Shown: positions 1 through 64,000 of the stretch, piece by piece | Numbering within the stretch: position 1 is the stretch's first letter | Layout of the letters: each line of letters opens with the position of its first letter | NCBI GenBank assembly: GCA_947260005.1 | Contig: CAMYOL010000037.1 | Location: 1 to 64,000, forward strand | Direction of reading: 5' to 3' | DNA from: an uncultured Ectothiorhodospiraceae bacterium | GTDB lineage: Bacteria; Pseudomonadota; Gammaproteobacteria; UBA6429; Thiohalophilaceae | DNA: 64,000 nucleotides | Notes under the pieces: generated by a model | Databases searched by the model: none | What the model was told of the DNA's origin: nothing | What the model saw: only the letters and a program-made list of their open reading frames with translations | Made by a program: the position numbers and the translations under genes

Positions 1-1205
1 ATGATGTCCGCAGGGATTAATTTGGTACCCTGGTGCATCAATTGATAAAAAGCGTGTTGCCCGGTAATGCCGAGTTGGCCGAAGGCGATCGGACCTGTGG
101 TATAATCGACCAGCTCACCATTGCGATCAATGCGCTTACCGTTACTCTCCATGTCACCCTGGCGCAGATAATCGGGCAGGTAACGTAAATGCTGATCATA
201 AGGCAGAATTGCATAGGTTTGGGCCTTAAAAAAATTGTTGTACCAAATACCCAGCAAGGCAAGGATGACCGGAATGTTTTTTTCAAATGGCGTCGTGCGA
301 AAATGCTGGTCCATTTGATGAGCGCCTTCGAGCATCTTTTCAAAATTATCCATGCCAATTGATATGGCAACGGATATCCCGACGGCCGACCACATGGAAT
401 AACGTCCACCCACCCAATCCCACATCTTAAACAAATTTTCTTCGTTGATACCAAATTCGACCGCGGCTTCAATGTTATTGGAGACGGCAATGAAGTGTTT
501 TCCGATGGCGGCATTATCATCAGCGCGTTTTAAAAACCAGCGACGGGCAGTGCGTGCATTAACCAGCGTATCCTGGGTGGTAAAACTTTTTGACGCTATG
601 ATGAATAAGGTGGTCTCAGGTTTGAGCGATTCGAGCGTGTCCCCGATGTGGTTTTCATCAACGTTTGAGACATAATGTATGTTCAGGTCGTGTATCGCAT
701 AAGGGCGTAAGGCCTCGGTGGCCATCAATGGGCCCAGATCAGATCCACCCACACCAATATTCACGATATCGGTAATAGGCTGGTTGCTGTAGCCTCGCCA
801 TTGACGAGAGCGAATTTGTTCGCTGAATAGCCGCATTTTGTCGAGCATCGCTCGTACCTCAGGCATCACGTCATTATTGTCTACATAAATTTTATTGTTG
901 CTTTGGTTACGTAGCGCGGTGTGGAGGACGGCACGTTGTTCCGTGTGATTGATGGCTTCCCCACTGAACATTTTCTCTATCCAACCAGAGAGATCAGAAT
1001 GTTCAGCCAATTGACAGAGCAGGGTGATGGTTTCATCAGTAATACGGTTTTTTGAGTAATCGAACAGAAAATCGTCCATATGGATCGAAAATCGCTCGAA
1101 ACGACCGGGATCGTCGTCGAACATGTTCCGCATATGCAGAGGCTTTATTTTCTCAAAGTGAGATTGCAGGGTGTCCCAGATGGGTGAGGCGATCAGTTCT
1201 GACAT
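1..1205 (-). CDS. pgi: Glucose-6-phosphate isomerase, partial (C-terminal end off the window)
   Basis: Reverse-strand translation from ATG at 1205: [29 protein letters not shown]...[20 protein letters not shown]...[13 protein letters not shown]...; PGI motifs; open to the window edge. Confidence 0.93.
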
Positions 1206-1344
1206 GAATTTTTCCTTTTCGCGATAATAACATGCATAACATGTTGATAAATCAATCAATATCTTTCTGCATTTTATGATGTCAAGAGGCGAAGTAACAG
1301 TAAAATCGGTATAATACCTGGCCGATATTTATAGATGATGAATT

Positions 1345-4156
1345 ATGACAGCCGAGATCAAAACCTTCCCGTCCAGTAAATCAAATATTCCTGCTTCTGC
1401 TGTTAATGACAAACCCTTGCGTCAAATGGTGAAGTTATTTGGTAATACGCTGGGAGATATTCTCAACGAGCAAGCCGGCGAACGGGTGTTTGCTGCGGTT
1501 GAGGCCTTACGCAAAGGTCATATCAGCTTACGTAAACAGGAAAATGGCGCCAAGCGTCGTCAGTTATCGCGGTTGATCGAAGGGCTCGATCCGGAAACCC
1601 TCAGTCAGGTGGTTCGTGCTTTTAGTCTTTATTTTAGTTTGGTCAATATTGCGGAAGAAGCCTACAGTCATAAAAGTCGTCGCAAGCAAGTGGATCGGCT
1701 GGGTCCGACCTGGGAAGGTTCGTTTGTTCAGACCTTGCGTGGTTTGAAAGAACAGGAAATCAGTTACGACCAGGTGCAAACCTTATTTGATCATATGGCC
1801 TATATTCCAGTAATCACGGCGCATCCTACCGAATCAAAACGGCGCACCATGATGGATTCACTACGTCGAATTTTCCTCATCGCCGAAAGACTCTATATGC
1901 GTCTGACTCGTATCGAGCGAGAACAAACTGTTCAGGAACTCGAACGCGAAGTACAGATATTATTCAAGACCAATGAAGTGCGCACACGTAAGCTTGAGGT
2001 TCTGGATGAGGTTAAAAACGGCTTACATTATTTCCGGGAAAGTTTATTTTCCGCCGTCCCGCAGGTATATCGGAATCTAGAACGAACAGTGGCGCGTATC
2101 TATTCAGGTAAAGATGAAACCATTAATGTTCCAAGTTTCATCCGCTTTGGATCATGGATCGGTGGTGATCGTGACGGTAATCCATTTGTTAAACCGAAGA
2201 CGACGGTTATGGCGTTGTGTTTACAGTCACGGGAAATTTTGCAGGAGTATGAAAAGCGCTTACAGGTATTGTCCCATATTCTGACTCATTCCAGTAAATT
2301 GTGTACACCCAGTGAGGCTTTCCAGAAAAGTCTGGCAAAAGATGAACAAGAGGTGATGCAAACCTTTGCGAAGAAACCTGATCGCTTCTTGCATGAACCG
2401 TATCGGCGTAAGTTATACATAATGCATACTCGATTGAAGTGCACCCTGGATGGTATTGATGTATTAATGAGTGGTGATACGACTAATCGTGACAAATGTG
2501 GTTATGCAAACGAAAATAATTTATTGCACGATTTATATTTAATACGAGATTCATTAGTCAGCCATGGTGATGCCGTCGTTGCCGATGGCAAACTTAAAGA
2601 TATGATTCGTCTGGTGGAAACTTTCGGATTCTTTTTAACACAGCTCGACATTCGCCAGGAGTCGACTATTCATTCTGCTGCCGTCGCAGAAATATTAAAA
2701 CAAATTGGTGTGGCTGATTATGAGTCGCTATCAGAAGACGATCGTCTTTCGACTCTCGCTAAATTTTTATCCGCACCAAAAGCAAGTTTTGATAAGTCGG
2801 TTTTAACCGAGAAATCGCTCGAAACGGTTGAGACTTTTGAAGTCATCTCCACGATGCGCGAAGTCGTTAGCCCCAATGCCTTTGGCGATTATGTCATTTC
2901 AATGACACATGAGGCGAGTCATGTCGTGGAAGTGATGTTCCTGACATGGTTAACCGGATTAGCAGGTTACGATGGTAAAGACTGGTTCTGTCATGTCCGT
3001 ATATCTCCGTTGTTTGAAACCATTGACGATTTAGCCCACATCGAACCGGTCATGACACGATTACTTGATAATGCAACGTATGCATCATTGTTAAAAGCCT
3101 CGGGTAACCGTCAGGAAGTCATGTTGGGTTATTCTGATTCCTGTAAAGACGGTGGTATTTTATCTTCGGCCTGGAGTTTATATCAGGCGCAACAGAAGAT
3201 TACCGCTTTAACCAAATCTCGCGGCATTAAGTGTCGCTTGTTCCATGGTCGTGGTGGCACGATTGGTCGCGGTGGTGGTCCTACACATGAAGCAATACTG
3301 TCTCAACCTGCCGGCTACTGAGCAGGGTGAAGTCCTTTCTTACAAATACTCTAATCAGGAAACGGCTGTTTATGAATTAACGGTGGGTTTAACCGGTTTA
3401 TTAAAAGCCAGTCAAAACCTGATAAAAGAAGAACAACCCGAGAATGAAGAATATTGTCAGGTTATGAAGGAGCTGGCTGATACCGGTGAACAACATTATC
3501 GAGAATTAACCGATCGTACCCCGGGATTTTTAGATTATTTTTATGAAGCGACACCAGTTTCTGAGATTGCCTTAATGAATATCGGTTCACGTCCATCGCA
3601 CCGCAAAAAATCAGATCGATCCAAGACATCCGTGCGCGCCATTGGATGGGTTTTCGGTTGGGCGCAATCCCGTCATACCATGCCAGCCTGGTATGGTATT
3701 GGTACGGCATTATCCAAATGGGCCGATAATCGCCCCGAACGATTAGAAAAATTACAGGAAATGTATGCCAAATGGCCGTTTTTCCGCGCATTATTAAGTA
3801 ATTCACAAATGGCGTTGTTTAAAGCTGAAATGCAGATAGCCCAGACCTATGTCAGTCTTTGTCTGGAACAGGACAAGGCGCGAAATGTGTATGGCATGAT
3901 CCGTGATGAGCATACTTGCACCGTACGCAATGTGTTAAGTATTGCGAACCTTCCTTATCTAATGGCGGAAACACCTCAACTGGCGGTATCTCTGGCACGA
4001 CGTAATCCCTATCTGGATCCATTAAATCAAATTCAATTGATGTTATTGCAACGCTTCCGCGATGAAAGTGCGAGTGATGATGAACGTGATATCTGGTTGG
4101 ATCCGTTACTGCGTAGTATTAATGCAATCGCGGCGGGAATGCGGAATACTGGGTAA
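1345..4156 (+). pseudogene. ppc: Phosphoenolpyruvate carboxylase, split over two frames (1345-3321 and 3245-4156)
   Basis: ORF 1 ends ...FHGRGGTIGRGGGPTHEAILSQPAGY*; ORF 2 resumes in another frame at ...TEQGEVLSYKYSNQETAVYELTVGL and ends ...SINAIAAGMRNTG, the PEPC C-terminus. Confidence 0.88.
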
Positions 4157-4448
4157 TATTGTTATTCACTAACTATTCTGGCTAATTCCAATGCGTCATT
4201 CCCCTGGAGAGGGGAATCCAGATGTTGTCGCGACCGAATATATTGGATTCCCGCCTCCGCGGGAATGACGATTTTCCGCGGAATGACGAGGTGAAAAACT
4301 AGAATGAAAACCAAAGACATTCATACCACCATCTTTACTGTCATTCCCCTGGAGAGGGGAATCCAGATGTTGTAGCAACCGGATATATTGGATTCCCGCC
4401 TCCGCGGGAATGACAATTTTCCGCGGAATGACATTGTGAAAAACTAGA

Positions 4449-6583
<2,135 letters not shown>

Positions 6584-6726
6584 TGCACACCCCATATTCG
6601 GCTAAAAATGACGAAACTGACTTATTAAATGTGTAATAATACGCCCGCTTAATCGCAGGGGCTTTGTTTTCCTGCGTGTAGGCCTTATAAATCACTATCT
6701 AACTATTATATTAGAAGGTATACCAA

Positions 6727-7074
6727 ATGAGCTTTTTTATATCCCAAGCCTATGCTGAAGGCGCCGCGCCTGCCGCCGGAGAAGCCGGTGATCCAACAAT
6801 GAGTTTGTTATTTTTTGTTGGCATGATTGTCATTTTTTATTTTCTGTTGATACGCCCACAACAAAAACGCGCTAAAGAGCATCGCAAAATGGTAGACGCG
6901 ATTGGTAAAGACGATGAAGTGGTTACCAATGGTGGCATCCTCGGTAAGATTGTTGAGCTGGGTGAACAGTACATCACGGTTGAGATTGCCGATAACGTTC
7001 AAATTCGCATACAGCGTAACGCGATATCCACGGTTTTACCCAAAGGCAGCTTAAAAGCCGCTGAAAAAGAATAA
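6727..7074 (+). CDS. yajC: Preprotein translocase subunit YajC
   Basis: Single TM segment, LLIRPQQKRAKEHRKMVDAIGKDDEVVTNGGILGKI; upstream of secD. Confidence 0.95.
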   Translation: MSFFISQAYAEGAAPAAGEAGDPTMSLLFFVGMIVIFYFLLIRPQQKRAKEHRKMVDAIGKDDEVVTNGGILGKIVELGEQYITVEIADNVQIRIQRNAISTVLPKGSLKAAEKE

Positions 7075-7143
7075 ACCTGAAAAGATACTTTTTGAGAAAT
7101 ATCTCGTTAGCTTTTAAAAACATAAACAAAGAAATATAAGAAA

Positions 7144-9006
7144 ATGAATCGATATCCTGCCTGGAAATACCTGCTCGTTGTTTTTGTTGTTGTGATTGGT
7201 CTGATCTTAGCGGCGCCGAATCTGTTTTTAGATGATCCGTCGTTACAGATTGCCGGTGGCCGAACTGTGCAAGTCAATGATGGAACCTTAAAACGGATTG
7301 AGACCACTTTAAAATCCAACAAAATCGAATATAAATCGGCGGTGATCGATGACAAAGGTATCCTGATTCGATTTGCAGATGAAGAGGTGAGAGCCAGGGC
7401 AAAAGACGCGATTAAAGAAATCCTCGATCCGAATTATGTCGTTGCCTTGAATTTTGCGCGAACTACGCCGGACTACCTGACCTCACTTGGTGCTGAGCCC
7501 ATGTACATGGGACTCGATTTACGGGGTGGTTTGCATTTCTTGATCGAGATCGAAATGGAAACAGCGTTTCAACAACAGCTCGATCGCTACAAGAACGATA
7601 TTTTTGATGTCTTCAAGTCTAATAAAAAGAAAAAACTGCGCGCCCGTTCGATGTTGATCAAAAATAATACGATTGAATTAAAATACAAAACGGCAGAAAA
7701 ACGTGATGAGGTACTAAGCATCATTCGTTCTAAACTGACGGATCTGCAGTTTTCGACCTTTGAGCGAGGCGATGCCTTTTTTATTCTGGCCGAGATAAAG
7801 AAACAGCAGGTTGAAGAACATCGTTCTAATACCATCACCCAGATTATCAATGTATTAAAGAAACGCATCGATGATAAATATCATGGTCTGATGGAGCCGG
7901 TCATTGTTCGTCAGGGAGACAGTCGTATCGTTGCTCAATTCCCTGGTGTGCAGGATAGTAAAGAGATCATTGATGTGATGACGGCTGCTGCGAGTCTGGA
8001 GTTCAGAATGGAACATACTGGTTATTCTATAGCAGATGCGAAGGCCGGTAAGGCCCTCGGTGCATCAATCTATAAAGAACGCGGTAGTGGTCGCGAAGTC
8101 TTGTTAAAAAACAAATTAATCATCACCGGACAGGACATCACTCATGCCACCGCCACCTCGGATGAAAATGGCCAACCAGCCGTCTCTGTGACTTTAAACG
8201 CAACGGGCGCCAGCATCATGAAAGACAACACCCGTGAAAATTTAGGTAAGCGTATGGGCGTGGTCTTTATCGAGACCGTCAAAGAGATCAAGCAAATTAA
8301 TGGCGATAATGTACCGGTCAAGCGTGAAATTAAAGAAGTGATCAGTCTGGCCACGATTCAGGGATTATTTTCGAAGAAATTTCAAATTACCGGTTTATCA
8401 CGTGCCGAATCAACTCAACTAGCCTTATTGTTACGCGCGGGTGCCTTAGCAGCACCGATTGAGATCGTCGAAGAGCGCACCGTGGGCCCGAGCATGGGTA
8501 AAGAGAACATTGCCAAAGGCATCAACTCGGTATTGATTGGTTTTATTATCGTCGTTGTGTTTATGTTGTTCTGGTACAAAGGGTTTGGTTTGTTGGCGAA
8601 TGTTGCGTTGCTGGTTAATCTGGTATTGATTGTCGCGGTACTCTCTTTCTTCCAGGCCACCTTAACCCTGCCAGGTATTGCCGGGATCGTTTTAACAGTT
8701 GGTATGGCGGTTGATGCAAACGTATTGATCTATGAACGAATACGAGAGGAGGTCTCGATTGGTAATACGCCACAGGCGAGTATTAATTCTGGTTATGAAA
8801 AGGCCTTCTCTACCATCATGGATGCCAATGTCACCACCTTGATTGCTGCAATTGTATTATTTGTCTTCGGTACCGGACCGATCAAAGGCTTCGCCACCAC
8901 GCTTTCTATTGGTATCGCAACTTCAATGTTTACTGCCATCGTCGGCACACGTGCGGTTATCAATTTACTTGTGGGTAGTAAAAAACTATCCAAGCTATCG
9001 ATTTAA
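7144..9006 (+). CDS. secD: Protein translocase subunit SecD
   Basis: MNRYPAWKYLLVVFVVVIG...MGLDLRGGLHFLIEIEM...GIAGIVLTVGMAVDANVLIYERIREE. Confidence 0.97.
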   Translation: MNRYPAWKYLLVVFVVVIGLILAAPNLFLDDPSLQIAGGRTVQVNDGTLKRIETTLKSNKIEYKSAVIDDKGILIRFADEEVRARAKDAIKEILDPNYVVALNFARTTPDYLTSLGAEPMYMGLDLRGGLHFLIEIEMETAFQQQLDRYKNDIFDVFKSNKKKKLRARSMLIKNNTIELKYKTAEKRDEVLSIIRSKLTDLQFSTFERGDAFFILAEIKKQQVEEHRSNTITQIINVLKKRIDDKYHGLMEPVIVRQGDSRIVAQFPGVQDSKEIIDVMTAAASLEFRMEHTGYSIADAKAGKALGASIYKERGSGREVLLKNKLIITGQDITHATATSDENGQPAVSVTLNATGASIMKDNTRENLGKRMGVVFIETVKEIKQINGDNVPVKREIKEVISLATIQGLFSKKFQITGLSRAESTQLALLLRAGALAAPIEIVEERTVGPSMGKENIAKGINSVLIGFIIVVVFMLFWYKGFGLLANVALLVNLVLIVAVLSFFQATLTLPGIAGIVLTVGMAVDANVLIYERIREEVSIGNTPQASINSGYEKAFSTIMDANVTTLIAAIVLFVFGTGPIKGFATTLSIGIATSMFTAIVGTRAVINLLVGSKKLSKLSI

Positions 9007-9020
9007 AGAGAATTTAGATT

Positions 9021-9959
9021 ATGCAATTGTTTAAAAAAACACCTACCTTTGATTTTGTTGGTAAGCGTAAATATGCAATGTTGATCTCGAGCATTTTGTT
9101 TATAAGTGCCATTGTCACTTTGTCCGTCAACTGGTTAAATCTGGGGCTGGATTTTCGCGGTGGTATTGAGATCGAATTAGGCTATTCGCAAACGGCCAAG
9201 GTTGAAGAAATACGCAAGGCCTTAAACAACAATGGTTACAAAGGTGCTATAGTGACGGAAATCGGTTCGACTGGTCAGAACGTAACGATTCGTATTTCTG
9301 AAAAAGATAACACCTCTAAGGTCGAAGTCAGCAACAAAGTCATCGACATCCTTAAAACCAAAACGGATGATGAATTTAAAATTCGTCGACGTGAGTTTGT
9401 GGGCGCGAAGGTTGGCGAAGAATTACGTGAAGATGGTGGCATTGCCATGTTAATCGCGTTGGCGGGCATTTTAGTTTACGTAATGCTCCGTTTCGAATGG
9501 CGTTTCGCATTGGGTGCAATAACAGCCCTGATCCATGACGTGGGTATTACTTTGGGCTTTTTCTCTTTCTTTAAAATTAATTTTGATTTGACCGTACTCG
9601 CAGCCATACTGGCCGTGATTGGTTACTCTTTGAATGACACGATTGTGGTCTATGATCGGATTCGTGAGAACTTTCGAAAGATTCGCAAAGGTAATACCTT
9701 GCAGGTTACGAATACTTCCCTGAATCAAACCCTGTCGCGCACCTTGATGACGTCGGTGACGACCTTGTTTGTATTAAGCGCGATGTTCTTTCTTGGTGGT
9801 GAACTGATACGACCTTTTGCTATTGCATTGATCATTGGTGTTTTAGTGGGTACGTATTCTTCGATTTATGTGGCCAGTAGTATGGTCTTGGCATTAAAGA
9901 TTGATCGCAGCCATTTAATGCCGGTTACAAAAGAAGACAAAGCAGATAGTCATCCATAA
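9021..9959 (+). CDS. secF: Protein translocase subunit SecF
   Basis: LGLDFRGGIEIELGYS...VIGYSLNDTIVVYDRIRENFRK. Confidence 0.97.
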   Translation: MQLFKKTPTFDFVGKRKYAMLISSILFISAIVTLSVNWLNLGLDFRGGIEIELGYSQTAKVEEIRKALNNNGYKGAIVTEIGSTGQNVTIRISEKDNTSKVEVSNKVIDILKTKTDDEFKIRRREFVGAKVGEELREDGGIAMLIALAGILVYVMLRFEWRFALGAITALIHDVGITLGFFSFFKINFDLTVLAAILAVIGYSLNDTIVVYDRIRENFRKIRKGNTLQVTNTSLNQTLSRTLMTSVTTLFVLSAMFFLGGELIRPFAIALIIGVLVGTYSSIYVASSMVLALKIDRSHLMPVTKEDKADSHP

Positions 9960-9977
9960 TTTATTTTTTCCAGATAA

Positions 9978-10142
9978 TTGTCATTCCCTGATGTTTGTCA
10001 TTCCCTGAAGTTCGTCATTCCCTGAAGTTCGTCATTCCCTGAAGTTCGTCATTCCCTGAAGTTCGTCATTCCCTTGGAGAAGGGAATCCAATCTTTCGAT
10101 TTTGAATATGGATTCCCGCCTCCGCGGGAATGACGGTAAACC
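9978..10142. repeat. Five 17-bp tandem units (tcgtcattccctgaagt) running into a dRS3-like inverted-repeat element
   Basis: Units at 9978, 9995, 10012, 10029 and 10046, then gtcattcccttggagaagggaatcca...tggattcccgcctccgcgggaatgac. Confidence 0.9.
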
Positions 10143-10210
10143 TTCACCAGAATGACAGTAAACTCCCGTACGAATAACGCAAACCATTGCTGGAGTCACT
10201 CTGGAAAGCT

Positions 10211-10429
10211 TTAGTCTTTATCGAGAAGCTTGGCTAGCTGGCTGGTCTCTTTGGTTTTGTGGTAAACATGTTCAGCCGCACTGTCCACCGTGAACGGCAG
10301 CTCAAAACCGCAAGAGTCGGCCGCAGTCAGTACATTTCGTATAAATAAGTAGTACGGATCGTTTTCTAGAACGACGGATTGATTGTCTTGCACGTCTTCG
10401 CGTACAGGAAAGTCGATGACTTCTCCCAT
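10211..10429 (-). CDS. Hypothetical protein, 72 aa
   Basis: Complete ORF MGEVIDFPVREDVQDNQSVVLENDPYYLFIRNVLTAADSCGFELPFTVDSAAEHVYHKTKE. Confidence 0.6.
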   Translation of the reverse strand: MGEVIDFPVREDVQDNQSVVLENDPYYLFIRNVLTAADSCGFELPFTVDSAAEHVYHKTKETSQLAKLLDKD

Positions 10430-10459
10430 TTTCCTACCCCTATATTTCTATTTTATTAT

Positions 10460-10612
10460 TGTTTGAGACATTTAGCTCGGATAGTGAGAGGCCAAAGAAC
10501 AAGGCAAAAATTAACGAAAAAGCGGAGTTTACACGCAGTAAATGAGCATTTTGAGTTGATTTTGAACGCAGTTATTTGGCCTCTTACTATTCGAGAAAAG
10601 GTCTCAATTATT
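10460..10612. mobile_element. MITE-like / long inverted-repeat element
   Basis: Arm gtttgagacatttagctcggatagtgagaggccaaa; the reverse complement of the other arm is taattgagaccttttctcgaatagtaagaggccaaa. Confidence 0.6.
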
Positions 10613-10958
10613 GTGTTAAGTTTTTAATTTCTGACATTGGATCATCGTCGTCGTCGTCTTTGGCGATACGACAAACCGGACTTTGGCGCTTCGTACATTT
10701 TGGATCAGCCTTATCGGCATCGACACCACGGATGACGGTCATGGCCCAGACGCTGGAGATTAACCATAAGGTACTACCCAGCAGCACGGTGGCCCAGCTA
10801 ATCCCTTCAATCTCAGCGGGACCACCTGAAAATCCATAGATTAAGCTGATGATTGCTGAAATCCACATTACTGCGATGGGGGCGGCACAACAGCCTGCAC
10901 AACCATAGCGGCAAACTGCGAGCGGGGGGACGATACTGGATAACCAAATACGTTTCAC
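10608..10958 (-). CDS. Hypothetical membrane protein, 116 aa
   Basis: Two hydrophobic segments and an acidic tail (DDDDDD); complete ORF. Confidence 0.55.
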   Translation of the reverse strand: MKRIWLSSIVPPLAVCRYGCAGCCAAPIAVMWISAIISLIYGFSGGPAEIEGISWATVLLGSTLWLISSVWAMTVIRGVDADKADPKCTKRQSPVCRIAKDDDDDDPMSEIKNLTQ

Positions 10959-11037
10959 GAACAGCTTATACCCATAAAAAACATCAGGAACTTGATTAGA
11001 TTAGACCTCAAACTAACCGGTAGGTCAAACCTAAGAC

Positions 11038-11304
11038 TTAGATTGGTAGGCGTTCTAAGTGTAATTCTCTTTGGATCAGGAAATCCGTTACGTCTTGATA
11101 GCTTGATACCTGATGGATTTCAGCCGGTGGCTGGTCGAAATTCACGGGCTTAGGGGGCTCAATCGATAAGATCTGCAATGTTTCTGCGCAGGAATGGAAG
11201 CCAAAGTAGGCTGCCGAGTCGTACAGGCCATCCAGGGTGTCCCGCATGGCGATTTCGAGTGCTTTGCCGCCTTTGAGTGGAATTTTTCCGACCAGTTTTG
11301 CCAT
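11038..11304 (-). CDS. Hypothetical protein, 88 aa
   Basis: Complete ORF MAKLVGKIPLKGGKALEIAMRDTLDGLYDSAAYFGFHSCAETLQILSIEPP. Confidence 0.55.
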   Translation of the reverse strand: MAKLVGKIPLKGGKALEIAMRDTLDGLYDSAAYFGFHSCAETLQILSIEPPKPVNFDQPPAEIHQVSSYQDVTDFLIQRELHLERLPI

Positions 11305-11438
11305 TTTGTCCGAATTTCAGCCTTGTTTCTGAGTAGTGATGGTTGCTCCTGAGGCAGTAGCGTCCACTCCAATCAGATCTTGATGGGGGCATCGGGAAAA
11401 ATAACGGAAGAAAATGAACGAGAAAAGGCGAGTCGGGG

Positions 11439-12230
11439 TTATGTTTTCGCCAGGGGTTTGATGACTTGCAGCATGTGTTTGAACAATTTTGGACCAGCCG
11501 CGATGATGTTGCCAGACTTGAGATAATCAAAGCCACCCTGAAAGTCGCTGACCATGCCACCGGCTTCTTCGACAATCAAAATGCCAGCGGCGATATCCCA
11601 TCGATTCAGGTCATATTCCCAGAAACCGTCAAAACGGCCGGCGGCGACGTAGGCCAGATCGAGTGCAGCAGACCCGGCTCGGCGAATACCAGCACTTTCC
11701 GGTATAAACTCTCGTAACATCGCCAGGTAGTCATCCATTATATCCAGGTGACTGTCGCGGTAAGGCATACCGGTGCCTAATAATGCACCTTCAATGCTTT
11801 TAATCTGGCTAACGCGAATACGCTTATTATTTAGTTGTGCGCCCTGACCACGACTGCCGGTAAATAGCTCCTGTTTGATAGGATCATAGATAACGGCTTG
11901 ATCGAGCTTGTTTTTATGACGCAACGCGATGGATACGGCGTATTGCGGGACGGCGCGTAAAAAATTGGTGGTGCCATCGAGAGGATCAATGATCCATTCA
12001 TATTCATTACCACTGTGCGCACCACTTTCTTCCGCTAAGATACTGTGATCGGGGTAGGCCTTGTGGATGGTTTCGATAATGATCTCTTCAGCGCGTCGAT
12101 CCACCTCACTAACATAATCATTTTTTGACTTGCTTGTGACGGTTAAGGTATCCAATTGATCGCAAGAACGCGCGATAATATCACCTGCTTTGCGGGCAGC
12201 ACGGATGGCGATATTTAACATTGGATGCAT
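11439..12230 (-). CDS. suhB: Inositol-1-monophosphatase family protein
   Basis: MHPMLNIAIRAARKAGDIIARS...EWIIDPLDGTTNFLRAVPQYAVSIAL...RWDIAAGILIVEEAGG. Confidence 0.95.
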   Translation of the reverse strand: MHPMLNIAIRAARKAGDIIARSCDQLDTLTVTSKSKNDYVSEVDRRAEEIIIETIHKAYPDHSILAEESGAHSGNEYEWIIDPLDGTTNFLRAVPQYAVSIALRHKNKLDQAVIYDPIKQELFTGSRGQGAQLNNKRIRVSQIKSIEGALLGTGMPYRDSHLDIMDDYLAMLREFIPESAGIRRAGSAALDLAYVAAGRFDGFWEYDLNRWDIAAGILIVEEAGGMVSDFQGGFDYLKSGNIIAAGPKLFKHMLQVIKPLAKT

Positions 12231-12365
12231 AGATAAACCTCAACAAATTGTAAAAAGAACAAGCTATGGCAGCGGAGGCGCATTCTAGCAGCCCCGACAA
12301 CTAAGTTAAACTGGCGAAGTGAAACTATGGGATTATGTAGTATGAGCAAAACAGGAATCTGAATT

Positions 12366-13112
12366 TTGAGTTATGAAAATATTCGAGTGGTCTTAATTGG
12401 GACGACTCACCCAGGAAATATCGGTGCGGTCGCTCGTGCCATGAAAAACATGCATTTATCGGATCTGGTGTTAGTGGCCCCACAAACCAAGTTTCCATGT
12501 GGTAAGGCACGCGCCAGGGCGTCGGGGGCAATTGATGTATTGGAGAATACTCGTGTGGTGGATGATCTCGAGAGTGCCATTTCTGATTGCACATTGATTG
12601 CTGGGGCCAGTGCCCGTTTGCGAGCGATCCCCTGGCCGGTTATTGACGCGCGAGATTGTGCTGCGCAAATGGTAACAGCCGCCAGCGAGGCTAAGGTGGC
12701 GTTGGTGTTTGGACGCGAGCGTTCCGGTTTAACCAATGAAGAGCTTGAACGGTGCAATCAGCTTGTACATATTCCTGCGAATGAAGCCTATAGCTCACTC
12801 AATATTGCGGCTGCCGTGCAAGTATTAACCTATGAGGTTCATATGGCGATGCGCGAAAAAGACAAACAAAAACTGCATGTTGCTAACGATTATCCGATGT
12901 CAACCGCCGAAGAAATGGAGGGGCTTTATCAACATTTTGAACAGGCCCTGCAAACGATTGGATTTTTAAACCCGGAAAATCCGCGTCAACTCATGCGCCG
13001 TTTGCGAAAGCTATTTAACCGAGCCCAACTCGACAAAATGGAAATGAATATCTTACGCGGCATCCTGGCCGCTGCCGAATCGCCTAAGAAACCACGCAAA
13101 AAAAACGATTGA
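12366..13112 (+). CDS. trmJ: tRNA (cytidine/uridine-2'-O-)-methyltransferase
   Basis: [32 protein letters not shown]...[16 protein letters not shown]...[22 protein letters not shown] start. Confidence 0.94.
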
Positions 13113-13143
13113 ATTAAACACGTTACGACTCTATTGTGTTGAG

Positions 13144-13983
13144 ATGGCCAAGCTAAGAAAGCTACGAAAGCTAAGACTCATTGAAGACATCGATTGCGTA
13201 TTTGAGCGTGATCCAGCGGCACGTAACCGTTTTGAGGTATTAACGACCTATCCTGGCGTCCATGCGATACTGATTCATCGACTTAGTCACCGTTTATGGC
13301 GCTGGCGATTAAAATGGTTGGCCCGCTGGCTCTCTGCACTTGCTCGGTGGCTGACGGGTATTGAGGTACACCCAGGGGTCACGATCGGACGACGTTTTTT
13401 CATCGATCATGGTATGGGTGTGGTGATTGGTGAAACCGCTCAGATTGGGGATGATTGCACGCTCTATCATGGTGTGACACTCGGGGGGACAACCTGGAAT
13501 AAAGGAAAACGCCACCCCACTTTAGAAAATAATGTCGTCGTGGGGGCAGGGGCTAAGGTTCTAGGTCCAATCACGTTAGGTTCTGGGGCTCGAGTGGGTT
13601 CCAATGCCGTGGTGGTCAAAGATGTCCCTGCAGACTGCACGGTGGTCGGTGTTCCTGGACGAAACGCATCAAAAAGAGAGGTTAAAGAAGGTCATGAACG
13701 GCGTGCTGCCTTTGCTGAAAAAATTGGCTTTGATGCTTATGGAGCGAGTCAGGATATGCCGGATCCGGTGGCCAATGCGATTGATGCTCTGTTAGACCAT
13801 GTTCATGCCATGGATCAACAAATGCAGAACATGTGTCAGTCTATTAAATCACTGGGGATGGAGATGGATGTGGTTAAATTGCCTGATTTAGGCCCGTGTG
13901 ATATTTCAGGGGACATTCCAGCAGACATTTCCGGGTCTGCTAGCGATACAAACCAAAAAGAAAAATCCGAAGAAAATCAATAA
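13144..13983 (+). CDS. cysE: Serine O-acetyltransferase
   Basis: Hexapeptide repeats: [56 protein letters not shown]. Confidence 0.94.
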
Positions 13984-14020
13984 GCTAGTGTTGGAGGGGT
14001 TGAAAAACTATTTTCTGCCT

Positions 14021-14045
14021 ATACTTGACTAAAATACTAGGTTAT
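14021..14045 (+). promoter_or_regulatory. Putative IscR type 1 binding site upstream of iscR
   Basis: atacttgactaaaatactaggttat against ATASYYGACTRWWWYAGTCRRSTAT: 22/25 by manual comparison. Confidence 0.7.
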
Positions 14046-14107
14046 GTATACTTCAAATCCCGAATCATCGGTATTTCATAGTTTACTAAAATACGCAGGA
14101 TGTCGCA

Positions 14108-14590
14108 ATGAGACTAACAACGAAAGGTCGTTACGCCGTAACCGCCATGCTAGATTTAGCCATCCATTATGCAGATGGCCCCATTACTTTGGCAGATATT
14201 TCACAACGCCAGGGTATTTCACTTTCCTATCTGGAGCAGTTATTTGCCAAATTACGCCGGCGTGGTCTGGTTGATAGTACACGCGGACCGGGTGGAGGTT
14301 ATCGCCTGAGTCGTATACCTGCCGAAATTCCGGTAGCCGACGTGATCACCGCTGTTGACGAAAAACTCGAGACCACTCGTTGTGGTGGGTTGAGTAACTG
14401 TCAGGATGATGAGCGCTGTTTGACCCATGAGCTTTGGACTGAATTGAGTGATCAAATCTATCATTTCCTTAGCAACATTAGTCTCGGTACTTTGGTCAAC
14501 CGCCAGGGTGTTCAAGACGTCGCTGCCCGCCAGGATGGTTGTAAGAAGATTGAGTTAGCTGATATTGAACGTGAATCAGCCGTAGTTTAA
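14108..14590 (+). CDS. iscR: Fe-S cluster assembly transcriptional regulator IscR
   Basis: [18 protein letters not shown]...[31 protein letters not shown]; Cys ligand region. Confidence 0.97.
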
Positions 14591-14610
14591 CGAAAGCAGA
14601 GAAATTAAAT

Positions 14611-15825
14611 ATGAAAACCCCGGTTTATTTTGACTATTCAGCAACCACCCCTGTTGATAAGCGTGTTGCTGAGAAGATGTGTGATTGTCTGACCCTGGAA
14701 GGTAATTTTGGTAATCCTGCTTCGCGCTCACACACTTACGGTTGGGATGCTGAAAAAGTGATTGATGAAGCACGTGCGAATGTGGCGGCGTTAATTAATG
14801 CCGATCCAAAAGAAATTATTTTTACCTCAGGTGCAACTGAGTCAGATAATCTGGCGATTAAAGGTGCGGCCCATTTTTATCACAAAAAAGGCAAGCATAT
14901 CGTTACCTGTAAGACTGAACACAAGGCCGTGCTCGATTCCTGTCGCCAGCTTGAACGCGAAGGTTATGAAGTGACTTATCTTGATCCTGAAGAGAACGGC
15001 TTGGTTGATTTGGATAAATTAAAAGCGGCATTACGTGATGATACGGTACTCGTCAGTATCATGCATGTGAATAACGAAATTGGTGTGATCCAGGATATTA
15101 AAGCAATCGGTGAAATCACCCGTGAACGTAAGATTATGTTTCATGTCGATGCAGCACAAAGTGCTGGAAAAGTTCTAATCGATGTGCAGGATTTAAAAGT
15201 AGATTTCATGTCGTTTTCGGCGCATAAAATATATGGTCCGAAAGGCATTGGCGCATTGTATGTTCGTCGCAAGCCGCGCGCGCGTCTTGAGGCGCAAATG
15301 CATGGTGGCGGTCATGAGCGTGGCTTACGCTCAGGAACTTTGGCAACGCACCAAATTGTTGGAATCGGCGAAGCCTTTCGTTTAGCGAAAGAAGAATTGG
15401 CAACAGACAATGAGCGTATTCGTATGTTGCGCGATCGTCTATTAAATGGTCTAAATGACCTCGAGGAAGTTTATATTAATGGTGATATGGAACAACGTAT
15501 CCCTCACAACTTAAACATCAGTTTTAATTTTGTTGAAGGTGAATCCCTGATCATGGCATTAAAAGATTTAGCGGTGTCGTCAGGTTCAGCCTGTACATCG
15601 GCTTCATTAGAACCTTCGTATGTATTACGGGCTTTGGGACGTTCAGATGAATTGGCGCATAGCTCGATACGCTTTACCCTGGGTCGTTATTCAACCGAAG
15701 AGGAAGTGGATTTTGCCATTGAATCAATTCGTAAGAATATCGATAAGTTGCGTGAACTCTCACCGCTTTGGGAAATGTATAAAGACGGTATCGATTTAAA
15801 TAGTATTGAATGGGCTGCGCATTAA
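14611..15825 (+). CDS. iscS: Cysteine desulfurase IscS
   Basis: [16 protein letters not shown]...[22 protein letters not shown]...[21 protein letters not shown]. Confidence 0.98.
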
Positions 15826-15904
15826 TTTGCTGCGCTTGTTAATTTGTAACATTAATTAGAATTATTACTATAAATTAGGACAGTAGTCTTAAACGAGGTG
15901 AAAC

Positions 15905-16309
15905 ATGGCATACAGTGAAAAAGTTATCGATCATTACGAAAATCCACGTAACGTTGGCAACATGGATAAAGATGAGCAAGGTGTTGGTACTGGAATGGTT
16001 GGTGCCCCTGCTTGTGGTGATGTCATGCGTTTACAGATCAAGGTCGGAACCGATGGTGTCATTGAAGATGCCAAATTTAAAACATACGGTTGTGGTTCGG
16101 CGATTGCTTCAAGTTCATTGCTAACTGAATGGGTTAAAGGCAAAACCCTGGACGAAGCGGCAGAGATTAAGAACACTGAGATTGCTGAAGAGCTTGAGTT
16201 ACCACCGGTTAAAATCCATTGTTCTGTTTTAGCTGAGGACGCTATTAAAGCCGCTATTCATGACTACAAAGAAAAGAACGGTCAAGACGACGAGAAACAA
16301 AGTGCGTAA
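15905..16309 (+). CDS. iscU: Fe-S cluster scaffold IscU
   Basis: MAYSEKVIDHYENPRNVGNMD...GAPACGDVMRLQIKV...KIHCSVLAEDAIKAAI. Confidence 0.98.
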   Translation: MAYSEKVIDHYENPRNVGNMDKDEQGVGTGMVGAPACGDVMRLQIKVGTDGVIEDAKFKTYGCGSAIASSSLLTEWVKGKTLDEAAEIKNTEIAEELELPPVKIHCSVLAEDAIKAAIHDYKEKNGQDDEKQSA

Positions 16310-16327
16310 TTGACTGGGGCTTACTAG

Positions 16328-16651
16328 ATGGCTATTAGTTTAACAGAAACAGCGGCAGGACGAGTAAAGGAATACCTTGCTAACCGAGGCAGCGGTGAAG
16401 GTTTACGCTTAGGCGTGAAGACCACCGGCTGTTCAGGTATGGCTTATGTCATTGAGTTTTCGGATGGCGCTGATGAGGGTGATGAAGTATTTGAATCCCA
16501 GGGTGTTAAAATTTTCGTCGACGCTAAAAGTGTTGTTTATCTCGACGGTACGGAATTAGATTATACCAAAGAAGGTCTAAACGAAGGATTTAAATTTAAA
16601 AATCCTAACGAAAAAGATACCTGTGGTTGCGGCGAAAGCTTTACTGTATAG
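16328..16651 (+). CDS. iscA: Fe-S cluster assembly protein IscA
   Basis: [19 protein letters not shown]...[16 protein letters not shown]. Confidence 0.97.
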
Positions 16652-16665
16652 AGATATAAGTCATC

Positions 16666-17205
16666 ATGTCGGGAAGTCAGTCGCAAAATTATTTTGAGAT
16701 CTTTCGCTTACCCATCGATTTTCACCTCAACACCCAAAAACTCACTGAACATTATCGTGAATTGCAAAAAGCAGTTCATCCCGATCGGTTTGCCAATGCA
16801 GGAGATCGTGATCGTCGATTAGCTGTACAGCAGGCTGCCAATATCAATGAAGCTTTTGAAGTTTTGAAATCACCATTAAAACGCGCCCGTTATATGTTGA
16901 TATTAGCTGGTGTCGATTTTAATGATGAGCATGAGACGACCCAGGATCCGGAATTTTTAATGGAACAAATGGAATTGCGTGAGTCAGTCGCGGCAATACG
17001 TGGACTAGATGATCCATTTTCCGAGCTCGTAAAATTAATGCAAACGATTGAACAAAAAAAATCGACGATGATAGATACATTATCGCAGTTAATTGATACG
17101 AAAGAATATTTAGATGCCAAAGTATTGGTTCAGAAACTGCAGTTTTTAGAAAAATTATTATTAGAATGTGAGAATCTTGAACAAGATTTAGCAGATGCAC
17201 TTTAG
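16666..17205 (+). CDS. hscB: Co-chaperone HscB
   Basis: NYFEIFRLPIDFHLNTQKLTEHYRELQKAVHPDRFANA (HPD J-domain); isc context. Confidence 0.95.
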   Translation: MSGSQSQNYFEIFRLPIDFHLNTQKLTEHYRELQKAVHPDRFANAGDRDRRLAVQQAANINEAFEVLKSPLKRARYMLILAGVDFNDEHETTQDPEFLMEQMELRESVAAIRGLDDPFSELVKLMQTIEQKKSTMIDTLSQLIDTKEYLDAKVLVQKLQFLEKLLLECENLEQDLADAL

Positions 17206-17217
17206 GAATAATCGTTA

Positions 17218-19092
17218 ATGGCATTATTACAAATCAGTGAACCCGGTCAATCTACCAAGCCGCATGAGCGACGCCTGGCCGTTGGGATAGATTTGGGTAC
17301 AACGAATTCATTAGTCGCTACCGTGCGTAGTGGTCAAGCGGATACCTTAGCCGATGAGCAGGGCAATCACTTATTACCATCCGTAGTTCGTTATACGGAT
17401 GTCGATGTTTCACCAATAGTCGGACAGGATGCTAAACAGCATGCCGCTAGCGATCCACTTAATACTATCTCTTCAGTAAAACGTTTTATGGGTCGTGCAG
17501 TTAAGGAAATAAAACATTTCGGCTCACAACTCCCGTATGATTTTGTTGACACTGAAACCAAGGTGCCACGAATAAAAACAGCTGCAGGGGAAAAAAGCCC
17601 GATAGAAGTCTCCGCGGCGATCTTAACGGCCTTGAAACAACGCGCTGAACAATCATTAGGTGACGAGTTAACCGGCGTGGTGATTACCGTTCCAGCCTAT
17701 TTTGATGATGCCCAACGTCAGGCCACCAAAGATGCCGGTAAACTTGCAGGTCTGAATGTGTTACGACTGTTAAATGAACCAACGGCGGCGGCAGTCGCTT
17801 ATGGTTTGGATAAAAGTGCGGAAGGCATTATCGCGGTATATGATTTAGGTGGCGGGACATTTGATATTTCAATCTTACGCCTTAATAAAGGGGTGTTTGA
17901 AGTTATGTCCACTGGCGGAGACACGGCGTTAGGTGGTGATGATTTCGATCAGGCTATCGCGCAATGGATTATGCAACAAGCGGGTATTACTGAGAATATT
18001 AGCCAGAATAAAATAAGACACTTACTCAAAATTGCCTGTGATGCAAAAGAATCTTTAACCGAAAATGAGTCTGTGGACTTATCCGTAGAATTCAATGATA
18101 GCAATACCTGGTCAGGGACTATAAACCGAGAAATTTTAAATAGCTTAATTGATCCACTGATTCAAAAAACTATTGTTACCTGTCGTCGTGCACTGCGTGA
18201 TGCTCAGGTTAATGTAGAAGATGTGCAAACCGTGGTGATGGTGGGTGGCTCGACTCGTAATTTACGGGTACGTGAAAAACTGGGTGAGTTTTTTGCTCAG
18301 CCCCCAATGGTCGATATCGATCCCGATAAAGTGGTTGCGATAGGCGCAGCATTACAAGCCGATGTATTGGTTGGTAACAAACCCGATGATGAGATGTTGT
18401 TATTAGACGTTATCCCCCTTTCGCTTGGATTAGAGACAATGGGGAATCTTGTTGAAAAGATCATACCGCGCAATACAACCATTCCGGTTTCTCGCGCACA
18501 GGATTTTACGACATTCAAAGATGGGCAAACCGCAATGACTGTTCATGTTGTACAAGGTGAACGTGAGTTAGTTTCTGATTGCCGATCCCTGGGACAATTT
18601 GCATTGCATGACATACCGGCCATGGTCGCAGGTGCAGCTCGCATTCGAGTGATGTTTCAGGTTGATGCAGACGGTTTGTTATCCGTAACTGCAACGGAAG
18701 AGACTACTCATGCCGAGGCCAGTATCCAGATTAAACCTTCTTATGGTTTAACGGATACAGAGATTGAAACCATGTTACGTGATTCTATTACCCATGCAAA
18801 AGGTGATGTCGAAGCGCGTAATATTCGTGAACAACAAGTTGAGGCTGATCGTGTCATTGATGCTTTACAAATTGCCTTACAAAAAGATGGAGACTTGTTG
18901 GAAGAACAAGAAGTTAATTCGATTGAAGTCGCATTGCTTGAATTAAACAAAGTTCGAGAGGGTGATGATCATCGTTTGATTAAGACCTCAATTGAGAAGT
19001 TAAACGAGGCAACAACCGAATTTGCTGCAAGACGAATGAATAAAAGCATAAAACAGGCCCTGGCGGGCCATCAAGTAGATGAGTTTGAATGA
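17218..19092 (+). CDS. hscA: Fe-S chaperone HscA (Hsp70 family)
   Basis: [18 protein letters not shown]...[16 protein letters not shown]...[15 protein letters not shown]. Confidence 0.97.
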
Positions 19093-19105
19093 AGGTAGAC
19101 GGACT

Positions 19106-19444
19106 ATGACGAAGTTGATTTTTTTACCCCACGAAACCATGTGTCCAGAAGGTGCTGTGATCGATGTGGAGCCTGGAGTCAGTATTTGTGACGCTGCATT
19201 GACAAATGGTATCGATATTGAGCATGCCTGTGAAAAGTCCTGTGCCTGTACGACCTGTCATGTTTATATCCGTGAGGGCTTCGATTCGCTTGAAGAGTCG
19301 ACTGAGGAAGAAGATGACTTTCTGGATAAGGCCTGGGGGCTGGAACCGGATTCGCGTTTGTCATGTCAGGCGATTGTGGCGGATAAAGATCTGGTCATTG
19401 AGATCCCAAAATATACCATCAACATGGTTTCTGAAAACCATTAA
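19106..19444 (+). CDS. fdx: ISC-system [2Fe-2S] ferredoxin
   Basis: MTKLIFLPHETMCPEGAVIDVEPG...EHACEKSCACTTCHVYIREGFDSL; the listed ORF is longer, ATG chosen at 19106. Confidence 0.95.
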   Translation: MTKLIFLPHETMCPEGAVIDVEPGVSICDAALTNGIDIEHACEKSCACTTCHVYIREGFDSLEESTEEEDDFLDKAWGLEPDSRLSCQAIVADKDLVIEIPKYTINMVSENH

Positions 19445-19471
19445 CGAAAATTCTGGTAACAGGAGACTAAG

Positions 19472-19672
19472 ATGAGTTTAAAATGGACAGATAGCCTTGA
19501 AATCGCGATTCAGCTCGATGAGGCCCATCCCGATGTTGATCCCAGGTACGTGAATTTTGTCGATTTGCGCAAGTGGACAATGGCGCTGGATGAATTTGAG
19601 GATGACCCAGAGCACTCGGGTGAGCGTATTCTGGAGGCCATTCAAATGGCCTGGTTAGAAGAGCGGGAATAA
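19472..19672 (+). CDS. iscX: Fe-S assembly protein IscX
   Basis: LKWTDSLEIAIQLDEAHPDVDPRYVNFVDLRKW. Confidence 0.94.
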   Translation: MSLKWTDSLEIAIQLDEAHPDVDPRYVNFVDLRKWTMALDEFEDDPEHSGERILEAIQMAWLEERE

Positions 19673-19835
19673 CCCCAAAAGTAGCGAATAATTAGCCGTA
19701 TTTGTGCCGTTTCGATTGCCGAACTGAGTGTCGAACGGCTACAATTTCCTATATTCTTTAAGTGATTATGTGATACTAACCCGTGCTGACGTACGGGTTT
19801 ATGTTATTGTAAATATTGAAAATTTTGGAGCTTTT

Positions 19836-20267
19836 ATGGCGATTGAACAGACTATTTCCATTATCAAACCCGATGCCGTGGCGAAAAATGTAATCGGCGA
19901 GATTTACACCCGATTTGAGCAGGCTGGACTCTCTATCGTGGCTGCCAAAATGATGCATCTGACAAAAGAGCAGGCCGGTGAATTTTATGCCGTACATAAA
20001 GAGCGTCCCTTTTATGGTGAACTAATTGATTATATGACTTCGGGGCCGATTATGGTTCAGGTGCTCGAGGGAGAAGCCGCAGTGGCTAAAAATCGTGAAG
20101 TGATGGGTGCAACGAATCCTGCTGAAGCTGCGGCGGGAACTATTCGTGCTGATTTTGCCTCTGATATTACAGAAAATGCCGTACATGGTTCGGATGCGAC
20201 CGAAACGGCGGCTGATGAGATTGCTTTTTTCTTTGCCGACGACGGGCTTTGTCCGCGTACCCGTTAA
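19836..20267 (+). CDS. ndk: Nucleoside diphosphate kinase
   Basis: [23 protein letters not shown]...[32 protein letters not shown]; start trimmed from 19728 to 19836. Confidence 0.97.
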
Positions 20268-20282
20268 CTTGTTTGAAGGATT

Positions 20283-21392
20283 GTGGTTGTTGTGAGTGAT
20301 GTTGTTAAAACCAACCTATTGAATCTGGATAAAACCGGATTGCAGGAATTTTTTGCCCAGATTGGCGAGAAACCCTTTCGTGCCTCACAACTTCTAAAAT
20401 GGATTTATCAGTTCGGCGTTCAAGATTTCAACGAGATGTCGAATTTAAGCAAGAATTTGCGCGAGAAATTAATCGACATCGCCGAAATAACGCCGCCTGA
20501 GATAATAAGTGAGCATCGTTCACACGATGGCACGATTAAATGGGTGTTGCGAATTGACGAAGCGAACTATGTCGAAACGGTCTTTATTCCTGAAGCTGAT
20601 CGGGGAACCTTGTGTATTTCTTCACAAGTCGGTTGTGCTTTGGATTGTCGCTTTTGTTCAACTGCGCAACAAGGTTTTAATCGAAACTTGAGCGTTGCAG
20701 AAATTATTGGTCAGTTGTGGATCGCTAATCAGGCTTTAGGCTGCCAACCCAGAGAGCAGCGTATTATCTCAAATATCGTGTTGATGGGAATGGGCGAGCC
20801 GTTACTCAATTTTGATAATGTCATCAAAGCCATGTCATTAATGTTAGAAGATGATGCCTATGGCTTATCAAAAAGGCGCGTGACATTAAGTACCTCTGGT
20901 GTGGTTCCGGCGATGAAACGCCTGAAGGAAGTCAGTGATGTTAGCCTGGCGGTTTCCTTGCATGCTCCGAACGATGAATTACGTAACGAGATTGTACCGC
21001 TGAATCAAAAGTATCCCATCAAGGAACTTATGCAGGCCTGTATGAACTATGTAGCCGATGAACCACGACGTAAGATTACCTTTGAATATGTCATGCTTGA
21101 AGGAATTAACGATTCCAAGCAACATGCTTTGGAGCTCGCCAAGTTGCTGAAAGATGTACCGGCAAAAGTGAATTTAATTCCCTTTAATCCTTTCCCGAAT
21201 ACCCGCTATCGTTGCTCTTCACAAACTAAAATCGATGCCTTTCGTGATGTGCTGGTTGCAAAAGGATTGACGACCATTACTCGCAAAACACGTGGTGAAG
21301 ATATTGATGCCGCATGTGGTCAACTCGCTGGGCAAGTTATGGATAAAACGAAACGTAAACAACGTCAACAAGATTTAGGAGTCATTAGATGA
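20283..21392 (+). CDS. rlmN: 23S rRNA (adenine2503-C2)/tRNA methyltransferase RlmN
   Basis: [26 protein letters not shown] (radical SAM CxxxCxxC) and [15 protein letters not shown]. Confidence 0.96.
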
Positions 21393-22147
21393 GGAATACA
21401 TTAGCCCTTGGACTAATGGTTATACTGCTTTCTGCATGTGTAACGGATAAAGTAATCGAACCCCGTGATCCTAAACGTGCGGCTGAACTCAATGCTGAAC
21501 TTGGTTTAGGGTATATGCGACAAGGACAGTATAAACGTGCGATGAGTAAGCTGGAAAAGGCGATAGGATATGATTCGAGAAATGTTAAAGCCTTGCATTA
21601 TAAAGCAGAGTTACATCGTCGACTGGGACAAAAAGAAGAGGCAGGAGAATATTTTGAACGAGCGATGAGTTTAGATCCCGAAAACCAGTTATTATTGAAT
21701 AATTATGGCGTCTATTTGTGCGGTATTAAGAAATACGATGAAGCAATCACCATTTTTGATAAATCTCTTGAAGACCCACTCTATGAAAATAAGGCACGAG
21801 TATACGAAAATATTGGCCTATGTCGTTTATGGGATAACAAGGTAAATCAGGCCGAATCCGCATTCCATCAGGCATTGGTAATTAATCCAAATATGTCGAC
21901 CAGTTTATTGGAATTAGCAAAGATTCGTTTTGATCAGGGTGATAAACACGAGGCATATGAATTTTATAATCGCTATATTGCTATTGCGGCTCACACACCC
22001 GAAAGTTTGTGGTTAGGAATATTAATCGAACATGGTCGTGGTGCGAAAAATACGGTAGCCAGTTATAAAGTAAAATTAAAAGGTCGTTATCCTAATTCAA
22101 AAGAAACCAAGCTTTTACTTAAACTGGAAAGGCAGGGTAGAATTTAA
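21389..22147 (+). CDS. pilW: Type IV pilus biogenesis/stability lipoprotein PilF/PilW (TPR)
   Basis: Lipobox (LLSAC), tandem TPRs, position between rlmN and rodZ. Confidence 0.85.
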
Positions 22148-22148
22148 T

Positions 22149-23102
22149 ATGTCTGATCACGATCCGCTTCACAAAGATCATGAAGACAATACTGATCTCG
22201 CTTTACCTGGACAGAGGTTAAAGAGAACTCGCGAAGAATTACGTTTGAGCCGTGATGAAGTAGCCCATCACTTACATCTGGATGTGCAGATCGTTGATGC
22301 CCTGGAGGCAAATGCATATGACAAGCTACCTTCACCAGCCTATATCTGTGGGTATCTTCGTTCATATGCGCGGATTTTAAAACTCCCTGAAAATGATGTT
22401 GTAACTGCCTATAGCAAAGGCCAGGAAATAAATGCAACATTAATTCCAGATAATATTAAGATACTACCTGAGCGGCATTTAAATCCTGGAAATTTTAAAA
22501 TGGTTTTCATTTTAATTACCGTGATTATTCTTATTGCCGGGTTAGTCTGGGCCGTAGATACATTCAAGCTGCTTGATGTTACTAAGCAATCAGAAAATAC
22601 AGTTATCCCATTATCGACACCGAGTGAAAGTGATGCGCCTGCCAGGCCGGCACAAATTCAAAAACAGATTGAACAATTTAATTCGGAAAACCCTGATGCT
22701 ATGCCGATAGTCGAAACGGAAAAGCTAGGGCCAGATGTAATAACCGAAAGTAACGTAGACGATACAGCTGATAGTATCGAAAGTCCGCAAAGCGTAGCCA
22801 CACTCGGTAACGAGCTGGATCAGGGCATAGATGAAGTTGCTGAGTCGGTGACAAGTGGTGATTTAAAATTATCTTTTGTAGATGATTCCTGGACTGAAGT
22901 GACAGATTCTAATGGGACTCGTCATATTTACAGGTTAGTGAGCAAAGATAGTGAACTGTTTGTCAATGGTGTTCCGCCTTATACCATCCTGCTAGGCAAT
23001 GCAGAGGGTGTTGAGGTGGTTTATAAAGGCAAAGAGTTTAACCATAAACCCTATCAGAGAGATCAAATAGCCTATTTTCGATTAGGTATCTCACCCGAAT
23101 AA
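22149..23102 (+). CDS. rodZ: Cytoskeleton protein RodZ (HTH plus TM plus DUF4115-like)
   Basis: GQRLKRTREELRLSRDEVAHHLHLDVQIVDALEANAYDKLPSPAYICGYLRSYARIL, then TM and a beta-rich C-terminus. Confidence 0.9.
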   Translation: MSDHDPLHKDHEDNTDLALPGQRLKRTREELRLSRDEVAHHLHLDVQIVDALEANAYDKLPSPAYICGYLRSYARILKLPENDVVTAYSKGQEINATLIPDNIKILPERHLNPGNFKMVFILITVIILIAGLVWAVDTFKLLDVTKQSENTVIPLSTPSESDAPARPAQIQKQIEQFNSENPDAMPIVETEKLGPDVITESNVDDTADSIESPQSVATLGNELDQGIDEVAESVTSGDLKLSFVDDSWTEVTDSNGTRHIYRLVSKDSELFVNGVPPYTILLGNAEGVEVVYKGKEFNHKPYQRDQIAYFRLGISPE

Positions 23103-23144
23103 TAAACAAAAAATTTAAAATACATATAAAATTAAGTAAACATC

Positions 23145-24425
23145 GTGAGTAAATCAATTCAAGCAATTCGTGGAATGAATGATATCCTGCCATCTGAGAT
23201 TCAGGGTTGGCAGTTAGTCGAATCTGTGTTTCAAGAGCTTATGAAATCATATGGTTATGACGAAATACGCATGCCGATCGTTGAGATGACCAGTCTTTTT
23301 AAACGATCCATTGGTGAAGTGACCGACATTGTCGAAAAAGAGATGTATACCTTCGATGATCGTAATGGTGACAGTCTGACTTTGCGTCCAGAAGGTACCG
23401 CCAGTTGTGTACGTGCTGCGTTACAAAATGGTTTATTGCACAACCAAATCCAGAAGCTTTGGTACGCCGGTCCAATGTTTCGACATGAAAGGCCACAAAA
23501 AGGTCGTTATCGACAATTTCATCAATTAGGTGTCGAAGTATTTGGTTTAACCGGGCCCGATATTGATGTCGAGCTGATTTTATTAACGGCTCGATTCTGG
23601 AAATTGCTGGAGATCGATCAGAAAGTTGAGCTGGAGATTAACTCGCTGGGGTCTAATGAAGCGCGGCAAACCTATAGAGATTTGTTGGTCGACTATTTTA
23701 GTGCTCATCAGGATGAACTTGATGATGATTCAAAACGTCGTCTGCTGACCAACCCATTGCGTATTTTGGATAGTAAAAATCCCGAAATGCAGAGTTTAAT
23801 CGCTGCCGCACCTAAATTATCTGAGCACCTCGACCCTGAATCCAAACAACATTTTTCCGAACTTTGTGCCTATTTGGACCAATGTGGCATCAAATATCGC
23901 ATAAATCCACGACTGGTCAGAGGCCTGGATTACTATAATCGTACCGTTTTTGAATGGGTATCCAATGATCTGGGGGCTCAAGGGACAGTCTGTGCGGGTG
24001 GTCGGTATGATGGCCTGGTTAAACAGCTGGGCGGACGAGAGACCACGGCGGTTGGTTTTGCGCTGGGTATGGAGCGACTCATTTTGCTCTTAAATGAGGA
24101 ATTTTTACTAAAATCTGCCCAACAGCCACATGCATACCTTATAATGCTCAGCCCTGAAGCCCAGCTCGCAGGACGGGTATTGGCTGAGCAGTTAAGAGAC
24201 CAATACCCATCGCTGTGTCTGCACGTTCACAGTGGTGGCGGTAGTATGAAAAGTCAGATGAAGCGGGCAGATAAGAGTCAGGCAAAATTAGCTTTGATAC
24301 TCGGTGAAGATGAAATGGCAATGTCTCAGGTCACGATAAAAAACTTACGTGAAGCTGACCAGAACCAGGAAACGATTGCCCAGGACAAGCTTGGACAATG
24401 GCTTGGCAAGTTTATTAATACTTAA
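23145..24425 (+). CDS. hisS: Histidine--tRNA ligase
   Basis: [18 protein letters not shown]...[15 protein letters not shown]...[32 protein letters not shown] start. Confidence 0.97.
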
Positions 24426-24440
24426 GTTGATGGAAAGAAT

Positions 24441-25103
24441 ATGGCTGAACAACTAACAGACGACGAACAAGTCGAAGCACTAAAAAAATGGTGGAAGGAA
24501 AATGGCACGGCTATTATTGTTGGGCTTGTCATTGGTGTGGCTGCCATTGTTGGTTTCTGGAAATGGAACCAGCATGTAGAAACACAGGCGCTGGGTGCAT
24601 CTCAACAATACGATAATTTTTCTCTATCAATCATCGAAAACAAACCCGACGAGATTGAGAAAACATTCTCTGTACTTAAAACAGAATTCGTAGACACCTC
24701 ATATGCCGCGCTGGCCGCACTTCTTTATGCTTCTTATGAGTATGATCAAAAGAACGAAGAGAAGTCACTTGAACTTTTACGTTGGGCGCAACAACATCCT
24801 GGCCACGATGCAATATTGCATGTTGCCCAGGTGCGACTTGCAAAGTTATTGCTATCGCAAGATAAAGTTGATGAAGCCTATAGTTTGATTGGCAAAGTTA
24901 AAGAGACGGCTTTTGATGCCCAGTATGCCGAAATTAAAGGCGATATCTATAAGAAACGTGGAGAGCATGCGGAAGCTCGTTCATCATATCAACTTGCTCT
25001 GGCTTCAAATGAATTAACCGGCAAGCAACGTGAGTTTGTGCAAATGAAGCTCGATGATCTCGGTGAAGACAACGCTCAAGCTGTTCAGGATGCGAGCCAA
25101 TAA
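24441..25103 (+). CDS. yfgM: YfgM-family membrane protein (ancillary SecYEG factor)
   Basis: LTDDEQVEALKKWWKENGTAIIVGLVIGVAAIVGFWKWN; hisS-bamB context. Confidence 0.88.
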   Translation: MAEQLTDDEQVEALKKWWKENGTAIIVGLVIGVAAIVGFWKWNQHVETQALGASQQYDNFSLSIIENKPDEIEKTFSVLKTEFVDTSYAALAALLYASYEYDQKNEEKSLELLRWAQQHPGHDAILHVAQVRLAKLLLSQDKVDEAYSLIGKVKETAFDAQYAEIKGDIYKKRGEHAEARSSYQLALASNELTGKQREFVQMKLDDLGEDNAQAVQDASQ

Positions 25104-26305
25104 TGTTTCGGTATTTTTTTAGTGTATTAGTATTTGTTTTGACGCTAACGGGTTGTGCGGGTTCAGGTACGTCAGTTAAACCACCTAAAACACTGGAGCC
25201 TGTTAAAAATCAATTTAGTATTAAAAAGATCTGGCAGGACGATTTAGGTGAAGGAGCGAGTGATAATTATTTAAATCTTCGACCAATACTGGTGAATAAA
25301 ACTCTATTTAGCATTCATTTTAAGGGTGATGTTAAAGCTTATAATACGGAAACGAATGATTTAATCTGGACATTTATGTCAGGTAGCAAAATTGGTAGCC
25401 CGTTAACACTATATAATAGGGTTCTCTATTTTGGGACCAGCGAAGGTGAAGTTTATGCCGTGGATGCGATAAACGGTACGTTGATCTGGAAAACAACTGT
25501 ATCGAGCGAGATTATTTCAGCACCGGCCGTAGTGAATGGGTATGTTGTGGCGCGAAGTGTTAACGGTGAGTTGGTTACTTTAAACGCGAAGGATGGCAGT
25601 CTACTTTGGGCAAGCCAGCAGCGAACTCCTTCATTAACCTTACGCGGAACAAGTGCCCCAATTATATACAATGATTTGGTGATTAATGCATATGATAATG
25701 GCAAGTTGATCGCCTACAACTTACAAACAGGCAATGTTTTATGGCAAAAAGCGATTACGACTCCACGAGGTCGTTCCCCATTAGAACGAATTGTTGATAT
25801 TGATGCCGATTTGGTGATTCTTGATGATGTGATTTACACCACCGCATTTCAGGGGAAAATCGCCGCAGTACAGGTCGGGTCAGGGCAAATAATCTGGAGT
25901 CGTGATATCGGTTCTTATATTGGTATGGCTGTTGATGCATACCGAATATATTTAGCCGATTCTGAATCAAGATTATGGGCGTTGGATCGTAATAATGGTG
26001 CAACTTTATGGAAGCAGGATGCGGTTTTGCGCCGGAGTATTTCCAGGCCAATACTACATTCTGGTTACGTCATCGTTGGAGACTTCAATGGTTTTTTGCA
26101 CTGGTTTAATCGTGGTAATGGAAAGCTTGTCGCTCGCGCCCGCCTAAAAACATATAACTACACATCTCCGGATCTGGATGAGACAGAAGATTTGCTTTAT
26201 CCAAAACTAAATGACATCCTGGCTACGCCAGTTGTTAATGGTAATACCCTGATTGCGATGGATCGGCATGGCAATACCGAAGCGTACGAAATTTCATATC
26301 CTTGA
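25103..26305 (+). CDS. bamB: Outer membrane assembly lipoprotein BamB
   Basis: Lipobox LTLTGCAGSG, PQQ-like beta-propeller repeats, yfgM-der context. Confidence 0.92.
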   Translation: MFRYFFSVLVFVLTLTGCAGSGTSVKPPKTLEPVKNQFSIKKIWQDDLGEGASDNYLNLRPILVNKTLFSIHFKGDVKAYNTETNDLIWTFMSGSKIGSPLTLYNRVLYFGTSEGEVYAVDAINGTLIWKTTVSSEIISAPAVVNGYVVARSVNGELVTLNAKDGSLLWASQQRTPSLTLRGTSAPIIYNDLVINAYDNGKLIAYNLQTGNVLWQKAITTPRGRSPLERIVDIDADLVILDDVIYTTAFQGKIAAVQVGSGQIIWSRDIGSYIGMAVDAYRIYLADSESRLWALDRNNGATLWKQDAVLRRSISRPILHSGYVIVGDFNGFLHWFNRGNGKLVARARLKTYNYTSPDLDETEDLLYPKLNDILATPVVNGNTLIAMDRHGNTEAYEISYP

Positions 26306-26341
26306 GTTGTTTGTGCGACTTTTTATTTGTTAGTTTAAATC

Positions 26342-27736
26342 ATGCCTAGCTTAAAACCTGTATTAGCCCTCGTTGGCCGACCAAATGTCGGTAAATCAAC
26401 CTTATTTAACAGACTGACGCGCACGCGTGATGCTTTGGTTGCCGATCAACCTGGTTTAACCCGTGATAGAAAATATGGTGAAGGAAAATTAGGTGGTTCT
26501 AAGTATATTGTTATTGATACCGGAGGGTTAAGTGACGAACCTGAGGATATTGATAGCGTTATGGCGGCACAATCCTGGCAAGCTGTAGAAGAAGCAAGTC
26601 ATGTATTGTTTTTAGTGGATGCGCGTGACGGCTTATTACCAGGCGATCAACAGATTGCACAACGTCTCCGTCAAGCCAACCGTACTGTTCATCTCATTGT
26701 AAATAAGATTGATGGTTTAAACGAGCAAGTCGCATTAACAGATTTTTACCAATTAGGTTTTGAACATGTTTATGCTATAGCAGCAGAACATGGTCGTGGT
26801 GTCACCAGTATGATTCAGTCCCTGCTTCCTGAGCAAGATGAATACGATGAGGAAGAAGATGAGGCGTTAGGAATTAAGGTCGCGATAGTTGGGCGACCGA
26901 ATGTTGGAAAGTCAACATTAGCGAATCGAATTCTCGGCGAAGAAAGAGTCGTAACTTTTGATATGCCAGGTACGACACGTGATAGCATCTATCTTCCATT
27001 TGAACGTGATGAGCAAGCCTATACGCTCATTGACACGGCGGGAGTACGTCGACGTGGACGTGTCAAAGAAGCCGTTGAGAAATTCAGTGTGATTAAAGCC
27101 CTGCAGGCTATCGAAGATTCAAATGTAGTATTGATGTTACTGGATGGTTCTGAAGGTATAACCGATCAGGATGCCAGTTTAATTGGTTTTATTAACGATG
27201 CGGGTAAGGCATTGGTGATTGTAATAAACAAATGGGATGGTTTATCACAGGATCAACGTAATAAAGTAAATCGTGAGCTGGATTTAAAATTACCTTTTAT
27301 TACTTACGCAAAACAACATTTTATTTCTGCGTTACATGGCAGTGGGGTAGGCGATCTATTTAAATCAATTCAGAAGGCTTATCGATCGGCGATGGTTGAT
27401 ATCGCAACTCCCCGATTAACTCGATTACTTACCGATCTGGTAACGGCTAATCCACCACCGATGGTCAAAGGTCGTCGCGTAAAACTGCGATACGCGCACC
27501 AGGGGGGTAAAAATCCACCGATCATTGTAATTCATGGAAATCAAACCAAATCTCTACCCGATAGTTATAATCGTTATTTGATCAATGCTTTTCGTAAACA
27601 CTTGAAGTTAATGGGAACACCCGTACGGATTGAATTTAAAAGCAGTGACAACCCATTCAAGGATAAAAAGAATAAGTTAACTCCACGTCAGATCGCCAAG
27701 CGACGTAGGGCAATGAGTCATTACAAGAAGAAATAG
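26342..27736 (+). CDS. der: Ribosome-associated GTPase Der
   Basis: Two GTPase domains ([15 protein letters not shown] and [15 protein letters not shown]) and a KH-like C-terminus. Confidence 0.98.
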
Positions 27737-27738
27737 TG

Positions 27739-28239
27739 TTACTGCGATTGGGCGAGTGATTTTAGATTTGGATATTTATTAAAATCTATCTTGTAATCAG
27801 GAAATAATTCAACAAAGGCCTGGTATTGTTCAGCAGCAAGCTCTGTTTCAGATTGCTCGACTAACTTTGATATTTTATCCAGCACACGTTCAGGTGAAGA
27901 TTTACCCGCAGCAGTGATATCCGATTGGCTAGTATTATCGGTATTACCCGCAATTTGTTCAGAATCAGAATCAGAATCAGGATTAGTCGAGTAGATACGA
28001 ATCACACCGACAGCAACAAAAATACTGGCGGCTAATGCCATGGGTACATACCAGTTATAACCTTTGCTGGAAGCACTCGAATGTTTTTTGCTCACTTCAT
28101 CCCGCGCCGCGTTTAAAATAGCATTATCGATGTGCGGACCAGGGCCGGTTTCCGGTGTTTGTTGGTACGCCTTGGACAAAGGTGATTTGCCAGCTAAATA
28201 ATTTTCAAACTCGGTATCTGATGGGGGTTGTTCAGCCAT
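27739..28239 (-). CDS. Single-pass membrane protein, putative anti-sigma partner
   Basis: One TM helix (YVPMALAASIFVAVGVIRIY); overlaps the 3' end of the upstream sigma gene. Confidence 0.55.
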   Translation of the reverse strand: MAEQPPSDTEFENYLAGKSPLSKAYQQTPETGPGPHIDNAILNAARDEVSKKHSSASSKGYNWYVPMALAASIFVAVGVIRIYSTNPDSDSDSEQIAGNTDNTSQSDITAAGKSSPERVLDKISKLVEQSETELAAEQYQAFVELFPDYKIDFNKYPNLKSLAQSQ

Positions 28240-28807
28240 AATGCTCAATCTCCACCGCTTCTTTAAGTTTATTCATTGCGTATCGAATTCGACTTTTCGC
28301 TGTTTCAGGTTTTACATCGGTCATGGTTGCGATCTCTTCAACTGAAAGCCCGGTTTCCTCTTTGAGCAAAAAAGCTTCTCGTTGCGCTTCAGGTAATTGG
28401 GCAATGGCGTCCAGAAGTTTATCGACTTGCTGTTCTACGGCTACATGTCGTTGTGGCGAGACGTGGTTAGCCGTTTCGTTCATATTTAAAAGCCCTTCAT
28501 GTTCGTCATAAGAGCTTGGCACGCCGTGCTTTTGTTTTCGGTAGTGGTCAATTAAACGATTATGGGCAAGTCGGTAGATATAGGTCTTGAAACTGGCGGT
28601 GACTTCGTAGCGTTCACGGGCCCGAACCAGATTCATCCAGACATCCTGAAAAATTTCTTCCGCAATGGCCGCATTTCCACACTGGTTTTGCAGGTAGCGA
28701 AACATTGGCAGACGGTAACGTGAATACAAAACCTCAAAGGCTCGACTATCCCCATCTTTGTACTGCAACATCAATTGTTCGTCTTTAACTGCATCGTGCA
28801 TAGTCAT
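28232..28807 (-). CDS. RNA polymerase sigma-70 family (ECF-type) sigma factor
   Basis: FEVLYSRYRLPMFRYLQNQCGNAAIAEEIFQDVWMNLVRARERYEVTASFKTYIYRLAHNRLIDHYRK...LPEAQREAFLLKEETGLSVEEIATMTDVKPETAKSRIRYAMNKLKE; the listed 306-aa ORF extends upstream of the likely start. Confidence 0.9.
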   Translation of the reverse strand: MTMHDAVKDEQLMLQYKDGDSRAFEVLYSRYRLPMFRYLQNQCGNAAIAEEIFQDVWMNLVRARERYEVTASFKTYIYRLAHNRLIDHYRKQKHGVPSSYDEHEGLLNMNETANHVSPQRHVAVEQQVDKLLDAIAQLPEAQREAFLLKEETGLSVEEIATMTDVKPETAKSRIRYAMNKLKEAVEIEHYG

Positions 28808-29329
28808 GTAAATGTACGCGATTCTATTAGGCTTGCCTAGCCTCATTTTCCTGTGGTTATTGATACGTTTGTTCAAAAATACAGCATGTCTTGCAGGAAA
28901 ATTTTGGATTCTTTTCTCGACAAAATCCAACTCAATCGAGGTCAAGATTTGATGGTTAATAAAAAGACAATCATTGATTGAAATGGGTTTATATGATTTA
29001 GTAATCAGGTTTAAGATCAGTTTTGAAATGGGTAAGTGAAACGAGTCGGGAGCACGAATATTGATACGATATTTATTTTGCCTATTACTAACATGCACAG
29101 GTAATGAATATACTGTGAAAACAGTAATATAGGCGCGTGAATTCGCCGACATTATTAACTCCTGCTCCTAACCACCCAGACGCATTAGGTAAACGCATTT
29201 AATATAAAATAAGGGTTAAATAAGGCAGATAACTTAACAAAATAGTCTATTATTTTTCTTACTCCCAAGTTAATCGCTTTTTAGATTAAACAACAGATTG
29301 GATTGAGATTTCGCACAAAGGAGGCGCTT

Positions 29330-29677
29330 ATGTCATCACCTGTTTATGCATCGAAAGTAGCGTTATCGAATAATCATTACCTCGACACATTAAAATACTG
29401 GAGCATTATTTCAGCTTACGGCCTGGCCGCTGCGGAAGGAATTCGACTCACTCAGGAACATATTGATATCCTGGTTTGGTTGCGTGAACAGTTTGACCAA
29501 AATGGAGATACCGATATTATCGCCACCCTGCAACAGCTTGATGTTATGTATGGGCCCTATGGAGGAGAAGAATATTTGCAGGTTTTATTTCCAAAGGCTC
29601 CATTGGAACAATCTTTGCGAATTGCGGGTTTACCCGTTCCTGAACAAGTTTGTGATAAATTATCGTTAGCAAGCTAG
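29330..29677 (+). CDS. Hypothetical protein, 115 aa
   Basis: Strong SD (aaaggagg) 5' of ATG at 29330; complete ORF. Confidence 0.65.
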   Translation: MSSPVYASKVALSNNHYLDTLKYWSIISAYGLAAAEGIRLTQEHIDILVWLREQFDQNGDTDIIATLQQLDVMYGPYGGEEYLQVLFPKAPLEQSLRIAGLPVPEQVCDKLSLAS

Positions 29678-29691
29678 AAATATTTGTCAAC

Positions 29692-31101
29692 TTAATGGAA
29701 TCGGATTAAAACTTTTAAACCGGTTTGATTGCGGTTTGATAATTCAATTGTCGCATTCAAATGAATGGCGCACTGTTTTGCGATCGCCAGACCCAGACCA
29801 CAGCCATCTTGTTTTCGGCCAAGGACACGGTAAAAACGATCAAAAACACGTGTGAGTTGATCTTTTGAAATTCCTGGACCGGTATCAATGACGGTTATCA
29901 TTGGCCGATCATTTTCTGAGTCGATTAAAATGTTAATTTTACCTCCATCCGGGGTGTAATGAATGGCATTATGAATCACATTACGCAAGAGTATACTAAG
30001 TGGTATTTTTAGGTTTGTAACTTCTTGCTCGTATGTGTTTTCTAAGGTGAGTTCGATATTCTTGTTTGTGGCTTCACGACTGAGTTCGGCAGAAACTTCT
30101 TCAGCACATTTAAACAGGGATATTAATTCTTTATTCGACTCTTGCTGTTCGGTCGGTGAGAGTCTTGCCATTGTTAACATCTGGTCTATTAAGTGGCTGG
30201 CACGTTCTACACCGTTCAGAATATTATTCAAAGAGTGATTTATTTTATCGGTATTAGTTTCATTAATAGCAACCTGTGTGTGGGTTTTTAGTGCAGCTAA
30301 TGGTGTTCTAAGTTCGTGTGCGGCATCATTAGTAAACTGTTTCTCTTTCTCGAAGGCATTTTGAAGTTGAGTAAACAGATCATTCAAACTATTGGTTAAG
30401 GGCAATACTTCTTCAGGTATGTTTTCAAGATTAATCGGGTTTAAGTTGTCTGGTCGCCGATTTTGTACCTCTTTAGTGACGGCATGTAGTGGTTTTAAAC
30501 CACGTCCGATTGCATACCATATTAAAACTGCTAGTAAGGGAATTGAAATCAGATAAGGTAAAATTAGACGGCGACTGATGTTGCTAACCAACTCTTGTCG
30601 GATATCCAGACTTTCCGCAACCTGTAAAACGTATCGATTGTTTTTTTCCCAAATACTAAAGACTTGCCATTGATGTGAATCCTGGTTTGATATGCTAAAT
30701 CCCATGACACCAGGCGTTAAAGATTTTGAAGATAAAGCAGTCGTACCGACACTTTGGGTATTAAAGATCAGGTTTTTTGAATTTCCCCATACTTGAAAAC
30801 CTATTTTTCTTTCGTATTCATGTTCGGCCGTGTTGCCGTTATTACTATCCGGTTTGAAGGGAATGGTAAGCTCTGGTTCATAACTATTTAATTTTTTAAT
30901 GCTTATATCGTTTAGGTCAGTCAAATCGTTTGCAAGTTGGGCTTGCAAAATTCGAGCAGATTGAGCAAGTTGCGCATCGAACACTTCATTGATTTCATGC
31001 ACGGCATCTACATAACTCAACGAAATCGTTAAACTACCCACAAAAAAGATAATGGTAAGCAATAATATTGTTAATCTTTTTTTAATTGATATACTAAGCA
31101 T
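29692..31101 (-). CDS. Sensor histidine kinase (QseC/PmrB-like)
   Basis: Two TMs, HAMP-like region, FTNDAAHELRTPLAALKTH (H-box), HATPase motifs; overlaps the response regulator. Confidence 0.93.
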   Translation of the reverse strand: MLSISIKKRLTILLLTIIFFVGSLTISLSYVDAVHEINEVFDAQLAQSARILQAQLANDLTDLNDISIKKLNSYEPELTIPFKPDSNNGNTAEHEYERKIGFQVWGNSKNLIFNTQSVGTTALSSKSLTPGVMGFSISNQDSHQWQVFSIWEKNNRYVLQVAESLDIRQELVSNISRRLILPYLISIPLLAVLIWYAIGRGLKPLHAVTKEVQNRRPDNLNPINLENIPEEVLPLTNSLNDLFTQLQNAFEKEKQFTNDAAHELRTPLAALKTHTQVAINETNTDKINHSLNNILNGVERASHLIDQMLTMARLSPTEQQESNKELISLFKCAEEVSAELSREATNKNIELTLENTYEQEVTNLKIPLSILLRNVIHNAIHYTPDGGKINILIDSENDRPMITVIDTGPGISKDQLTRVFDRFYRVLGRKQDGCGLGLAIAKQCAIHLNATIELSNRNQTGLKVLIRFH

Positions 31102-31754
31102 TATTCGATCATGTATCCTACGCCGCGGATAGTCCTGATTAAGTCACTCCCCAACTTTTTACGCAAGTGATGGATGAAAACTTCTAAAGAGTTACTTTCC
31201 ACTTCACCGTCCCAGCCGTACAATATTTCCTCAAGTCGCGTTCGAGAAATGGTGCGGCCCTGGTGTTCAATTAAATAATGCAGTAAAGCGTATTCACGCC
31301 CCGATAAATTTATTAAGTCCCCATCTTTTTCAACCCGATGAGCAGCCGGGTCGAGCATGATCCCTTTATGTTTAATGATCGAAACAGCGCGACCACTTTG
31401 TCGTCGCTGCAATGCACGTAATCTCGCTGACAATTCGTTTAAGTCAAACGGTTTTGTGAGATAATCATCGGCACCACTATCCAGACCTGTGACGCGATCA
31501 TTGACACTATCACGTGCGGTTAATAAAAGTACCGGGGTGGTACTGCCGCTTTTACGTATTTGTTTTAAAATATCAATACCAGAAATGCCTGGTAACATGA
31601 TATCCAGCACTACCAGATCAAAATGGCCACTATTGAAGGCATGTAGCCCTTGACTACCATCCTGGATCCATTCAACCTGATAGCCAAGTTGTTGCAATCC
31701 ATCTCTGACACCTTCGCCTAAGAGTGAATCATCTTCTACCAGTAATAAACGCAT
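31101..31754 (-). CDS. OmpR-family response regulator (QseB/PmrA-like)
   Basis: MRLLLVEDDSLLGEGVRDGL...VVLDIMLPGISG...winged-helix C-terminus SLEVFIHHLRKKLG. Confidence 0.94.
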   Translation of the reverse strand: MRLLLVEDDSLLGEGVRDGLQQLGYQVEWIQDGSQGLHAFNSGHFDLVVLDIMLPGISGIDILKQIRKSGSTTPVLLLTARDSVNDRVTGLDSGADDYLTKPFDLNELSARLRALQRRQSGRAVSIIKHKGIMLDPAAHRVEKDGDLINLSGREYALLHYLIEHQGRTISRTRLEEILYGWDGEVESNSLEVFIHHLRKKLGSDLIRTIRGVGYMIE

Positions 31755-31781
31755 AGGCCATTCTACAATTGTTCAGAACAT

Positions 31782-32633
31782 TCAGTGTGAGGTTAAGTTA
31801 AGATCCTGTTGATATTGTGTTGGCAATAATAGTTTAGGTTCAATCCTGGCATTGTTAAGACTGACTCCCCAATGCAGATGCGGGCCAGTGACTCGACCCG
31901 TCATTCCAATTGTACCGATTTGCTGCCCTGATTTAACCCTGGATCCGGTTTTAACATCAATACTGTTCATGTGACAGTACATGGTAATTAGTCCCTGTCC
32001 ATGGTCGATGAAAATAGTGTTACCGTTGAAAAAATAATCCCCAGTGTTAATTATTTTACCGTCTGCCGGTGCGAGAATCGGTGTGCCTTCTGGCGCGGCG
32101 ATATCAAGACCACTATGGGGTTTACGTGCCTGTTCGTTAAAATATCGTCTTAATCCAAATGGACTACTGAAACGTCCAGAGACGGGGAGCACAAACTGTA
32201 ATGGGACATCATCTTTATCACTCCAGTTACGTAATGCCGATACGATTGTTTTCTTTTCTTTTATGATCCGATCAATATCTTTTTTATAGGGATTGACTTT
32301 GCGCTTATCTTTAATAGTAATATGCTGAGTTTGATATTCTTTATCATGTACATCGAAATAGATGGTTTTTGTACCAGTCTTGTTATTTACCGTTAACGAT
32401 TTTTTCCCCGCTTTGGTGGCTAAAGAAATCCCGACTACTGCGTACCAGTGATTATTATTGTTGGCGATTAACACTTTTTTGTTTTTATACAGTACTCGTT
32501 CGGGGCGCTGTGCTGAATCCAGATTTACAACGGCTATGCCACCGGGAACCGGGTAGTTTGGTGGTAATGGGCTCGCATAGCTTATGTTAAAGATAAGCCA
32601 TATGCTAATCATCAATGTAATTTGTTTATTCAT
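31782..32633 (-). CDS. M23-family peptidoglycan peptidase, exported
   Basis: Signal peptide; FGLRRYFNEQARKPHSGLDIAAPEGTPILAPADGKI...GPHLHWGVSLN (LytM HxxxD, HxH). Confidence 0.92.
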   Translation of the reverse strand: MNKQITLMISIWLIFNISYASPLPPNYPVPGGIAVVNLDSAQRPERVLYKNKKVLIANNNNHWYAVVGISLATKAGKKSLTVNNKTGTKTIYFDVHDKEYQTQHITIKDKRKVNPYKKDIDRIIKEKKTIVSALRNWSDKDDVPLQFVLPVSGRFSSPFGLRRYFNEQARKPHSGLDIAAPEGTPILAPADGKIINTGDYFFNGNTIFIDHGQGLITMYCHMNSIDVKTGSRVKSGQQIGTIGMTGRVTGPHLHWGVSLNNARIEPKLLLPTQYQQDLNLTSH

Positions 32634-33975
32634 TTTCAATATTGAGCACATTGCATTTAATTTTGCCAGAGTGTAATCGAGCGGTCACCTTATCACCAAT
32701 ATTTAGTTTGTTAGAGTTCCGAACAAGCGTGTCGTTGTCAGTACGCGTTACAATGGCATAACCGCGTTCAAGTGTTGCAAGGGGGCTCACTGTGTTTAAC
32801 ACCTTAGTTAGACTTAGAAAAGTTTGCTGCCTGTCAGTTAACTGGTGTTTAACGCTCTGTTGTAAACGGTTGCTCAGTGTTTGGCAGTTCTGACGTCGAG
32901 TTGAAATTTGCCGGGCAGGGTGCAGTGCAGTCAGCTTTTCGTAATATACTTTCTGTTGTAATTTCATTTGGGATATCAAAATCGATATCGCTTTTGATGT
33001 TCGTGATTGCAATTCGTCGACGCGTTGTGAGTAGTCCTGTATACGTCGACCTGGGTGTTGTAGTCGCTTTGCGATCCAGCTTAAGCGCTGACTAAGGTGA
33101 CGTTGATGACGTTTGTTTGATTGGACGAGTCGTGAACGTAATAATTTAAGTTTAGTACGTAATTCAAATTGATTTGGGCTTACCATTTCAGCCGCAGCAG
33201 TCGGAGTCGCGGCTCTGAAATCTGCAACCAGGTCGGCAATGGTGACATCGACCTCATGGCCAACACCACATATTATAGGCAAGCTGCAATTATAAATCGC
33301 TTTGGCAACCACCTCTTCGTTAAACGACCATAAGTCTTCTAACGAACCACCGCCCCGCGCGAGAATAAGCACATCAGTCTCGTTTCGATCAACGGCTGTT
33401 TTTATCATTCTGGCAATTTGTGAGGCACTTTGTTCACCTTGCACGGCAACCGGATAAATAATGACTCGCGCCGATGGGTAACGGCGTTTTAACGTCGTCA
33501 GGATATCGCGTATTGCCGCACCAGTTGGGGAGGTGATGACTCCAATCGTTTTAATCGAGTCAGGAAGGGGTTGTTTGTGCTCGTTGGCAAACAAACCCTG
33601 CTGCTGCAAACGTTGTTTTAATTCATCAAAAGCCCTTCGTAAAGCCCCGTCCCCAGAGGCTTCCATATGTTCTGCGATGATTTGAAATTCACCTCGTGCT
33701 TCATATAAACCGATACGTGCGCGGATGAGTATCTGATCGCCATTTTTGGGGGTAAAAGCAACCATTGAATTCCGATTTCGAAACATCGCACAACGTACCT
33801 GAGCAACTTCATCTTTTAGTGAGAAGTACCAATGGCCGGAGGCAGGGCGGGCAAAATTGGATATCTCACCCTCAACCCATAACAATGGAAAGCTACCTTC
33901 TAACAGGGCACGTGCCTCTCTGTTTAGACGGCTAATGGAATATATATCGCGTTGCTGATTCGTTAGATTATTCAT
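32626..33975 (-). CDS. xseA: Exodeoxyribonuclease VII large subunit
   Basis: YSISRLNREARALLEGSFPLLWVEGEISNFARPASGHWYFSLKD...LILARGGGSLEDLWSFNEE. Confidence 0.97.
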   Translation of the reverse strand: MNNLTNQQRDIYSISRLNREARALLEGSFPLLWVEGEISNFARPASGHWYFSLKDEVAQVRCAMFRNRNSMVAFTPKNGDQILIRARIGLYEARGEFQIIAEHMEASGDGALRRAFDELKQRLQQQGLFANEHKQPLPDSIKTIGVITSPTGAAIRDILTTLKRRYPSARVIIYPVAVQGEQSASQIARMIKTAVDRNETDVLILARGGGSLEDLWSFNEEVVAKAIYNCSLPIICGVGHEVDVTIADLVADFRAATPTAAAEMVSPNQFELRTKLKLLRSRLVQSNKRHQRHLSQRLSWIAKRLQHPGRRIQDYSQRVDELQSRTSKAISILISQMKLQQKVYYEKLTALHPARQISTRRQNCQTLSNRLQQSVKHQLTDRQQTFLSLTKVLNTVSPLATLERGYAIVTRTDNDTLVRNSNKLNIGDKVTARLHSGKIKCNVLNIENE

Positions 33976-34021
33976 TCTGTCATCTTAGCCTGTGGCGTCA
34001 CAAAGATCATTTTATCAGTTC

Positions 34022-34052
34022 AAAAAAAAGGCCGGGGAACCCCGGCCTTTTT
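34022..34052. terminator. Rho-independent (likely bidirectional) terminator
   Basis: aaaaaaaaggccggggaaccccggccttttt: GC-rich stem with A and T tracts. Confidence 0.85.
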
Positions 34053-34082
34053 AGTTCAACATCGATTCAAGAAAAGCCTGAA

Positions 34083-34397
34083 TTAATATTGGGGTCCTGC
34101 ATTTTTTTGCTCAGCATATTGTTTCAGTGCATTGGCACTTTGACGTTTTGCTTTGTTAGCCAGTTTAACGGCCTTGGCATAATCTTCAGCCTTCATTGCT
34201 TTTTTGGCTTGCTTGATAATTTTACCAGTGTCACGCCACTCGTAACCTTTGCCTTTTGCTCGTTTCTTTTCATGCTCAGCTGCAGTAATTGCAGATGCTG
34301 CATCACCTTTAGTGACATCAGAGCCACCACCACCACCGGTGCCACAGGCTCCAAGCGCAAATGCTGCTGCTAATGCGAAGGGTATAACTTTTCTCAT
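34083..34397 (-). CDS. Small lipoprotein resembling SoxXA-binding (SoxK-like) proteins
   Basis: Lipobox ALGACG, then KGYEWRDTGKIIKQAKKAMKAEDYAKAVKLANKAKRQSANALKQYAEQ; family resemblance from memory. Confidence 0.5.
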   Translation of the reverse strand: MRKVIPFALAAAFALGACGTGGGGGSDVTKGDAASAITAAEHEKKRAKGKGYEWRDTGKIIKQAKKAMKAEDYAKAVKLANKAKRQSANALKQYAEQKNAGPQY

Positions 34398-34620
34398 GCT
34401 GCTCCTCCAAAATCAAACGCGTTTATTCTTTAAGAAAATGCTAATTAGCTGTTGAATGTGAATATTTAATATTTTCTACACCTGCTGATGTAGCCACATC
34501 CAACCGGTCCATTATGCGCATAACCGACCGGGCTTGGCAATGCTGTGATTGTGGCTAAATACAAAAAGTTTTGATTGAGGCGGTATTAGAAAATCTTTAT
34601 AATCCGCGACTTTACAATAA

Positions 34621-36111
<1,491 letters not shown>

Positions 36112-36124
36112 GCTTTTTAAAAGC

Positions 36125-37708
36125 GTGACCAACTCAAAAAACATTCATCAAGATCGAATTCTTATCCTGGATTTCGGTTCTCAATATACTCAGTTAATTG
36201 CACGACGTGTTCGTGAAGCCGGTGTTTATTGTGAACTTTATGCCTGGGATATTAGCGATGATGATGTTAAAAACTTTCAACCCAGTGGCATAATTTTATC
36301 AGGTGGACCGGAAAGCACGATAGGTGATGATGCTCCAGTCGCTCCCCAGTCTGTTTTTGAACTCGATATTCCCGTCTTAGGCATTTGTTATGGCATGCAG
36401 ACCATGGCGGCGCAGTTGGGTGGCAAGGTAGAAAACGCCGACCATCATGAGTATGGCTTTGCCAAAGTTCGCGCGCGTGGTCATACCGCACTGTTGAAAA
36501 ATATCGAAGACGAAGTCTCTGAAGATGGCTTTGGTTTGCTCGATGTCTGGATGAGTCACGGAGACAGGGTTACCGAAATACCAAACGGTTTTAAGTTAAT
36601 GGCGTCGACAGATTCTGCCCCGATTGCTGGCATCGCCAATGAAGAAAAACATTTTTACGGACTCCAGTTTCACCCCGAAGTTACCCATACTCAGCAAGGA
36701 CAGCGAATTATTGAGCGTTTTGTACATGACATTTGTGGCTGCGAGTCATTATGGAATGCCAGTAACATCGTTGAAGATGCCATTGCCAGTGTGAAAGAGA
36801 ATATTGGTGATGATGAAGTTATTTTAGGATTATCGGGTGGCGTCGATTCCTCCGTGGTGGCGGCCTTATTACATAAGGCGATAGGCGATCAATTAACCTG
36901 TGTGTTTGTTGATAACGGATTGCTGCGTTTACATGAAGGCGATCAGGTGATGGCCACGTTTGCCGAACACATGGGCGTAAAAGTGATTCGTATTGATGCC
37001 GAAGCCCGTTTTCTGGGTGCACTCAAAGGTGTCGATGATCCAGAGCGTAAACGTAAACTCATTGGTAATTTATTCATCGAAGTCTTTGAAGAAGAATCTG
37101 CAAAACTTAAACAGGCAAAGTGGTTGGCACAGGGTACCATTTATCCTGATGTGATCGAATCTGCTGGAGCAAAAACGGGTAAGGCACACTTAATAAAATC
37201 ACATCATAATGTGGGTGGTTTACCCGAAGATATGAAGCTTAAACTCTGTGAGCCATTGCGGGAATTATTTAAAGATGAAGTGCGCAAACTTGGTGTAGAA
37301 CTCGGTTTGCCCTACGACATGGTTTATCGTCATCCTTTCCCCGGACCAGGGTTGGGTGTGCGAATTTTGGGTGAAGTGAAAAAAGAATATGCTGATCTAC
37401 TTCGCCTGGCAGATAACATTTTTATCGAAGAACTATTCAAACATGATTTATATCATGGTATATCACAGGCTTTTACCGTATTTCTTCCGGTGAAATCTGT
37501 GGGTGTTACTGGAGACGGTCGCCGTTATCAATATGTCGTCGCGATGCGGGCAGTTGAAACGGTCGATTTCATGACCGCCCGTTGGGCACACTTACCCTAT
37601 GATTTTTTAGATTTAGTTTCGCGTCGAATCGTCAACGAAATAGACGGTATATCTCGAGTTGTCTATGATGTGACTGGTAAACCCCCCGGCACCATTGAGT
37701 GGGAATAG
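36125..37708 (+). CDS. guaA: GMP synthase (glutamine-hydrolyzing)
   Basis: [58 protein letters not shown]-terminal [11 protein letters not shown] start. Confidence 0.98.
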
Positions 37709-38084
37709 CAGAACCCGCTTTTTAGCCGCGATTCTTCAAGCCTTTTAGTGGTTGGCCTTCACGGTTTGCTGCCAAGTCGATAGATTGTATGAAGTTACCG
37801 TATCGCAAGGACGCGAATTGATTATTCATGAACTAAAACGACTGATGCTAATGGCGGCCTATTAGTATACTGACATTGTATTTGGGAGACGTAACAAACG
37901 ATTAATTCTTGTTTTTGCACTATAGTCAGGTGAACTAGTTACCTTATTAGTGGCGGTTTTTAATTGTGCTGTCATAGTATTGGTGAGTGGGTTAATACTC
38001 ATTGTCATCTTGGTTATTATTGGAATTGACAAAAAATATATGTCATATATGTGACTTGGGCCGAATAATATACAGAGTTAATTT

Positions 38085-39590
38085 ATGCAACAAAACCTTA
38101 GTGCATCAGAAAAAAAAGAATACTTAATATATGTTGTACTCAGCATATTAATTTGTACCATCGTCTTACTTTTCACCGATTATATTTATATTCAATATGA
38201 TTCGTACTATTACTTATCTATTGTTGAAAGTGTCTTAAATGGCACTGGATTTAAAGATTATACAACGGACCCTGAAATGGGAGTGCGTACACCACAAAAT
38301 GGTGTTGTTTACATTTATTTGATTTTGCATAAACTCGGTTTTACTTTAATGCAGGAAAAATTAAATGTAATCGCAGTATTAAATTCTATATTTATTGGGA
38401 TATCATCGATAATGGTAAGTAAGATAACAAAAAAAATCGGTATTCCTAAAGATATTGCCTTCCTTATTAGTGTCAGCATTCCATTAAGTTTCTATTACCA
38501 GATGGTACTTTTACAAGGTATAAATGATGCTCCTTATATATTACTAACGCTAATCGTATTATGGGTTGTTATAAACGTCAAAGTAATAACAAGAACGAAT
38601 TTCATTAGCTTGCTGGTGATTTCATTATGTATCAACCACTTTAGATTAACTGGGATATTCGCCTTCATGACAGGGATGATTCACCAGTTTTTCATGAAAG
38701 AATACAAAGGAGTGTTGGTTTATCTAATGTTGTCGATCATAACATTGATATCGCTAATGCTTGCAATATACATCCTGGGATTTGATTTATCTGGTGTCAG
38801 CAATCGCTCAAGTGAAATTTTTTCAAGCTATGACATTACGTTTTTTCTGGCTCACTTGAAGAAAACATTATTTTTAAATATACCTGAAGCTGTAGTGCGA
38901 TTAACTTATTTTACCTCCGGACTATCGATTACCTATGTTTTTGTTGGTATTAGCCTTTCAGGGCTAGTGATTTTATCCATATTTTTAGCATTGCGAACAG
39001 GGTTTAAGTCAAAAAACTATGCCATTGTCAGTTTACTTAGTTTTGTATTAATGATGTTGCTGTTTTTTCAACTGCATCCAGCACAACCGACCAGATATAT
39101 ATTGACCGTGAGCATTTTATTACCGATTATTATTGCTTATTCACTAACAGGTATAATGCAAAAATATGTTATTTATACAATGTTTTCAGTGTGGATGATA
39201 CTAAATGTAGTGCAAATCTATAATACTGATCTTTTTCAACTCGCGAACATGAGAAAGAACTTCGGTATGACTGTAACGGAACATTTTTCTGACAAGGATT
39301 ATAGGCTGATTAGTTATTTTCCTAGACTCACGTATTTTTATATACATAAACGAGCTGAGAAAATTGATAAACCCGATCAATTGAAGCTTGATAAAGAAGC
39401 TGTGATCATTGGCCCAAAGGATTTTATTAAATCGTATTTGGACTTATATAAACAAAAATACTCTACGTATGATCTGAATATAACAAAGTACCCATTCGGT
39501 TATGTAGGGCACAAAAAAGCAGAAAATTATTCTATTTTTAAACCATATGACCCATCGTTGATATACGTGTACGGAATTACAAAAAAATAA
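38085..39590 (+). CDS. Multi-pass membrane protein, putative GT-C-type glycosyltransferase
   Basis: Roughly 10+ hydrophobic segments with a soluble C-terminus; context of GT2 and flippase-like genes. Confidence 0.55.
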   Translation: MQQNLSASEKKEYLIYVVLSILICTIVLLFTDYIYIQYDSYYYLSIVESVLNGTGFKDYTTDPEMGVRTPQNGVVYIYLILHKLGFTLMQEKLNVIAVLNSIFIGISSIMVSKITKKIGIPKDIAFLISVSIPLSFYYQMVLLQGINDAPYILLTLIVLWVVINVKVITRTNFISLLVISLCINHFRLTGIFAFMTGMIHQFFMKEYKGVLVYLMLSIITLISLMLAIYILGFDLSGVSNRSSEIFSSYDITFFLAHLKKTLFLNIPEAVVRLTYFTSGLSITYVFVGISLSGLVILSIFLALRTGFKSKNYAIVSLLSFVLMMLLFFQLHPAQPTRYILTVSILLPIIIAYSLTGIMQKYVIYTMFSVWMILNVVQIYNTDLFQLANMRKNFGMTVTEHFSDKDYRLISYFPRLTYFYIHKRAEKIDKPDQLKLDKEAVIIGPKDFIKSYLDLYKQKYSTYDLNITKYPFGYVGHKKAENYSIFKPYDPSLIYVYGITKK

Positions 39591-39597
39591 AATTTAC

Positions 39598-40566
39598 ATG
39601 AAAAAATTCCGGTTAAAATTTCAATATTTGACTTTGATCATTAGTTTTGGTTTGTTGGCTTTAATTATTCACCAACTTGATTGGACATTAATCAAGGCCG
39701 GATTTAATAAATATACGCTTAAGGACTTATTTGTTGTTTTAGTTGTCTATTTACTCGTTGCAATAATTCGAAGTTACCAATTTAAAGTAGCATTAATGGG
39801 CAAGAAGCCGAATCTTGTTTCCCTGGTCGTGGTTAATATGCGGCATAATTTCTACCAGTCGGTACTGCCTGCACAGTCTGCTGATTTGATCTACGGCTGG
39901 ATTTTAAAAACCGTAACCGGTATTGAACTCAAGCACGGCAACGTCAGTCTGTTTATTGTCCGAGTTACGGATGTGTTAATATTAAGTTTATTCTTGGCTG
40001 TTTCACTGATATTTATTGAAAATAAAAACTCATTATTACTTGAAGTCACCGCATCTACCTTGCTACTTTTGGCCTTGCTGGTCATGACGAAATTGAGATA
40101 CTTTCTTACATTATTCGCGAATGGTATTGGTTATCTAATTGCTAAATTTTCGATAAAAAAATCTGAGACATTGACAGAACTGGCCGACGAATTATCAGTT
40201 TATCTCAATCAATACTATACAAAACAATATGCGGTTACAGTTATTTTTACGGGTGCATTGGCCTGGTTTTTAGTTGCAAGCCTGTTTATCTTGCTTTTTA
40301 ATATGTTGGATATCAATATTGGATTGACTGGGGCCATTCTATTGGTCGCATTAGTCAATTTGGCAGCTTTACTACCCATATCAAGTGTGGGAGGAATTGG
40401 AGTCAGAGAGCCTGCGTTAATAATTGGTCTGCTTATGTTAGGCTATAATTTAGTGGATAGCTCGGCTAATGCGATCCTGGTTCGATTACCTTTATATTTA
40501 TTACCATTGTGTCTCGGTGCAATATTTTTACTTAATATAAGCGTTATTAGAAACAGGTTAAAATAA
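39598..40566 (+). CDS. Flippase-like membrane protein (UPF0104/LPG synthase TM-domain family)
   Basis: Multi-TM with LPISSVGGIGVREPALIIGLLMLGYN, typical of the family. Confidence 0.75.
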   Translation: MKKFRLKFQYLTLIISFGLLALIIHQLDWTLIKAGFNKYTLKDLFVVLVVYLLVAIIRSYQFKVALMGKKPNLVSLVVVNMRHNFYQSVLPAQSADLIYGWILKTVTGIELKHGNVSLFIVRVTDVLILSLFLAVSLIFIENKNSLLLEVTASTLLLLALLVMTKLRYFLTLFANGIGYLIAKFSIKKSETLTELADELSVYLNQYYTKQYAVTVIFTGALAWFLVASLFILLFNMLDINIGLTGAILLVALVNLAALLPISSVGGIGVREPALIIGLLMLGYNLVDSSANAILVRLPLYLLPLCLGAIFLLNISVIRNRLK

Positions 40567-40582
40567 CGGTCATAAAATCATC

Positions 40583-41284
40583 ATGAATGATAAAGATGTC
40601 ATCATTTTTATTCCTACCTATAATGACAGTGTTGAGTTATGTCGACTTATTGATGAAATTACTGAAAATTTTCCCGCTGCAAGCATACTGGTTATTGACG
40701 ATGGTTCGGAATTACCCATTAAAACATACCGTAAGGTGCTCAAGGTAAGAATACCCTTTAATATGGGACTTGGTGTGGCTACACATGTCGCCATTGATTA
40801 TGCGCTCTATTACAATTTTAATACGTTAATACGTGTCGATGCAGATGGTCAGCACAGCATTGATGACATTAGTCAATTTCTATCAGCACTCAACGAAAGC
40901 AATGATGTCGTCATTGGAACAAGAGAAAATAGAAACGAGTTTGCTGGTTTGTCTAGTTTTTTTAAGCGATTCGCCAGGGCCTATATTTATTTGCTGGTAA
41001 AGTTAACCGTGCGAAAAAAAATACCGAGCGATATTAATTCTGGTTTTATTGCCATGAATAAAAAGGTTATGCAGTATATTAATACGATCGAATTGGATCG
41101 TTATCCAGAGCCACAGATTATTTTGCATTCAGTCTCGGCAGGGTTAACTGTCGGTGAGGTAAAAATACAGCAAAATGAACGTAAATTCGGTATGTCTACT
41201 ATTAAATTGTCTTCTGGCCTGAGATTGTTATTTCGTGTTTCTATCTATTGTGTAGTGATATTATTTCAGATGAAAAAAACATGA
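40583..41284 (+). CDS. Family 2 glycosyltransferase
   Basis: IFIPTYNDSVELCRLIDEI...VIDDGS...RVDADGQHSIDDI. Confidence 0.9.
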   Translation: MNDKDVIIFIPTYNDSVELCRLIDEITENFPAASILVIDDGSELPIKTYRKVLKVRIPFNMGLGVATHVAIDYALYYNFNTLIRVDADGQHSIDDISQFLSALNESNDVVIGTRENRNEFAGLSSFFKRFARAYIYLLVKLTVRKKIPSDINSGFIAMNKKVMQYINTIELDRYPEPQIILHSVSAGLTVGEVKIQQNERKFGMSTIKLSSGLRLLFRVSIYCVVILFQMKKT

Positions 41285-41634
41285 TATTTAAAATATTATT
41301 AATTTTGTTTTTACTATTTTGTTTAGTAACATTGATTCGTAAACGGTTACTTAATATTGATTTATCATTCCCGTGGTTTGTTTCGATGATAGCGCTTGCA
41401 ATCGCGAGTACCTCAGATATTTTTATTCACGGCACGGCCAATTTACTTGGGATTGTTTATCATCCACTCGTGGTGATTATGATTTCTCTGTTTATTTTAT
41501 TATCGTTGGTAACCGTTTTAGCCATTTATTTGACTGAGATTCGACGGCGGCAAATACTGATTATTCGAAAACTTGCCTTACAAGATATTAAAAATCAGTT
41601 AAACTCTAAAACAGACTATCGCTCACGTACGTAG
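41281..41634 (+). CDS. DUF2304-like small membrane protein
   Basis: Three hydrophobic segments, C-terminal RRRQILIIRKLALQD; overlaps the GT2 gene by 4 bp. Confidence 0.6.
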   Translation: MIFKILLILFLLFCLVTLIRKRLLNIDLSFPWFVSMIALAIASTSDIFIHGTANLLGIVYHPLVVIMISLFILLSLVTVLAIYLTEIRRRQILIIRKLALQDIKNQLNSKTDYRSRT

Positions 41635-41806
41635 CGTGGTTTTACTTTAAGCTTAATGTGACTCTATGGCACTTTGTAAGGTGGCACCTGGTACTACCGG
41701 TGATTTCGTGGTTACCATATTGATGTCGTATTCAATCGCTTGTTCGGTATGGAATTGACCCTGGTTACTGGTAATGCCTTGGCTAACGTATATAAGGTTG
41801 ATTATA

Positions 41807-42199
41807 ATGAAAAAATTAATATTGATAATAATGATTTTTTTCTCTTATGTGACTTACGCAATGGCAGAAGACTTTGGCGTCTATTGTGGCCATCATGATG
41901 GTGTTTCTAATATTTCTGTCGCCGCCAATGAAAGTGTTGCTTTTGCGTATTGGACTAACGCTAAAAGTAAAAAGAGTGTTGCTTTCAAAATTAAAACCAA
42001 GAAAGAAGATCTTTTCGAGTATGAGGCTAGCGTCTCATATAACCCAGGTGTATATCATCTATCCGTATCGCGTAAAGCAAGCTTTGTCACGACCGAATTT
42101 GTATCGGGTAAGGTATCGAACAGAGTTCATTTTAGTCAAAATTGTCGGATGCTTAACAAGGATGAGGTTTCTAAACTCATGGCTAAGGGCGGTAATTAA
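41807..42199 (+). CDS. Exported hypothetical protein
   Basis: Signal peptide MKKLILIIMIFFSYVTYAMA, mature region with two Cys. Confidence 0.6.
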   Translation: MKKLILIIMIFFSYVTYAMAEDFGVYCGHHDGVSNISVAANESVAFAYWTNAKSKKSVAFKIKTKKEDLFEYEASVSYNPGVYHLSVSRKASFVTTEFVSGKVSNRVHFSQNCRMLNKDEVSKLMAKGGN

Positions 42200-42526
42200 T
42201 GAAAACTTGCTCACTTAAGAATACGTAAAGAAAATTACTAAATAAATTAAGTTTATTTAATATTTAAATCCTTACAATTATTAAGAGTCACTAATTGCGA
42301 GTTATTTTTCCCGCGTAACTTCCTTTTCGCTATTGTACATAGCTTGATGGGCTTTTTGAGCACCTATTCTTAATACTATACCCTTAATTTTTCCATAGAA
42401 AAAATACATATTTCAAGTGATTACGTCCTTCGGCACTCAAGAAATCGTCTAATAGTCCGACATATCAAAAATGGGAATAAATATATAACTCCTATTTAGA
42501 TAGGGTAAAACGAGATTAGATTCCAA

Positions 42527-43759
42527 ATGTTTAAAGTAAATCGTCATACGCTACTTAGTATTTGTTTTAGTCCCAAATTTTTAGGCTCAATAAATTTTCT
42601 CGTTATTTCATTAGTACTCAGTCAGTTAATTTATTTTGATACCGTCAAACCCGAGATATTATTATCTATATTGGCATTAATTATAGTTGGTTGGCTTTTG
42701 CGAGTAATTCGACGTAAAGCCAGCCGAAGTTTCCAGCATCAGTTGATGAATAATTTAATGCATAACATGAACCATGAAGACCATCTAAAGTTCGAGCCTG
42801 TACCGGGCATAACATACAGCTACCAGATTGCGGATGAATTTAATGCGGCCATGCAATCGCTCTGTACGATGCGTCATATGATTTCCAATGTGACTGGAAA
42901 TTTAGCTCGCCATGCCGCTTCGGTTTCGGTTACGGCAGCAACGGTTGCGATGCAGATGTCAGAACAGATATCAAAAACCGATGAGGTGACGGTGTTAGTC
43001 GATCATATGCAGAGTGTGTTTACTCACGCAATAGAAATCGCCAACAATACAGTGGAAGTTGCTAATAAATCAGAAACGGAAGGTAACAGTGGCAAATTAA
43101 TCATGACACAAGCGATGGCCTCTGTGACTAAATTGAGTCAATCAGTTACCTCTACCGGGGGGCTGGTGCGACAGCTGGGTGAAGAAAGTGAAGAAATAAA
43201 TGGTATTATCAATGTCATAAAAGGCGTGGCAGAACAAACCAACTTGTTGGCATTAAATGCTGCTATCGAAGCGGCACGAGCGGGTGAACAGGGCAGGGGG
43301 TTTGCTGTTGTGGCTGACGAAGTCAGGAGTCTGGCGGGGAAAACACAACAACATGCCAGTGAGATTGAATCGATCATTGCGCGCCTGGTTTCTAATGTGC
43401 GCAACACTTCAGATAAAGTGAATGATGCGGTAAAACTCGCCGAGGTGTCTGATGAAGCGATAGAAGGAGTGGTGATGTCTTACTCTGACATTGTAGGGTT
43501 TATGTTTGAAGTGAGTGAGTTAGGAAAGGAACTGGCGAATGTGACACAAGATGAAAAAACCAATGTTGATGATGTATTTACTAAGCTGGATAATATAAAA
43601 GGGATTAGCGAAAACTCGGAGCAGAGTATCTTATTAATGAAACGAGCAGGGGTGGAATTAGACAGCCTGGGCCAGCAACTCGATATGATCGCTACACAGC
43701 ACAATACGGCTAGTCACGATGAAGATGAGCAGGATGAAGATACAGTCGAACTTTTTTAG
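42527..43759 (+). CDS. Methyl-accepting chemotaxis protein with short membrane anchor
   Basis: NLLALNAAIEAARAGEQGRGFAVVADEVRSLAGKTQQHASEIE hairpin; two N-terminal TMs and no large periplasmic domain. Confidence 0.92.
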   Translation: MFKVNRHTLLSICFSPKFLGSINFLVISLVLSQLIYFDTVKPEILLSILALIIVGWLLRVIRRKASRSFQHQLMNNLMHNMNHEDHLKFEPVPGITYSYQIADEFNAAMQSLCTMRHMISNVTGNLARHAASVSVTAATVAMQMSEQISKTDEVTVLVDHMQSVFTHAIEIANNTVEVANKSETEGNSGKLIMTQAMASVTKLSQSVTSTGGLVRQLGEESEEINGIINVIKGVAEQTNLLALNAAIEAARAGEQGRGFAVVADEVRSLAGKTQQHASEIESIIARLVSNVRNTSDKVNDAVKLAEVSDEAIEGVVMSYSDIVGFMFEVSELGKELANVTQDEKTNVDDVFTKLDNIKGISENSEQSILLMKRAGVELDSLGQQLDMIATQHNTASHDEDEQDEDTVELF

Positions 43760-43852
43760 CAAGAAACACTCTCAGCGATAAAAAAACATTCACTTTCACA
43801 TTATGATTTCGTAAACTCCACCGCTCTATGATGGTCATAATCGAAATATAAA

Positions 43853-44320
43853 TTGGACGACGAACGACATTCCCTCGATCAATTCTGGATGCAACGTGCT
43901 ATTGAACTGGCGCAGCAGGCAGAATCTTTAGGCGAAGTACCGGTCGGTGCAGTCATTGTTAAAGGCGATCAGATTATCGGCGAGGGATTCAACGCGCCTA
44001 TTAGTGGGATCGATCCTACGGCTCATGCTGAGATTTCCGCATTACGTCATGCCGCAAACAACATCGGGAATTATCGTTTAATCAATACCACGCTTTACGT
44101 CACACTTGAACCATGTTTGATGTGTGTTGGTGCAATCATTCATGCTCGTATTTCGAACGTGGTTTTTGGTGCAAATGAACCTAAAACGGGTGCCGCGGGC
44201 AGTGCCTTCGATCTGCTGTTATCCGAGAAACACAATCATCGTGTTGAAGTGCGGGGCGGTGTCTTAGCCGATCAATGTGCGATGTTAATGAAGGATTTTT
44301 TTGCTAAGAAGCGAAATTGA
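43853..44320 (+). CDS. tadA: tRNA-specific adenosine deaminase
   Basis: GAVIVKGDQIIGEGFNAPISGIDPTAHAEISALRHAA...LYVTLEPCLMCVGAIIHARI. Confidence 0.93.
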   Translation: MDDERHSLDQFWMQRAIELAQQAESLGEVPVGAVIVKGDQIIGEGFNAPISGIDPTAHAEISALRHAANNIGNYRLINTTLYVTLEPCLMCVGAIIHARISNVVFGANEPKTGAAGSAFDLLLSEKHNHRVEVRGGVLADQCAMLMKDFFAKKRN

Positions 44321-44460
44321 CTAAAGGATGCGACATAAAACCATATAAAAAAACAGGAATAAACCAAGTCGATTAAAAAACACTCATTTACTTCATTTAG
44401 TAGTAATCTAGCCACCTCTAGACCTAAATGTTCTAGCCTATGACGCCGATAGTATCTGTC

Positions 44461-45450
44461 ATGGCCATACCAATACTCATTTGTGACGATTCCAGCTTTG
44501 CTCAAAAGCAACTCTTGCATGCTCTCCCTGAGGAGTGGGAAGTGATGATCACGTATGCCAAGAATGGACAGGATGCATTGAAAGTCATTGCGGAAAAAAA
44601 AATCAGCGTCATGTTCCTCGATTTAAATATGCCGATTCTTGATGGTTATGGTGTTCTGACAAAGTTACAGGAAGACAATAGCAAGCTTCGTGTTATCGTA
44701 GTATCAGGTGATATTCAAACTGAGGCATTTAAGCGCGTGAAGGAGCTCGGCGCCCTTGATTTTATTAAGAAGCCCGTCTCTAACGATGAGATCCATCGGG
44801 TTATTCACGAATATGGTTTAGATCAGGAGTTAATCGAAGAAGATGAGCCGCTTGAAAGTGAACTGGATTTGTTTGATGCCTATCGTGAAGTCACTAACGT
44901 TGCGATGGGACAGGCGGCGAGTCTGCTAGCCAAAGTACTGGATGCTTTTGTGGTGATGCCCATCCCGAATGTCAACATGATCGAGATTAGCGAATTGCAA
45001 ATGGCGATCAACTCGGCGACAGATCGTGATTACACTTCAGCAGTTTGCCAGGGATTCATTGGTGGTGGTCTGGCCGGCGAGGCCATGTTGTTATTTTCCG
45101 ATTCCAGCTATGATGATATGGCTAAAATGATGCACTTTGAAGGTGAAATGGATGACACTGCCGAAATCGAATTGTTAATGGATCTCACCAATATTCTCAT
45201 TGGTGCATGCATAAAAGGAATTGCCGATCAATTCGATATTGATTTGAGTGTCGGGCATCCAATCGTGTTAGGACGGCATATGGCCAGCAAGGATGTGATA
45301 AAAAAGGGCAACAGTAAATGGAAGAGCACCCTGGCGATAGATTTGCAAATTGCGATAGAAAATAAAAATATTAATGCGAATTTAATGTTATTGTTTACGG
45401 AAGATTCTATTCCGCGTTTTAACCAGTTAATTACCTATGTTGCAGCGTGA
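44461..45450 (+). CDS. Response regulator: REC domain fused to a CheC-like domain
   Basis: REC: ILICDDSSFAQKQ...VMFLDLNMPILDGYG...FIKKPVS; CheC-like EVTNVAMGQAASLLAKVL and ELLMDLTNILIGACIKGIAD. Confidence 0.85.
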   Translation: MAIPILICDDSSFAQKQLLHALPEEWEVMITYAKNGQDALKVIAEKKISVMFLDLNMPILDGYGVLTKLQEDNSKLRVIVVSGDIQTEAFKRVKELGALDFIKKPVSNDEIHRVIHEYGLDQELIEEDEPLESELDLFDAYREVTNVAMGQAASLLAKVLDAFVVMPIPNVNMIEISELQMAINSATDRDYTSAVCQGFIGGGLAGEAMLLFSDSSYDDMAKMMHFEGEMDDTAEIELLMDLTNILIGACIKGIADQFDIDLSVGHPIVLGRHMASKDVIKKGNSKWKSTLAIDLQIAIENKNINANLMLLFTEDSIPRFNQLITYVAA

Positions 45451-45453
45451 AGT

Positions 45454-46440
45454 ATGAGTGAAGAACATGAGTTAGAAGAACTCCATTGGTTAATGGGTGT
45501 AGTTCATTCCATTAACGTTGGTATTGTTGTGATTGATACCGACTATAATATTAAATTATGGAATAACTTTATGGTAAATCGCAGTGGTAAACGTGCTGAT
45601 GTTGCGATGGGTGAAAATATATTTAATCTATTTCCCGAAGTGTCAAGTTCCTGGTTTATTCGTAAGATAGAATCAGTTATTACCCTGGCCAATCGTGCAT
45701 TTACGACCTGGGAACAGCGTCCTTATTTGTTTAAATTCAAAAACTATCGTCCCATTACCGGCACGGCCGAGTTCATGTATCAAAATATTACCTTTTTGCC
45801 GCTTAAAGGGATCGATGGCAAAATAAATAATATTGCGATTGTCATTTACGATGTGACTGAGGCGGCTATGGGCAAAGAGGCCCTGGAAAATGCAAATGAA
45901 CAATTAGAGCGCTTAAGCCAGACAGATAAACTGACTCAGCTCAATAACCGTGGACACTGGGAAGAATGCCTTGAATCCGAATTTGCACGTTACCGGCGCA
46001 CCGGACAGGCAACCACCCTGATTATGTTTGATATCGATCATTTTAAAAATGTGAATGACACTTATGGCCATCAGGCGGGCGATGAAGTGATACGACAAAC
46101 CTCTAAAACACTGCGTCGCACAATACGTAAAACCGATGTCGCTGGCCGTTACGGTGGTGAAGAGTTTGGGGTGATCTTAGTTGACACCCCCAGTGCGAAT
46201 GCGATGATACTGGCAGAACGACTCCGTAAGCGTATTGAAGCATTAAAAATTCGTTATGACGATCTGGTCATCGAATTTAAGATCAGTATTGGTATTGCCG
46301 AACTGGATAAAGAAACCAAAGACTACAAGGAATGGCTGGAACGATCGGATAAGGCTTTGTATTATTCGAAAGAGAACGGGCGCAACCAGTCAACGCTCTA
46401 TGATAAGGAAAAGATAGGTGACTTAAAGGACGTTGGATGA
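45454..46440 (+). CDS. PAS-GGDEF diguanylate cyclase
   Basis: PAS-like N-terminus; DKLTQLNNRGHWEECLESE...RYGGEEFGVILVDT. Confidence 0.93.
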   Translation: MSEEHELEELHWLMGVVHSINVGIVVIDTDYNIKLWNNFMVNRSGKRADVAMGENIFNLFPEVSSSWFIRKIESVITLANRAFTTWEQRPYLFKFKNYRPITGTAEFMYQNITFLPLKGIDGKINNIAIVIYDVTEAAMGKEALENANEQLERLSQTDKLTQLNNRGHWEECLESEFARYRRTGQATTLIMFDIDHFKNVNDTYGHQAGDEVIRQTSKTLRRTIRKTDVAGRYGGEEFGVILVDTPSANAMILAERLRKRIEALKIRYDDLVIEFKISIGIAELDKETKDYKEWLERSDKALYYSKENGRNQSTLYDKEKIGDLKDVG

Positions 46441-47925
46441 AAACGCCAGAATAGGGCGTAAGTTTCTCAAGTGAGGTTGTTCTTTTTCTAAATGCCAAAC
46501 AAGGATATCATAGTAGCTGCGGATATTTTCAACATAACGGACCGGTTCCCAGCCTCGCGCATAACCATAACGTGTCTGTTTGTACCACTTACGTTTGCTT
46601 AACAACGGCAAGGTTGCTTTAATATCGACCCATTTGTTTTTGTCATCACCACGTTTAACCGCAAGTTTTCGCGCGTCTGCTATATGACCAAAACCTACAT
46701 TATAAGAGGCGACGGCAATCCAGATTCGATCTGGCTCTGGAATATTGGCTGGAACTTTATCAATGAGTTTACGTAAATATTTTGCCCCACCCATGATACT
46801 TTCATAAGGATCGGTTCTTTCCTTAACGCCCAACTCAGATGCGGTGTTGTTGGTTAACATCATCATGCCACGCACGCCGGTGTGCGAAACGGCTTCCGGA
46901 CGCCAATGTGATTCCTGATATGACACAGAAGCCAGCAAACGCCAGTCCAGATTATATTTTTCCGCTGCCATCTGGAACATTTCCTGGTACTTAGGAAGTC
47001 GACGACGAATTTGGGCCAGATAACTATGCGTACCACCATAATCATAATTTTTGACGTGCTGGTAATTGTTTTTTAACAGACGTTCTAATTCACCGGATGC
47101 TTTTAATTCTTCAAAAAAATTTTTCGCTTCATTATATAAGCTATCATCTTCCGTAATGGGGAAGGCCCATGCGAGTTCTTGTGGCTTGGTAATGTCAAAG
47201 GCAACACGCAACTTCGGATAATAGCGGCGGTTATAAGCCATTTCGTTTGAATCCGCGACCGTGTAATCGATTAAGTCTTCAGCTACCAGGGTGAGTAACT
47301 CCGTGCTGTCGGCATCCGTATTTTCCGTCCAGCTTAAATTCGTGTGTTTGTCTTTTAAGGCTTTAAGCTGTTCAACATGTGAGCTTTGAGCAAGCACTTC
47401 AAAGGCACCATCGAGATGCTTTATGGATTTAGGTTTCGTGCTATTAACGTTATAGACAATTTGCTGAGTGATGGTTTGGTAGGCAGGACTAAAACGGACT
47501 TGTTTCTTGCGTTCATCGGTTACCGTTAATCCGGCCGCGGCGATATGAGCATCGCCTTCGCTAATTTTTTCCAAAATTCCATTTAAATTGTCGGGCACGA
47601 CGATTTTCAGTTTGACGCCGAGTTTTTCGGCAAAGCGTTGCGCTAATTCGAATTCAAGGCCAGCCGAACCCTGAGGGCCTTCATAATAGGTAGTACCGCT
47701 ATTTCGAGTAAGGATTTTCAGTTCGCCCATGGCCAGCACCTGCTGCAAGACCGTACGCTGCGGGGCGCAGGCGTTCAACACCACCACCAGGGCAAACAAA
47801 ACGATAATTAGGCCACTAAATACACGCATATTCTTCACTGAAATGAGAAGTTCATCACATTTATCGGACGCATCCGATAAGATCTGAGCTCTATAAACAC
47901 CTTTGTCCATTGGGTTCTGCGACAT
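46423..47925 (-). CDS. mltF: Membrane-bound lytic murein transglycosylase F
   Basis: SBP-3 domain (GELKILTRNSGTTYYEGPQGSAGLEFELAQRFAEKLGV) plus SLT domain (VSYQESHWRPEAVSHTGVRGMMMLT). Confidence 0.94.
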   Translation of the reverse strand: MSQNPMDKGVYRAQILSDASDKCDELLISVKNMRVFSGLIIVLFALVVVLNACAPQRTVLQQVLAMGELKILTRNSGTTYYEGPQGSAGLEFELAQRFAEKLGVKLKIVVPDNLNGILEKISEGDAHIAAAGLTVTDERKKQVRFSPAYQTITQQIVYNVNSTKPKSIKHLDGAFEVLAQSSHVEQLKALKDKHTNLSWTENTDADSTELLTLVAEDLIDYTVADSNEMAYNRRYYPKLRVAFDITKPQELAWAFPITEDDSLYNEAKNFFEELKASGELERLLKNNYQHVKNYDYGGTHSYLAQIRRRLPKYQEMFQMAAEKYNLDWRLLASVSYQESHWRPEAVSHTGVRGMMMLTNNTASELGVKERTDPYESIMGGAKYLRKLIDKVPANIPEPDRIWIAVASYNVGFGHIADARKLAVKRGDDKNKWVDIKATLPLLSKRKWYKQTRYGYARGWEPVRYVENIRSYYDILVWHLEKEQPHLRNLRPILAFSSNVL

Positions 47926-48368
47926 TGATCACCCTTTATGTAAGCAAATTCTAACATACTCATGTTATTAATTTCACTTTTTGTAGTGTATTTCACAGAA
48001 TTTAACAACACGTTCGCTCATTTTAGCTTAATTTCCTGAAATTACCGTAGTTTAAATAGAAATTCTCATCAAGATATTAGTTTTACACCTTAACTAATTG
48101 TTATTTAAGAAATTAATTAATTTAAAATCTTAAATTTATCACTTTAATCACATATCAGACGCATAAAGGGTAAGCCAGGTTCCCTGAATCCTGACTGAAT
48201 TGATTGATTTGCCGTTTGCCTCGTAGTACGAGGTGGTATAACCTGCGCGCCTTATCCGATACTGTAGCCGTAAGTCGACTGCATAAAGCTTACATTTTGT
48301 GCAATACATGTATTCTATATAAATAGACGGCTAGGGCAGACAGCCTGCATTCAAGGGATAAACAAACT

Positions 48369-48457
48369 GGAGAAGTGTCCGAGTGGTTGAAGGAGCACGC
48401 CTGGAAAGTGTGTATACGTTCTGCGTATCGAGGGTTCGAATCCCTCCTTCTCCGCCA
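48369..48457 (+). tRNA. tRNA-Ser (GGA), CCA encoded
   Basis: ggagaagtgtccgagtggttgaaggagcacgcctggaaagtgtg...gggttcgaatccctccttctccgcca; acceptor, long variable arm and T-arm recognisable. Confidence 0.96.
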
Positions 48458-48527
48458 AATAACGAAGCGATACAAAGGCAGTGCCTGCCCGAACCGCGAT
48501 AGCGGTTCAAAACAAGGCGATTAGGAA

Positions 48528-48546
48528 TAATCCCTCCTTCTCCACC
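48528..48546. repeat. Partial duplicate of the tRNA-Ser 3' end (att-like direct repeat)
   Basis: aatccctccttctccacca repeats aatccctccttctccgcca of the tRNA (15-nt perfect core). Confidence 0.75.
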
Positions 48547-49644
48547 ATATATTAAATATATTAAATATATTTCATGTATAAGTAACATCCCCTCAAGATC
48601 AAACATTTGGATGATAATGTGCTAGAAAGAATAAACAATATGATTAAATCCGATTATAAGATCATTCTGGGAGATGCAAATTTTGTTTACCGTGCGATCT
48701 AGAAATACATTCAATCCAAGCAGTATGTAAATGTAAAAGTATACTGCTCCGGCAATCGACCAAGAAACAAAGTCGGTCACTGGCCCGTTGAAAACGTTAC
48801 GACAACAACGGCCGCTGGCTCGCAAGCCTTTTGACCCGCCAAGGATGTCATAATGGCAGAAGACTGTGACTATGGTTTAATGGTCTGAGATTCTCAAAGT
48901 AGCGGAACATTGAGTAACGTCATCGAACTTTTAAAAAGAGAATATGTTCCGTTAAATTAATCTAAATTTATTCTCTTTGATGAAGTGGCTCATTGACATG
49001 TTTGGGCTAATTTCGGTTAACAAAGTAAGATGTAGACACGGAAATAATTGCTCTGATTTTCAGGAGTTAGTGGCGACTGAAAACGGTTGTGAATTGATTT
49101 GCCCGTCACGTATTATTCAAATAAATTGAGGCTATCTGTTCGCCTAACGATATTGAAATGGTTTGTTGAATTCCTGCAATATTATTATTGTTTTGGTTGT
49201 CGTTATGTTAATGATGTCATATTTTGTGACGTACATCAGAGATCATTTGCACCAATATTTTGTACACCCAATAAACTTATCAATGTGTTAGAGGAGGCAG
49301 TGGTGATAAGTATTTGATTTTTGTTTACTGGCAACAGAGGTGGTATTTATGAAATTTTTAATGCATCACATAAATATGACGTAAATCACGTATGTATCGA
49401 TTATAATATGAGCATTCAATGCCTGCTAGGTAAGTGTCGCTGATGCATAAGAGTTTACAATCAATTTTTGATACTTTAGCATGTGCTCTACCCCCAGTAT
49501 GATTTAGTACCTAACATTGGTAATGTTGAAACGATAATAGCAATTTTATCGATAAGGAAGTTAATACAACAGGGAGTGTTCCGTGATTTTATACTTAATA
49601 TCAACCATCCATCTTAAAGGCTTTAGAGAAAGCAGGTGACTTAT

Positions 49645-50643
49645 ATGTTGCGTCCTGTTTTTCTTACCGTGCTTATTATATTAGTTGTATCTAGCATTGC
49701 GCGTGCGGTGTCGATTTCTATGCACGACAAAGCGCAGACTTTTGCCACTTGGGATAGCCTGGAGCCTGATAAGTGGTCATCCATTTGGTTGATAAAAAAA
49801 CATATTGATTCTAACGTGAATATTGAAGTTCGTCCGACAGGTACGCCGTTGGATGGTTATATGACGTTTGGTGTACCACAGGCAAAATACAGGCGTTCAG
49901 GTAATCGTTCCACGTTTGAGGCATTGTTAAAAGGATATCAACAAACTGATCCAATTTTACTTCGTATGGGAAAGTTGATTACGCAAATTGAAACGACATC
50001 GTGGAATACGGCGAATGACCCTTTTGCATACACAATAGAACAAAACTTTCGTTATTTACAAGATCGCTTTAATCGGTTTGATGTGCCGGTAAACTGTTAT
50101 GCGCACTTTTTTGATGTGTTATATGTCGGATTACAAGATGCTTTGTCATCCGATGAGCTGAATCAAATGCTAGTCATAGCAAGCAGAAATGAGAGTTGTG
50201 CAAACGGCGTGGTGATTGCACAACGACGGCCGGGTGATAGAGTCAAAGAGTTACCTATTGAGCATCTGTTGTCAGAAATTGCACAAGGTAAGAAAGTAGT
50301 ATTTGTCGATACTCGTGAGCCCACTGAATATGCAAAATCTCATATTCCTGGGGCTATTAATATTCCCATGCGTAATTTAAACGATGAGGTCTACTCAAAA
50401 CTAAAACAAGCCGATCGAGTGATTAGCTATTGTGTGAAGGATTTTCGTGGTTACGAAGTCGCTCGAAAAATGCTTGAAAATGGTGTCAACAGGGTTGCTG
50501 TGATGCAACCCCATGGGTTATCGGGGTGGCGGTCTGTAGGCTTACCACTGTCCTCACCAGAAAACACCGCTAATAACATTGTGAAGGAACAACTCTATCG
50601 TTGTGCTAAGGAACAGCAGACATGTTTGAAGTCAACGTCATAA
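49645..50643 (+). CDS. Exported protein: ChrB C-terminal-like domain fused to a rhodanese domain
   Basis: Signal peptide; SSIWLIKKHIDSNVNIEV..FGVPQAKYRRSGNRSTFEALLKGYQQTDPILLRMGKLI (chromate-resistance ChrB-C-like); FVDTREPTEYAKSHIPGAINIPM...VISYCVKDFRGYEVARKM (rhodanese, catalytic Cys). Confidence 0.75.
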   Translation: MLRPVFLTVLIILVVSSIARAVSISMHDKAQTFATWDSLEPDKWSSIWLIKKHIDSNVNIEVRPTGTPLDGYMTFGVPQAKYRRSGNRSTFEALLKGYQQTDPILLRMGKLITQIETTSWNTANDPFAYTIEQNFRYLQDRFNRFDVPVNCYAHFFDVLYVGLQDALSSDELNQMLVIASRNESCANGVVIAQRRPGDRVKELPIEHLLSEIAQGKKVVFVDTREPTEYAKSHIPGAINIPMRNLNDEVYSKLKQADRVISYCVKDFRGYEVARKMLENGVNRVAVMQPHGLSGWRSVGLPLSSPENTANNIVKEQLYRCAKEQQTCLKSTS

Positions 50644-51299
50644 AGCCGGCTCAATCACTTCAACTAGTGCAGGCCTTGCGTTCACTGGTTTGGTGTGCTG
50701 TTTTATTGGCACCGTTAGGTTTATGGCTGCTCACAACCAATATATACAGTTATGTCCAGTATGGTGCCCCGACCGGGCAGATCTGGTATGTCTTTTCCAA
50801 ACTCTTTGGATTATACGCAGGTTTATTCCTGAGTTATCAGGTGGTCTCGACCTGTTTAAAGAACACAAAGTATAGTGTTGCTCTGCCAAATTGGAGTCTG
50901 TTTCGCCATCAATACATAGGTGCAAGCCTCTTTTTTGTGACAAGCTTTCATATCGCTTTTTTCGTGACCGCCGTATCACTACGAAAAGACACCTTTGCCT
51001 GGGCGCTATTGCTGCCGGATTTCAAGGATTTTTATCATACCTCGATCACCATTGGTTTGTTCGCATTTATGTTGGCTATATTGGCGGTATTGGCCGCGTT
51101 GTTGCGTACTCACCTGCCGCAAGTTTGGCGCTACTTGCATCGGGCTATGTTTTTAGTTGTGTTAATGGGATTGGTTCATGGCTATTTGATTGGCACTGAA
51201 TCACGCTATGGATTGTATGAGCTGTTTTATTTGTCCCTGGTCTTATCGGCCTGCGTGGCGCTACTGTTAAGGTGGCGCGAAGCCAGGAGGCGTAGCTAA
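50622..51299 (+). CDS. Ferric-reductase-like/YedZ-like heme-binding membrane protein
   Basis: About six TMs; paired His: RHQYIGASLFFVTSFH and LHRAMFLVVLMGLVH; overlaps the previous gene. Confidence 0.7.
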   Translation: MFEVNVIKPAQSLQLVQALRSLVWCAVLLAPLGLWLLTTNIYSYVQYGAPTGQIWYVFSKLFGLYAGLFLSYQVVSTCLKNTKYSVALPNWSLFRHQYIGASLFFVTSFHIAFFVTAVSLRKDTFAWALLLPDFKDFYHTSITIGLFAFMLAILAVLAALLRTHLPQVWRYLHRAMFLVVLMGLVHGYLIGTESRYGLYELFYLSLVLSACVALLLRWREARRRS

Positions 51300-51300
51300 T

Positions 51301-52200
51301 ATGAGAGTGGCCTTCGCGATTATGTCGTTTATCATTTGTATCATTAGTACATCGGTACATGCGGTATGCCAGACCTGGCCAAAAGGCATGGTCTTTGTCG
51401 GTTTGACTGACGCTGGATGGAATACCTATGTGGTAACCAAAAGCAGTAGTCCACCTGTTAAAGTCAATTTAAACACCGAAGCACGTACGCCCGTATTTTC
51501 TGCTACGCAGAAGTCGCTTATTTACATTGATGAAGCCGGCCAGCTCAGTCGTTATTCTTTAGCAACACAAAAAACGGTAGTATTGTTGAAGCCTTCTGCT
51601 GAGGCTAGTTATGCACAACCCGAGTTTGATGAAGCTAATAACAGTGTGTATGTGGTTGAACTCAAGCAAGGAAAAAGCGTCGACACCGATATTATTAAGC
51701 TGGTTTTGACCCTATCCAAGTCGAAGCCAAAACATGGGCCTGTTATTATTCAACGGTCAGCTCAATTTGAACCTCATCATACAAATGATTGGCTTTATTA
51801 CAGTAACGTTCATTGCGTCGTTGGTTGTGGCAAGATCATTCAGGAAATCTGGCGTTATCACATCACCAGCGGTTTGGCCGAGCAAGTCACGTTGTTAAAC
51901 TCGATCAGTCGCCAGCCCAGTACGGATCAACAGCATAACTGGCTTTATTTTAGCAGTAATGCAGCGGGGCATTATCACATCTATCGCCAGGCGCTTAACG
52001 ACAAAAACACGACAACAATTGAACAACTTACCCAGGGGACGGTTACTGATATGTCTCCGGTGATGTATCAAGGGCAACTTTTCTTTATTCGCCAAAGCGC
52101 GCAACAGGCACAGTTAATGTGCCGAGATAATTCGGGTCAGGTACATGCGATGACATTACCAACCGGCATTAAAGATTTACGGGATTTGGAGATTAATTAA
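51301..52200 (+). CDS. Exported TolB/WD40-like beta-propeller protein
   Basis: Signal peptide; repeats such as ARTPVFSATQKSLIYIDEAGQLSRYSL, SRQPSTDQQHNWLYFSSNAAGHYHIYRQAL. Confidence 0.6.
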   Translation: MRVAFAIMSFIICIISTSVHAVCQTWPKGMVFVGLTDAGWNTYVVTKSSSPPVKVNLNTEARTPVFSATQKSLIYIDEAGQLSRYSLATQKTVVLLKPSAEASYAQPEFDEANNSVYVVELKQGKSVDTDIIKLVLTLSKSKPKHGPVIIQRSAQFEPHHTNDWLYYSNVHCVVGCGKIIQEIWRYHITSGLAEQVTLLNSISRQPSTDQQHNWLYFSSNAAGHYHIYRQALNDKNTTTIEQLTQGTVTDMSPVMYQGQLFFIRQSAQQAQLMCRDNSGQVHAMTLPTGIKDLRDLEIN

Positions 52201-53297
52201 TGCGGTATTGGATAACGATTCTAACCCTATTGCTGAGTGTGAGCACACTATGCCAGGCCTCAGTCAGTATTAAAGAATTCAAACATCAGGAGTTTAACCC
52301 CTCTGCCGGTAAGCGGTTTGCGATCCCGGTTAAGATAGGCAAGCCAGGCTCAATTAAAGTCGTTATCTATAGCTCGGATGGCGACGTTGTGCGTACCTTA
52401 TCGTCCAGTTACAAAGCAAAAGCCGGTACCTACACACTAAGCTGGGATGGTAAAGACGAAGATAAAACGATCGTACCGAATGAGGCTTATATTCCAGTCG
52501 CTAAACTCTATAGTGGAAAAAAGGATAAGCCCAACTTTGTATACGACTCGCGTAATACCAGTGGTGGTAAAGAGATTAAGATTAATCCTAACTTGAACAC
52601 ACAAGGTCATATTGACTTTACGCTCAAACGTCCTTCGCGCATTTTGGCCCGAGCCGGGATTAAGTCTGGCCCAATGATGAAGACCATTTTGGATTGGCAG
52701 GTTCGCGGCAGCGGGCGCAACCGGCTTGCATGGGATGGTTATGATCAGGATAAGATGGTTAACCTCGCACAGCATAAACGACTGGCTTTATTAGTCACCG
52801 GGTTTGAGTTACCGGACCATGCCATCATAACCAACGGCAACAAATCATTAAGTTATACCGTCTGGCGGAAAACCAAAAAATGGCCGTCAGTGATGCCGGA
52901 TTTTAAAAAGAAACCATTAGAACGCAATGGGCAGCGTATTTCCCGACATTATTACTTACCACGCTCGGTAGATATCGAACCGCGCGTCAGCTTGGCTTTG
53001 GGTGAAAAACTGCCGTTAAATCCTGACGGACTGCCTATCGTGACCAAACCGATATCATTAAAGGTGGATATGCACAAAGATGATCGTTGGGCCATGAAGC
53101 AAAGTCTGTATGAGGTGGCGTTTTTTCTGGATTACGAATTTATATCTGAGGAAGAGCAAGGTTATGTGCCTTTGACCTGGCGTTGGAATCCTGCCGGGTT
53201 GAAACCAGGCATACACGTGATCAGCGTCAATGTGTCTGGCTTTAATGGGCAAGTTGGGGTGAAAAGCGTCACGATTTTTGTGCCTAAACAGCTTTAG
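52200..53297 (+). CDS. Exported protein with FlgD-Ig-like domains
   Basis: Signal peptide; GSIKVVIYSSDGDVVRTLSSSYKAKAGTYTLSWDGKDEDKTIVPNEAYIPVAKL. Confidence 0.65.
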   Translation: MRYWITILTLLLSVSTLCQASVSIKEFKHQEFNPSAGKRFAIPVKIGKPGSIKVVIYSSDGDVVRTLSSSYKAKAGTYTLSWDGKDEDKTIVPNEAYIPVAKLYSGKKDKPNFVYDSRNTSGGKEIKINPNLNTQGHIDFTLKRPSRILARAGIKSGPMMKTILDWQVRGSGRNRLAWDGYDQDKMVNLAQHKRLALLVTGFELPDHAIITNGNKSLSYTVWRKTKKWPSVMPDFKKKPLERNGQRISRHYYLPRSVDIEPRVSLALGEKLPLNPDGLPIVTKPISLKVDMHKDDRWAMKQSLYEVAFFLDYEFISEEEQGYVPLTWRWNPAGLKPGIHVISVNVSGFNGQVGVKSVTIFVPKQL

Positions 53298-53404
53298 TTA
53301 TTTTAATGTTAGCAAAGAGCAATGATACGAATATAACAGTGAGGATGAAACGCATGAATGGACAGAGCAGGTATCACTTCTTTCAAATATTGACGTTATT
53401 ACCA

Positions 53405-56005
53405 ATGAAATCATTTCTCACTGGCATCATGGCATTGATGCTGTTTTTATCTTCGCCAGTAGTGCATGCTAACTGGTGGAACCCGGTATTTAACATCACC
53501 ATAGAAACTTCGACCAATGGTGAGGATGCGGATGAACCGACCGGACCTGAGATCTTTCTTGGCTTTCCGGTGGTCTGGACCTACACGGTGACCAATACGG
53601 GTATCGCGACCTTGCATGACATCGTGGTCTATGATGGAGAACTGCTAGAACACTCACACGATGATGACGACTCCAAAGAAAGAAACCATGAAGGCTCATC
53701 TGATGGCTCGCATAAAAAGCCACACATACATGGCAACATAGTTTGTAAGATAGAAAAATTAAAACGCAATGAAAGTCGTACTTGTACATTAGAAGGTACA
53801 GCCGTTTTAGGTCAATATCAAACAACCGGCACCGCCGTGGTACGTGGCGATAATTGGTGGAAACGTGTTCGCGATGAAGATAAGAGCCACTATATCGGGA
53901 CATTAGGCAATCCATCTATTGATTTAGAAAAATCAACTCAAGGCCAAGATGCCGATATCGCCCCAGGTCCTGAGATCCCGGTCGGTGATTCGGTAGAATG
54001 GACCTTTGCAGTTACTAATACAGGCGATGTTGACTTAACCAACGTGGTCGTCACGGACGAACAGGTTCAACCCTCACCAACTGCGGCGACCACAGTTTGT
54101 CAGATTCCTCTGTTATCCATAGGACAGTCGCAAAACTGTACGGTAACCGGCACTGCGATTGAAGGGCAATACCAGAACCTGGGTATAGTCAATGCACAAG
54201 GTTTGGGTGATAGTGTTGTGACCGATCAAGATGCCAGTCATTATACTGGTGATGCAGCAAATGGATTAGCTTCATTACCAGCAGCAGTACCAAGCAGTGG
54301 TGATGCACCATTAGCCGTTACCTTTACACCTAATTCGACGACACAGAATGCGATCATTCGATATGAATGGGATTTCGAAGGCGATGGCACCTATGATCGC
54401 AGTGAAACGGTTGGACGTGATCAATCGTTTACTTACAATACTCCAGGTAGCTACAACGCCACACTACGCGTAACAGAAAATACCGGTGAACAAGCCACCG
54501 GTACCGTATTAATCACCGTTAACAACCAACCACCGGTGGTCAGCGCAAATGCCTCTCCATCAAACGGTCAGATACCATTAACGGTCACTTTCTCAGCTAC
54601 AGCGACGGACAGTGATGGCATTGCCCAATTTGAATGGGACTATGATGGCGATGGCACGTTCGATGAAACCACGCCAACAGGTACGGCATCAAATATTTAT
54701 CAGACAGAAGGCTCATTCCAGGCGAATGTGCGTGTAACCGATACACTGGGTGCGGCCACGACTCTCGCGATTCCCACACTCGAAGTCAATGCACTTCCCG
54801 TTGGCAGTCCTTCGGTTTCACTGGCGGTATCCGCTACCACCGGTAATGCACCGTTAAATGTCACGTTAACCGCAACGGCAACCGATCCGGATAACGGAAC
54901 AATCGATCAGTATGAATGGGATCTGGACGGCGACGGTACCTATGACCAGACTACCACGGTTGCTTCGTTGTCACATAGCTATACCGCCGTAGGTACCTTT
55001 TATCCGCGAGTCCGTGTTACTGATTCAGCTGGACAAACGGCGGTCGACGCCAACAAGGTGTTTGTTGTGCCTCAGGTATCATTAAACAGAGATCTGGATA
55101 CTATTGATCCTCTTAATGGTGAGACCACAACAATTTCTACCACATTAGGTGGTGATACGGAAGTGAGTGTCATTATAGAGGGGCGTAGCGGTGAGCTGAT
55201 TCGTACCTTAGTACCTTTTACCATGCGTGTCGCAGGTAACTATGATGATGTGTGGGATGGCAACAACGATGCCGCCAGTGTTGTGACTGAAGGCGATTAC
55301 CGGGCAATCTTACTGTATCGCGTCGATGGTGTGGTTAATCGATTGGATCTGGCGCTAACCACAGGTGGGCAGCAAAGTAATCCGCCGCGTAGTCGCATAC
55401 CTTCTAGTTTTTCACCACTAGCCGGTGATCCGCTGGATATCACATTCACTTTAAATCAAGCCTCCGAGGTAACGGCATTTATGGGTTTGTTCAGAGTGAA
55501 TACGCGTCTGGTGACGTTCATGCAACGACTACCATTGGGCCGGGGTACTCATCTAATCACCTGGAACGGTGAAAATTCCGATGGGCAATTAATTGAACCG
55601 CCACCGGGTGATCAGTTCTTGTTTGGTATATTCGCGTATACCTTGCCAGATAATGCGATTTATGTGCGCAGCGGGGTACACGTCAGTTCGGTTAGTGCCA
55701 TACCATCGGTATTCCAACCGACTCAAATTAATCCTGATGGCACACCCGCACTCAGCCAGATCCAGTTAGATCTGAACCGTGCCGGTGATGTCAAACTCGT
55801 CATCAATGATACCGTAACTGGCGCCTCAGTCGCCGAGTTTATCCATACTAATATCGTGGCGGGTACAAATACCATCACCTGGGATGGAAGGGATAACAAC
55901 GGTAACTTTGTCGCCCCCGGGACCTATCGATTAGGCGTCGCTGGTGTTGATGAGACTGGCTATCAATCTATAACCGTGTATGTCTTACAACGGATCTTTT
56001 ACTAA
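53405..56005 (+). CDS. Large exported DUF11-like / PKD / FlgD-Ig multidomain surface protein
   Basis: Signal peptide MKSFLTGIMALMLFLSSPVVHA; two DUF11-like repeats (VEWTFAVTNTGDVDLTNVVVTDE), three PKD-like repeats (YEWDFEGDGTYD, FEWDYDGDGTFD, YEWDLDGDGTYD), C-terminal ITWDGRDNNGNFVAPGTYRLGV. Confidence 0.85.
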   Translation: MKSFLTGIMALMLFLSSPVVHANWWNPVFNITIETSTNGEDADEPTGPEIFLGFPVVWTYTVTNTGIATLHDIVVYDGELLEHSHDDDDSKERNHEGSSDGSHKKPHIHGNIVCKIEKLKRNESRTCTLEGTAVLGQYQTTGTAVVRGDNWWKRVRDEDKSHYIGTLGNPSIDLEKSTQGQDADIAPGPEIPVGDSVEWTFAVTNTGDVDLTNVVVTDEQVQPSPTAATTVCQIPLLSIGQSQNCTVTGTAIEGQYQNLGIVNAQGLGDSVVTDQDASHYTGDAANGLASLPAAVPSSGDAPLAVTFTPNSTTQNAIIRYEWDFEGDGTYDRSETVGRDQSFTYNTPGSYNATLRVTENTGEQATGTVLITVNNQPPVVSANASPSNGQIPLTVTFSATATDSDGIAQFEWDYDGDGTFDETTPTGTASNIYQTEGSFQANVRVTDTLGAATTLAIPTLEVNALPVGSPSVSLAVSATTGNAPLNVTLTATATDPDNGTIDQYEWDLDGDGTYDQTTTVASLSHSYTAVGTFYPRVRVTDSAGQTAVDANKVFVVPQVSLNRDLDTIDPLNGETTTISTTLGGDTEVSVIIEGRSGELIRTLVPFTMRVAGNYDDVWDGNNDAASVVTEGDYRAILLYRVDGVVNRLDLALTTGGQQSNPPRSRIPSSFSPLAGDPLDITFTLNQASEVTAFMGLFRVNTRLVTFMQRLPLGRGTHLITWNGENSDGQLIEPPPGDQFLFGIFAYTLPDNAIYVRSGVHVSSVSAIPSVFQPTQINPDGTPALSQIQLDLNRAGDVKLVINDTVTGASVAEFIHTNIVAGTNTITWDGRDNNGNFVAPGTYRLGVAGVDETGYQSITVYVLQRIFY

Positions 56006-56016
56006 GGAGAATTATC

Positions 56017-56427
56017 ATGATGAGCAAATTATTTTATAAGGTAGTTAATGTACTCTCTTTAGTAACCATGCTGGCCCTATCATCGAATAGCATGGCACTG
56101 GATTTGAGTGCACAAGACTACATTACCATGGACCTACAGGTACGTCAGGCGACACTCGATGGCGTGCAGGCAAGAGCCCAGCTAATGGAACAAGGTGGTG
56201 ATCTGGATGCCCAGTTCGCCTTGGATACCCAAATACAACAAACCGTTACAAACATTTATTCAAACTGGGGCATGACCTCTGCTCAGGCGGTAGTCTGGGC
56301 GACTCACCATTTTGAAGAAGTTCAGACATTGCTCACCACTCAACCTTCGTTACAGGCTGAGTACGACCGCATATCACGTGAACTTGATGAAGCATCTGCA
56401 TTAATCCAGGCAATGGCAAACAGGTAA
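56017..56427 (+). CDS. Small exported hypothetical protein, 136 aa
   Basis: Signal peptide (LSLVTMLALSSNSMA), helical mature region; sits between the PKD and RHS genes. Confidence 0.65.
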   Translation: MMSKLFYKVVNVLSLVTMLALSSNSMALDLSAQDYITMDLQVRQATLDGVQARAQLMEQGGDLDAQFALDTQIQQTVTNIYSNWGMTSAQAVVWATHHFEEVQTLLTTQPSLQAEYDRISRELDEASALIQAMANR

Positions 56428-56442
56428 TCAGGGAGATAGACC

Positions 56443-59400
56443 ATGCAATTACATTCTGTTTTATTCAATAAAATTGTGACCGCACTACGGATTAGCATCG
56501 TAGCATTGCTCGTTGCCTTTGCCAGTTCTTTGGCTATAAGCCCGGCGTATGCTTTTCATTTTCCCTGGGACCAGGGACATGACACGACCGACCCAAATGA
56601 TGCCGATGATCCGGGTACCTGTGAAGAAGGAGACTGTGATAACGATCCTTGTAATAAAGGTAGTAAGGGTTCACCAGTCAATTTGGCCACAGGCTATTTT
56701 GTCTGGAGCGAAACCGATATCGTTTTAAAAGGTCGTCCAAGGCTAGCCGTAACTCGAACTTTCAACTCACACGATCCACGTGTTGGATTGGTGGGCAATG
56801 GTTGGAGCATGAGCTGCGATCGTGGTCTGATATTTACTAGTCGATTCATCACAAATCAAGTGGGCGATTCTGAACTCGTGCGTGAGTTTGTGCGTCGATT
56901 ACCGAATGGCAAGCGGTATATTTACTCAGAACGACCAGATGGTAAGTTTGCAGCACCTGGCCTATTTGATGTGATTGAACGCCTGCCGGATAATATGGCC
57001 AGGTTGGAAAGAAGAAATGGTAGTTACAGTATTTATGGAGAAACAGGTGAATTATTAGCCACAGGTGATCGTAATAGTAATATTGTTAATTACATTTATG
57101 ACACTCAGGGACGCTTGATTCAAAAAGCCGATACTAATGGACGTTCGCTGACTTATGAATACAACGCCAATGGTCTAGTTTCTATAATCCGAGATCACAC
57201 CGGACGTGAATGGTTATATGGTTATGACGCTGATGCGAATCTGACCTTGGTGACCGATCCACTGAATGGAGCACGTACGTATGGTTATGAAACCTATCAA
57301 GCACCTAGTGACGGTCAGTCCTATACCCACCTAAATCGTATTACGGATGAAACAGGTGTAGTGGAAACCGACGTAACCTATAGTGGTGCGCGAGTTTCTT
57401 CCTACACTGACTTGGCCAACACCTATAGCTATCAATATGACAAAGCCAACCGTAGGGCTACTAAGACTGATAGCATGGGCAGCCAATGGGTCTATACGTA
57501 TAATACAACGGGGCAATTTACTCGTATTGATGCACCACTTGGACGAACATTCCAGTATGAGCGTGATGCCGATAGTTTGATAACAACTTATACCGATCCG
57601 AGTGGTACTGCATATTCCTATACATATGATGCCTTTGGTAATCGATTGTCTCAATCGGATAGTCGAGGTACGATTACTATTACCTACGATAACGAGAAGC
57701 CGTGGCCATTAACGATTAATTCACGTTCCGGTAGAGTGACCACGCTGACCTACAATGCACAAGGTAATCCACTAACAGTTACTGACTCTGACGGAAATAT
57801 ATCCAATTTATCCTGGTCACCACAGGGGGATTTATTACAGATTACAAATGCCCTAAATAATCAGACGACAAACACTTACAATATCCAAGGAATGCCACTA
57901 ACAGTAACCGACCCACTGGGTCGAGCCACACAATACCAATACGATAGTCTGAATAATCTAGTTAGCATGACTAATCCGGTTGGAGAGGTGATGCAATATC
58001 AATACGATGCCCTGGATAGAGTGATATCGTATACCGATGGAAATGGTGATACGACGAGTTACAGTTATGATGCAGCGGATCGTATTACGCAAGTGAACGC
58101 TCCGAATAATCAAACGGCTCAGTATACTTATGATAACTTTGGACGTTTGAGTCAGCGTACGTTTTACGATGGTACAAACCATACATATCAATTTCGAATT
58201 GACAATCTTGTTTCACAAATGACACGCCCTGATAACGTTGTTTCCTCAATGGTGTATGATGATGCTAAACGCCTGATACAGCGTACCATTGGAACGGAAG
58301 ACACGTATCAATATGCATATAACTTGCGTGATCAACTAACAACGGCATCAAATATTACTGGAACAGTGACGTTTGCTTATGATGCATTTGGACGCAAGAC
58401 CAACGAAACCGTCAATGGCCAGGCAACAACATATCAATACAACACCGAAGATGAGATTGAGCAACTGACCAGTATGGGCTTGTTACAGACACAACAGTTC
58501 GATGTCAGAGGTTTGTTAAGTCAGCTGGATATATCTGGTAGTAGCTATCAATATAGCTATGATGCAATAACACGCCTAACGTCTATTAATCGCACTAATG
58601 CGATTAATACAACCATGCAATACGATGAGGCCGATCAATTATTACAGATTAGCCATGCAGCGGGACTTCGTAGCTATCAGTATCAATATGATCTAGCCAG
58701 TCGTGTTAATCAATGGCAAGGCGTGGCAAATGAAACCCGAAGCTATAATTACGATCCAGCTAGTCGTTTGACAAATGTTCAATCTATTATAAATCCTGAA
58801 TCGTTCAATTACGATTCTATAGGTAATCGGCTAAATAATAATGCACAATATGATAATGCAAACCGTATTATCGAAGATGATAATTTCATTTACAGTTACG
58901 ACGTAAACGGCAATCAGACTCAGAAACTGAATAAGTCTACAGGAGTTGTCGAGCAATATAGCTACAATAGTCTGGATCAGCTGGTTCAATATCAGTTTTT
59001 TTCAGATAGTAATCCGGCTACGTCTGCTACAGTCGATTTTAGTTACACATATGGACCATTTGGGCGGCGTTGGGCTAAACAGGATAATCTGGGTGGTGGT
59101 AGTCGGCAGTTTTATTGGTCTGATACAAGTATGATAGGTGAATTATCAGGTAGCATACAACGGCGTTACATCATGGAGGGTAAAACACCGATAGGGTTTG
59201 TTGAAAATGGTCAGGTTTATCATTACTTTAAAGACCATTTGGGTGCTGCTCACGAGGCGTCTGACAGTAATGGGACGGTCGTTTGGCGGGGGAGTTATGA
59301 TAGTTTTGGAAAAGTGACGGAAACCATTACAACGGCAGATAATTACCTGCGTTTTCCTGGTCAGTATCATGATGAGGAAAGTGGGTTATATTATAACTAC

Positions 59401-59916
59401 TTTAGGTTCTACGATCCGAGTACAGGTAGATACATCACCTCCGACCCTATTGGTATAATAGGCTTATTAAACGGTGCTGCCGATAGGATTGCGATGAATC
59501 CAACAATTCCTCCGAACTTTACTGCGTTGCAAGGTGGGTTGCCTTATCAAACTATCTCACGCAGTAAACCATTAAACACATATACATATGCTGCTAATAG
59601 TCCATTGCTTAATTCCGATCCACTTGGGTTAGATGCGGCGGCTACTTTAGGGAGAGGTTTGGCTATATGGGGTGGTGCCTCAGTATCAGATGGTCCTTTT
59701 CCTGCAGGTGAGATTGTTGGCGGTGTTATCTTCATTGGTTTTGCAGGTGTTGCTCTATATGAATATTGTACTGATGATGAGGAAGCAGAGGACAAGAATT
59801 GCGAAGCGTTATATCAGAGCATCTTGGCAACATGTGCCGGTTTAACTGGTAAAAAGAAATTTAGGTGTTTTGAAGCAGCCAGGATTGCAAGAGATCAGTG
59901 TTACCAAGAGAGATAA
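56443..59916 (+). CDS. RHS/YD-repeat protein with Sec-type signal peptide and Cys-rich C-terminal tip
   Basis: N-terminal PVNLATGYFVWSETDIVLKGRPRLAVTRTFNSHD (DUF6531-like), many YD repeats, core motifs YDPSTGRYITSDPIG and YTYAANSPLLNSDPLGLD, then a variable tip. Confidence 0.92.
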   Translation: MQLHSVLFNKIVTALRISIVALLVAFASSLAISPAYAFHFPWDQGHDTTDPNDADDPGTCEEGDCDNDPCNKGSKGSPVNLATGYFVWSETDIVLKGRPRLAVTRTFNSHDPRVGLVGNGWSMSCDRGLIFTSRFITNQVGDSELVREFVRRLPNGKRYIYSERPDGKFAAPGLFDVIERLPDNMARLERRNGSYSIYGETGELLATGDRNSNIVNYIYDTQGRLIQKADTNGRSLTYEYNANGLVSIIRDHTGREWLYGYDADANLTLVTDPLNGARTYGYETYQAPSDGQSYTHLNRITDETGVVETDVTYSGARVSSYTDLANTYSYQYDKANRRATKTDSMGSQWVYTYNTTGQFTRIDAPLGRTFQYERDADSLITTYTDPSGTAYSYTYDAFGNRLSQSDSRGTITITYDNEKPWPLTINSRSGRVTTLTYNAQGNPLTVTDSDGNISNLSWSPQGDLLQITNALNNQTTNTYNIQGMPLTVTDPLGRATQYQYDSLNNLVSMTNPVGEVMQYQYDALDRVISYTDGNGDTTSYSYDAADRITQVNAPNNQTAQYTYDNFGRLSQRTFYDGTNHTYQFRIDNLVSQMTRPDNVVSSMVYDDAKRLIQRTIGTEDTYQYAYNLRDQLTTASNITGTVTFAYDAFGRKTNETVNGQATTYQYNTEDEIEQLTSMGLLQTQQFDVRGLLSQLDISGSSYQYSYDAITRLTSINRTNAINTTMQYDEADQLLQISHAAGLRSYQYQYDLASRVNQWQGVANETRSYNYDPASRLTNVQSIINPESFNYDSIGNRLNNNAQYDNANRIIEDDNFIYSYDVNGNQTQKLNKSTGVVEQYSYNSLDQLVQYQFFSDSNPATSATVDFSYTYGPFGRRWAKQDNLGGGSRQFYWSDTSMIGELSGSIQRRYIMEGKTPIGFVENGQVYHYFKDHLGAAHEASDSNGTVVWRGSYDSFGKVTETITTADNYLRFPGQYHDEESGLYYNYFRFYDPSTGRYITSDPIGIIGLLNGAADRIAMNPTIPPNFTALQGGLPYQTISRSKPLNTYTYAANSPLLNSDPLGLDAAATLGRGLAIWGGASVSDGPFPAGEIVGGVIFIGFAGVALYEYCTDDEEAEDKNCEALYQSILATCAGLTGKKKFRCFEAARIARDQCYQER

Positions 59917-59940
59917 TAAATATTCTAAGGATGCACATTA

Positions 59941-60246
59941 GTGAAATACATAGCCGAGAGAAAATTACTTTTTAAAGAGAAAAACACTCAAACTACTAAA
60001 GAAATGGTGATTAAGATAAGTGAACCATATATTGTAACTGAAAATGACGTGAAATTTCCGGTTGATGGGGTTATTGCTGGATGTCATGTGAAAATTGAAG
60101 GGTTGGATGAGCCTGGATATGATTTGTATGGGATGGACTCTCTTCAGGCGGTGAATTTAGCTTCAGATATAGATCCACTGTTAGATAGATTAAGTGGAAA
60201 CTATGATTTTTTTTGGAGCACTGGAGAGCCTTATTTCGAAGAATAG
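59941..60246 (+). CDS. Small RHS-tip-associated ORF, 101 aa (possible immunity-like; DUF6968-like?)
   Basis: ERKLLFKEKN...VIAGCHVKIEGLDEPGYDLYGMDSLQAVNLASDIDPLLDRLSG; 24 bp after the RHS gene. Confidence 0.6.
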   Translation: MKYIAERKLLFKEKNTQTTKEMVIKISEPYIVTENDVKFPVDGVIAGCHVKIEGLDEPGYDLYGMDSLQAVNLASDIDPLLDRLSGNYDFFWSTGEPYFEE

Positions 60247-60599
60247 ATTAACCTGATTGGTTCTAGTTTCAAAGGACCTAAACCGTCCATCGTTTGGTAT
60301 CCTGATTAAACAGGATGTCTTTAATCCATTTGCCGGTAAAGTGTTTTTCTTCAGGAGCGGATCGTTTGGCGATCTCGAATTGGAGTAGTAATTCCTAATC
60401 GGTTTGGCACTCGTTCTTAACAACTGGATTAACCTAGTTTAGATTCAACCAATAAGTGCAACAAAATGTAAAGATATTAGCCTCTTTGGACTATCTGCGA
60501 TGTTGTAGAATCCTATCCCAGCGGACTCCGTCCCTGCCATACATATTTATAGTGAGTACCGTGAATTTATATTTGGATATCCAGATTACACTAAAAATT

Positions 60600-60863
60600 T
60601 TATTCTCGGCTTTGCAACGCCAGGTCGTTAATAATTTTAATGGCGTCGTCTTTACTTGGATGCCCGACGGCAATTATTTTATGATCATGTATCAAGGCCG
60701 GAAAGGTTTTTAGATTATATTGACAAGCCATATTCTCACCTTGTTCGTCATCCAGGTTAAATATTTCAACATCAATTTGCTGAGCCTGACATGCATCACT
60801 CCAGATTGCTCTGGTTTCAGTACAGGAGGAATAGGGGCCTGCCAGGATAAGCGTCAGTTTCAT
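60600..60863 (-). CDS. Small thioredoxin-like-fold protein, 87 aa
   Basis: MKLTLILAGPYSSCTETRAIWSDACQAQQIDVEIFNLDDEQGENMACQYNLKTFPALIHDHKIIAVGHP (cis-Pro-like FPALI). Confidence 0.65.
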   Translation of the reverse strand: MKLTLILAGPYSSCTETRAIWSDACQAQQIDVEIFNLDDEQGENMACQYNLKTFPALIHDHKIIAVGHPSKDDAIKIINDLALQSRE

Positions 60864-60949
60864 GTATTATTTAGCATCTCAATATTTGCTTATATTTGTT
60901 TCAATCATGACCAAACGCTATTAATACTATAACAATTACTTGAATATCC

Positions 60950-60963
60950 TTGACCAAGGTCAA
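60950..60963. promoter_or_regulatory. FNR/DNR-like palindrome
   Basis: TTGACCAAGGTCAA, perfect 6-2-6 palindrome between divergent genes. Confidence 0.45.
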
Positions 60964-61008
60964 CTCTGATTATTTCATTTAATACAAATATTCTGTTAGT
61001 GTGGCAAC

Positions 61009-61721
61009 ATGGAAAGCAACCAGATTATTCTTGATGAACTTCATCACATCCCCTTATTTGAGGCGTTGGAACAGCCGCACCCGGAAAGCCATTGCTCGCG
61101 ATCATTTATACGCATTGGCACATCGATCATTCATCAGGAGCAAAGATATTAAAGCAACAATTCGGCGATGATATACCCATCATTGCGCATGAACGAACTT
61201 TGAGTCGATTAAAACGCTGGGGTGATCCTGAAGTACTATTACCGACCAAAACGATCGATGATGACGGTGTTATTCTACGCTATGGCGATATGAACATTGA
61301 GCTAAATTATATTGGCTACGGTCACACGAATACGATGCTGGTGCCCCGTTTCCCAAAGCAAAAGTTAGTATTTGCCGTTGATTTTGCCAACAATGATGCG
61401 GTTGGATGGAGAGATTTACCCGGTTGGTACTTAGGTGAATTAATCGCGATGCAGGGACGTTTAAATAAACTGGACTTTGATATTGTCGCGTTCGGACATG
61501 GCATGCCTGGAGATAAAGACACGATAAGACGTCAGATAAAATACTACACGGATTTGACTACGCAGGCCAAGCGTGCTTTACAGCAGGGACTGTCCGAGGA
61601 TGAGGCGGTTAAAGTGATTGAGAAAAATCTATCGCAATACAAGCAGTGGCGTTTTTATGATAAGTGGTTTTTGATGAATATACGAGGAGCCTATCGCTGG
61701 GCTAAAGAGAATAATACCTAG
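61009..61721 (+). pseudogene. N-terminally truncated MBL-fold hydrolase joined out of frame to a possible Crp/Fnr N-terminal remnant
   Basis: 61009 frame: MESNQIILDELHHIPLFEALEQPHPESHCSR...; 61092 frame: LAIIYTHWHIDHSSGAKIL...GYGHTNTMLVPRFPKQKLVFAVDFANND...AFGHGMPGDKD, beginning just before the HxHxDH motif. Confidence 0.6.
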
Positions 61722-61786
61722 GTAACAATCGTCATAAAAACAAACTAAGACGTTAATGGTCTATTAATTATAAATGGGTAAAACTG

Positions 61787-62503
61787 ATGTTGTTTAGCCG
61801 GAGTGGGTATTATTTTTTTGTGCTGCTTATTTTAGCGGTTGTAGGTTTTTGGAATTCTTATTTTTCAATATTTTTTAATGATTTTGACATCTATCCCCAG
61901 TTAAACGACGTGGAAAGTTATGTTCACTGGCATGTAGTGACAATGTTGCTCTGGTTGGGGCTACTGATTACACAGTCATTTTTGATCAGGTTCAATAAAC
62001 GTTCTGCGCATAGATTAATCGGGAAATCTTCTTATGTGCTAGTACCATTTGTCGTAGTGTCATTGGTATTGCTGGCCCATAGTCAGATAACGATTCATGA
62101 ATTTGGAATAACCTATGGCAGGTTATATGTGCTATTTTTACAGCTATCATTGCTGGTTCTTTTTATCATTTCATACAGCCTGGCTATTGTTTACCGACAT
62201 ATCCCAGCCCGTCATGCTCGATACATGATATGCACCGCCTTGACCATGATTGATCCGGCCGTGGCCAGATTGCCGATTGATACGCCGTCATTTCCTTTTC
62301 CCTATCAAGTTATTACTTTTTCTATTACAGATTTAATCTTGATTGTCTTAATATTTATGGAACGCAATCATAAAAAAGGACGTGAGGTTTTTCCTATCAT
62401 GCTCGTAGTGTTTTTGTTTTTTCAAGTGATGAATTTAACCACGACCCGTAGCCAGATATGGGATGATTTTTCACTCTGGTTTGCCAGATTACCCCTGACT
62501 TAA
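61787..62503 (+). CDS. Hypothetical multi-pass membrane protein
   Basis: About seven hydrophobic segments; complete 238-aa ORF. Confidence 0.7.
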   Translation: MLFSRSGYYFFVLLILAVVGFWNSYFSIFFNDFDIYPQLNDVESYVHWHVVTMLLWLGLLITQSFLIRFNKRSAHRLIGKSSYVLVPFVVVSLVLLAHSQITIHEFGITYGRLYVLFLQLSLLVLFIISYSLAIVYRHIPARHARYMICTALTMIDPAVARLPIDTPSFPFPYQVITFSITDLILIVLIFMERNHKKGREVFPIMLVVFLFFQVMNLTTTRSQIWDDFSLWFARLPLT

Positions 62504-62828
62504 AATTATTTCATCATGTAGATTGGGTCCATAATGATATAAGTGGATATATTCAATAATTAGGAGAAACATGCCTTTAAAAGTCGATAACTCAACCGAC
62601 CGATACTGAGACTTAGAAATACAGATTGTCATTAAATGTGTAAAAATACGTCAACACCAGCTACCAATTTTATTGGATTAATCCAATGTTCTGAGGCAGA
62701 CTATGCGCAGTGTTATTACATTCAGCTAAAAATATAAAGTTGCAATGTGCCTATAAAACAATAGTTTAGCTGTTTATCTAAATCATAGCTTCAATGTTTG
62801 GACGTATCCTCGAGTTTATAGCCGTATC

Positions 62829-64000
62829 ATGAGTAAAAATGCGCTTGAAATATTAAATACCATTTTTGGCTATTCTGAATTTCGCCTCCAACAACAGGAA
62901 ATAATTGAAAAAGTAATATCCGGTCAGGATGCGATCGTGTTGATGCCGACCGGTGGGGGTAAGTCATTGTGCTACCAGATCCCGGCCATGGTACGTGATG
63001 GCGTGGGGGTGGTGGTCTCGCCCTTAATTGCATTGATGCAGGATCAGGTTGTGGCCTTGCAGCAACTGGGGGTGAAGGCTGCCTATTTAAATTCTACGCT
63101 GGATGCCGCCAGTGCCAGTCAAATCGAGCAGCAACTTTTGGCGGGTGAGCTGGATCTTCTCTATGTCGCCCCTGAACGTTTAATGACGGAGCGTTTTTTG
63201 AGTTTATTGGAACAGGCTCCTATCGCGATGTTTGCCATCGATGAGGCTCATTGCGTATCTCAATGGGGACATGATTTCCGGCCAGATTATATTCAACTAT
63301 CCGTTTTGCATGAACGTTTTCCAGCGATCCCGCGCATGGCATTAACGGCAACGGCCGATGCGCCGACGCGACGTGAGATTCTGCGCCGGCTCAATTTAGA
63401 ACAGGCTGGCTTATATGTTTCAGGTTTTGATCGACCGAATATCCGCTATAGTATCTCGCAAAATCAGGGTAATGGTCGTGAAGCGTTATTACGTTTTATT
63501 CGCAATGAGCATGAGAACGATGCAGGTATCGTCTATTGTCTGTCGAGAAAAAAAGTCGAACAGACTGCAGAGTGGTTAAGCTCGAAGGGATTAACCGCCT
63601 TGCCTTATCATGCCGGATTGCCAAATGAAAAACGCCAGCGACACCAGCGACGGTTTTTAAATGAAGATGGAATCATAATCGTGGCAACCATTGCCTTTGG
63701 CATGGGTATCGATAAACCCGATGTGCGGTTTGTCGCGCATTTAAATCTTCCAAAAAGTATCGAAGCGTATTATCAGGAGACCGGGCGAGCCGGGCGTGAT
63801 GGTTTACCTGCCAATGCCTGGATGATGTATGGCCTACAAGATGTCATCACTTTACGCCAAATGATGGAAGCCTCAGAGGCGAACGAAACACATAAACGCG
63901 TTGAGCATCATAAATTGCAATCCATGCTGGGCTTTAGCGAACTCACCACTTGTAAACGACAGGCCTTACTCACTTATTTTGATGATCACCTGGCCGAGCC
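62829..64000 (+). CDS. recQ: ATP-dependent DNA helicase RecQ, partial (C-terminus off the window)
   Basis: [53 protein letters not shown]...[18 protein letters not shown]...[19 protein letters not shown]; open to the window end. Confidence 0.95.

What the first reader, a model, noticed from the sequence alone, without database searches (positions are those of the whole stretch)
49636..60246. Eight-gene operon-like locus: rhodanese/ChrB-C-like, heme membrane protein, propeller, FlgD-Ig, DUF11/PKD and RHS proteins
Seen: eight same-strand ORFs with gaps of 24 bp or less or short overlaps over 10.6 kb. Apart from the membrane protein and the last ORF, the products carry signal peptides. Known: RHS/YD, PKD, FlgD-Ig, rhodanese and ferric-reductase-like families are each described. 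Inference: a redox module (exported rhodanese plus b-heme-type membrane protein) is transcribed with a very large surface RHS/PKD assembly, suggesting a Sec-exported surface structure whose maturation or sulfur chemistry needs that module. I do not recognise this combination as a named system.
Basis: partly seen in the sequence, partly recalled or inferred. Interest (0 to 1): 0.85.

Follow-up and report, generated by a model that had tools for sequence, protein, structure and literature searches.

The report
Conserved seven-gene RHS toxin-display cassette
Scattered marine and related gammaproteobacteria share a fixed block of seven neighbouring genes that pairs an exported sulfur/heme redox module and Ig-fold scaffold proteins with an RHS protein whose tip is swapped like a toxin warhead, a combination I found no description of.

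Summary
The eight ORFs are real and as described, and the combination is not accidental. Genes 1-7 (exported ChrB_C-rhodanese; ferric-reductase-like membrane protein; TolB-like propeller; FlgD-Ig protein; PKD/FlgD-Ig protein; small helical protein; Sec-type RHS) recur in the same order and strand in 12 gammaproteobacterial genomes, including Photobacterium, Saccharospirillum, Halovibrio and Cand. Endobugula. A rearranged variant occurs in a complete genome. Among 369 sampled gammaproteobacterial genomes, strong g1 and g2 matches occur in the same five genomes, adjacent in each. Redox residues are invariant: rhodanese Cys plus four other Cys, four heme-type His, and CxxxC in the propeller. I conclude it is a Sec-exported polymorphic-toxin (RHS) system with a dedicated accessory/redox set and gene 8 as putative immunity. 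T6SS is not required (undetected in 4 of 11 cassette genomes). How the RHS leaves the outer membrane and what the redox pair does remain inference. This window's own tip matches no known toxin. New variant of a known kind.

The parts
   Evidence: Pfam; alignment A8, 5 of 5 Cys invariant in 11 sequences
50622..51299 (+). g2: ferric-reductase-like membrane protein, four invariant His in two pairs (H96/H110, H173/H186), no FAD/NAD domain
   Evidence: Pfam 2e-4 below cut-off; alignment A9 in 14 sequences; six to seven hydrophobic segments
51301..52200 (+). g3: exported TolB-like propeller with invariant CxxxC (C172, C176)
   Evidence: Profile vs TolB structures 6e-8; alignment A10, 13 sequences
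52200..53297 (+). g4: exported protein of Ig-like modules including FlgD-Ig; conserved C-terminal EEQGYVPxTW motif
   Evidence: Pfam; AlphaFold2 pLDDT 89 and Foldseek Ig/Fn3/macroglobulin matches
53306..56005 (+). g5: exported DUF7507/DUF11 + three PKD + FlgD-Ig protein (likely start near 53354)
   Evidence: Pfam; alignment of three lineages
56017..56427 (+). g6: small exported helical protein directly before RHS; putative chaperone or adaptor
   Evidence: No family; helical model pLDDT 88, no PDB match; present in all complete loci
56443..59628 (+). g7 constant part: signal-like N-terminus, A(F/Y)xxPW motif, three-Cys cluster, DUF6531, RHS repeats, RHS core ending at DPLG
   Evidence: Pfam/NCBIfam; N-termini compared
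59629..59916 (+). g7 variable tip (about 95 aa, hydrophobic stretch then Cys-rich end); putative toxin
   Evidence: Tips differ between loci while cores agree; no family match for this tip
59941..60246 (+). g8: 101 aa variable partner gene, putative immunity protein, weak DUF6968 match
   Evidence: Pfam 1.6e-3 below cut-off; no homologue in 143 genomes or plasmids; gene in this position differs in every lineage

Best explanation
This is a polymorphic-toxin (RHS) locus with its own constant accessory set, exported by Sec rather than carried by a T6SS spike. g7 makes a shell of RHS repeats around a swappable C-terminal tip; g8 protects the producer. g4 and g5 (Ig, PKD and FlgD-Ig strings) and the g3 propeller form a periplasmic or surface scaffold that holds and presents g7, with g6 as its small periplasmic chaperone or adaptor. 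g1 (exported rhodanese with four further invariant Cys) and g2 (two-heme-type membrane electron conduit) form an MsrPQ-like periplasmic thiol/persulfide redox pair that keeps or processes Cys of the exported partners (g3 CxxxC, g7 N-terminal Cys cluster). Shown: constant gene set and order, invariant residues, tip replacement, orphan tips, dispensability of T6SS. Inferred: toxicity, immunity, surface location, scaffold and chaperone roles, substrate of the redox pair. Unknown: the outer-membrane route.
For: Same seven genes, order and strand in 12 genomes; strong g1 and g2 matches confined to the same five of 369 genomes and adjacent, all five with g4. RHS cores 92-95% identical with tips 28-49% identical in Photobacterium, 84% vs 38% in Saccharospirillum. 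Different gene after each RHS and orphan RHS fragments in five loci. Toxin-type tips in relatives: EndoU 1e-13 (orphan, L042), Ntox37 8e-5 (L039); partner genes of RraB and DUF2247 type. Invariant Cys/His. Ig-like model of g4. T6SS VipA undetected in 4 of 11 cassette genomes.
Against: This window's own tip and g8 match nothing and have no relatives. Most tips in relatives also lack a recognised toxin domain. No outer-membrane exporter is in the cassette. g3/g4 occur without visible RHS in L030, L031 and L048, some beside ABC importer genes. Signal peptides rest on hydropathy only. The covariation of g1 Cys with g7 N-terminal Cys rests on one lineage and fails in G119.
Confidence: 0.55

Rival explanations
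1. A surface adhesion or matrix structure rather than a weapon: RHS, PKD and Ig proteins form an adhesive or recognition layer whose variable tip diversifies by recombination for kin recognition or receptor choice.
For: PKD/FlgD-Ig/Ig modules are typical of surface adhesins and the g4 model resembles adhesin Ig modules; most tips, including this one, lack a toxin match.
Against: EndoU and Ntox37-type tips, RraB/DUF2247 partner genes and orphan tips fit toxin/immunity exchange.
Confidence: 0.2
2. Two functional units that travel together: g1-g4 is an envelope redox/stress or metal-related unit with its own job, and g5-g8 is an RHS toxin unit merely sharing the transcript.
For: g3-g4 next to ABC importer genes in L030 and L048, g4 alone in L031, and g4-g1-g2 at a contig edge in L040.
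Against: g1 and g2 were found in no sampled genome without g4, and RHS is present in four of those five genomes, the fifth being fragmented; the rearranged G119 locus still keeps all functions together.
Confidence: 0.2
3. An RHS effector that is delivered by the T6SS after all, the neighbours being incidental.
For: RHS effectors of Gram-negatives are commonly T6SS cargo (own knowledge; PMC4524185 listed); a T6SS sheath gene is present elsewhere in this genome.
Against: g7 begins with a Sec-type signal and no PAAR or VgrG domain was found; VipA is undetected in G119 (complete), Saccharospirillum impatiens, the Thiotrichales bin and G391 (the last two are incomplete).
Confidence: 0.05

Closest known systems
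RHS polymorphic toxin systems, Sec-dependent class (Zhang et al. 2012, PMC3482391)
   Same: Signal peptide, RHS repeats, variable C-terminal tip, variable gene downstream, orphan tips
   Different: That survey lists no signature neighbour genes for the Sec class and mentions no rhodanese, PKD or FlgD; here six conserved accessory genes precede the RHS
T6SS-delivered Rhs effectors (for example Serratia Rhs with EagR accessory protein, PMC4524185)
   Same: RHS shell with variable tip and a small accessory gene near the RHS gene
   Different: No PAAR/VgrG N-terminus; Sec-type signal; T6SS undetected in several carriers; g6 is exported and matches no EagR model
MsrPQ periplasmic methionine sulfoxide reductase
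   Same: Ferric-reductase-like heme membrane protein paired with an exported redox enzyme (works-like comparison)
   Different: g2 scores 12 bits against a cut-off of 130 for MsrQ and the partner is a rhodanese, not a molybdoenzyme
Tc toxin complexes (TcB-TcC)
   Same: RHS repeats enclosing a variable C-terminal toxin; a propeller is involved
   Different: No SpvB, TcdB-type or TcA domains in the eight proteins; the propeller is a separate TolB-like protein
ChrB chromate-resistance regulator
   Same: g1 contains the ChrB C-terminal domain
   Different: Exported, fused to rhodanese; no DNA-binding part and no chromate transporter in the cassette
FlgD flagellar hook cap protein and TolB
   Same: g4/g5 share the FlgD-Ig domain; g3 shares the TolB propeller
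   Different: Only single domains are shared; no FlgD N-terminal part and no TolB N-terminal domain match

Membership tests
RHS polymorphic toxin system | RHS/YD repeats with RHS-associated core | tested here: met
   PF05593 1e-67, Rhs_assc_core 2e-17
RHS polymorphic toxin system | Conserved core with C-terminal tips that differ between close relatives | tested here: met
   Core 92-95% vs tip 28-49% in Photobacterium; 84% vs 38% in Saccharospirillum
RHS polymorphic toxin system | Orphan RHS-tip modules downstream | tested here: met
   In five relatives; none in the window
RHS polymorphic toxin system | Recognisable toxin domain at the tip | tested here: inconclusive
   EndoU in an L042 orphan and Ntox37-like in L039; no match for the window's tip
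RHS polymorphic toxin system | Adjacent gene neutralises the toxin | not testable with these tools
   Position and variability fit; needs a bench test
T6SS Rhs effector | PAAR or VgrG N-terminus | tested here: not met
   No such Pfam match; signal-like N-terminus
T6SS Rhs effector | T6SS present in the carrier | tested here: not met
   VipA undetected in 4 of 11 cassette genomes
Tc toxin complex | SpvB/TcdB-type and TcA subunits | tested here: not met
   No such Pfam match in the eight proteins
MsrPQ | MsrQ equivalog score and molybdoenzyme MsrP partner | tested here: not met
   12 bits vs cut-off 130; no MsrP match in the eight proteins
Ferric-reductase-like heme protein | Two His pairs suited to two transmembrane hemes | tested here: met
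   H96, H110, H173, H186 invariant in 14 of 14; heme binding itself not tested
Rhodanese sulfurtransferase | Active-site Cys loop | tested here: met
   YCxKDFRG invariant Cys; activity not tested
ChrB chromate regulator | Cytoplasmic regulator linked to a chromate transporter | tested here: not met
   Signal-like N-terminus, no chromate-transporter match in the cassette

The most novel reading that the evidence does not exclude
A dedicated export and display machine for RHS polymorphic toxins in Gram-negative bacteria, independent of T6SS and T5SS, in which Ig/FlgD-Ig/PKD proteins form the surface scaffold and a membrane-linked rhodanese-heme pair performs a thiol or persulfide step on the exported partners that is needed for assembly: in effect a new kind of secretion/presentation system.
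Probability: 0.3. Interest if true: 0.9.

Novelty: new variant of a known kind. Interest (0 to 1): 0.72.

Why it matters
Signal-peptide RHS proteins are listed in Gram-negative genomes as Sec-dependent, with no signature partner genes and no known outer-membrane route. A constant partner set tied to tip-swapping RHS makes that question testable gene by gene, and it links interbacterial antagonism to a periplasmic sulfur/heme redox step, which I have not seen proposed. No paper in the held library contains the combination, though that library lacks most subscription journals.

Tried and rejected
T6SS cargo: rejected by the Sec-type N-terminus and T6SS-free genomes. Chromate resistance: only ChrB_C, exported and fused to rhodanese. 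MsrPQ membership: score far below cut-off. tRNA-Ser island with att repeats: the tRNA 3' end has no second exact copy of 14 bases or more in the window, and none of the other 14 loci scanned held a tRNA; G+C of the cassette (44.5%) resembles the window (42.9%). Control by a known RNA element: Rfam finds only the tRNA. g6 fold: no PDB match. T2SS as the route: present in 11 of 11 but common in the class (64 of 94), so undecided. Homologues of the window's tip and g8: none found. The viral-contig scan for g1 gave no answer and was not repeated. Covariation of g1 Cys and g7 N-terminal Cys: kept only as a lead because G119 contradicts it.
Full report
What is there. The eight + strand ORFs at 49636-60246 are real. 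Pfam and NCBIfam give: g1 ChrB_C + rhodanese, g2 a sub-threshold ferric-reductase-type membrane protein, g3 weak propeller, g4 FlgD-Ig, g5 DUF7507/DUF11-PKD-FlgD-Ig, g6 nothing, g7 RHS with DUF6531 and RHS core, g8 a weak DUF6968 match. Junctions are overlaps of up to 22 bp or gaps of up to 24 bp. Consensus scans found no promoter excess over shuffles; terminator-like sites are in mild excess (17 vs 10), mostly inside genes or on the - strand. Rfam sees only tRNA-Ser at about 48369-48457, followed by a stretch of about 1 kb without a clear gene before g1.

It is a conserved cassette. The one full-length g1 homologue among 115 relatives is followed by g2, g3, g4, g5, g6 and an RHS gene in the same order. 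A Photobacterium megaplasmid shows the same. A scan of one genome per species with g4 returned 18 loci, nearly all labelled as gammaproteobacterial. Profile annotation found the complete g1-g7 order in the window, L025, L026, L027, L028, L029, L032, L033, L039, L041 and L042, and consistent fragments in L034-L038; a later hit adds L056. That is 12 genomes with all seven genes, among them Photobacterium, Saccharospirillum, Halovibrio, Cand. Endobugula sertula, an Ectothiorhodospiraceae bin and a Thiotrichales bin. Identity of the window proteins to the others is about 27-70% for all but the fast-changing g6, so the order has outlasted much divergence. The three same-genus genomes sampled have no significant g1 match, so the locus is sporadic and probably laterally acquired (inference).

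How specific is the combination. In 369 sampled gammaproteobacterial genomes, strong g1 and g2 matches occur in the same five genomes, of five families, and are adjacent in each; all five also have g4. In a complete genome (G119) the order differs: g1, g2, a 1775 aa IPT/FlgD-Ig protein, g3, g4, a TPR protein, RHS; the same functions reshuffled. Partial loci in G224 and G518 agree with that second type. In a phylum-wide sample of 349 genomes, g2 was found only in this class. Exceptions: g4 without the rest in L031; g3-g4 beside ABC importer genes in L030 and L048 (L048 with a ChrB_C-type domain but no rhodanese); g4-g1-g2 at a contig edge in L040. So the accessory genes have a wider life than RHS.

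The redox module looks functional. In 11 of 11 ChrB_C-type g1 proteins there are exactly five Cys after the first 25 residues and all are invariant: the rhodanese loop Cys (YCxKDFRG) and four more. g2 keeps four His, in two pairs spaced as for two b hemes, in 14 of 14. g3 keeps CxxxC in 13 of 13 and matches TolB structures by profile. g1 and g3 carry signal-like N-termini (hydropathy only). An MsrPQ-like periplasmic electron path is a reasonable inference, but membership in MsrPQ fails. A lead: g7 has three Cys between signal and DUF6531 in the type A loci with a full-length g1 (two in L028, whose g7 N-terminus is disrupted) and one in Photobacterium, where g1 lacks ChrB_C. It rests on one lineage, and G119 breaks it.

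The scaffold. g4 is predicted with pLDDT 89 as an all-beta protein whose structural matches are Ig, Fn3 and macroglobulin modules of adhesins and complement. g5 is PKD/FlgD-Ig by Pfam. g6 is a confident helical protein with no structural relative. Their roles as surface scaffold and chaperone/adaptor are inferred from anatomy and position.

The payload is polymorphic. Among three Photobacterium cassettes the RHS core is 92-95% identical but the tip 28-49%; in two Saccharospirillum 84% and 38%. The gene after the RHS differs between loci. Displaced RHS fragments lie downstream in five loci. An orphan tip in L042 is an EndoU nuclease, the main tip in L039 is Ntox37-like (below its cut-off), and partner genes include RraB- and DUF2247-type proteins. 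Orphan tips and paired immunity genes are recognised marks of Rhs toxins (PMC3150448 and PMC3482391 as listed; partly own knowledge). This window's tip and g8 have no family match for the tip, only a weak one for g8, and no relatives in 143 genomes or in plasmids, so their toxin/immunity roles are inferred from position.

Delivery. g7 has a Sec-type N-terminus and no PAAR or VgrG match. The T6SS sheath protein VipA is undetected in 4 of 11 cassette genomes, one of them complete, so T6SS is not needed. T2SS secretin is in all 11 but also in 64 of 94 class genomes, which decides nothing. The cassette holds no outer-membrane exporter that I recognise; this is the main gap.

Literature. The main survey of polymorphic toxins lists the Sec-dependent class without signature neighbour genes and does not mention rhodanese, PKD or FlgD. 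No held paper joins RHS with rhodanese and FlgD or PKD. The library lacks most subscription journals, so absence is not proof.

Verdict. I file it as a new variant of a known kind: a Sec-exported RHS polymorphic-toxin system with a dedicated, conserved redox and scaffold gene set.

Noticed in passing
L030 216-3641; L048 408-4779: g3-g4 homologues sit beside ABC importer genes, with a ChrB_C-type domain but no rhodanese in L048: a second context for the accessory genes.
   Followed up: partly
L044/L045 (G119): Rearranged second type of the locus: g1-g2-1775 aa IPT/FlgD-Ig protein-g3-g4-TPR protein-RHS, with an integrase-like gene nearby (L045 12067-13347) and flagellar genes on the other side.
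   Followed up: partly
L025 10225-12653: g5 of Photobacterium sp. GJ3 is split into two ORFs in different frames.
   Followed up: no
L028 11080-12098 and 15426-15722: In Cand. Endobugula sertula a 1 kb gap separates g4 from g5 and the start of the RHS gene appears split between two frames.
   Followed up: no
Own genome G000: C56 about 8956-16395, C10 about 3390-6770, C7 about 171890-173875: Three further RHS genes (open frames of 3178, 3299 and 1470 aa); the C56 frame also contains a PKD-like stretch.
   Followed up: no
window 48369-48550: tRNA-Ser followed by a degenerate copy of its 3' end (ATCCCTCCTTCTCCACC, near 48530), upstream of a stretch of about 1 kb without a clear gene; no copy found downstream of the cassette.
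   Followed up: partly
window 61010-61721: Metallo-beta-lactamase-like ORF listed from a TTG start, possibly truncated at its 5' end: coding-like sequence lies just upstream in another frame.
   Followed up: no
L025 1109-4307: Several transposase genes lie next to the orphan RHS fragment on the Photobacterium megaplasmid.
   Followed up: no
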